Part shown: positions 1 through 38,507 of the stretch, in pieces | Layout of the letters: every line of letters begins with the position of its first letter | Numbering within the stretch: position 1 is the first letter of the stretch | Source: a virus | Direction: 5' to 3' (one strand) | DNA: 38,507 nucleotides | IMG/VR virus record: IMGVR_UViG_3300010354_000221 | Span: 1-38,507 of that record | Position numbers and translations under genes: made by a program | The notes under the pieces: model-generated | Seen by the model: only the letters and a program-made list of their open reading frames with translations | Told to the model about the DNA's origin: nothing | Database searches by the model: none

Positions 1-296
1 AAAATTTCACAGCAAATCCAACTAACTATACCATTAAATTTTCCAAGAGTCAAGATAACTTGTGCGCTGCTTAATCCTGGTCGGAATGCATTAAGAGATT
101 GCTCAATAAATACGTCTTTTACGTTGTATAGATGCTTTATTTCTATTAAACGATCTTTTACTGCTTGAGCTTTCTGGAACACGGACTCAAATTTCTTAGA
201 ATCAAGGCGTATTGCTTCATTATGAAGAATATGTCCATCTTCTGTAAGAACAGTAAAACCAGTTATTGACGTACTTATATCTAAACCTAATATCAT
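1..296 (-). CDS. RuvC-like Holliday junction endonuclease, N-terminal part (cut by window edge)
   Basis: An open frame starts with ATG at 296 and runs off the left edge, giving about 98 codons. The product begins MILGLDISTSITG, the RNase H-fold opening of RuvC-family nucleases: the first metal-binding aspartate is D6 in GLDIST, followed by the TG turn. A second acidic residue lies in VFIEQS (E65), matching the spacing of E. coli RuvC D7 and E66. The stretch SSAQVILTLGKFNG after it also resembles phage RuvC-like resolvases. By family, the enzyme would resolve branched DNA during recombination or before packaging. The two C-terminal catalytic aspartates are outside the window. It begins 12 nt after the stop of the 483-aa fibre gene, with no clear Shine-Dalgarno sequence, so it is probably co-transcribed with the fibre genes. 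Another RNase H-fold nuclease is possible. Confidence 0.8.
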   Translation of the reverse strand, partial: MILGLDISTSITGFTVLTEDGHILHNEAIRLDSKKFESVFQKAQAVKDRLIEIKHLYNVKDVFIEQSLNAFRPGLSSAQVILTLGKFNGIVSWICCEI

Positions 297-308
297 ATTT
301 TTATTATA

Positions 309-1760
309 CTAAAAAGAAAGATGAGTTGTATAGGAAGTTGCAACCCAGCGTATATTTTTACCAGACGATCCAGTAACAGAAAAAGCGGTAGCTGGGCTAT
401 ATACACCAGGATGAAAAACTCCTATTGACCAAGTCGAAGCTCCAGCAGAACTAAATAATGTTGTAACAGTCGGTGTTCCTAAAACTCCAGTAGATTTTGC
501 TGCATAGGAAATTTCATAATATGCGTATTCACCATCAGAAGAAGCAGCTATTAAATGAGCTTTAACTGCTTGAAATCCAGGTACATAGTTAGAATTCCAA
601 TAATATATAGGACTTAAAAAAGTGCCTTGTCTTAATGTTGAACCATCTGTTGTTAAATAATTTGGAGTAGTTCCAGTTGTCTCTGCTCTTGTTACTAATA
701 TTGACATTTGAGCATTTCCAAGACCTGAAGCGGGAGTATTAAAAGTATTATTGCCAAAATGCCCAGATGCAAATGCAAATCTACCTTCAGTTTTAAGAGA
801 ATTAGCTTGTGTTCCACCAGGAATAACGCAATTAGAAGCCTCTATTACGTTTCTAGTACCTCCTAAAATAGAAGAGTACTGAGCAGGACTATTTGTTGTA
901 CTATTTATAGTATTATCTCTACCAGCTCCTATAAAATTTCCAACTGCTGCCGTCCCTATTGTACCTACTATTGTATTAAACTCTCCAGAGCCTATAAATG
1001 AAGCCTGACCAGCGCAATTGTTTGACCTGCCTCCAGCAATAACTTGCCAGCTATTTACTCCCATCTTATTATTTTGTCCACCACCTAAAAAAGAAAACAT
1101 ACCAGAAGAACTATTCTCTGATCCTCCGACAAGTACAGAGTACGAAGAAGGATAGCCTGTTGCCGCAGAAGTTATTGCATTTTTTAAACCACCACCTAAA
1201 AAACCATAGTATGAATTTTTTATTATATTTTCTTCTCCACCACCCAAAACAGAAAAATGAGCTCCGCTTGTAATTTCATTTTTTATACCACCGAGAATAG
1301 AAGAAGAATTTGCCGCAGCTACTTGAAATGCCTGATCTCTAACTCTCTGCAAATCTATAGAACCGCTTCCTCTTATATTTCCACCAACAGCTGTATTATC
1401 TGGTATTGACAATAAAAAAGAACCAGAAGATTTTGGTAATATTGCAATACTGATTGTTTCTGCGCTGCCAGTCGCTAATATAGCATTTATTGGCGTAATA
1501 GAATTTGGGGTTTGATTATTTATTGTTCCACTTATAACTTCAGCTAAAGAACTGCTAATAATTAATAAATTATTAGTTGTGCTAGAAGTTAAAACAATAC
1601 CAGTATTACCAGATATATAAACACCATTAGAAGATGTAATAGTCTCACTGCCACTAACGTAAAAATATGTTTCAGCACCACCACCACCGCCAGTAGTAGT
1701 GCCGCCCTCTAATTGATTAATCCTAAATCTTAAACTTGCTATATCTGTCTGTAACGACAT
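309..1760 (-). CDS. Tail fibre/adhesin with GG-x-x-N repeat head
   Basis: This is a 483-aa protein. A short N-terminal segment (about residues 1-20) could form a coiled coil and is followed by a glycine run (TTTGGGGG). The middle (about 140-330) carries imperfect repeats of the form SxxGGGxxN (for example FLGGGLKN, FLGGGQNN and VIAGGRSNN), a head-like beta-roll repeat comparable to YadA-type heads and found in phage fibres. The repeats are preceded by GSIDLQRVRDQAFQVAA. The C-terminal part (about 335-483) begins ASGHFGN...GNAQMSILVTRAET and contains TTDGSTL, a terminal domain often paired with these repeats. It is likely a trimeric host-recognition fibre or knob. The gene starts two nt after the preceding stop (TAATAATG) with no evident Shine-Dalgarno sequence, so translation is probably coupled. 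The stop codon is TAG. The receptor cannot be inferred. Confidence 0.85.
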   Translation of the reverse strand: MSLQTDIASLRFRINQLEGGTTTGGGGGAETYFYVSGSETITSSNGVYISGNTGIVLTSSTTNNLLIISSSLAEVISGTINNQTPNSITPINAILATGSAETISIAILPKSSGSFLLSIPDNTAVGGNIRGSGSIDLQRVRDQAFQVAAANSSSILGGIKNEITSGAHFSVLGGGEENIIKNSYYGFLGGGLKNAITSAATGYPSSYSVLVGGSENSSSGMFSFLGGGQNNKMGVNSWQVIAGGRSNNCAGQASFIGSGEFNTIVGTIGTAAVGNFIGAGRDNTINSTTNSPAQYSSILGGTRNVIEASNCVIPGGTQANSLKTEGRFAFASGHFGNNTFNTPASGLGNAQMSILVTRAETTGTTPNYLTTDGSTLRQGTFLSPIYYWNSNYVPGFQAVKAHLIAASSDGEYAYYEISYAAKSTGVLGTPTVTTLFSSAGASTWSIGVFHPGVYSPATAFSVTGSSGKNIRWVATSYTTHLSF

Positions 1761-1762
1761 TA

Positions 1763-3187
1763 TTATGCCACTGAGTAACTTGCAGTATTTTCATTTACAG
1801 CAATTAATCTAAAACCAGTATTTGGTGCAGCGGCGGCACTTATTGTTACCCAAACAGCAGATGAGCTTACTTCCATATCTACAGCAACTAGATCGTTTAT
1901 CCATCTACCGCTTTCATCAATCATTACGTCGGTTGTAATATGATTAAACGACGAGGTTGGGAAAGCTGCCTTACCACTTTCTTGAGTCAATGGCAAAGAT
2001 CCAGACCATTCTCCATTTGCGTCAAGAGTACCACTATATTGGAATCTTAATGCTCTATATGCACTTTGAACTGAAGCCGCTGATAAGCCCGCATTTTGTA
2101 ATGCCGCATCAATTGCATGGATGGCATCATCAATGTTAAATATTTTATATGTAGTACCTTCAACAACTACGCTGCTAGTCGGTATACTAACGTAATTAAA
2201 ACTAGCGGAAGTATGTAAAGAAGCAGTAGCCGCGATAGTTAAGCTAGAATTAACTGCAACGCCAGCTGAACCACTAATCAATACAGGTTTTAATTTATTA
2301 ACAACTAAGTCTGCTGAAGCTGGTGTCCCGCCTGTTGTTGCTTGAAATTGCCAATCATTACTTGAACTTACCCATAACAATGAAGCTGTTTCATAATTAC
2401 CGCGATTAACATAAATACCAGCAGAAGCAGAAACATAAGCGGCTTCACTTCCGCTTACTTTATTTACAACTATAATATTATCTTTGACTTCTAATACTTC
2501 TGTATTTATAATAGTTGGTGTTCCGCGTACAGTCATATTGCCTTGTACGTCTAAATCTCCTCTAATAGTAGCATCGCCACCAACAGTTAAATCGCCGCCA
2601 GCTTGTAACGTTGCAGAACCACTAATTCCCCCGTTTGTAACTAATAATGCACTATTATTAACAACAACGCCAGCGTTTGCTGTTAGCGCAGATCCATTTA
2701 TGGTTGCACCTGCGTTAGCGGTTAATGTTCCATTGCCGCCAATTGTTAAAGAACCACTTGTTGTAGTAGAACCAGTAATTCTAACACCACCTTGGAAGTC
2801 GGCCCGACCAGTTGATGAATCTAAAATAATGGATTCAGTATTAGTTCCAACCTTAATATGACCCGCGCCAACAATTAAATCCCCTTCTGTTTTAACATCA
2901 GTTGAATTTAATGTGATGGCGGTAAAACCACTACTGGATTTAATAGCATTATTATTAAGTCTTAAATCACCCCCGCTAATTGTTACGCCACCTTGATTAA
3001 CAATTAATCCCGCAGCACCAGATACAGCAAGACCAGCAGAGGCGCTTAAAGGTACATTAACAGTAACTTTACCGCTAGCTAATGATCCCGACGCTTCAAA
3101 AATTACATCATTGCCGTCAACTTTTTGTAAATTTTGTTTTGCGTTTAAATCAGTTAAAGACCTAACTTTTCTTCTAGTAGTAGCCAT
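1763..3187 (-). CDS. Tail fibre protein with shared N- and C-terminal modules
   Basis: This is a 474-aa Gly/Ser/Thr-rich fibre. The N-terminus (VRSLTDLNAKQ, then DGNDVIFEASGSL) matches the start of the 176-aa protein encoded just upstream. The shaft consists of short beta-repeats with VNNSAL, LTVGGDATI and GDLDVQGNMTV units, a pattern of phage fibre beta-helices. A TEVLEVKDNIIVV segment near residue 230 parallels TENLFIEDKKVVIA in the 412-aa fibre. The last 100 residues (SLPLTQ, WINDLVAV, FRLIAVNENTASYSV) form a module shared with the 176-aa protein. The start is supported by AGAGGA about 10 nt upstream. The 32-nt gap before the gene carries the ACTATTTATA motif. It is very likely a virion fibre; whether it is structural or receptor-binding is not known. 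Confidence 0.88.
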   Translation of the reverse strand: MATTRRKVRSLTDLNAKQNLQKVDGNDVIFEASGSLASGKVTVNVPLSASAGLAVSGAAGLIVNQGGVTISGGDLRLNNNAIKSSSGFTAITLNSTDVKTEGDLIVGAGHIKVGTNTESIILDSSTGRADFQGGVRITGSTTTSGSLTIGGNGTLTANAGATINGSALTANAGVVVNNSALLVTNGGISGSATLQAGGDLTVGGDATIRGDLDVQGNMTVRGTPTIINTEVLEVKDNIIVVNKVSGSEAAYVSASAGIYVNRGNYETASLLWVSSSNDWQFQATTGGTPASADLVVNKLKPVLISGSAGVAVNSSLTIAATASLHTSASFNYVSIPTSSVVVEGTTYKIFNIDDAIHAIDAALQNAGLSAASVQSAYRALRFQYSGTLDANGEWSGSLPLTQESGKAAFPTSSFNHITTDVMIDESGRWINDLVAVDMEVSSSAVWVTISAAAAPNTGFRLIAVNENTASYSVA

Positions 3188-3208
3188 ATTTTATTCCTCT
3201 ATTATTTT

Positions 3209-3218
3209 TATAAATAGT
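3209..3218 (-). promoter_or_regulatory. ACTATTTATA motif, candidate late promoter or processing signal
   Basis: The coding strand reads ACTATTTATA directly after the stop of the 176-aa gene, about 22 nt before the ATG of the 474-aa gene. It is one of six close matches lying just upstream of genes. Promoter activity is inferred from recurrence and position only. Confidence 0.4.
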
Positions 3219-3219
3219 T

Positions 3220-3750
3220 TTAAGAAACATCATAAGCAGTTGGATTCTCATTGATTGCCAATAATTTATAAGAACCAGACGTTGCTATATCTGGGGCGTA
3301 CATACCAACAAAAACTTGTGATGCGCTAGTAAATAGCTCGTAAGCAATAATATCATTAACCCAATTAGCAGAACCACTTTCTTTAACCATTAAATTAATA
3401 ATAAAATAATCTTGATCCGCAACGGCAAAAGATGAACTTCCATATTGCGTTAAAGGTAAAGCTTCTTCCGCGTAACCTTCAGCGTTAAAAGTCCCAGTGA
3501 CCTTATATCTTAATTTTTTATAATTAACATTAACGATAGTGGTATCAGCACCACCACCAGAAGCAGATATGTTTGTTAAATATCTACCATCACCGACAAA
3601 AAACGATGCAGTGATTGGTAGTGAAGAACTTACAGTACCATTGTTTAATGAACCAGATATTTTAAAAAGAACATTACCGTCAATATCTTGCTTAATAACT
3701 TGTTTTTTAGTTAAAAGGTCTGTAAGAACTTTTACTGGCTTTACTGCCAT
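3220..3750 (-). CDS. Short fibre protein (N- and C-terminal modules without shaft)
   Basis: This is a 176-aa protein whose first 50 residues (VKVLTDLLTKKQ, DGNVLFKISGSL) resemble the N-terminus of the 474-aa fibre, and whose last 100 residues (ALPLTQYGSSSF, WVNDIIAYEL, YKLLAINENPTAYDV) resemble that fibre's C-terminus. Between them lies only a short FVGDGRYLTNI segment, a motif common at fibre joints, and a glycine stretch. It therefore looks like a minimal fibre: the same attachment and end domains with almost no shaft. AGAGGA lies about 13 nt before the ATG. The gene begins 5 nt after the stop of the 84-aa gene. It could be a short tail fibre, a baseplate adaptor, or a capping paralogue of the longer fibre. 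Confidence 0.85.
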   Translation of the reverse strand: MAVKPVKVLTDLLTKKQVIKQDIDGNVLFKISGSLNNGTVSSSLPITASFFVGDGRYLTNISASGGGADTTIVNVNYKKLRYKVTGTFNAEGYAEEALPLTQYGSSSFAVADQDYFIINLMVKESGSANWVNDIIAYELFTSASQVFVGMYAPDIATSGSYKLLAINENPTAYDVS

Positions 3751-3755
3751 TTAAT

Positions 3756-4010
3756 TTATTCCTCTATCCCGTATTGCCGCTTTATTTCTTTTAAATTTTT
3801 AAGAAAATCAGGTTGTATTCCTTGCAAACGGGCCTTTTTATTTAATATATCTTTAATTAGTTCTAACTGTCGCTTTTGTGATTTTAATAATTCTAAAGCT
3901 TCTTGTTTAGAAACCTTTTCTTTATCTATTTTTAGACGAAATTCTTTTAATTTTGTTCTTATAATATATACCCAATTTGCAACTTGTATAAAATTAAAAC
4001 TATACTTCAT
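3756..4010 (-). CDS. Small charged coiled-coil protein, function unknown
   Basis: This is an 84-aa protein rich in Lys, Glu, Leu and Ile with long predicted helices (KLKEFRLKIDKEKVSKQ, LLKSQKRQLELIKDIL). It has no signal peptide or membrane segment, and I do not recognise a family. Its ATG lies inside the end of the preceding 67-aa gene (11-nt overlap), so the two are translationally coupled and may act together. It sits between a terminator and the fibre genes. A fibre-assembly chaperone or small virion linker is conceivable, but nothing in the sequence proves it. Codon use resembles its neighbours and the frame is intact. Confidence 0.75.
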   Translation of the reverse strand: MKYSFNFIQVANWVYIIRTKLKEFRLKIDKEKVSKQEALELLKSQKRQLELIKDILNKKARLQGIQPDFLKNLKEIKRQYGIEE

Positions 4011-4203
4011 ATTCTTCTTCGCTTTCTGTTTCTATTTCTGCTATAATTTTGTCATATTTTTTAGACATTTTATCAATTTCATCAAAAATTTCCTGCTTAT
4101 TTTTTAATAATTGCGCCTGTGATTTTATATCTTTTACGTGAAACAAAATTAATTTTGTCATTTCATCAAAATCTTTTAATAAATAAGTTATTTTTCGCTT
4201 CAT
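4000..4203 (-). CDS. Small acidic-tailed coiled-coil protein, function unknown
   Basis: This is a 67-aa protein, mostly helical and highly charged, with a basic start (MKRKITYLLKDF), a helical centre (KNKQEIFDEIDKMSKKYDKI) and an acidic tail (ETESEEEYEV). GAGG lies 6 nt upstream of the ATG, supporting translation. It is the first gene after the intrinsic terminator at 4229-4261, and a copy of the ACTATTTAT motif sits just upstream of its ribosome-binding site. It overlaps the next gene by 11 nt and ends with TAG. No family recognised. Its position suggests a helper of fibre assembly or a minor virion component; this is inference. Confidence 0.72.
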   Translation of the reverse strand: MKRKITYLLKDFDEMTKLILFHVKDIKSQAQLLKNKQEIFDEIDKMSKKYDKIIAEIETESEEEYEV

Positions 4204-4214
4204 TTAATCCTCAA

Positions 4215-4224
4215 AATAAATAGT
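4215..4224 (-). promoter_or_regulatory. ACTATTTATT motif after terminator, candidate promoter
   Basis: The coding strand reads ACTATTTATT between the terminator's U-tract and the GAGG ribosome-binding site of the 67-aa gene, about 11 nt from its ATG. A signal to restart expression, or a processing site, would make sense right after a terminator. If it were a promoter -10 element, the transcript would have almost no leader, so processing is an alternative. Confidence 0.4.
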
Positions 4225-4228
4225 ATAC

Positions 4229-4261
4229 AAAAAAACAGGGCGGCATTTTAAGCCGCCCTGT
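4229..4261 (-). terminator. Rho-independent terminator after the 412-aa fibre gene
   Basis: On the coding strand a perfect 10-bp GC-rich stem (ACAGGGCGGC / GCCGCCCTGT, at 4252-4261 and 4235-4244) encloses a 7-nt loop, followed at once by a run of seven T. This is a textbook intrinsic terminator for minus-strand transcription, and it stands out in the AT-rich context. It lies 25 nt past the stop of the 412-aa fibre gene. An AT-only inverted repeat (4264-4271 / 4281-4288) precedes it, overlapping that stop codon. Confidence 0.92.
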
Positions 4262-4286
4262 CCAAAATTATAAATAATTAATAATT

Positions 4287-5525
4287 TTAAACCGCACCAG
4301 ATGCTTCATTAACAAGAATCAATCTTACAGCTGCTCCGCTTGTTAAAGCTGGAGCACTAATAGTAACTTTTGGAAACCAATAGTTTGCTGAAGCAGTTCC
4401 TGGTCCTGAAATATTTGAAGCAGTTACTGTAACAGAAACAAGATCGTTTGTCCAGCTGTTAGCACCTGCGGCCTTTACGGCCACATCAAAAGAAGCAGAT
4501 GTTAATAAATTAATTAAATCACCAGCTGTGCTAGCAGTAAGACCAGTGACGGCTTTGTAATAATGATCTGTACCGTTATCACCGAAACCAACAGAACCGC
4601 TAAACAAGAAAGAAACGTCACTTTGCCCATCGTGAGGAGCCTGCACCGCTGTACGTAGACCGTAATAAGAGGATCTAGTTATACCGCCGCCGATGCTTGT
4701 ATCTAACTCTTTTATTGCCTCAAGAACATTAACAAAACCGCCATCGTAAGAAGTATTAGTCAGGTTCGTGAATGTTTTTCCAGACCCTGTTATTTGTAGA
4801 TTAGGACGTATATAGACGTTTGATGATTGAATTTCAACTTCTGCATCGCCACCTAAAACGCTGGGGCCTAAAGAAACGGTAGCTCCTTTTATATCAACTT
4901 GAGAACCGCTCATTACTACGCGAGAGTCTGTAACACCAACATAATTTCCAGTAGATCCGCTGGTTATTGCAAAACCAGTTCCGCCCATTCCTAGGTCTAG
5001 TGTTTTTACCGCGACTGCACCACCAATTTTAACACCCTTATCAGCAGCAGCTCCTAACCAATGAGATGATCTAAGCTCATGCTCTGCATCGGAAGAAGAA
5101 ACGAATGTAATTGAAGAAATTGCATCAGTTCCATCGTTATTTACACCACCGATAAACAAACCAGCGCCATTTACAGCTGAAGCTAGAGTTGACCCAGAGG
5201 CGATAACAACTTTTTTATCTTCAATAAATAAATTTTCAGTATCAATTTTTGTTAAAGTACCATTAACAGTTAAATTTCCATCAACTGTTAGCCCACCAGC
5301 ACCAACATTTAATGTACCAAAACTTGAAACTCCGCTTGAGCTAACTGCGCTTGCTGTAAGCGCATTTAAAAATTCTGATGAACCAGTAACTTTTATACCA
5401 TTAGCTGTAATTGTAGCCCCATTAGCTACAGTTAAAGAACCATTGCCGCCTACCGATAATGAGCCACTTGTGCTTAACGCACCAGAAACTTGTAATGCAG
5501 TTAAAATTTTTAATGGATTTGCCAT
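4287..5525 (-). CDS. Tail fibre protein
   Basis: This is a 412-aa fibre. It begins MANPLKILTALQVSG, a weak match to the start of the 176- and 474-aa fibres. A shaft of short beta-repeats follows (SGSLSVGGNGSLTV, NVGAGGLTVDGNLTVNG), then TENLFIEDKKVVIASGS, a module also common in cyanophage fibres and paralleled in the 474-aa protein. A middle domain contains LFIGGVNNDGTDA. The end (SWTNDLVSVTVTA, AAVRLILVNEASGAV) matches the WxNDLV...RLIxVNE module of the other two fibres, though with a longer insert. An AGGA lies about 10 nt upstream of the ATG, next to a small GGTC-TTTT-GACC hairpin. It is the last gene before a strong terminator. Trimeric assembly is expected for the family but cannot be seen here. 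Confidence 0.88.
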   Translation of the reverse strand: MANPLKILTALQVSGALSTSGSLSVGGNGSLTVANGATITANGIKVTGSSEFLNALTASAVSSSGVSSFGTLNVGAGGLTVDGNLTVNGTLTKIDTENLFIEDKKVVIASGSTLASAVNGAGLFIGGVNNDGTDAISSITFVSSSDAEHELRSSHWLGAAADKGVKIGGAVAVKTLDLGMGGTGFAITSGSTGNYVGVTDSRVVMSGSQVDIKGATVSLGPSVLGGDAEVEIQSSNVYIRPNLQITGSGKTFTNLTNTSYDGGFVNVLEAIKELDTSIGGGITRSSYYGLRTAVQAPHDGQSDVSFLFSGSVGFGDNGTDHYYKAVTGLTASTAGDLINLLTSASFDVAVKAAGANSWTNDLVSVTVTASNISGPGTASANYWFPKVTISAPALTSGAAVRLILVNEASGAV

Positions 5526-5569
5526 TTATTTTTTTCCTGGTCAAAAGACCGTTTTAAGTATTTCTTTTA

Positions 5570-5579
5570 AATAAATAGT
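5570..5579 (-). promoter_or_regulatory. ACTATTTATT motif, candidate late promoter or processing signal
   Basis: ACTATTTATT on the coding strand in the 68-nt gap between the gp15-like gene and the 412-aa fibre gene, about 45 nt before the latter's ATG. Here it is also the right part of a 7-bp inverted repeat (AAATAAA-CTA-TTTATTT). The function is inferred from recurrence. Confidence 0.42.
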
Positions 5580-5593
5580 TTATTTTTTTTAAA

Positions 5594-6670
5594 CTATCCA
5601 ATTATTGTAACCGTATAAGAGCCTTGTTCTATAATATCACCCATGTCTATTGACAGATTATTTAAATCAGTAAAAGTCACAGATACTTCGACAAATGAAT
5701 AATCTCCAAAATTTTCTCTTATACGGACAAACATGTCTCTTGTTGCAAGATTATGATTTATTGTATAAACAGAATCAATGCCGTTGCCAATATTATAAGT
5801 TTTTTTAACAGCAATTGTTGATGTAGCCTGAACCCCTGCATTTCTAAAAAGTTGCGGAGCTTCTTTTTGTTTTTTAGGCTCTTCTTGTATAATTGTTAAA
5901 TTTTCTTTTGGTATAACAACATCAACTGCGTTTTCTTGTACTATTACTTGAGGTTTTTCTTGATTGTTACCTTCTCCAATCAGGTAACCTAATACTTTCA
6001 CAGTTATTACGGACTTATATTTTCTCTCTTCTTCCCCAAGATTTGCTATACTGTCTTGTTGAAAATTAGAATCCATAAAACATTCGTATTTGTAGCCTTC
6101 CTTTTCTATAACAAAATAACTTTGAGCAGTTCTAGACATAAAAGGCTGAATTGCCTCATTCATCTGACTTTGATAATTTGTTACTATATTAATTTTGTAT
6201 TCCACAGTAATGTAAACGGGTATAGGAATAGAATAAAATTGATATACTTTTTTTTTATTTTTTTTAGATGTTATAAAATTTACTTGATTTCTTGTTCTAA
6301 GAGTTTCTTGATTAGCAAAATTAGATGTTTTGTCTTGGTTTAATTCTTTTGCATAATAAAATCTATCTTTTGTCGGAGAAACATTGGCCTGATATGACCC
6401 TTTTTTTGTAGGATCTTTTGTGGTTGAAACTCTTTCTATCGAAATAATAGGAGGGATAAGCGATCCATTTTTATCGCGTATTTCTCTATTATTTTTTATT
6501 TGATAAGCTCTTTCGGCTGAAGCCCAAATAACTGGTATCTTCTCCCAGCCATTTATAGTTGTACAAAAAAGATTCAAACCTTCAACATAATCTAAGAAAG
6601 CAGCATCAATTGTTTCAATTGAGCTTTGATTAAAAAAATTTGTTTTTGTGTCAAAGGATCCTTTTTCCAT
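5594..6670 (-). CDS. Probable T4 gp15-like tail sheath stabiliser with a fused fibre-type C-terminal domain
   Basis: This is a 358-aa protein. Residues 1-235 follow the order of blocks in T4 gp15 (272 aa), the tail-terminator/sheath-stabilising ring: an early IPVIWASAERAYQIK (gp15 has VPITYASKEHF), then LIPPIISIERVS, then PIPVYITVEYKINIVTNYQ, QMNEAIQPFMSRTAQSYF and an EERKYKSVITVKVLGYLIG strand. In T4 this protein closes the tail tube and sheath and joins the tail to the head. A linker (about 236-280) leads to an extra domain (about 284-358) with YNIGNGIDSVYTINHNL, TRDMFVRI and SYTVTIIG. That is the HNL-type beta-sandwich seen at the ends of phage fibres, and it is not in T4 gp15. No clear Shine-Dalgarno is present. 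The gp15 assignment rests on motif order read by eye. Confidence 0.65.
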   Translation of the reverse strand: MEKGSFDTKTNFFNQSSIETIDAAFLDYVEGLNLFCTTINGWEKIPVIWASAERAYQIKNNREIRDKNGSLIPPIISIERVSTTKDPTKKGSYQANVSPTKDRFYYAKELNQDKTSNFANQETLRTRNQVNFITSKKNKKKVYQFYSIPIPVYITVEYKINIVTNYQSQMNEAIQPFMSRTAQSYFVIEKEGYKYECFMDSNFQQDSIANLGEEERKYKSVITVKVLGYLIGEGNNQEKPQVIVQENAVDVVIPKENLTIIQEEPKKQKEAPQLFRNAGVQATSTIAVKKTYNIGNGIDSVYTINHNLATRDMFVRIRENFGDYSFVEVSVTFTDLNNLSIDMGDIIEQGSYTVTIIG

Positions 6671-6681
6671 TTAATTTTGCT

Positions 6682-7167
6682 TTAAGCTTTTTGATAACTA
6701 GCCACTATATTATATATAAAAAAATTACTTAAGTTGTCTGAGGAGGAGGCGTATACACTATAAACTTCAGTTCCAGACAATGGAATTTGTTTAAAGAAAA
6801 CAAAATCTGAGCTTGAAATTTGTATTTCATACGCTTCAGATGACGCGCTTATTAGAACAGAGCCAGTGTAATTCCCATTATCAATATCTGCTTGCACAAG
6901 AATGAATGCATTTTGATTTGGAATTGGGCTTGGTAGAGTGCTAATTGGATAAAATCTTGTTAAAGCTGTTGAAGATGTAGAAGAACAATCGGCAGCTCCC
7001 GCAAATACATTAAAAATTAAACTATTATTAAATCTAAATTGATTTGATTCGCTTTCCCACACCAAAACTCCCGCGTCTGGAGGAGAATTTGTAGTAATAT
7101 CTCTGCCTTGAATCTGTGTAGCGTTGCCGCCACCAGCACTAGAATTAATTGGATAACTAATAGGCAT
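6682..7167 (-). CDS. Small fibre/attachment protein with a GVLVWESESNQF module
   Basis: This is a 161-aa protein. Its N-terminus contains ATQIQGRDITTNSPPDAG followed by VLVWESESNQFRF. That is the recurring QGRxVxxxxPxxGxVLxWxxxxNxW repeat seen at the N-termini of many phage and prophage fibres. The rest is beta-rich and serine-rich (SSTSSTALTRFYPI, YTGSVLISASSEAYEIQISS). It has no membrane segment or enzyme motif. AAGGAT lies about 14 nt upstream of the ATG and the previous gene ends 1 nt away, so it is part of the fibre operon. It is probably a short fibre or adaptor; the receptor or partner is unknown. Confidence 0.8.
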   Translation of the reverse strand: MPISYPINSSAGGGNATQIQGRDITTNSPPDAGVLVWESESNQFRFNNSLIFNVFAGAADCSSTSSTALTRFYPISTLPSPIPNQNAFILVQADIDNGNYTGSVLISASSEAYEIQISSSDFVFFKQIPLSGTEVYSVYASSSDNLSNFFIYNIVASYQKA

Positions 7168-7168
7168 T

Positions 7169-8140
7169 TTAATAATTTATCCTTGTTGAAACTGCTTCTG
7201 GCGAAAACCCACCTTCGCTTTTGCTAACAAAAAATCCGCTATGTCTGCAATTTAAAGTTGTTTCATCTGCCATATAAGTACCGCTTGGAAACAAAATAAA
7301 AGAGTATTTTAATGGAGCAGATGAAGTATTATACATCTGAAAGCCGTTTGGACCCTCAGAACTTGAACCAACATTTATGTATAGATTGTAACTTGAAGGA
7401 TTAAAAATAATTAAAGTTGAACGATCATTATCACCATCGGCTATTAAGAATGTTCCACTTGCACTTGATGTGTAATCAATATAATAGTCGCCAGTTGTGT
7501 AAGAATTATGAACAGTTTTTGTTGCAAAAGATGTTGTGGAGCTTTTTTTATAAATTGTTGCAATTGGGCTTGTGTTCGAGGCGGTTATGGTTAAACTGCT
7601 ATTATTAATTGAAGCTGTAACATTTAAAGAAGAATTATTAATAGAAGATGTTACAGAAAGTGAGGTATTATTTATATTAACCGTGCCTGTTATCGTTGGG
7701 GTTCCGCTGATTGAGGCAGTCACTGCATTGCTAGATAAAGTTACTGTCGGAGTTCCGCTGATTGAGGCAGTCACTGCATTGCTAGATAAAGTTACTGTTG
7801 GGGTTCCGCTGATTGAGGCCGTTAAAGAAGAATTATTAAGAAGTAGCACTGAACCAGTTACCAAGACTGGGCTATTTGCTGATGACGAAATAAAAAGAGG
7901 ATTTGCGGCAGACGAAGTAACAGATATATTGTCTGCAACTGTTATATCAACATTGACAGGCTGTAAAATAGCTACTGAACCAGTTACTAAAACTGGACTG
8001 TTTGCCGAAGAAGTCACATTTACGGATCCACTTATAGCATGAACTGGCACTAGACCATAACTTGAACTTTGAGCTGCTAAACTTGAATCTGCGCCTGCGC
8101 CGTCTTTTATTGCTAATGTATTTGTTGCGATGTCTGCCAT
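7169..8140 (-). CDS. Repeat-containing virion adhesin/fibre
   Basis: This is a 323-aa Ser/Thr/Val-rich protein. The N-terminal third has two SSANSPVLVTGSV units. The middle holds a 17-residue tandem repeat (SISGTPTVTLSSNAVTA) followed by shorter INNSSL-type repeats (NNTSLSVTSS, INNSSLNVTAS, INNSSLTITAS). The C-terminal 110 residues form a compact beta-domain (STLIIFNPSSYNLYINVGSS, FPSGTYMADETT, CRHSGFFVS) like those at the end of other phage fibre-like proteins. AGAGAGAA precedes the ATG, and a variant of the intergenic motif sits in the 26-nt gap before it. The shaft length is probably evolutionarily variable because of the DNA-level repeats. Confidence 0.85.
   Translation of the reverse strand: MADIATNTLAIKDGAGADSSLAAQSSSYGLVPVHAISGSVNVTSSANSPVLVTGSVAILQPVNVDITVADNISVTSSAANPLFISSSANSPVLVTGSVLLLNNSSLTASISGTPTVTLSSNAVTASISGTPTVTLSSNAVTASISGTPTITGTVNINNTSLSVTSSINNSSLNVTASINNSSLTITASNTSPIATIYKKSSTTSFATKTVHNSYTTGDYYIDYTSSASGTFLIADGDNDRSTLIIFNPSSYNLYINVGSSSEGPNGFQMYNTSSAPLKYSFILFPSGTYMADETTLNCRHSGFFVSKSEGGFSPEAVSTRINY
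7701..7819 (-). repeat. 51-nt in-frame tandem repeat in the 323-aa fibre gene
   Basis: The string GTTCCGCTGATTGAGGC (plus strand) recurs at 7701, 7752 and 7803, an exact 51-nt period. The first two units are nearly identical at the base level (TGTCGG versus TGTTGG at the end), and the third is partial. The period is 17 codons, so copy-number change keeps the frame. The near-identity suggests recent duplication or gene conversion. Confidence 0.93.
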
Positions 8141-8157
8141 TTTATTTTCTCTCTATC

Positions 8158-8167
8158 GATAATTAGT
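8158..8167 (-). promoter_or_regulatory. ACTAATTATC, variant of the intergenic motif
   Basis: Coding-strand ACTAATTATC in the 26-nt gap upstream of the 323-aa gene, overlapping by one base the stop of the 328-aa gene and about 17 nt before the ATG. It is the most divergent of the six gene-upstream matches. Confidence 0.25.
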
Positions 8168-9153
8168 TATATATCTAATTTAAGTTTAAATGTAAACGCT
8201 CTGTTTTCAGTTTTTTTAACTGGTTTTGCCATTTTAGCTACCGCAATTAAATTTCTTTTTTCGTCGTAAATACCTATTTTTGATATATATGTTTGTTTTT
8301 CCAAAGAACCAGAATAATTTTCATATGGATATTTTACAATATTTTTTATTTCAATTTGTTCATTTTCTAAATATGAATTTGAAGAAGTGATAGGCCCTTT
8401 AGTTTTTAATTCTCCATACTTTATATATGTTAAATTGTTAGAATGGTTCATATCGCCTTTATTTGCATGGGCGAGCATTGTTATAGTTGGTACATAATTT
8501 ATACCTTTAAAATTTAAATCAAAGCTGGAGCCTGTTGTTAAATTATTTGAACCCGTTATACCACAGCCAGCTCCCCAATGTATCCATTTAGGGTTTTCAG
8601 CCGCTTGCACACTTGGAGAATAAACATAAACTTCATCGTGTAACGTAGATAAATTCCAAGTGCCAGTTAATATTATAAATCCTTCGTTATACAGAACAAC
8701 ACCAGCAACTAAATTAACATTAGAGCCAGTTGTTTCTATCATTTCGCCATTTTTTTTTATGTCTTGTAATTTTCCTATTAAAGTACCAGAAACATAAAAA
8801 CTTATTTCTACGGTTCCTTTTTCTATAGAAGAACCATAAAATATAGATGGTATACTAATTAAAGCCAATTTTTGTTTTTCTTTACTACCGTGAGAAGAGC
8901 TATAAGCAAAATGAGGGCTATAAACCGTATTTCTATTTAAAGTATTTTTTAAAGCATAAATTTCTTTTTTTGATGTATCGTACTCGGAGGTTTCATAAAA
9001 ATATTTTACATCTATAGAAGAAGTATTAGGATAAAGAGAATATTCTAAATCACCAGGTAAACTAGAATTAAAGGAAGCAGTACCAGTTGTCTTAAACGAT
9101 TCCTGGCTGCTTCCTTTTGGCACATATGCATAATATTGAGTTGGATTAGCCAT
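8167..9153 (-). CDS. Phage structural protein, paralogue of the 383-aa protein
   Basis: This is a 328-aa protein. Several blocks align by eye with the 383-aa protein two genes upstream: SIEKGTVEISF versus EIKKGSFQLTL, AGVVLYNEGFIILTG versus VGLIYYQAGVVVLST, and the C-terminus KIGIYDEKRNLIAVAKMAKP versus TVGLYSPDNELLAVAKLSEP. The same ending is widespread in structural proteins of T4-like marine phages, which supports a virion role, probably baseplate or tail-fibre attachment. The N-terminus (MANPTQYYAYVPKGS) is not shared. The ATG follows the 77-aa stop by 1 nt and no good Shine-Dalgarno is visible, so translation is probably coupled. No enzymatic motif is seen. Confidence 0.82.
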   Translation of the reverse strand: MANPTQYYAYVPKGSSQESFKTTGTASFNSSLPGDLEYSLYPNTSSIDVKYFYETSEYDTSKKEIYALKNTLNRNTVYSPHFAYSSSHGSKEKQKLALISIPSIFYGSSIEKGTVEISFYVSGTLIGKLQDIKKNGEMIETTGSNVNLVAGVVLYNEGFIILTGTWNLSTLHDEVYVYSPSVQAAENPKWIHWGAGCGITGSNNLTTGSSFDLNFKGINYVPTITMLAHANKGDMNHSNNLTYIKYGELKTKGPITSSNSYLENEQIEIKNIVKYPYENYSGSLEKQTYISKIGIYDEKRNLIAVAKMAKPVKKTENRAFTFKLKLDI

Positions 9154-9154
9154 A

Positions 9155-9388
9155 TTAAATTAATGCTATATTATAAGAATTTTCTTCACATGACAAATCA
9201 AAAGAATTATCGCCACACCCAACTACGGCATCTGGCACCGATTCTACTTTTAAACCGTTTAATCTAGCATATCCATCTAAAGAATTGTTTAAATATCTTT
9301 CACCTACATAAATTTTAAACTTAAACTCAGGTGTAGTTTTTAAAACATTTTTAAATATATCGTTTTTTTCAAATTTTTTTAAAGACAT
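9155..9388 (-). CDS. Small conserved-looking structural protein, function unknown
   Basis: This is a 77-aa protein sandwiched with 1-nt gaps between the paralogous 383- and 328-aa structural genes. It contains PEFKFKIYVGERYLNN and two cysteines in a short C-terminal stretch (VVGCGDNSFDLSCEE). It has no signal peptide or membrane segment, and the family is not recognised. Its tight position implies stoichiometric co-expression with its neighbours. It may be a linker or chaperone for one of them. Only a weak ribosome-binding site is visible, consistent with coupling. Confidence 0.75.
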   Translation of the reverse strand: MSLKKFEKNDIFKNVLKTTPEFKFKIYVGERYLNNSLDGYARLNGLKVESVPDAVVGCGDNSFDLSCEENSYNIALI

Positions 9389-9389
9389 T

Positions 9390-10541
9390 TTAGTAATCCA
9401 ATCTAACTCTCAAAATTATTTCTTGTGTTGGATCTTTTTTAATTGGTTCTGATAATTTAGCAACTGCTAATAATTCATTATCAGGAGAGTACAAGCCAAC
9501 TGTGGTTATATACGAAACTGGGGCATCTGTTGTTTTATTTTTTACAACAATTTGACTTTGTGATAAATAAGTTGGGTTTGAGCTATAATTAAAATCATTA
9601 TGATTTATTCTACAAAAATGGATTGTAGAGTTTAGTTCGGTAGTATTATTAAAAGTTATATTTTTAATTTTTTTCTTAAAGCCTATCACTGCGTCGTCAA
9701 TAGAGCCAGACCTAAATAAATCTTTAAGATTTGTAAAAGTAGTAGTGCCGCTACCAGAAAATGGTACAGCTGTGCTGAGTTGGCCCTGAGAATTAGACTC
9801 TATTGCATCTACTGGGCTTGTACTGGCACTACTAGCGGCAAAAATAGCAGTTGATAACACCACAACACCAGCCTGGTAGTATATCAAGCCAACTTCCTCG
9901 TTTGGATTATTTCCATCATTTCCGCTTATACCACTAATTTTTAAAATTCCAAATTCTCCAATTGGTGAATTTGTTTTATAGTTTGTTGCTGCCTCGGAAT
10001 CAGAAACTAAACAAGTTTGTGCTGTAGGGTCCGTATTGCTTGTTCCTATGCCTAATGTTAGCTGAAAACTTCCTTTTTTAATTTCATCTTTAACTAAAAG
10101 TCTGCTGAAATTTAGAAAAAATGCAGAGGTGTATTTATCGGTAACAATGCCAGAAGCTTGGTCGCCATCTCTATCAAATTTTAAGATAGATCCAGTTGTA
10201 TCGAAGCCAACTAACGTTTGTGCCATCTGGTTGTATATATTTATTTTTTTACTTGCATAGGCATCAATACCGTTGTGGGGTCCGCTACTACCAATTGAGC
10301 CGCTTGATAAACCAATCGTTGCATCAAATAAATGATTTGCCGAAGAGCTTTGATAAGGATAATCATAAAAGCTTGTAAACATACCATGTGAATAAGTTTT
10401 TAGCGCCCGATCACCAGATGAAGCTCCACGATATGATGAGCTAATTCCAACTATCGTTCCTGTGATCGGAATATTTTCATGCAAAAGCGTTTTTGTTGAA
10501 ACAATATCATCATCAAGAAATGTCTTATAAGTAGTAGCCAT
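9390..10541 (-). CDS. Phage structural protein (tail/baseplate), T4-like marine phage type
   Basis: This is a 383-aa protein beginning MATTYKTFLDDDIVSTKTLL and HENIPITGTIV. It contains HFCRINHNDFNYSSNPTYLS followed by SYITTVGLYSPDNELLAVAK and LSEPIKK, a combination typical of tail/baseplate structural proteins in T4-like marine phages. It shares a C-terminal module with the 328-aa protein. The start is supported by AGGGG about 10 nt upstream. It is preceded by a 16-nt gap after the 330-aa gene. Function beyond virion structure is not inferable. Confidence 0.87.
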   Translation of the reverse strand: MATTYKTFLDDDIVSTKTLLHENIPITGTIVGISSSYRGASSGDRALKTYSHGMFTSFYDYPYQSSSANHLFDATIGLSSGSIGSSGPHNGIDAYASKKINIYNQMAQTLVGFDTTGSILKFDRDGDQASGIVTDKYTSAFFLNFSRLLVKDEIKKGSFQLTLGIGTSNTDPTAQTCLVSDSEAATNYKTNSPIGEFGILKISGISGNDGNNPNEEVGLIYYQAGVVVLSTAIFAASSASTSPVDAIESNSQGQLSTAVPFSGSGTTTFTNLKDLFRSGSIDDAVIGFKKKIKNITFNNTTELNSTIHFCRINHNDFNYSSNPTYLSQSQIVVKNKTTDAPVSYITTVGLYSPDNELLAVAKLSEPIKKDPTQEIILRVRLDY

Positions 10542-10557
10542 TTAAATACCCCTAAAA

Positions 10558-11550
10558 TTATGAAATTTTCTTTATTAAAACAACTGGAACGTCGATAGCA
10601 TAACCAGTAGTTAGACCAGTAATTCTTACTGTTGTTACTATACTTCTAACGTTGGTCGCGCTGGATGCGCCGCCATTTACTGTAAATTCGTTAGTAATAT
10701 TTGTACCCACTTGATTAAATAGGTAGTCGCTTGTTGCAACTTCTACGGCGGCTTTTAATTTAAACTTTAATGTTGTGCCTCTAGAACCAGCGATTACTTG
10801 TCCGCTAGTGTTAGATGAACCAGCTAAAATGACAGTTTGGTCTGTGTTTTCGGAAATATATGCTGGGTCTGGCCCTAAAGATAAATAATACGTTGCAATA
10901 TCGTCGTCATCAATAAAAGAAGGAACCGCAGCATTTTGCCCATTTGGATCAACTATTGATGCAAATCTATTGTCAACTTCAATTAAATATTGCGTTTCTT
11001 TCAAGTCTGGGTCTAGTTGAAGTGTTGCTGGAACGCTGGTATTGTCTATGCCTTGGTCAATTCTAACAACTTCTCCACCAGCAGTAGGACTAAACCCTCT
11101 AAGGATACCAGCCTTACTTAAGGCAGTTCCATCATATTCTAAACCATCTTGATATATAAAACCGTCTTCTGTATCTTTATCTACTGCCAAAATGTATCCA
11201 CTTTGGACTATTTTTGAAATAGCAAAATTTGAACCACCTTTTTCAATATTATTGATCTTAAGGACTGGTAAGTATAATAAATTATTTCTAGAGATTGATA
11301 TTAATCTGCTATTTAAGGAAGCAATATTGTTCGTAAAAGCTTCAAAAACTGGAGTTTGCATAATTTTTAGATCATAATAAGCAGATCCGCTCGCATTGGT
11401 TTTATCATATAGGCCATAATTTATTTCATCATCACCAAGAGCAAATTTAGTAATTCGGAAAGAACCATCGCCTTTAGCTAAACGCATTCTGCCAGTATCA
11501 GTAAGAACCGCATCTAAAATTATATCACCGCTATTATCTAAAAACGCCAT
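10558..11550 (-). CDS. Phage structural protein with LTxxGRxxLAxG N-terminal module
   Basis: This is a 330-aa protein beginning MAFLDNSGDIILDAVLTDTG and continuing RMRLAKGDGSFRITKFALGD and DEINYGLYD. This N-terminal module recurs in structural proteins of large myoviruses, and a diverged version starts the 324-aa protein encoded further upstream. The C-terminal half is beta-rich (ATNVRSIVTTVRITGLTTGY, IDVPVVLIKK). TAGGAG lies about 8 nt before the ATG, and the 48-nt gap before the gene has a copy of the recurring motif, so this may begin a separately expressed group with the 383-, 77- and 328-aa genes. It is probably a tail or baseplate component; I see no enzyme motif. Confidence 0.85.
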   Translation of the reverse strand: MAFLDNSGDIILDAVLTDTGRMRLAKGDGSFRITKFALGDDEINYGLYDKTNASGSAYYDLKIMQTPVFEAFTNNIASLNSRLISISRNNLLYLPVLKINNIEKGGSNFAISKIVQSGYILAVDKDTEDGFIYQDGLEYDGTALSKAGILRGFSPTAGGEVVRIDQGIDNTSVPATLQLDPDLKETQYLIEVDNRFASIVDPNGQNAAVPSFIDDDDIATYYLSLGPDPAYISENTDQTVILAGSSNTSGQVIAGSRGTTLKFKLKAAVEVATSDYLFNQVGTNITNEFTVNGGASSATNVRSIVTTVRITGLTTGYAIDVPVVLIKKIS

Positions 11551-11577
11551 TTTATTCTCCTAAAACAAAATTCTTTT

Positions 11578-11587
11578 TATAAGTAGT
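11578..11587 (-). promoter_or_regulatory. ACTACTTATA motif, candidate late promoter or processing signal
   Basis: Coding-strand ACTACTTATA in the 48-nt gap between the 679-aa and 330-aa genes, about 27 nt upstream of the latter's ATG. It differs from ACTATTTATA at one position. It could drive the fibre-attachment block separately from the baseplate genes. Confidence 0.38.
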
Positions 11588-11598
11588 ATTTAAACCAT

Positions 11599-13638
11599 TT
11601 ATTCTTCTATCTTCTTTACATCAAAAGCTATGTTGATATCTATTTTTTTACCAGAAGATATGGAATTTACTCTTATTTTAAACTTCTTGCCCCAAACATC
11701 TTCTTTGTTGACGCCAACTAGCAATTTTTCTAAAATTTCTTTCTTATCTGTTAGCCCTTTAAATTCATTGTTTCTCTCCAAATCGATTAATTTATTACCA
11801 AGAGATGGAGATATTGATAGATATCTTTTCATCTTTTTTGTAGGCTCTTTTAGTGATTCTTTGTTTATTTCAAAAATATTAACAATTGGAAAAATCATCC
11901 CATTATCATTAACTATTTCAACTTCGTATATTGGAGTTGGGTTAGAAAAATTTTTATGGTAGTCAAAACTTCTAAAAATATAATAATATTTTTTATTTGA
12001 AGATACAGAGTCCACAAAAGAACCAGCTGAACTTTCTAAATTATCTATTACAATTTTTTTACCAGATAAAAAATCTTCAACTGATCTTGGGGCAGTTTCT
12101 AATTTATACATTTCAAAATAATCACTAGGTTCTTCTGACTCGTAGATTAATTTACCGTCTATTCTGTCTTGCGATCTTAATAATTTTTTTATTAAACTTT
12201 CCTCTTCAGCGGAAAATGAAACTGGCTTTTCTGTTTTTCTTCCAACTGATGTATTTAAGTTTATTTTAAATTTATTATGAATTCCAATTAGTGGAAGAAT
12301 TTCTACTTCTGGGTCTAGCGGAGGGTTATCATAAAGTATATTTTGATATTCGGCGCTCTCAACTTCATACATTTTAATCGCTGGTTTTATACTATATTCT
12401 ATTACGACAGTATCGGGAGGTCTGTTGCTGCTTGGTATTGATGGAACTGGAATCTTTTTTTGTGAAAATTTTACGCCAGAATCAATAACGGCAACTATCA
12501 AAGAAAGCTTATATCTATAATTTTTTCCATATTTTACTTGAGTGTCAATAAACTCTATTTTATCATTAGACAAAACACCAGGTAAATAAAATTCTTGCAA
12601 TGGTACTGTGCCGTTGATAGTATCGTATTTTGTTATTTTATAACCTATTACTTCTGAGTAGCATGGTTCATTTTTTATGATCTGTCTTAAGTTTAATTTT
12701 TTTAAAGACAGCAGCTCGTTAATCTTTCCAGTAAATTCGTTAGTATCTCCAACAATTTCATTGTTTTGTATAATTGCATTTAAAAAATTAATAGGATCAA
12801 GCCTTTTAATGCTTAAATTTGAAAATACTGGTTGTGGTTGAACCGCGTCAAAGATTTTTTTATTAACTAAAATACTAGAATCTTGTGATTTAAGAGCAAA
12901 TTCATCTAAAGTTTTTTTGTATATTTCAAATTTATCAAAAATATATGTGAAATTTTTTTCCCCAGAGGAGTTTTCTAGAGAATTATTAAAAAATATTTCA
13001 GTATAAAATGGAAACTGTTCTTTAAACGGATTAAAAGTTTTAAAATATGAATAAATATTAGGTGTTTTAAAATTGTCCGCTAGCTCATTTTTTTGTATAG
13101 CTTTTAATAAATCTTGACTTATTTTTGAATCATAAGAAACTTTCTTATATGTCTCTTTTACTGGTAATTGTGGATATTTTGTACTTAAATTTTTTTCAAA
13201 AAAATCAATACTATCAAATCTAGTTTCTGGGCTTTTGATTAATTCTTCTAGGACAGTATCGTAAAAATTTGGAAGATTGACTTCTGGTATTACTTTTGTT
13301 GTACTTGTAACGTAATCTTCAAAAGCCTTTATTAAAAAATTATACTCCAAATTCACTAAAAAACTAAAAATACTACTTGCATTTAAATTTGTTATAGACG
13401 GAGCTTCAACTTTTTCTTCAGTATGCGTAAGAACCTCAAAATTTAAATAAGATAAATTGTAGCTACTATCCGAAAAAATTGGAATTGTATTTAATAAATT
13501 TTTATAAAAAAATCTGCCAGTAACTTCGCCTGGTGTTATTGTTTCTTGTATTTCTAATAATTGCTCTTCTTCTCTCAAAAAAGATAAAATATCATTGTCG
13601 TATGATTCGCGTAAAGTTGTTTTTTTTAAATTAATCAT
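11599..13638 (-). CDS. Large virion/baseplate protein with two FN3-like segments
   Basis: This is a 679-aa protein without a recognised family. Residues about 330-386 (EVIGYKITKYD, EFYLPGVLSNDKIEFIDTQV, KYGKNYRYKLSLIVAV) and about 506-580 (YFEMYKLETAP, SNKKYYYIFRSFDYHKNFS, PIYEVEIVND) each read like a fibronectin type III-type beta-sandwich, with the conserved tyrosine in YRYKL / YYYIF. The N-terminal 300 residues look helical and rich in Phe, Lys and Asn. The gene follows the 1006-aa gene by 8 nt. The Shine-Dalgarno (AGTAGGA) contains the upstream TAG stop, suggesting coupling. Its position after the wedge genes fits a baseplate or tail-tip component. Confidence 0.8.
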   Translation of the reverse strand: MINLKKTTLRESYDNDILSFLREEEQLLEIQETITPGEVTGRFFYKNLLNTIPIFSDSSYNLSYLNFEVLTHTEEKVEAPSITNLNASSIFSFLVNLEYNFLIKAFEDYVTSTTKVIPEVNLPNFYDTVLEELIKSPETRFDSIDFFEKNLSTKYPQLPVKETYKKVSYDSKISQDLLKAIQKNELADNFKTPNIYSYFKTFNPFKEQFPFYTEIFFNNSLENSSGEKNFTYIFDKFEIYKKTLDEFALKSQDSSILVNKKIFDAVQPQPVFSNLSIKRLDPINFLNAIIQNNEIVGDTNEFTGKINELLSLKKLNLRQIIKNEPCYSEVIGYKITKYDTINGTVPLQEFYLPGVLSNDKIEFIDTQVKYGKNYRYKLSLIVAVIDSGVKFSQKKIPVPSIPSSNRPPDTVVIEYSIKPAIKMYEVESAEYQNILYDNPPLDPEVEILPLIGIHNKFKINLNTSVGRKTEKPVSFSAEEESLIKKLLRSQDRIDGKLIYESEEPSDYFEMYKLETAPRSVEDFLSGKKIVIDNLESSAGSFVDSVSSNKKYYYIFRSFDYHKNFSNPTPIYEVEIVNDNGMIFPIVNIFEINKESLKEPTKKMKRYLSISPSLGNKLIDLERNNEFKGLTDKKEILEKLLVGVNKEDVWGKKFKIRVNSISSGKKIDINIAFDVKKIEE

Positions 13639-13646
13639 TTTATTTC

Positions 13647-16600
13647 CTACTTTAAGCTCTTAACTGTTGAAAACATTTTAATAGCTTCTATAGTTAATAT
13701 TTTTTCTTTTTCTTGGGTTGATATAGTTTTTTGTGTATCTACTATTTTGTTTCTTGATTCTATAATTACGTTACTTATTGTATTTTGCTCTTCGATAGAA
13801 ATTTCTTTCGTTAAATTTAATTCATTTAAAGGCTTTTGTATAACTGCGCTTAATTTTGTGATTGGTTTTGTTAAAATTTCTAAATTTGTATTTGTTAAAT
13901 TTACTGGTAAGCTAACATTAAGTCTTGGTTTGTTTTTTTCTAATTTGTTAGTCAAATTTGGAATTTGTGTAATAGGGCGATTTTTTTGAAAAATATTTTT
14001 TTGTACATCAATAATTTTAAAGGTTTTTTCTATTTTGTTAAATTTAATTTTTGATCTTAAACTTAATAAGTAAAACAAATTTGTGTTCTTTAATTTTTTT
14101 AAAGATAGCTCAACATTTTCTGCGGATACGTTTTTTTCTAAAATAAAATGTTTATCAAAAATTGGCAACGATACCTCTTCAAAAAAATTTAAATCAAACG
14201 AAGAGTCTGAAAATAGCTTCAGTCTACAAAGAAATTTTTTGTTTTGCGGCAAAGAGGTATATAATGATTTTGTAAGAATTTGCCAATTAGAATCTTTAAT
14301 ATTTTTAGATTCTAATTTTATTTCAATTGAATGCACAGTGTTATATAACAATAAAAATTTAGAATTATTTTCTAAATTGGTAAGATACTTTATATTTGCG
14401 TCAGAAAATATTGAATCGTTTTTTTGTATTAAAGAATATATCTGAAATGGTATGAACATTTCTTTTTCAATTATTTTTTCACTAAAAATACCTAATTTAT
14501 TATTTTTTAGTATTCTTGGAGCCTTATTAAAAAATGGTTTTGGTTTCGTATTTTTTAACATTCCCAGAAAAAGAATTTCTGGATTTACAGTATTATCCTG
14601 AAAATCTCCTATCTCCGCAGCATTTATTTTTATTTTTTCATTGTCTTCTAGTGGTAAAAATAAATTTTTAGTTATAAATGAATAACTATTAATCAATTTT
14701 TCTGTTTTTAATATTAATTTTTGCTTTTCTGGTGATTTTGAATTTATAAAATTTTCTATAGATGCTTCTTTTTCTTCATTTCCTAATGAGTTATATCTTT
14801 TAATATCAAGTTCTAAATCTACAAAATCATCATTATTAATTGTTCTGATGTTTTTTATAGCTATTTTTTTATTTTTTGAATTTATAAATTCTGGTCCAAC
14901 GCTAGAAAATCTATAAGATTCCACGGCTTCTGAAATTGAATTATTTTTTGTATATTCAAAGATATCTTTTGCAATTTTTTCCTCAAATACTTGGTTTGAA
15001 ACCCTAGTTAATTCATTTTTTTTATTTGGAATATTAAAAAAACCATAGCCTATTGAAGAACCTTCCGAAGAATTTATTATTTGCTTTTCAAACCAATGTT
15101 CGATTGTAAAGAAAGTATTTGTATTATCTTTTAAAATTCTTTCTATTTGCAAACATACTTTTTCATATAATTTTATAAAATAATTTATTGTTGTTGTATT
15201 CGCGCTAGCTGGGCTTAGAAGCCCGAGCATGTTTGCAACTAGGTCATTGTCGTCGTCTAGTAAAAGACCAAATAATTTTATGGTTCGAACAAAATTAGTT
15301 ACAGCATCGGTTAGCTTAGACTCATAAGAAGCTGGGAAGACATTTTCTGCAAAATTTCTAGTGAATGAATTAGTGATCGGATCGTAAAATCCTTGTATTG
15401 GAGATATGTTTTTGGAATTATTTCTATATTTTACTAGGTTATTTGTTTCATTTAGGTAAGATTTAAAAACTGCTATATTTTCTAAAAATAATTTTTTTAT
15501 CTCGTTTAAATAATTTACGTATCCATCATTAACGGTTATCTCTACTCCATATTGATAAAAAGAGTTTTTATTTTTATAAAGAGTTTTATCAACAACTTCA
15601 ATTGTCCTAAAATTATCAAATAAATCGATTTCTCTTATTAAACTATTATTATCCTCTTTTTCAAATAAAAACAAACTAAAATCTTTTTTTTGAGATGTCG
15701 AAGCAACTAATTCAACTGGTAGTTTTTTTAAATAATATTTTTTATTATCTTTAGTATATTGTAGATGCCTTCTTACTACTTTTATTGAAGAAATCTTGCA
15801 CTTCTCTTGAAGATCAGAAGAAAAAATAGAATTATTTAATAATTTTGAAAAATTAGAATTTTTTTGAATTAATTTTTTATAGTCAATTGAAAAAAGAATA
15901 TTTGAATTACCCAAAGTATCCCTTGAGTGATGTAAATCCGAGAAAAAAACGTCGGTTGGCTCTTTTTTTATTTGCTGAGAAGCTATTTTTGTAAATTTAT
16001 AATCAAAATTTATTTTTTCATTTATTTTTTCTAAAATTTCGGATGTTTTAAAAATTTTATTTATACTTCTAATATCCTGTACAATGTCTGGGTTAACATT
16101 TTTTCCGCTTTCATCAAATATATCTATAATTTTTAAATTACTCGAAAGAGCTTCGATGGTTATATACTCTTTCATAAGACCAGTTCTAGTCATAAAATCT
16201 TGTAAACTATAATAAAAAATCATGCCATAGGATAAAAATCCTAAATTTTTTTCTCTAAAAATAAACTTTTTTTGATATAAAAGCGTGACATTATCATCTT
16301 CTAGATAATGTTGATTTATATCTTTTTTATCACCAATAAATTCTATTGAGGGAAATATTTCTAGGCTTTCAGTGCCATATTTGTTTATTATATTGTTTAT
16401 TTGTTCTATATTTGTTGCCGAAAGTAACTCATTTTTCATAGAATCAGACGAAATTTGAAATATTTTAAGTTTTAAATTTTCTTTTTTATCTTGTTTTTTT
16501 AAAATTTTTGGATTCGTTATATTTTCAACAATATTGATGTCTAGATCACATAGCGTATCAGTGCCAGAACTTCTGAAAACAGCGCTTTTAATAGAAAAAG

Positions 16601-16667
16601 AAGTTAAAAGTGGATAATTTGTTTCTCTAATTTTTACTATTAAATCTTCCGTGGCGTTTAAATACAT
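13647..16667 (-). CDS. Large virion/baseplate protein, family not recognised (start corrected to ATG at 16667)
   Basis: This is a 1006-aa Lys/Asn/Ile/Phe-rich protein. A TTG at 16673 extends the frame by two codons, but ATG at 16667 shares an A with the upstream stop (TAATG) and has GGAGAAG 7 nt upstream, matching the coupling at two other junctions; I therefore start at MYLNATEDLIVKIRETNY. I see no recognisable catalytic motif. The first 150 residues appear beta-rich (LTSFSIKSAVFRSSGT, CDLDINIV). The C-terminal 100 residues (TQIPNLTNKLEKNKPRLNVS and after) look like an extended or helical tail. By position and size it might play the part of T4 gp7 (1032 aa), a large wedge protein, but I see no motif proving it. 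It ends in TAG. Confidence 0.8.
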   Translation of the reverse strand: MYLNATEDLIVKIRETNYPLLTSFSIKSAVFRSSGTDTLCDLDINIVENITNPKILKKQDKKENLKLKIFQISSDSMKNELLSATNIEQINNIINKYGTESLEIFPSIEFIGDKKDINQHYLEDDNVTLLYQKKFIFREKNLGFLSYGMIFYYSLQDFMTRTGLMKEYITIEALSSNLKIIDIFDESGKNVNPDIVQDIRSINKIFKTSEILEKINEKINFDYKFTKIASQQIKKEPTDVFFSDLHHSRDTLGNSNILFSIDYKKLIQKNSNFSKLLNNSIFSSDLQEKCKISSIKVVRRHLQYTKDNKKYYLKKLPVELVASTSQKKDFSLFLFEKEDNNSLIREIDLFDNFRTIEVVDKTLYKNKNSFYQYGVEITVNDGYVNYLNEIKKLFLENIAVFKSYLNETNNLVKYRNNSKNISPIQGFYDPITNSFTRNFAENVFPASYESKLTDAVTNFVRTIKLFGLLLDDDNDLVANMLGLLSPASANTTTINYFIKLYEKVCLQIERILKDNTNTFFTIEHWFEKQIINSSEGSSIGYGFFNIPNKKNELTRVSNQVFEEKIAKDIFEYTKNNSISEAVESYRFSSVGPEFINSKNKKIAIKNIRTINNDDFVDLELDIKRYNSLGNEEKEASIENFINSKSPEKQKLILKTEKLINSYSFITKNLFLPLEDNEKIKINAAEIGDFQDNTVNPEILFLGMLKNTKPKPFFNKAPRILKNNKLGIFSEKIIEKEMFIPFQIYSLIQKNDSIFSDANIKYLTNLENNSKFLLLYNTVHSIEIKLESKNIKDSNWQILTKSLYTSLPQNKKFLCRLKLFSDSSFDLNFFEEVSLPIFDKHFILEKNVSAENVELSLKKLKNTNLFYLLSLRSKIKFNKIEKTFKIIDVQKNIFQKNRPITQIPNLTNKLEKNKPRLNVSLPVNLTNTNLEILTKPITKLSAVIQKPLNELNLTKEISIEEQNTISNVIIESRNKIVDTQKTISTQEKEKILTIEAIKMFSTVKSLK

Positions 16668-17641
16668 TAACAATCTTCTCCAAAAGGTTTTGTTTGAGCT
16701 GGGTTTTGATAAATTCCAGACGTATCCACCTTAGCATCTTCTGGTAAGTCTATTTCTTCATCAACTAAAATATCTAAATAATATTCTACATTTGTTTCAT
16801 CTGGCGTGGCATATGATGCCTCTTTATAAATATAGTCGTCAAGTAAAATATTATTTTTTATATTTGTTGGTTTTTTAAAAAAGTACAATTTTTTCCAAAT
16901 TTTTCTTTTTTCACCATTTGGTAATAATTCTTCATCTTCTAAAAAGACCTCTAACTCAAAATTTTTGTTATTGTCTTCTACGTTTTTTTCTAATATATCA
17001 AATATTTTAGTTAGCTCGTCTGCATTGCCAGTTAAAATAACATTTTTGTCTCTGGATATACCAATTTCAACTAGTATATTTTCCTTACTTGTTACGTCAT
17101 CCATTTTTTCTTTTGAAAAAATTTTATAACTACCAGTAGCCATATTGACCTGTGGTATGTTATAAAAATTTTTATACAAACTTACTGGATTTTCAATAAT
17201 TAAGCTAGAATCTGTTGTATCTATTTTTGAATTTTCTGATAATACTTTTAAATTCCATGCTGGATAATATTTTGAATTAGGGGACGATTTGCCAAGTGGG
17301 GCAAGAACAATATTTTCTGCGTCATTATATCTTCGCAGACCTTCTTCTGATTTTTTTAATCCCTCTAAATCTTCATTAATTATTAATTGCTCTTGTTCTT
17401 TGGCTTTTATTGAAACCGAAAAAACATTATATACAGGTTTACTTATAGGAGTTTCTTCTAAAATTCTAGTCTGTGCCGCATTTTGACTTTCTGTAACACT
17501 TGCATGTTTTGCGTCATATAAAACGTCATCATCAAAAAAAGAATAATAGTAAGGCTGAAATTTGCCCTTAGAAAGCAGATATTTACCATATTGTGTAAGT
17601 TCTATATTAATTATTTCTTGTTTTGAGTCAAAAAAAGACAT
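16667..17641 (-). CDS. Phage structural protein with LTxYGKYLLSKG N-terminal module
   Basis: This is a 324-aa protein beginning MSFFDSKQEIINIELTQYGK and continuing YLLSKGKFQPYYYSFFDDDV and LYD. The layout (hydrophobic strand, LTxxG, L-x-KG-F, then an acidic DD-x-LYD turn) parallels the start of the 330-aa protein, so the two share a diverged N-terminal module. The remainder is acidic with no enzyme motif (LEVFLEDEELLPNGEKRKIW near the middle, VDEEIDLPEDAKV near the end). The ATG overlaps the stop of the 3633-aa gene (TAATG) and GAGGAAA precedes it. It is most likely a small baseplate or tail component made together with the giant protein. Similar proteins occur in T4-like marine phages, to my memory. 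Confidence 0.83.
   Translation of the reverse strand: MSFFDSKQEIINIELTQYGKYLLSKGKFQPYYYSFFDDDVLYDAKHASVTESQNAAQTRILEETPISKPVYNVFSVSIKAKEQEQLIINEDLEGLKKSEEGLRRYNDAENIVLAPLGKSSPNSKYYPAWNLKVLSENSKIDTTDSSLIIENPVSLYKNFYNIPQVNMATGSYKIFSKEKMDDVTSKENILVEIGISRDKNVILTGNADELTKIFDILEKNVEDNNKNFELEVFLEDEELLPNGEKRKIWKKLYFFKKPTNIKNNILLDDYIYKEASYATPDETNVEYYLDILVDEEIDLPEDAKVDTSGIYQNPAQTKPFGEDC
16675..16681 (-). promoter_or_regulatory. Ribosome-binding site deciding the 1006-aa start
   Basis: Coding-strand GGAGAAG lies inside the last codons of the 324-aa gene, 7 nt before ATG 16667. This favours that ATG over the in-frame TTG at 16673, which would sit too close to it. Confidence 0.75.
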
Positions 17642-20600
17642 TAATTATTTTCCTCTTTTTCAGCTTCAAGTTCAATTTCTACATTAACCATTTCTACTAA
17701 AGAACAAAAATCATATGGATAATTAAATGAATATTTTGGTATTTCTCTTTTTGATTTAAAATTTTTAAATTTAAATCTTGAATCTTCTGGTGAATCTTCA
17801 ATTAATTCATAGTAGTTTGTGCCTGCTTTTTTCTTAACTTTAAACAACTTCATTCTTGTATCTGGTTCTGGTTTTAATCCGTGGAATAAATCGTTTTTTG
17901 TTAATGGATGAGAGATTGTAAAATCTTCTAGTTCTGTCGTGTAAGAAGATTTTGGCATCAATCCCTGCCAAATATCCGATAGATCATCTCTTTCTAATCT
18001 TGTGCTGAATTCTGCTATATACATAACAAAAGGGTCTATACTTAGATTCCTTAACCAGTCTAAATGAGGAGGAATAACATAGTTTGTTAAAGAGTTTACT
18101 AATTTTACAATGCTATTATTTTTATCTACCTTGTCAGACTGAACAACCGACTTTATTTCTTCAAATGTTATTTTTGAATTTTTATCAAAAGACAAACCAA
18201 GTGCCTTGCTTAAAACTTCTCTATCAATTTTATAATAATATGGACCATTTTTTCTAGAGTTTGCATCATATATACCATTTTCTCCTAAAATTTCTGGTAA
18301 TGTTTCTGCAAAATTTCTATTAATAGAGCCACCATGATTTTTAATAAAAGTATAAGGGATCATTAGAACACCTTCTTGTAAGCTTTTATTATCTCCAACT
18401 AGACCAATTGTTCTTTTTTCATCTTTTTCAAAACCACATAAATCAATCAAAGAGCCAGTCCCTCTTCCTTGAGCATTTTGTGAAGATGTAAAAGAATTTT
18501 GAATATAAAAGTCTATACCCTCACCAGATTTTGTTGGAGAACCATATGTCGTCCACATGCCTTTAAACAAATATTCATAAAATCCTCTAATCCCGCTAGA
18601 AAGTTTTTCTCCTCCAATAAATCTTAAACCAAGATTACCAGACAATCTGCTATTAATAAAATTAATACTAGGAGTTTCATATTTTGTCTGTATAACCCAA
18701 GAGTAAGAATTATTTTCTCTATCTTTAATAGTATTAACTGTAGATGTTTTAGAGTCGTGTTCTACATTTTTTTCTTGCTTCTTTAACAATAAATTAATAC
18801 TTGCACTTAAATTCATTCTTTGAGTATATGCTGGAGAATTCTTATAATTTGTATTAACTGGTGCTGTAAAATTATTTTGTAGGAATGAGCTTCTTTCGGC
18901 AAAAAGATTTTCAAGCTCTTCGTTTATGTACTCAATTTTAGCTTTTGATTGTATTTCAGCTAATGTATAATTTCTTGTTTCATCCGCTAAGAAAGATATT
19001 CTTCCAACAGCTTTTCCATAATAATAAGGAGGTACATAAGGAGCATAAGAAGGTGTATCAATTAACTTAAAAAAGTAATTATATGGGCTGTAAAAAATAT
19101 CATACGTATTTGTTTGCCAGTATCTTGTAGGTGGACCGTATAAAGAGTCGGCAGATGGTAATAATAATACGCCATCTCTAAAATTACTTCTTATTGTTTT
19201 TAAACCTTCTTGATAAGGATCGGCAAAAAACTGCGTAAAATTGTCTTTTGCTTCCAAAACAACATCCATAAAATATGTTGTACCAGAAATTGCAGTTTTA
19301 AATTCTGTTTCAGGAGATGATTTAAAATTATTTAATTTTTCATTTAAGAAAAAGTTTGGCACTTCTGCCAAAAAATTATGCATTGCAAGTTTGTAAACAC
19401 TGTCAGTAAACATAAATTTTCTAACAGACCCAGTACCCATATTATAAAGAGGAAATGCTAAATCAGTGTAATCAGAACCAGTAATTGTATCTGATGAATA
19501 GTAGGTTGGATTTAAGTAATAAAGATTATTTGAACTATTTTTAAGCTGTTCTGGGATGATCGTATCAAATTCTACCAATGATTCAAATGGAAATCTGAAA
19601 TTAAATTCCGAGTCAATATAAAATGAACCACTATATGATCTTCTTTCTAATGCTATGGCGTCGTATAAAGTTTCTTTAATTAAACTTGAACCAGAATTTG
19701 AATAAAATCCAGGTTTTGTACTAAAACTACCAGAATTTGCTATAAACGTTGGAAAATCTACTGCAATAGAAGCCTTAATTGTATTTAATAAAATTCCTGG
19801 TGAAAACAACGGCTGCATCAAAGCCAGAGCTTGTCTGTCTATTGGCGTTCCATTAGATAGCACTGAACTAAATTTTTCATCCGCATCTATTGAAGAAGTA
19901 ACAGAATTATCTTGAGATAGTAAGAATGAATTTAAAAAGTAATTTGATAATTGTAAAATATAATCACTAGGATAAAAGTTTTTTTCTGGTCTTAATTTTT
20001 TGATAGCAGAAGTTTTTATTTTTAAGGAAAGATTTTCATTATTTTTTACATTTTCAAAAATTGTTTTGCTTCTAATTGTATCTGTTGAAACAATGTTATT
20101 ATTTATATTATTTGAATCTTTTATATTTTCATCAAATCCTCTATAAGATAAATAATCTTCTTTTAATATAGTTGTAAAATTTCCATTTTTTTCTTTTATT
20201 GTTTTTTCAACATAGCTGCTAATTTTATATTCTGGTATGACAGAGTATTTTTGGGACATTGGTTTAAAATCTATTGCATAATCGCTATAAGAATCAAAAA
20301 ATGGTTTTTTACCAGAAATTTCTTCTATTTCGTATACATAACCGTTATTTAAAATATGGATAAATTCTTGTCCCCTATATTGAGTTACTTTTTTAATTGT
20401 ATTAGAATCGCTATTATATTCAACTTCATCTATTCTCATACCACTACTTTCTGTTATTCCAACTGATGGTGGTATAAAATTATTAAAAATTAATTGTGGT
20501 TTTGGCATTAATATAGATCCGCTATATCCCTCTATTTGTCTAGAGTATTTTCTGTCTTTTAGAACGGGACCAGATCTTGTGCCAAGATATTGACCAGCTA

Positions 20601-23600
20601 TATAAAGTTTATTATCGACCATTGTAAGACCAAGAACCTTGTCTTCAGCTGTTAAGTTAAAGCCGTTTCTTTCATCTCTTCCAATTACGTTCCACGTGTT
20701 ATTACTCCATCTTGCTATATTATTTACCAGTGTGTTACCAGCTTTTGTAAATTCTCCTCCGACATATAGGCCAGTTGATGTTGAAATCATGGTATATACG
20801 GGTCCATTTAATCCAGTTCCAAGAGCCGTAAAAGAACCAGTAATGCTTGGAACACCACCTACATCATTAGGAACAAATGTACCACCATTGTATTTTACTA
20901 TATTATTAGCAGCTTTTCCGCCAGCTGTAGTAAAATTACCTCCTATAAAAACTTCAGAAACGCCGTTACTTGCCGTAGGACTTAAAGCTATTGAGTATAC
21001 AGGACCACCTATACCAATAGTACCAGAGCCAATTCCAACAGCCCCATTTATTAATTTTTGGCTATTGAACCCAACACTAGCCTGCGTAAATCTTTTTATA
21101 TAATTAAACGTGCTGTTACTATTGCTACGATAGGAGCCAGTAAAATCTCCACCTATAAATATCCCAAGCGATGAAGATGCAATACAACGTACTGGATAAT
21201 TTTTTGGGTCAAAAACTCCCTCCCCAAAAAATGTTAAACCACCATACCAGCTTGAACTTTCAGGAATAAACGCCGCTATACCTTTCGTAGCAGAAGAGCC
21301 ATCAAATTCATCAAAAGCGCCAACTGCAATTATATAAGTTCTGTTGTCATAAGAAGCAGTAATTACTTGGTATACTTCATCATTTGGCTGGCTAGAACTA
21401 TAAAAGGGAATCCATTGATTATCCTTCCATCTAGCAATTCTATTATAATTTGCATTTCCTCCAAAATTTCCACCACTAGAAGTAGTAAACGCCCCAGCCG
21501 CAACCAAGCCAAAATGAGAAGAAGAGCAAATTGATTTTACAGATACGTATGGTGCGTCGTTTGATGTTGGGGTATTAAATAGTTCAGCACCACCAGAGGC
21601 TGTTAGACGGTTAAAGTTACCACCATGATATCTTGCAATTCCGTTTGCAACACTTCCGCAAACAATTGAAAAATTACCAGCAACATATAAGCCTTCCGAG
21701 CTGGAGATAAACGCATAGCTTGAAGTTGTTTTTAGAGTATCAGAGAAACTATCGTCTATTCTGCCATTTAATTTATAAATGTTAGTACGAGAAATGTCGT
21801 AATAAGAAAGATTGTTTAAAGTATACTGTATGTTTCTTCTTCTATTATAGTCTGTTTCTAAGAAAGTTATATTATTTAGATAGCCTCTAAATTTATCACT
21901 ATCTTGTAATGTTATTGTTTTTTTATAATCATTTCCAGTTCTATCAAAACTGCCTCCAAATAAAAATACATCTGGGTCTGCAACTGTTGGCTGTTTATCT
22001 ATAAAGTTTTCAAGTGTTTGTACAGAACCAGTAAGCGCCTTTACAACGCTCCAACTGCCAGAGAACGTAGCGCGAGAAGTAGTATTGTATCGTAAAATAT
22101 ATGAAGTCCCAAGATAGCTAGAAGAAGCAGCTGCATAAAGACCAGAAGAATTAGATAAAATATCATTAACAATCAATTCATTAGAAATTCCAATACTTGT
22201 TTTAAAATCTTTACTACTGTCGATATTTTCCCATAAATATATCCCTACATCTAAATATTGATAATATTGATTAACGTTGTTCCATCTTGCCACACCACTT
22301 GAATATCCTTCATTATTTGGAAAATTTCCTGCAATAAAAAAAGAGCCACTGTTGTCTGCTGAATCTTCACAGATTGACGCAACTGTTGTAAAGTATGACT
22401 CAAACTCATCATCTGGCTTACGTTTCCATCCATTTGCAAGATGTCCAATACCGTGAAAATCATCATCTGGAGGATAGTAAAGTATAGGCCCTTCAAACCT
22501 GCCGCCTGTTACGTAATTATCCTCATTGCCAATAAATCTTCCTCCAATTACTATTCCTTTTCTACCAGACGCATACCCGCCTATGCCATTTGAAGTAGCC
22601 GAGGCGGTCATAATACATAAAATTATATCTCTAGTGTCTGTTTCATGGAACGGAGATGCATCAGTTCCAAATTTTGTTCCAGTATTTTTAAAGGCGTAAC
22701 CGCCATCACCATCTTGATAATCGTCTATCGCAAAAAAACCAAATTTTTCAAATTCAGTGTATGGCGCAGCACCAGCAGGGTCAATTCCGCTAAAATTACC
22801 GCCAACATAAATAATTTTGTTGGTTGTTAAACCAAAATTACTAACTGCGACTGGGTGCAGAGTCGAAGTAATAGCAGTTCTAATTTCTCTTTTTTCTGTT
22901 GCTGATTCATCGAGTAGCGCACCTTGTATTGGAGTTAAAGCGGCTATAGCAAGATCAGGTTCAACAAGATAATAGAGAACGACACCAGGGGCATCGACAT
23001 CTCCCCCTTGTTCTTCTGTTGATACTATAAAATCAAAATTTCCGAACGCAAAAAAATAATTTTTACCATATGGTATTACTTTATAAATTGTTGTTTCAAA
23101 CTCATTAGATTGTTTTATAACTCTAAACTCGCTAGGGACACGAAAATATGATCCCGCCTCTGTGTTGTATCCAGCGATTGTTTCTTGGCCATATGCAGTA
23201 GCAAATTTACCACCAAATAAATAATAATAATTATTTACAGCACAATCATAAACGCTAGAAGTTAAGTTGTATGTGTCATCAAAGGGAAGACCTTCTAAAA
23301 GTTTATTCATACTACCAGAATAAAAAATTGATATATTTTGATAATCAAGATCTGACAAAATACTTGAAGTCTCTAAGGAAACCGTAGAATTATCATAATC
23401 ATTATATGAATCTAAAGAAAATATTGAATTTTTATAAGTCTTGTTTTGATTTATTGTGAAAGAACCTTCGAAATCATTTCTTGGATAAAAATTATTTGCA
23501 TAAGCGTCCATTGTTCTACTGCTTGGAAGATTATTTAAGTTTTCTTTTGCAAACCCGTATAAATCAAAACTACCAGAAATTTTTTCTCTTTGTTTAACAT

Positions 23601-26600
23601 CATCTTTCCAAAAAGTGTTTACATCAACAACACTTGCGGTGCTATCTGTTTCTTCGTAATTTGGCTTTGAACGAACTTGGTATGTTGTTATGTCTTTACG
23701 TTTTGGAAAAATATTTTGTGCATATGTTTTTCTTAAAATTTTTGGTCTTGGTTCGTACAAACCATTTTCTAGTTCTGACAAAATATCGTTTGTTTGAGGC
23801 TCTGTTCTTTCTTTCGCTCCCAAAATTTTTGTTAAAGAATCGTTAGCTAGTTTGTCTTTATTGTTGTCATAAGTGCTTAAAATTTCTACTGGATTTTCCG
23901 AACCAGTAACAGCAACTAAATGTGTCATTGGTGCGTTAAACTGGACTGGTGGTTCCTTATACGATGTAAAAGTATCAGAAATTCTATCTTTATAAAAGAC
24001 AACTCTTTGTTTTTCTATTTTGCTTTTTTGCTTTGGTGGATCTTGTACCAAAATTTTGTTATTTTTTCTAGAAAGTTTAAGTATTCTTTTATCTGCATTT
24101 CTAATCTGCTTCCAAGAAGCCATACCATAAGGGCCGTCTTTTGCTAATAAATATGTATTTAAATTTCCACTCAAAGATGATAGTGGAGATATTGTATTAG
24201 AGGCGGTATTTACATTAATTATAACATTTGTATTTAAACCAATAAAATCCGCAACCGCACCTAAACCACCAGCGGTCAAAGAGCCGCTACTAGCGCTTAA
24301 GAAGGCTAATGAGGAAGTATAATCTCCTTGAGAATATACTGTTAGATTATCATAATCCGTGATATAGCCGCCAGCATTCATGTTTCCCGTTAAAGAACTG
24401 GATATCCACAAATATTGTGAATCGCTTCTTGGTATCTGGTGGACAATAAACTGATTATCATATTTTGTTTTTGTTCCAATATTTGCATCATCGCTTGTTA
24501 ATATTGAAAATTGTTTAAATGAATTTTTATTTACTTTATGTAAAGAAGGTCTTTCTTCATTTATACTTGAAGTTTCTGCATATAATCTATTTAAGTTTCT
24601 TCTAACTACATAGTTCCTATTATTTAATTCATTGTATGGAGAAAGCTCTTCGCCTGTATGCTCTAGCGCGCCCCTACTGATAACTTCTGCGCCACCTGGA
24701 GCAGAAAATCTTTCTACAATAACAGTTTTAACTGTTGGTCTTGTTGGCAAAGCTCTATCAACTACACCGCTGATGTCTGGGTTTGGGCTAGGTAAATTGA
24801 TCGTATCAATTATTTCGTTTAAACCTATATTTGTATTAGTTCTACCAGAAGTTTGTACGTATTCATATTTATTAAAATAATTTCCTTGGTCTACATCTGG
24901 TGTTAAAATTTGTCCAGAGGCCGTTAAAGATTCTGATGCGAATGTAAATGTAGAATTGAAAGGTATATTTTGAACTTTTAAAGGATTTATTACTGAAACT
25001 GGGTTTTCTAGAAGTGATGACGTAATAAGCCCGATATTTGAAAAGGCTCTAACAATATCTTCTTTTCCTTGATATTCTACTTCATTTACTGTATCATATT
25101 GTTTAGGAACTTGATTTAAATTTTTTCCAAATATAACTTTTCTAATTTGCTCTCTATCGCGGTCAACATCTGCATCGCCAGAAGAAACCAATGGATTAGT
25201 TCTTTCTACTCTTTGTTTAAGCCACATAGAACCAGTAGGATTGTTTGCTGCCACTTGTTCTTCATACTTATATCTTAATGGGTTTGTTGTTGTAGTTACT
25301 GGTTCGCCCTTTTTTTCTAACGTTGGAAGCTTATTTTCATACTTATTTCTCTCTAATAGATGGCTTTCAATAATGTTTCTAACGTTATCAGAAACATTTG
25401 CAGAAGCTGGTATTAGCTGATTAATCATCAACGAAATAGAAGAATCAATCCATTTAAAAAACTCAATAAATTTTTCAAAGTCTGGTTCATTTCTTACTTT
25501 TTCAAAAAATAGTTTTCTTAAATAAGAGAGATTTTTGTACTCTTTACGATATCTTTCTGATGGATCGCCTATTAAATTATTAAAAGAATGGATCGTAGCG
25601 AACCAAGACATGATCTCGTCGTTTATTATCTGAGACATGCTTTTTTCTATTGAATAGAAATATGTTATTGGTTTTGAGTTTCTTGTTACATTTATGTCAT
25701 CTGTATCTCTTATCTGTATAAGTTCTGAATTTGAGATAACTTCTGGGTTTTGCAGCTTGGCTGCATACACGTACTCTTTATTTGTAACTTGGGTGTCGTT
25801 TGGATAAAATGCTTTAGCAAAACCAGAATGGCGGTATTTTACAATATCGCCAAGCCAACCAAAATTATATTCAAGAGCTGCCGCGACTGATCCACTAGAT
25901 ACATCTTCAACAGTAAACTCTCCTTGTGCATTTGAAGAAGTTACTGTATTGAAGTCCCAATTTAAAGCTAATAAATCTGCTTTTGAAAGCATTAAAGTAT
26001 TGGCATCTTTATTTGTTAAAAAAGCATTCCAATAAGGATATTGTCTTCCAAAACTTGAAGGATCGTATGAATGAGCTTTTAATTCATCGTCACTTAGATA
26101 ATCAAGCCAAAATCTTACAGAAGAAATTTTAACATCCGTGCTTGCCAACAAACTTGAAGTGTCAAAATTTTGATAATGGGCACCAGCATAAACTCTCTTA
26201 TTTTTAGATAAAGCAGTTTTTGCGTCACTTTCGTTGATTGATGCAGAAAGTACAAAATAATTTTCTGTACTATCAAGAACAGAATTGTAACCGACAAATT
26301 CTAAAATATAACTACCTGTAGCACTTCCAGTTATAAGATTAGTATTTTCAAGTTTTTCTGGTTTAATCCTTACGGCTAAATTCCATTTATTATTTTCATA
26401 TAAATCATTAAAATAACTACTTGATAAATGAAAGCCAGAACCAGAAAGAGATCCGCTAATTGCAAAATAAGCATCTTTGCTACCAAAATCTCTTTTTTGT
26501 GCATATACTTTAAAATTAAATTCGTCGTTACCCCAACTTAATAAACTTTGATTACTATTTGCGGTATGTACTCCAAAAAGAGAAACCTCAGTAAAATTTG

Positions 26601-28542
26601 GTATAGAATAGTTTGGATCGTCTACTGATGGTTTTTTTGGAAATATAATTTCAGCTTGGACTGTTACTGGGACATAATCTAATTTATTTGATGAATTACC
26701 TTTTATATAACCTCTTGTATTAGAGTCTCCTGAAATTGCATATTGATAGATAACTCCAGAATTGCGGTCTGGATCATTAAAGTCTACAAACTTTTTTGGA
26801 ATTGATGTATATGTGTACTTATCTTTTATTTCATAAACTGCATTATCGGCATAAAGATTTATTTTTATTAATTCATCATCAACACCAAAACAACGAATAA
26901 GGTTTCTTAAAGATTTTTCTGTACCTTTTGACTTATAAATATATGTTAAATTGTTATAAATATTTTGATAAATAGTATTTTTTATGTCTGCTAGCTTATT
27001 TTCAAATTCCGATGTTTCATTTCTAGATAAAACATCCTCTATGAACGTAGAGTCATTAAAAATTTCAATATTTTCAAAATCATACGATGAAAGAATTTTA
27101 TTTATAAATGGTAATGGTTTTTCTGTTTCTTTGTAATATTTTACATCTTTTATTCTTGGCAAAGACTCTATTTGAAGATGTAAAGTGTCAAAATAACTTG
27201 AAATAATTTGTACTAAATTAGATAATTCTTGACCGCCAGAATTTTCGTCTTCTTCAACTATCCAAGATGGTAAACTTTTAAAAATATTTGAATTATTTTC
27301 AATATCGTATAGAGAGCCAGAATTTGTATAAATATCCAAAGTTTCTGCCACTAAGGAATTAATTGGATATAAGATAGGATCTTTTTCTTCCACTAAGCTA
27401 GAATTAAATTCTTCAATGGCTGAACCAGTGCTTCTTACATTTATAGAATAATTTGCTATAGTGCCATTTGAAATACGTCCAGAATAATCTAAGCATTTGG
27501 AGTCTAGGGTATTAATACTATCTGTAGAAATTATACCTTCATTGAATTTAAAATATACACCCAGCTCAGTGTTTGAATCATCGGTATTTGAACCGCCACC
27601 AACGTTAGTAAACCAGTATCTACTGATATTTTTAGAGCTTCTTGCTTCTTTCCAAAATCTAAATTCATCATAAGAACCGCTGCTATAAGCAACCGTACCT
27701 GTTCTGTATGCTCCAATATAAGCAACAGAACTTGCATTGTCAGCAGAACCATCAAAAGCAGAACCAGTAGTGATTTCTTTTTTTAAATCTCCATCAACAT
27801 ATAATTTAATCTCTAAACCATTAGAAGCGCTGTTGACTGTAAATGCATAATGGTGCCAAGCTGTTATATCATGAGAATAAACAACATTTGCGTTTGAAAC
27901 GCCTCTTGAACCAGAAGCATACGTTATCGCAAAACCAGTAGATTTTTTTTCCAATAAAAATCTAGTGTAGTTTGGTTGATTACTTGCAACGCCATTCCAA
28001 AGATCAAAAAGAGCGTAAGAAGAAGAAGCGTTGTTTGCTTCTTTATACCAAAACTCTAAAGTATTTCCAAGATTTAATGGATTTATTGCTAAATTAGATT
28101 CTCTATTGGAAGCGGTATCAAATATATTTGCATCTGCAAATTTGCCAGTAGAAGATGTGTGCGGACCACCATTTATAAAAATATATTGAGCAGTTGCAGC
28201 GTTGAGTGTAACAAAACCAGCTGATTTTGGATATATATTATCAAAAACATATAGATCAAACTGTGAAGAATTATTTCTCCACTCTAATTTTTCTTTTCTT
28301 GAACCATCATATGGATATCTTTGATAAATATTCTTTATTGCATCCGAGTAGTATTTCTCGGCGGAACCATATTTAGCAAAATTAGAAGCAGACGAAAAAT
28401 CTATTGCGGGCAAAAATCTTTGATTATCTTTTGATATTTCCTCAAGATACCCCTCAGACTCTGCTTCGTCATAAAGTTTTTGCACTTCTTGTGATGTTAC
28501 GACTTTCTCTGATGACTTGCCAAATAAATCTTTTATTGACAT
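17641..28542 (-). CDS. Giant 3633-aa multidomain virion protein (LamG, gpI-like motif, beta-propellers)
   Basis: An uninterrupted 10.9-kb frame. Visible layout: a short helical start (1-110); a LamG/concanavalin-like domain at about 150-320 (LEFWYKEAN, WHHYAFTVNS, KLYVDGDLKKEI, YDEFRFWKEARS); a helical region with YKSKGTEKSLRNLIRCFG at about 532-552, recalling the KGT-x-x-GL/R motif of P2 gpI-type baseplate proteins; a second LamG-like domain at about 620-830 (KWNLAVRIKPE, VKISSVRFWLDYLSDDEL); an extended region; about 14 propeller blades at about 1770-2660 (VFIGGNFTTAGGKAANNI, LYVGGEFTKAGN, NNIARWSNNTW); and a 970-residue unassigned C-terminus. LamG and propeller folds commonly bind glycans. 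It lies three genes after gp25 and two after gp6, so it is probably a baseplate or tail-tip protein with adhesin capacity. AAGG precedes the ATG. Confidence 0.85.
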   Translation of the reverse strand: MSIKDLFGKSSEKVVTSQEVQKLYDEAESEGYLEEISKDNQRFLPAIDFSSASNFAKYGSAEKYYSDAIKNIYQRYPYDGSRKEKLEWRNNSSQFDLYVFDNIYPKSAGFVTLNAATAQYIFINGGPHTSSTGKFADANIFDTASNRESNLAINPLNLGNTLEFWYKEANNASSSYALFDLWNGVASNQPNYTRFLLEKKSTGFAITYASGSRGVSNANVVYSHDITAWHHYAFTVNSASNGLEIKLYVDGDLKKEITTGSAFDGSADNASSVAYIGAYRTGTVAYSSGSYDEFRFWKEARSSKNISRYWFTNVGGGSNTDDSNTELGVYFKFNEGIISTDSINTLDSKCLDYSGRISNGTIANYSINVRSTGSAIEEFNSSLVEEKDPILYPINSLVAETLDIYTNSGSLYDIENNSNIFKSLPSWIVEEDENSGGQELSNLVQIISSYFDTLHLQIESLPRIKDVKYYKETEKPLPFINKILSSYDFENIEIFNDSTFIEDVLSRNETSEFENKLADIKNTIYQNIYNNLTYIYKSKGTEKSLRNLIRCFGVDDELIKINLYADNAVYEIKDKYTYTSIPKKFVDFNDPDRNSGVIYQYAISGDSNTRGYIKGNSSNKLDYVPVTVQAEIIFPKKPSVDDPNYSIPNFTEVSLFGVHTANSNQSLLSWGNDEFNFKVYAQKRDFGSKDAYFAISGSLSGSGFHLSSSYFNDLYENNKWNLAVRIKPEKLENTNLITGSATGSYILEFVGYNSVLDSTENYFVLSASINESDAKTALSKNKRVYAGAHYQNFDTSSLLASTDVKISSVRFWLDYLSDDELKAHSYDPSSFGRQYPYWNAFLTNKDANTLMLSKADLLALNWDFNTVTSSNAQGEFTVEDVSSGSVAAALEYNFGWLGDIVKYRHSGFAKAFYPNDTQVTNKEYVYAAKLQNPEVISNSELIQIRDTDDINVTRNSKPITYFYSIEKSMSQIINDEIMSWFATIHSFNNLIGDPSERYRKEYKNLSYLRKLFFEKVRNEPDFEKFIEFFKWIDSSISLMINQLIPASANVSDNVRNIIESHLLERNKYENKLPTLEKKGEPVTTTTNPLRYKYEEQVAANNPTGSMWLKQRVERTNPLVSSGDADVDRDREQIRKVIFGKNLNQVPKQYDTVNEVEYQGKEDIVRAFSNIGLITSSLLENPVSVINPLKVQNIPFNSTFTFASESLTASGQILTPDVDQGNYFNKYEYVQTSGRTNTNIGLNEIIDTINLPSPNPDISGVVDRALPTRPTVKTVIVERFSAPGGAEVISRGALEHTGEELSPYNELNNRNYVVRRNLNRLYAETSSINEERPSLHKVNKNSFKQFSILTSDDANIGTKTKYDNQFIVHQIPRSDSQYLWISSSLTGNMNAGGYITDYDNLTVYSQGDYTSSLAFLSASSGSLTAGGLGAVADFIGLNTNVIINVNTASNTISPLSSLSGNLNTYLLAKDGPYGMASWKQIRNADKRILKLSRKNNKILVQDPPKQKSKIEKQRVVFYKDRISDTFTSYKEPPVQFNAPMTHLVAVTGSENPVEILSTYDNNKDKLANDSLTKILGAKERTEPQTNDILSELENGLYEPRPKILRKTYAQNIFPKRKDITTYQVRSKPNYEETDSTASVVDVNTFWKDDVKQREKISGSFDLYGFAKENLNNLPSSRTMDAYANNFYPRNDFEGSFTINQNKTYKNSIFSLDSYNDYDNSTVSLETSSILSDLDYQNISIFYSGSMNKLLEGLPFDDTYNLTSSVYDCAVNNYYYLFGGKFATAYGQETIAGYNTEAGSYFRVPSEFRVIKQSNEFETTIYKVIPYGKNYFFAFGNFDFIVSTEEQGGDVDAPGVVLYYLVEPDLAIAALTPIQGALLDESATEKREIRTAITSTLHPVAVSNFGLTTNKIIYVGGNFSGIDPAGAAPYTEFEKFGFFAIDDYQDGDGGYAFKNTGTKFGTDASPFHETDTRDIILCIMTASATSNGIGGYASGRKGIVIGGRFIGNEDNYVTGGRFEGPILYYPPDDDFHGIGHLANGWKRKPDDEFESYFTTVASICEDSADNSGSFFIAGNFPNNEGYSSGVARWNNVNQYYQYLDVGIYLWENIDSSKDFKTSIGISNELIVNDILSNSSGLYAAASSSYLGTSYILRYNTTSRATFSGSWSVVKALTGSVQTLENFIDKQPTVADPDVFLFGGSFDRTGNDYKKTITLQDSDKFRGYLNNITFLETDYNRRRNIQYTLNNLSYYDISRTNIYKLNGRIDDSFSDTLKTTSSYAFISSSEGLYVAGNFSIVCGSVANGIARYHGGNFNRLTASGGAELFNTPTSNDAPYVSVKSICSSSHFGLVAAGAFTTSSGGNFGGNANYNRIARWKDNQWIPFYSSSQPNDEVYQVITASYDNRTYIIAVGAFDEFDGSSATKGIAAFIPESSSWYGGLTFFGEGVFDPKNYPVRCIASSSLGIFIGGDFTGSYRSNSNSTFNYIKRFTQASVGFNSQKLINGAVGIGSGTIGIGGPVYSIALSPTASNGVSEVFIGGNFTTAGGKAANNIVKYNGGTFVPNDVGGVPSITGSFTALGTGLNGPVYTMISTSTGLYVGGEFTKAGNTLVNNIARWSNNTWNVIGRDERNGFNLTAEDKVLGLTMVDNKLYIAGQYLGTRSGPVLKDRKYSRQIEGYSGSILMPKPQLIFNNFIPPSVGITESSGMRIDEVEYNSDSNTIKKVTQYRGQEFIHILNNGYVYEIEEISGKKPFFDSYSDYAIDFKPMSQKYSVIPEYKISSYVEKTIKEKNGNFTTILKEDYLSYRGFDENIKDSNNINNNIVSTDTIRSKTIFENVKNNENLSLKIKTSAIKKLRPEKNFYPSDYILQLSNYFLNSFLLSQDNSVTSSIDADEKFSSVLSNGTPIDRQALALMQPLFSPGILLNTIKASIAVDFPTFIANSGSFSTKPGFYSNSGSSLIKETLYDAIALERRSYSGSFYIDSEFNFRFPFESLVEFDTIIPEQLKNSSNNLYYLNPTYYSSDTITGSDYTDLAFPLYNMGTGSVRKFMFTDSVYKLAMHNFLAEVPNFFLNEKLNNFKSSPETEFKTAISGTTYFMDVVLEAKDNFTQFFADPYQEGLKTIRSNFRDGVLLLPSADSLYGPPTRYWQTNTYDIFYSPYNYFFKLIDTPSYAPYVPPYYYGKAVGRISFLADETRNYTLAEIQSKAKIEYINEELENLFAERSSFLQNNFTAPVNTNYKNSPAYTQRMNLSASINLLLKKQEKNVEHDSKTSTVNTIKDRENNSYSWVIQTKYETPSINFINSRLSGNLGLRFIGGEKLSSGIRGFYEYLFKGMWTTYGSPTKSGEGIDFYIQNSFTSSQNAQGRGTGSLIDLCGFEKDEKRTIGLVGDNKSLQEGVLMIPYTFIKNHGGSINRNFAETLPEILGENGIYDANSRKNGPYYYKIDREVLSKALGLSFDKNSKITFEEIKSVVQSDKVDKNNSIVKLVNSLTNYVIPPHLDWLRNLSIDPFVMYIAEFSTRLERDDLSDIWQGLMPKSSYTTELEDFTISHPLTKNDLFHGLKPEPDTRMKLFKVKKKAGTNYYELIEDSPEDSRFKFKNFKSKREIPKYSFNYPYDFCSLVEMVNVEIELEAEKEENN

Positions 28543-28544
28543 AT

Positions 28545-29975
28545 TTATTCAACCTTAAATTTAAATACGTTAGGAAGCTCTCTTAAACTTGCTTCATCCC
28601 ATCTTGCTAATTTTATACCATAAACATAACCTTTTTCAATATTATTCATATCTAATTCAAAAAAATTACCATTTGAATCATATGAAGTTTTTGTATAGGC
28701 CAAAGAGCCAGTAGAATAATCCACTACCGTATAACTATCACTAAGTCTAAAAATTTTATAATAAAGATCAGGTATTATTTCATTTTCTATAATATTATTT
28801 GCAACAGTATAAATTGTTGGACGCCAATCTTTTTCTCTAGCAAAAATTTTAAATTTTGCAACTTCATTTTGTTTATAGGTATTTTTTAAATTTGTTATAT
28901 TAATAATATAATCTTCATTTGTTTCATAATCATAATTTTGTCTTTGCAAAACATCAAACGAGCTTGAAAATATGGCTAAAGAAGAAGTTGTATTATACCA
29001 TTTGTCGTATACAACACTTGCTGTTGTATCTAATGAAACAACAGCTTTATAAATACCAGCTAGAGGGTTTGTTACTTGTAGAAAAGAGGAAGATAATTCG
29101 TTTGTTAAAGTAGAATTAGTATAAAACTTCACTCCTGGTATTATCCCTCCAGCTATATTTTTTAATTTTCCATTTACCTTATTATAAAAATAAATGTTCA
29201 TTTTATTATCTGCCGAATCTAAGATACTGCTTGAAGCAAAAAAAGAAGTTCTATCATCCTTTACAATGGATTCCCATCTTGCCTCTATTACTGGTCTTTT
29301 ATAAAAAAATTCTGATCCGCGAGCAGAAAACTTTTTAGTGTAGAAGCTCCTAAATTGGTCGCCCTCTTCAAAAGAACCAGACATCTTTACCATAAAACCA
29401 TAATTATTAAGCGTTCCAGACATCCATTGTTCTACAATGTTAGTAACATCTAGCTCTATGTCCTCTGTACCATCTTTAAAAGAAAAATCATATGTGTAGC
29501 CAGAAGAAGATAAAAAAGAACCGCCAGCGGATGTCCAAACCGTTCCGCTCGTTGCATAACTCCAAGTCGATCCAGCGCCTTTTAATCCGCTAGTAGACCA
29601 GCCGTTATCTGAATATGCTTCCATATCTAAGCCATATCCTTCATCCCAAGATTGTGAAACAACTGCTACGCTCGCAGTATAGTCTTTTGGAAGACTAAAA
29701 GGATGTTTTACATTAAAGAGCCTAAAATAAAATTTAACGCTTCCAGAAGCTGGTAAGACAGAATTATTTCTATCATTTACTAAATCACTTATTGGAAATT
29801 GAACTAAAATTCTGCTCTTTTCAACAGAAGAAGTATTTGCTTGACCAAAAATTGAAAAAATCTCTAATGAATCCGATGCTCCCATATTTGCATCAGTTGC
29901 TCTATTAATTAAATCAATTTTATAGGCGTTAGTTATTGTTGTATCTTTATCCGCTATATATTTTTTAAAAGGCAT
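28545..29975 (-). CDS. DNRLRE-like beta-domain structural protein
   Basis: This is a 476-aa protein. Residues about 1-215 resemble the DNRLRE/disaggregatase-related beta-sandwich of surface and carbohydrate-binding proteins: an opening repetitive-strand segment (KDTTITNAYKID), SRILVQFPISDL, FYFRLFNVKHPF, SQSWDEGYGLD, and the hallmark LDVTNIVEQWMSGTLNNYG at about 176-195 followed by FMVKMSGS. Residues 216-476 are further beta-strands of unknown family. The ATG shares a base with the stop of the gp6-like gene (TAATG), with AAGGGAAG about 10 nt upstream, so it is translated together with the wedge protein. It probably decorates or bridges the baseplate and fibres. The glycan-binding idea is inferred from the family only. 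Confidence 0.82.
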   Translation of the reverse strand: MPFKKYIADKDTTITNAYKIDLINRATDANMGASDSLEIFSIFGQANTSSVEKSRILVQFPISDLVNDRNNSVLPASGSVKFYFRLFNVKHPFSLPKDYTASVAVVSQSWDEGYGLDMEAYSDNGWSTSGLKGAGSTWSYATSGTVWTSAGGSFLSSSGYTYDFSFKDGTEDIELDVTNIVEQWMSGTLNNYGFMVKMSGSFEEGDQFRSFYTKKFSARGSEFFYKRPVIEARWESIVKDDRTSFFASSSILDSADNKMNIYFYNKVNGKLKNIAGGIIPGVKFYTNSTLTNELSSSFLQVTNPLAGIYKAVVSLDTTASVVYDKWYNTTSSLAIFSSSFDVLQRQNYDYETNEDYIINITNLKNTYKQNEVAKFKIFAREKDWRPTIYTVANNIIENEIIPDLYYKIFRLSDSYTVVDYSTGSLAYTKTSYDSNGNFFELDMNNIEKGYVYGIKLARWDEASLRELPNVFKFKVE

Positions 29976-31777
29976 TATATTATGCTTCCCTTAATATCAG
30001 TATTAGGATATTTTAACTCCATTACAACATTTAATGGAACATTAACATATCTTTTATCTGGCGAGGTGTTTTCTGTAATACTAAAAACGCTATCAGAGTA
30101 AACGCCACCATTTTTTGGAACTATATTTACACTTATAACATCTAAAAGCCCATTAACTTTTTTTAAACTACTCAAAACATTTGTTATAAAAAAAGTTTCT
30201 CCAAACTCTGGTAGCATGGCAAAATCTTTTTTAAGTTGAGCAATAGCGTCTGCAAGAATATCGTATTTTGGTCTATCATTGCCGCCTAAAGCAACAAACT
30301 CTATACCATAATTTACAATTTTTCCGTCTAAAATGTCTATTGAATCATTTAACATTTTGCTTTTACTTAACCAAGTTTTTAAATTATTTTTTACTGTTTG
30401 ATTTGCTTGTGTTAATAGTCCGCTTGAATCCTCGCATAAAACATAAATATTTAAATTTCTTTTCAAAGAATCATCATCTCTTATAACATTGACTCTTCTA
30501 ATGGATCCATATTTTTTTGGCATAGAATATGCCAATGATTTATAATCGTTTGCGGTTACTGCTCGATTTTGAGTTGAAAAACAATTTTGTATTCTAATTT
30601 TTAATTCATTAGAATCAAATACTCCAATTTCTCCAACCAATGGCGCGTCATTTGTAACCTCTAGACTATTTTTAACAGTACTTTTTAAACCGATAGATAA
30701 ATTTTCTTCATCATTAAAAGCAAAATTTGCTCCTTCAACATTTATTAAAGAGTTGACTCCAAAATTTATACCACTGTTTACTGGGTTGTATCTGTATGCC
30801 ACCGTTAAAACCGTATTTGATGGTGAAATACCAAATTTATCGCTGTTTACCAATGCCGTGGGATCAAAAGAATCACTTGATATATATTCTTTTCCTAAAA
30901 TATCTAAAACAGCCCTCGAAGGCTCTGCTAAATAGCTTTTATTGTCGGCTAGAACAACATCAGAACTTGCTCCAAATTGCAAATATGTCGCTCCAATTTC
31001 TGTTTCAACAGTAAAACGTCTTGGTACTATAAATGGCTTTACTATTTCTTTAGCTAATTTAGCAGATGTTGCATCTCTATTTGTTACAGATCTATATATA
31101 ACATTTTGCGATAAATAATCTACTTCAAAATATTCGTTACCCTCGTCATCAACTACAGAAATAATCTCAACTATGTTTGGCTCAACCAACTTTAATTTTA
31201 AAAATTTTTGATAATCACCTATAGTTACACGTTCTGATTTTATAACACCAGAAATCACTAAACCATTGGCTTTTATACCATAAGTTGTAGGAAGCCCGTT
31301 TGAACCAATAATTAAAGGTCTAACTTCATTTGTTGGCAAATCAAATCTAACGTCTTCATTTAATATAAATTTTGTTTTATTTTTGGTAGAAAATACGCTA
31401 CCTCTTTTTAAAGTTGGTGCGTATGATAAATTTGGTCCAAGACCAGTAGAATTGGATGGTACTGAAATATAAAAAGTAGCTATTCCAGTAGAAGTTGCAC
31501 CATTTGTATATTTAAAACCAACTTGTTTTGCAATTTTTAATACATTATCAAACTCTGAGGCTGTTTCTAAGAATGATTCGTTTGCCTGATAATCTAAATA
31601 AAAAGATAGAATGTCTCCAACATAGGAAACTGTATCGACCATCAAAGATCCAAAACTTCCTTCATTAAAATCCTGAAAAGAATCTGGATAGTATCTCTTG
31701 GCATGCTCAATAAGATCTCTTCTTATTGAATCATAATCTCTGCTGGTATATTTTATTGGAAGTACTTTTTTAGGCAT
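29975..31777 (-). CDS. gp6: Baseplate wedge protein, gp6/Baseplate_J family (start corrected to ATG at 31777)
   Basis: This is a 600-aa protein (T4 gp6 is 660 aa). A TTG at 31798 would add seven residues, but ATG 31777 has AAAGAGGG 8 nt upstream. The N-terminus carries the family pattern: KYTSRDYDSIRRDLIEHAK, FNEGSFGSLMVDTVSYVGD, YLDYQANESFLETAS and KIAKQVGFKY. A later block (RAVTANDYKSLAYSMPKKYG, SIRRVNVIRDDDS, LNIYVLCEDSSG) is the conserved Baseplate_J region. In contractile tails this protein forms the ring of dimers that joins the wedges and transmits sheath contraction. It follows the gp25-like gene, as in T4, and ends overlapping the next start. Confidence 0.93.
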   Translation of the reverse strand: MPKKVLPIKYTSRDYDSIRRDLIEHAKRYYPDSFQDFNEGSFGSLMVDTVSYVGDILSFYLDYQANESFLETASEFDNVLKIAKQVGFKYTNGATSTGIATFYISVPSNSTGLGPNLSYAPTLKRGSVFSTKNKTKFILNEDVRFDLPTNEVRPLIIGSNGLPTTYGIKANGLVISGVIKSERVTIGDYQKFLKLKLVEPNIVEIISVVDDEGNEYFEVDYLSQNVIYRSVTNRDATSAKLAKEIVKPFIVPRRFTVETEIGATYLQFGASSDVVLADNKSYLAEPSRAVLDILGKEYISSDSFDPTALVNSDKFGISPSNTVLTVAYRYNPVNSGINFGVNSLINVEGANFAFNDEENLSIGLKSTVKNSLEVTNDAPLVGEIGVFDSNELKIRIQNCFSTQNRAVTANDYKSLAYSMPKKYGSIRRVNVIRDDDSLKRNLNIYVLCEDSSGLLTQANQTVKNNLKTWLSKSKMLNDSIDILDGKIVNYGIEFVALGGNDRPKYDILADAIAQLKKDFAMLPEFGETFFITNVLSSLKKVNGLLDVISVNIVPKNGGVYSDSVFSITENTSPDKRYVNVPLNVVMELKYPNTDIKGSII

Positions 31778-31785
31778 CAATTTTT

Positions 31786-31793
31786 CCCTCTTT
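31786..31793 (-). promoter_or_regulatory. Ribosome-binding site deciding the gp6-like start
   Basis: Coding-strand AAAGAGGG ends 8 nt before ATG 31777. The alternative TTG at 31798 lies upstream of it, so the ATG is preferred. Confidence 0.8.
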
Positions 31794-31798
31794 AACAA

Positions 31799-32179
31799 TT
31801 AATTAGATGTTAAAGAAAGATTTAACTGATCTCTTACGTTAATAGATGGAATAAAGAATACAATAGATACGAACAGAGCATTTTCATTGCTATCAACTGG
31901 TGCAATAACAACATCTTGTACGCTTATAAATCTCATATATTTGTTTATTTGTGTTTTTATTTTGTTTGAAATTTCACCATTTAAATTTTTATTATTTTGA
32001 GAAAAAAGCAGTGTTCTGATACCAGCTCCATAATCTGGTAACATCATTCTTTCACCAGGATTAGTCAATAAAAGCATCTTTAAGTCTTGCTTTATTGACT
32101 CAAGTAGTGTTTTATTCATGCCATATAGACCATCGTCTGGGTCTTTTACTAAAGGTAATTTTGGAGATACGCCCTGCAT
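31799..32179 (-). CDS. gp25: Baseplate wedge protein, gp25 family
   Basis: This is a 126-aa protein (T4 gp25 is 132 aa). The family signature is clear: LPLVKDPDDGLYGMN near the N-terminus, then LKMLLLTNPGERMMLPDYG followed by AGIRTLLFSQNN, and a C-terminal strand pair with LFVSIVFFIP. In contractile systems gp25 sits at the core of the baseplate wedge and nucleates sheath assembly together with gp6. TAGGAG lies 8 nt before the ATG and overlaps the TAG stop of the 2074-aa gene, so the two are coupled. The following gp6-like gene keeps the T4 order. Confidence 0.95.
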   Translation of the reverse strand: MQGVSPKLPLVKDPDDGLYGMNKTLLESIKQDLKMLLLTNPGERMMLPDYGAGIRTLLFSQNNKNLNGEISNKIKTQINKYMRFISVQDVVIAPVDSNENALFVSIVFFIPSINVRDQLNLSLTSN

Positions 32180-32187
32180 TTTTACTC

Positions 32188-35100
32188 CTATGTATTTTTT
32201 ATATAGTAATCTTTAGGTGCTGGTTGAAGTTTTATTATATCGCTATGATCCTTTGCCGCCTCACAGCTAGAAAGATTAGCCTCAGTATTAAATAGGCCGT
32301 TTATATAATTTCTCTTTTGTTCTTGAGCTTTTTCTGAATCGGAAGAGTTATCCTCGTACCATAGTAGACCAGCATAATATATGATATTAAATGGGTTCCA
32401 AGCAAATGGCATAAATGGGCTAAATGGGATTAACCCAAGGAACCCAAGCGGGACTCCAACAGCTGGGACTACAAAGCTTGTTAAGTTTTCGTCAAACATT
32501 CTTCCAATCTTATAAATTGTAGAGGAAACTCCAGCATTTAAATCAGCTCCTTCTATAAATCCTTTAGCAATTTTTACTGGTATTGAAAGCAAAGTCTTTA
32601 AAACAAACCAAAATACATCTTCATTTGGATCATCATTAATTACGCTTTGTGGATCACTTAAATTTATATTTACTCCTTGCCCGTTTGATTGAACAATTTT
32701 TGCAGTTGTTCTTATGCCTTTCTTAGTTCCTTTAAAAGCGTCTAAAATCTGCTTTCTTGTGGAAGTACAAAGAACATTTGTAATAAAAATGGTTGTTATA
32801 TATCTTTTTATTGGAAAAATAAAATCAAATAAAAGCCTAAACTCGGGCTTTGAATCATCAAATTGTAGTTTTGTCCCGTTAAAAATTTTATAGTCAATAT
32901 ACAATTTTTGTTCTTGTATCACCGCATCTTCTAATAAAGTTGCCTCTCTAACTGTAACTTTTTCGGTTCTATCAAAAATTCTTAAATAAATTGAACCATT
33001 TGATTCAAATAAGCTTATTTTTTCTGCCACATAACTAAATTGTTTCTCAAGCTCTTCATAATTTGTAACAAAATTTAAATCAAATTTTTTTGGTATTGCA
33101 TTTTGGTTTAAAACAAAATTAGTATCGTCTAAAATTCTTTTTGACAATTTTGGCAATATTGCCGTTTTAAGTTCTTGTCTTATTATATTTTTTATAATTT
33201 GTCTTTTCACAATTTTATTTGTAGGGTCTACTGTTATATCTTGACCAGTAGTAAATTGTCTATTATACTGTTCGTTTCTTTCAAGAGCTTTTTTAATTTG
33301 GTTTTTTTCTAGTGATGCCAAGTTTTCATATTGTTTAGCAAAAAAATTCGACATCATATCATAAAATAATTGATCAACGCTTCTCATCTCGGTTTCTATC
33401 AAACCAGATAAAAAGTCTATAAATAAACCATCAGACCTTAAAAATTGAGGATCGTAATAACCAAATGTTGCAATTCCTCTTAAAATAATATCGTGGGCAT
33501 AAACTCTTATAGCAAGACGATACAAAGGAGACAACATGATGTTTTGGTCATCAGTTGTTTCAAGATTCCTTAACTCTTCTGCATTTATTGGTTCATTATT
33601 GGCTATTTTTTGATTTAAAATTTCGTCAACACAAGAAGAATTTTTTTTATTTTCTACTGCTTCATTTTTTAGAGAATCAATGTCTAAATAATGAGGATTA
33701 ATATTACACTGTATTTGTACTGGCGTTGGTTCTATGACTAATTTTATAAAGTCTGTTATGGCCTTATAAGTTGGGGGAATTCTAACAAATTCAGATTCAG
33801 AATCTTCTGGATCTTTTCTTTGTTTTTGCTCTTGAGTTACTAAGTACTTATCAAAGAAATCACTTGTCCCTATATTTTTTAAACAAGAATCAAAAATATA
33901 AGAATTAATTTCTTTATAAAATCTTGATGAATCAAAATTAATATCTTTATTATTTGTTTCTATGAATTTTTTAAATATTTGTTCTTTATCGGCGTTTAGA
34001 TTATCGATTTTTAAATTGTTAGTTGCGTATCCAAGAACATCTTTGTCGATATCTTGGTAGTTTTCTATGTTTATGTATATATTATTATTTTTTATAATTT
34101 CTAATTTATATTTATCGTGTAAATCATCATTAAATTTTACTGGGGCATTTGGTCTATAATTATCATAAAATTTTAAATCAAAAACTGGATAATTTAAACC
34201 AGCCTTTAGGACAATTGAATAAATTTTTAAAACAGATTTATATTCGTTAATGTTATCCTGTAAGGAGTTTTTTAAAAATTCGCCTAAGTTTTGTCGATTA
34301 TTAATTAAACGTACTTGGCTAGACGGAGTATTTTTATTTATTAAATCAATTACTCTATTCATTTCTGATTGTCTGGAAGACAAGAATTCCATAATTTTTA
34401 TATAAACTGCTACACCCTGAGCGTCAAATAGCATGGCTGTTGCTTCTATATTTGGACCCAGCGTAGATAAAAGATTTTTGTAAGAAGCATCCTCCATTTG
34501 TGCAGGATTTTTCCTCATAAAATTATCAAATATTGCTAATGCATTTGTAAAATTTGGTAATATTTCTTCAAGAGTTTTAAAAAACCCCTGAACATCGGGC
34601 GAGCTTGCAGTGTTTATTGATTCTATAGTAGAAGATGCCGCGCCTATAGTTACCGAAACATTTAATGCGTCCAAAAAATCAGACAAAAATAGTCTTAATT
34701 TTTGGTCAGCTTGATCTACTTTTTGTCGCAAAGAAGCATTAACTAAATTTGCATCCTCTTTTTCTTGTATGTTGCCATCAGCTTTTGATGAAAAAGTAAA
34801 TTCACTAGAGCTTTCTCCGACAATACCAGAGTATTTTTTATTATCTAAGATATCTTTGAACAAATATGATGGTAAAAGTTCCTTGTCACCCTTATCGCTA
34901 GCATTATTTTTATCTGGCTCTTCTGGGTTAACTAGCCCGCTTAAATCAGGTTCAAGTTTTCCAGTTTGCTCATTCAACTTCAATAATTGAGGGCCTTTTG
35001 TTCTAATAGAATATGTTGTTTTACTCCATTCTAAAGCTTCGTTATTAAATGTAGTATATATGTCTTTAAATAATGTATTTAAGACATTAGAAAAGCTTCC

Positions 35101-38100
35101 TATTGGTGGCATTAAACTTATTTCTGGTTTTATTATTTCGCCGTCTGGTCCTTTTCTACACAATATACTTGGTACATTTGAAAAATCAAATGGCTGATCG
35201 GAATCTAAAAACTTCAAAATGTCTTCTACGTTTTTAGCTTCTTGCTGTTTTATGTCGGACAAAATATCGTCTATTACGTCCTCTGGTATGTTTTTTTCAT
35301 CAAGTATTCTTCTTCTTGCGTCTTGCAAAGTTCCATCATCGCAAAGAGGATTTGTTGGTATAACCCTGCCAGCAAAATTTGGATCATCAAGTTGAACACA
35401 TATTTCAGGATTTACAACTCTTCCAATTTTTGCAAACAAATTTTTTATATCTCTTGTTGTACTGATAGCACCAGCGAGTTCTGGGAATTTATTTCTTATA
35501 ACACCTTGTATTACTCTGAACACTTCGTCTTCAACTCCGCGTCCTTTTAATAGATTGCAAAGTTCTCTGGAGCTTAAGAGGCACAAAACAGCGTCAAAAA
35601 AGTTTCTCAATTTTTCTTTTGCTGCGTCCCTTTGTCTCTTTTTTTCCTCATCTGTTAAATTAGGATTGTTAGAATCAATCCCAAAAATATCGTCTAAAGT
35701 ATCGTTTAAAGCTTGATCATTTTCTGTCTCTGGGTTGGCTAAAGCATCCGCTATTTCATCAGCACTATCAATTGCAGATGGATTTTTTTCTTTATTAGGA
35801 TCTCTTAGACAAGCTTTTATAGAGCCAGTTAACAATAATCTAACTGATAAAATTAATATTTGTTGAATAAGCTCAACAATTAAATTTGTCAAAGTTTCAA
35901 CTAAATTTCTATTTGGATTATATACTGGTAGCGTTGGAAGTTCTAATCCAGAAAGTTTTTTTAAAGCAGCAGATAAAAACGGATTACAGACTGTATTTGC
36001 TGCAAATTCTTCTAATAATTTTTTTGCTCTATTATATTTTCTTAATAAATCATTAAATTCTTGAGGGTCTAGTGCAGAAGAATTACATTTTAAAACTTCT
36101 GCTAGAATAGCATTTAAATCAAGCTCATTTAACGCTGGTATAATATATTGGTTTAAAGCCTCATATGCTTTTACATTTGAAGGAACCTTGTCGACACCAA
36201 GAAGAAGTCTTAAATTTTTATTTGTAACATTATTTGGAAAGTCTTTTAAACTCTGCTTTATTAAGTCTCCTTCTTTTTCTAATTGTCTATCAATATCATT
36301 TTTTCTATCTTTTTCTTTATCTTTTATTGATTTTTTAATTTTATCTATATATTCATCAGAAATAAATTGGCCCTTATCACCCAAATCTTTAATTGCTTGA
36401 TAGTTTTCTTGAACACATTGTGAAATATTCAGCGGCTTAACCGTAGCGACAGTTACTTTTGGATAATGATATTTTAATAAAAATTTTGATAAACCAATAT
36501 GAGGCCCAGTAACTTCATCAGCCCCTTCGTCTACAAATGGCGCTTTTAACAAATTCCAAGTAGATTCTCCAAGCGCTGAGAAATCCGCAACTTCAAGCGT
36601 TTCAAAAAATTCATCATCTACTGGTGGTGTATTAGTATCCAGTTGTTCTATTTCATTTCTAAACTCTTTTATTAGAAATGAATCGGCAAATATTGCAAAG
36701 GAATTTATTGCTTTTTTTCTTAAAACTTCGCTATATTTTAAATTATTCTCTAAAGGTGTTATTTCATCAAAGTCTTTTGATGCTCCTAAATTTTCATCGT
36801 CTTCTGCTCTATCTATCACATCCTTGTCAGTTGAAGAAAGATTTTTATTGTCAGAAAGAATTTTTTGTTTTCTAAGTTCTATGTGATATTTTCTTTTTAG
36901 TTTACTAAAGTGCCTTTGCAATATAAAATTTACCACCGTTTTTGATTTACAAATTTCGTCATCTAAAAACTCTAGAATTTCTATATTTAATGGAATTGCT
37001 ATTCCTTTTGGATTTATATATTTTAAATGTACTATTTTTAAATCTTTATAATCAATTACAATTTTTAATTTTCCCTCCCAATGTAACTCCGAGGCTATTG
37101 GGAAATTTCCGATAAATTGACCAAATCTTTTAGTTACGCCGCTAGCTAATTCAGTTCCAACGCCAGTTACACCGCTAGATAAGCCACCAGCAACAACTGT
37201 TATTGGAGCAAAACCTCTTGCAATACCAACGCCAACTTGGCTAGCAATGCCAGCATCACTACTAGTTGTCCCAATATCTCTAAAAAATTCAGTAACTTGT
37301 TTATTAGCAAGTGAAATTTTTTCAGATGCTTTTTCTGTATTGTTTAAAAATTCAGCTAGACCAATACCAGAAATAGACTCTCTTGCTAAATTTAAAGGTA
37401 TATTTTTCATCACCAATAAATTTAATTTATTTTTCAGATCAGCAATTTGTGTTGCATTTGTGCCAAGTTGTATATCAACGTCGTTTGGTTCTATGTACCA
37501 GTCTCTATTTTTAAAAATTATATCGCCTTTATTTAATGCGCCAAGAGGCAAGCCACCAAAATTATCAGATATATCTTCAAAAAAATTTTCAAAATTTGTA
37601 TCGTCGCCAAGATCATTATAGCTATTAAAAAATAAAGTTACGTACCTACTTTCTGGTTGTTGCTCCTCTTCATTAGTTTCAGCCCCTGTATCTTCCGCTG
37701 GTTCTTCTGCGGTTGGATCTTCGGTAGTTTCTTCTTTGGAATCTTCTATCTCAAAAGACTCTAAATATTTTTTTGGCACAGTGACAAGAACAAGCAATGT
37801 TGAACATTTTCTAAGAGAAAAGTCTATCGCTTCCGCAGTACCAAATAAAAAATATTTATCTTGCGTTGTCTTTACATATTCAGGGTCGGCGCTTTTACCT
37901 CTATTTTTAAAAATTAGCTCAAGACCCTTATAGAGAGCGTCGGTCATGACTTCTTTCAATAATTCTTTTTGTTCTAGCCTTTCTATACCAGTATCATACA
38001 GAACACAGTATAAACCCCTTTTGTCATCATTAAAAGGTCTATTGGCTGCTTGCTCTCTCCATAAAATTTCTGGTTTTGAGTCATCTGCTAAAAAATCTGG

Positions 38101-38412
38101 GGATAGATTCGGAATTATTGACGGCTTTACGTCACTAGGTCTTATTGCAGTATAGACTGCTTTTTGAAGAATATAGCCAATTAAGTTAAACTGTCCACTT
38201 TCATCTTGGACTTTTATCTTAGCCCAAGTACCTTCAAAGCCAACGCACTCTTCTAGGACAATAACTGGGACTGTCAGACCAATAAAATTATCAGTAACAA
38301 ATGCGCTTGTTTTTGGAGCAGTTTCTCTTAAAATAAAAGGAGTCTGCTCTGATAAAATATGAGTTGGATTTATTGGAATTTGTGGAACTTGTATGTTTTC
38401 AAAATTTTTCAT
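32188..38412 (-). CDS. Very large virion/baseplate protein with N-terminal SH3b-like domain
   Basis: This is a 2074-aa protein. Residues about 28-90 read as a bacterial SH3 domain (FILRETAPKTSAFV, GLTVPVIVLEECVGFEG, TWAKIKVQDESGQ, LIGYILQKAVY), a fold that often binds peptides or glycans. An acidic low-complexity linker lies at about 224-257 (KEETTEDPTAEEPAEDTG). A Gly/Ala-rich stretch at about 388-425 (ARGFAPITVVAGG, TGVGTELASGVTKRFG) and hydrophobic segments near 850 (IVELIQQILILSVRLLL) and 2000-2030 (VVPAVGVPLGFLGLIPFS) could insert in or contact membrane, or simply be buried. The rest is helical with an occasional Cys. It precedes gp25, where T4 encodes small wedge genes, so a wedge, hub or tape-like role is possible. 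There is no clear Shine-Dalgarno before the ATG. The family is not recognised. Confidence 0.8.
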   Translation of the reverse strand: MKNFENIQVPQIPINPTHILSEQTPFILRETAPKTSAFVTDNFIGLTVPVIVLEECVGFEGTWAKIKVQDESGQFNLIGYILQKAVYTAIRPSDVKPSIIPNLSPDFLADDSKPEILWREQAANRPFNDDKRGLYCVLYDTGIERLEQKELLKEVMTDALYKGLELIFKNRGKSADPEYVKTTQDKYFLFGTAEAIDFSLRKCSTLLVLVTVPKKYLESFEIEDSKEETTEDPTAEEPAEDTGAETNEEEQQPESRYVTLFFNSYNDLGDDTNFENFFEDISDNFGGLPLGALNKGDIIFKNRDWYIEPNDVDIQLGTNATQIADLKNKLNLLVMKNIPLNLARESISGIGLAEFLNNTEKASEKISLANKQVTEFFRDIGTTSSDAGIASQVGVGIARGFAPITVVAGGLSSGVTGVGTELASGVTKRFGQFIGNFPIASELHWEGKLKIVIDYKDLKIVHLKYINPKGIAIPLNIEILEFLDDEICKSKTVVNFILQRHFSKLKRKYHIELRKQKILSDNKNLSSTDKDVIDRAEDDENLGASKDFDEITPLENNLKYSEVLRKKAINSFAIFADSFLIKEFRNEIEQLDTNTPPVDDEFFETLEVADFSALGESTWNLLKAPFVDEGADEVTGPHIGLSKFLLKYHYPKVTVATVKPLNISQCVQENYQAIKDLGDKGQFISDEYIDKIKKSIKDKEKDRKNDIDRQLEKEGDLIKQSLKDFPNNVTNKNLRLLLGVDKVPSNVKAYEALNQYIIPALNELDLNAILAEVLKCNSSALDPQEFNDLLRKYNRAKKLLEEFAANTVCNPFLSAALKKLSGLELPTLPVYNPNRNLVETLTNLIVELIQQILILSVRLLLTGSIKACLRDPNKEKNPSAIDSADEIADALANPETENDQALNDTLDDIFGIDSNNPNLTDEEKKRQRDAAKEKLRNFFDAVLCLLSSRELCNLLKGRGVEDEVFRVIQGVIRNKFPELAGAISTTRDIKNLFAKIGRVVNPEICVQLDDPNFAGRVIPTNPLCDDGTLQDARRRILDEKNIPEDVIDDILSDIKQQEAKNVEDILKFLDSDQPFDFSNVPSILCRKGPDGEIIKPEISLMPPIGSFSNVLNTLFKDIYTTFNNEALEWSKTTYSIRTKGPQLLKLNEQTGKLEPDLSGLVNPEEPDKNNASDKGDKELLPSYLFKDILDNKKYSGIVGESSSEFTFSSKADGNIQEKEDANLVNASLRQKVDQADQKLRLFLSDFLDALNVSVTIGAASSTIESINTASSPDVQGFFKTLEEILPNFTNALAIFDNFMRKNPAQMEDASYKNLLSTLGPNIEATAMLFDAQGVAVYIKIMEFLSSRQSEMNRVIDLINKNTPSSQVRLINNRQNLGEFLKNSLQDNINEYKSVLKIYSIVLKAGLNYPVFDLKFYDNYRPNAPVKFNDDLHDKYKLEIIKNNNIYINIENYQDIDKDVLGYATNNLKIDNLNADKEQIFKKFIETNNKDINFDSSRFYKEINSYIFDSCLKNIGTSDFFDKYLVTQEQKQRKDPEDSESEFVRIPPTYKAITDFIKLVIEPTPVQIQCNINPHYLDIDSLKNEAVENKKNSSCVDEILNQKIANNEPINAEELRNLETTDDQNIMLSPLYRLAIRVYAHDIILRGIATFGYYDPQFLRSDGLFIDFLSGLIETEMRSVDQLFYDMMSNFFAKQYENLASLEKNQIKKALERNEQYNRQFTTGQDITVDPTNKIVKRQIIKNIIRQELKTAILPKLSKRILDDTNFVLNQNAIPKKFDLNFVTNYEELEKQFSYVAEKISLFESNGSIYLRIFDRTEKVTVREATLLEDAVIQEQKLYIDYKIFNGTKLQFDDSKPEFRLLFDFIFPIKRYITTIFITNVLCTSTRKQILDAFKGTKKGIRTTAKIVQSNGQGVNINLSDPQSVINDDPNEDVFWFVLKTLLSIPVKIAKGFIEGADLNAGVSSTIYKIGRMFDENLTSFVVPAVGVPLGFLGLIPFSPFMPFAWNPFNIIYYAGLLWYEDNSSDSEKAQEQKRNYINGLFNTEANLSSCEAAKDHSDIIKLQPAPKDYYIKNT

Positions 38413-38414
38413 GA

Positions 38415-38507
38415 TTAATTTAAATAGTGATATTTACTGTTTATGTATTTATTTGAACTGGCGGTTGTAAACTTACTTTTCCAAGAAGCTATATTTGAAG
38501 ATTGATT
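38415..38507 (-). CDS. Possible 3' end of an upstream gene (cut by window edge)
   Basis: Of the three minus-strand frames entering from the right edge, one stays open for 30 codons and stops with TAA at 38415-38417, two nt before the ATG of the 2074-aa gene. The other two frames hit stops within the segment. The predicted end (ASWKSKFTTASSNKYINSK and a short tail) is low in hydrophobics. The tight spacing resembles other junctions in this operon. The piece is too short to assign a family, and chance openness is possible. Confidence 0.4.
   Translation of the reverse strand, partial: NQSSNIASWKSKFTTASSNKYINSKYHYLN
38419..38428 (-). promoter_or_regulatory. ACTATTTAAA, match to the intergenic motif upstream of the 2074-aa gene
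   Basis: Coding-strand ACTATTTAAA lies about 6 nt upstream of the ATG of the 2074-aa gene. If the upstream partial ORF is real, the motif overlaps its last codons, so it is weaker evidence than the copies in true gaps. Confidence 0.25.

Follow-up and report, generated by a model that had tools for sequence, protein, structure and literature searches.

T4 gp7, P2 gpI and XM1 gp17 are the third subunit of the (gp6)2-gp7 baseplate wedge and are encoded after gp25 and gp6, as is the giant protein described here. gpI and gp7 are regarded as homologous in the contractile-tail literature, and T4 gp7 and P2 gpI carry a KG[TI] helix motif at a place equivalent to that in the giant. Unlike the giant, to which their sequence link is suggestive, these three proteins are 176-1032 aa long and contain neither LamG nor propeller domains; flexible parts of XM1 gp17 have been reported to serve spike binding (PMC10457771). 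In pelagimyophages T4 gp7 is absent and apparently replaced by VrlC, and concanavalin A domains occur in unidentified structural proteins (PMC7029224). Cyanophages fill the gp7 slot with giants of 3-4.2 kaa (phrog_2885, phrog_701 and phrog_4406), which lie directly after gp6, bear recognition-type domains and, in several cases, carry a KGT motif near the N-terminus. In S-PM2 the product of the gene after gp6 (S-PM2p084) is a virion structural protein of 3048 aa that contains both a YHYH domain and a KGT motif. Other cyanophages have relatives of it up to ~4.2 kaa long, whose annotations read gp7, wedge subunit or wedge initiator; S-SM2 gp7 is about 4156 aa. Because wedge proteins of this length are annotated in cyanophages, giants in the gp7 slot are already known and size alone is not new: the original prediction that our protein is far larger than typical baseplate proteins holds against T4 or P2 but not against these phages.

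The window analysed here is the whole of a single 38.5 kb IMG/VR virus record (38,507 nucleotides). The continuous frame that had been predicted is exact in both position and length and lies on the minus strand, which the prediction had not given (Table 1). Pfam returned a single above-threshold match for the 3633-aa product, the LamG domain at residues 159-307. Scans of IMG/VR with the whole protein or the propeller region alone found no relatives; a core alignment was required, which identified 549, of which we kept the best 80. In 43 of these 80 one complete ORF encodes the whole protein, at 2741-4317 aa, which rules out an ORF artefact. The source is an uncultured tailed virus of bacteria, and the giant ORF product is probably a tail-baseplate protein of a contractile-tailed phage. 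Elsewhere in the window (7169-8140), a 323 aa protein carries a short unit in tandem copies (TLSSNAVTASISGTPT).

Table 1. Features of the giant ORF and neighbouring genes, in window positions.
Feature	Coordinates	Strand	Basis
gp25/gpW-like baseplate wedge protein	31799..32179	-	PF04965 E=8.4e-16
gp6-like baseplate wedge protein	29975..31798	-	phrog_219 E=9.1e-20; full-length match to immuto and Mel-JY01
u476, 476 aa protein between gp6 and giant	28545..29975	-	synteny
Giant ORF, candidate baseplate protein	17641..28542	-	3633 aa, ATG start
N-terminal helical region, residues 1-109	28216..28542	-	46-76% identity to near relatives; AF2 model
LamG/jelly-roll domain 1, residues 110-300	27643..28215	-	Pfam PF13385 (Laminin_G_3) 159-307 E=2.2e-13; AF2 and Foldseek LamG/pentraxin matches
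gpI/gp7-like helical module, residues 388-572	26827..27381	-	most conserved module (54-76%); profile comparison
KGT motif segment, residues 530-560	26863..26955	-	YKSKGTEKSLRNLIRCFG
Predicted LamG/jelly-roll domain 2, residues 576-812	26107..26817	-	AF2 pLDDT mostly 80-95; Foldseek neurexin match; distant relatives
Conserved helical segment closing wedge-like core, residues 948-1090	25273..25701	-	50-66% identity; present in immuto, Mel-JY01, LR756508
Variable zone, residues 1082-1216	24895..25299	-	insertion sites in relatives and gene-split zone
Middle scaffold block, residues 1200-1650	23593..24945	-	family-conserved; absent from immuto/Mel-JY01/LR756508
Propeller cassette, residues ~1756-2660	20563..23277	-	insertion relative to L005; blade HMM
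First propeller array, blades 1-7, residues ~1756-2215	21898..23277	-	weak; motif spacing, L142 alignment; low AF2 pLDDT
Linker between arrays, residues 2200-2262	21757..21945	-	aligned with L142 and L006
Second propeller array, blades 8-14, residues 2263-2660	20563..21756	-	blade HMM, AF2, Foldseek, phrog_5490
C-terminal scaffold block, residues 2750-3633	17644..20295	-	47-54% identity to near relatives
u324, 324 aa protein downstream of giant	16667..17641	-	synteny

The gene order gp25-gp6-u476-giant-u324 is kept in 13 of 13 inspected relatives, wherever the locus covers the stretch, and the gp6-like protein also matches its LR756508 counterpart over its full length. The giant therefore follows gp25/gpW and gp6/gpJ with one 476 aa gene intervening, which places it in a contractile-tail baseplate operon, near the position that gpI or gp7 takes in simpler phages, and supports the baseplate location originally predicted. 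The intervening protein gave a weak Pfam match to Disaggr_repeat (E=0.0014, below cutoff) and none to PHROGs.

Within the module taken to resemble gpI, residues K537, K539, G540 and T541 are the same in all 50 relatives compared. Profile-profile comparison aligned this motif with P2 gpI (P=9e-4), T4 gp7 (P=2.4e-3), cyanophage gp7 (P=2.1e-4) and a merged gp7 set (P=9.8e-5, at the same motif), with reversed decoys at P=0.12-0.69. Because a control pairing of the N-terminal block with gp7, to which it is unrelated, reached P=0.0049, single P values near 1e-3 are indecisive and the profile match is not proof; because gpI and gp7 miss one another in the identical test (P=0.12), the test is also underpowered. 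The T4 gp7 segment with the equivalent motif (730-758) matches the giant wedge family phrog_2885 (E=1.3e-4), and the N-terminal profile of the cyanophage giants matches T4 gp7 at P=1.3e-10. Searches of Pfam, PHROGs and the PDB with the module gave no match above noise, PF09684 appearing in 1 of 25 members at E=0.15. Thus the P2 gpI-like segment of the original prediction survives as a motif whose profile comparisons gave P between 1e-4 and 2e-3, without the Pfam-level match. Core homologues, detected at E=3e-19 to 1e-24, are encoded a short way past gp6 in three phages: a 1265 aa protein in Flavobacterium phage immuto, one of 1336 aa in Microcystis phage Mel-JY01 and one of 1400 aa in LR756508. 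Gene position and KGT invariance provide independent support for wedge membership; together these comparisons suggest that the module is the equivalent of gpI/gp7, by position and weakly by profile, and that the giant likely belongs with the gp7/gpI wedge proteins. Separately, one IMG/VR contig (IMGVR_UViG_2974739009_000001, loci L185 and L186, at 99755 and 113270) holds two T4-gp7-like matches ~13.5 kb apart, a duplication or an assembly repeat.

Across the family, alignment resolves conserved blocks at residues 1-1100, ~1200-1650 and ~2750-3633, split by insertion-bearing sites. Relatives carry extra sequence near residues 170-220, 1082-1115, 1178-1216, 1249-1283, 1313-1360, 1425-1457 and 2934-3082, and LamG domains account for 19 of the 48 inserts tested at sites other than the propeller site (best E=2.2e-24). 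Single members of one insert among the 48 match Intein_splicing (1.5e-6) and PT-HINT (2.4e-7), which suggests a putative intein inside the giant baseplate protein of a relative. A Pfam search with the C-terminal ~880 residues (2750-3633) gave no match. Identity to near relatives falls from 50-76% in scaffold modules to 32-54% in the LamGs and 25-30% in the propellers; a slow core with fast LamG and propeller parts is consistent with an assembly core under constraint and exposed surfaces that change quickly, as would be expected if these modules serve recognition.

In two relatives the gene is split between residues ~1095 and 1270, suggesting that core and extension are able to function as separate chains. 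The junction in L063, near 12210, reads TAA followed immediately by ATG, and that in L036 (12420-12440) reads TAG, a Shine-Dalgarno-like AGGAG and then a second ATG. Two ORFs also represent the giant in L007, L010, L042, L074 and L082 as assembled, where assembly errors are possible.

Both LamG-like domains of the original prediction were recovered, the first with certainty by its Pfam match. An AF2 model of residues 1-1105, built from 50 sequences (mean pLDDT 74.9), contains two jelly-rolls, and a Foldseek search of the PDB with this model returned LamG, pentraxin and neurexin structures (best 5.3e-7), including a two-domain neurexin fragment (L2-L3) that aligns across ~740 columns. The second domain has no Pfam match of its own and is assigned from its predicted fold and from distant relatives: it sits between the KGT module and the next helical segment, the place at which Mel-JY01 and LR756508 likewise carry a LamG-type insert.

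The fourteen blade cores that had been predicted were each found near the position given. We trained a blade HMM on 163 blades from other phage propellers, leaving out the window and two relatives with blades of their own, L142 and L006. It scored the window protein at 68 bits (E=5.2e-21), whereas the best of 200 shuffles reached 7 bits; the shuffles and the independent training exclude a chance repeat. Blades 8-14 are strong as a group and several score individually, whereas blades 1-7 are individually weak. An HMM of blades 8-14 scored 8.9 bits against the first half, narrowly above the best of 200 shuffles (8.2 bits), and each of blades 1-7 pairs with one blade of the first L142 array, the direct score of the two arrays being a modest 84 (shuffle mean 50, max 73).

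An AF2 model of the propeller region, built from 16 sequences, gives most of the second array a pLDDT of 60-93, whereas in the first 300 residues of the first array most values lie below 40. The second array is predicted to form the repeated four-stranded blades of a beta-propeller, and its Foldseek matches, among those listed, are mostly propeller proteins or complexes containing them (c-MET sema, Lis1, Cdc20, RAG2, DDB1). Residues 2349-2653 are covered by phrog_5490 (E=2.5e-6), labelled unknown function in PHROGs, and the DUF5122/Rax2-like propeller family of Pfam (DUF5122) reaches just E=0.29. The figure of seven blades in this array comes from the motif count and the L142 count rather than from a confident closed ring. 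The second propeller is therefore well supported, and the first is drawn from motif spacing and weak homology. The prediction of two seven-bladed propellers accordingly gains from the apparent single seven of L006 and the 7+7 of L142, but AF2 and Foldseek, the check it had named, bear out the second array and leave the first at low pLDDT. Neither the propeller nor the C-terminal part nor the L006 array had a tblastn match among phages, PDB sequence searches gave chance matches only, and phrog_5490 had no match in contigs of five relatives, a negative that carries no weight since controls were equally without match. Apart from this family, the 888 aa protein encoded in L085 (5145-7808) and L137 has a highly regular series of 14 Rax2/kelch-type blades (Rax2 E=1.6e-57); these IMG/VR contigs might be bacterial DNA, not phage.

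Few family members fill alignment columns 1750-2650. The propeller site spans 63-181 aa in 27 of the 28 relatives in which both edges could be measured, compared with ~1010-1090 in the window; the exception, L007, has a site of 654 aa that holds two LamG domains (PF13385, 2.5e-31). In L005, with 57% identity to the window over the core, the site lacks blades, whereas the equally close L006 carries a single array of seven blades by eye, part of which the HMM detects; L006 is the only other family ORF searched that the blade HMM matches. On a 168 kb contig, L142 (L108) encodes a 3696 aa protein with two arrays, 7+7 by eye, joined by a linker in common with the window. A scan with the downstream edge of the cassette returned just two loci, both already known, and the cassette was found in three loci only. 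Because the site is mostly short, and empty in L005, the cassette is lineage-specific. The propeller array is thus an accessory cassette within a conserved scaffold, a feature that the original prediction missed.

We consider it probable that the giant, in a contractile-tailed phage, serves as an enlarged wedge protein of gp7/gpI type and as a platform for exchangeable binding domains. Its N-terminal ~1100 residues, into which two LamG-fold domains are built, would keep the (gp6)2-gp7-type wedge assembled, and the remaining chain would form a scaffold bearing exchangeable binding domains at fixed sites; the site at ~1755-2660 would be occupied, in the window phage, by a cassette of two seven-bladed propellers. 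By analogy with T4 and XM1 (PMC10457771), six copies may surround the baseplate with their cores on gp6, and the extension may display the LamG and propeller modules outward, where they could bind carbohydrate or another receptor. The differing contents of the sites suggest that these viruses alter their grip on the host by swapping domains inside one giant protein. A bolder reading, which we offer as a tentative possibility, makes the wedge protein a modular receptor-binding chain, in which LamG and propeller exchange at fixed sites within the gp7-type subunit, not mainly separate fibres, sets host range in this phage group.

Alternatively, the extra domains of a gp7-type wedge protein could be purely structural, forming a baseplate skirt or second layer while separate downstream fibres carry out recognition. 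Almost every member has LamG domains 1 and 2 (column occupancy in the family alignment 0.94-0.99), a pattern that fits structural domains, and several other tail-type genes lie downstream of the giant in the window; yet the propeller cassette and most of the extra LamGs vary between close relatives, and it is the LamG and propeller folds that diverge fastest, which makes a purely structural role unlikely. That the protein is a large tail-fibre or tail-tip adhesin lying beside gp6 by accident, its KGT motif a chance resemblance, draws on the weak sequence link of the module to gpI/gp7 but is very improbable given that the KGT residues do not vary in 50 relatives, that their module is the most conserved part and aligns with three gpI/gp7 families at the same motif, and that in distant phages the core persists close behind gp6 while the adhesin parts are absent. 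If the giant is instead an enlarged wedge protein, a core baseplate subunit appears to have been turned, in a common and uncharacterised phage group, into a single-chain platform with fixed sites for binding folds, and one site, which related phages leave empty or fill with one array, two arrays or LamG domains, makes the effect of domain exchange on host recognition directly testable.

UniProt already lists homologues of the core among its uncharacterised viral proteins: the marine-virus entries A0A516MAV8, A0A1B1IUQ9 and A0A0F7L9Z0 have the same core fold along the full model, with E to 1e-103 and 33-38% identity. The proteins of immuto, Mel-JY01 and LR756508 have the homologous wedge-like core in the same neighbourhood, with no detectable N-terminal block, middle or C-terminal scaffold, or propeller cassette. 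The blade type of the giant recurs outside its baseplate family, in a group of phage tail-type proteins of ~820 aa (L110:1095-3575 and comparable loci among L085-L141), of which L110 combines CBM_4_9 with a C-terminal, Rax2/DUF5122-type array of seven blades. Recognition domains on a contractile injection machine have a precedent in the beta-propeller lectins of eCIS tail fibres (PMC12923769); there the propellers sit on separate fibre proteins, whereas those of the giant sit in a candidate wedge protein. The cyanophage gp7-slot giants place the KGT module at residue ~195, compared with ~540 here, carry different domains and have no full-length sequence similarity to the window family. We rejected homology to the S-PM2 giant outside the KGT module: the scaffold blocks had no match to S-PM2p084, and only the KGT module is weakly similar. 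In the part of the literature covered, we found no published description of this combination of scaffold, built-in LamGs and propeller cassette. Relative to the known giants of the gp7 slot, what sets this protein apart is an unrelated scaffold, LamG domains built into it and an exchangeable propeller cassette.
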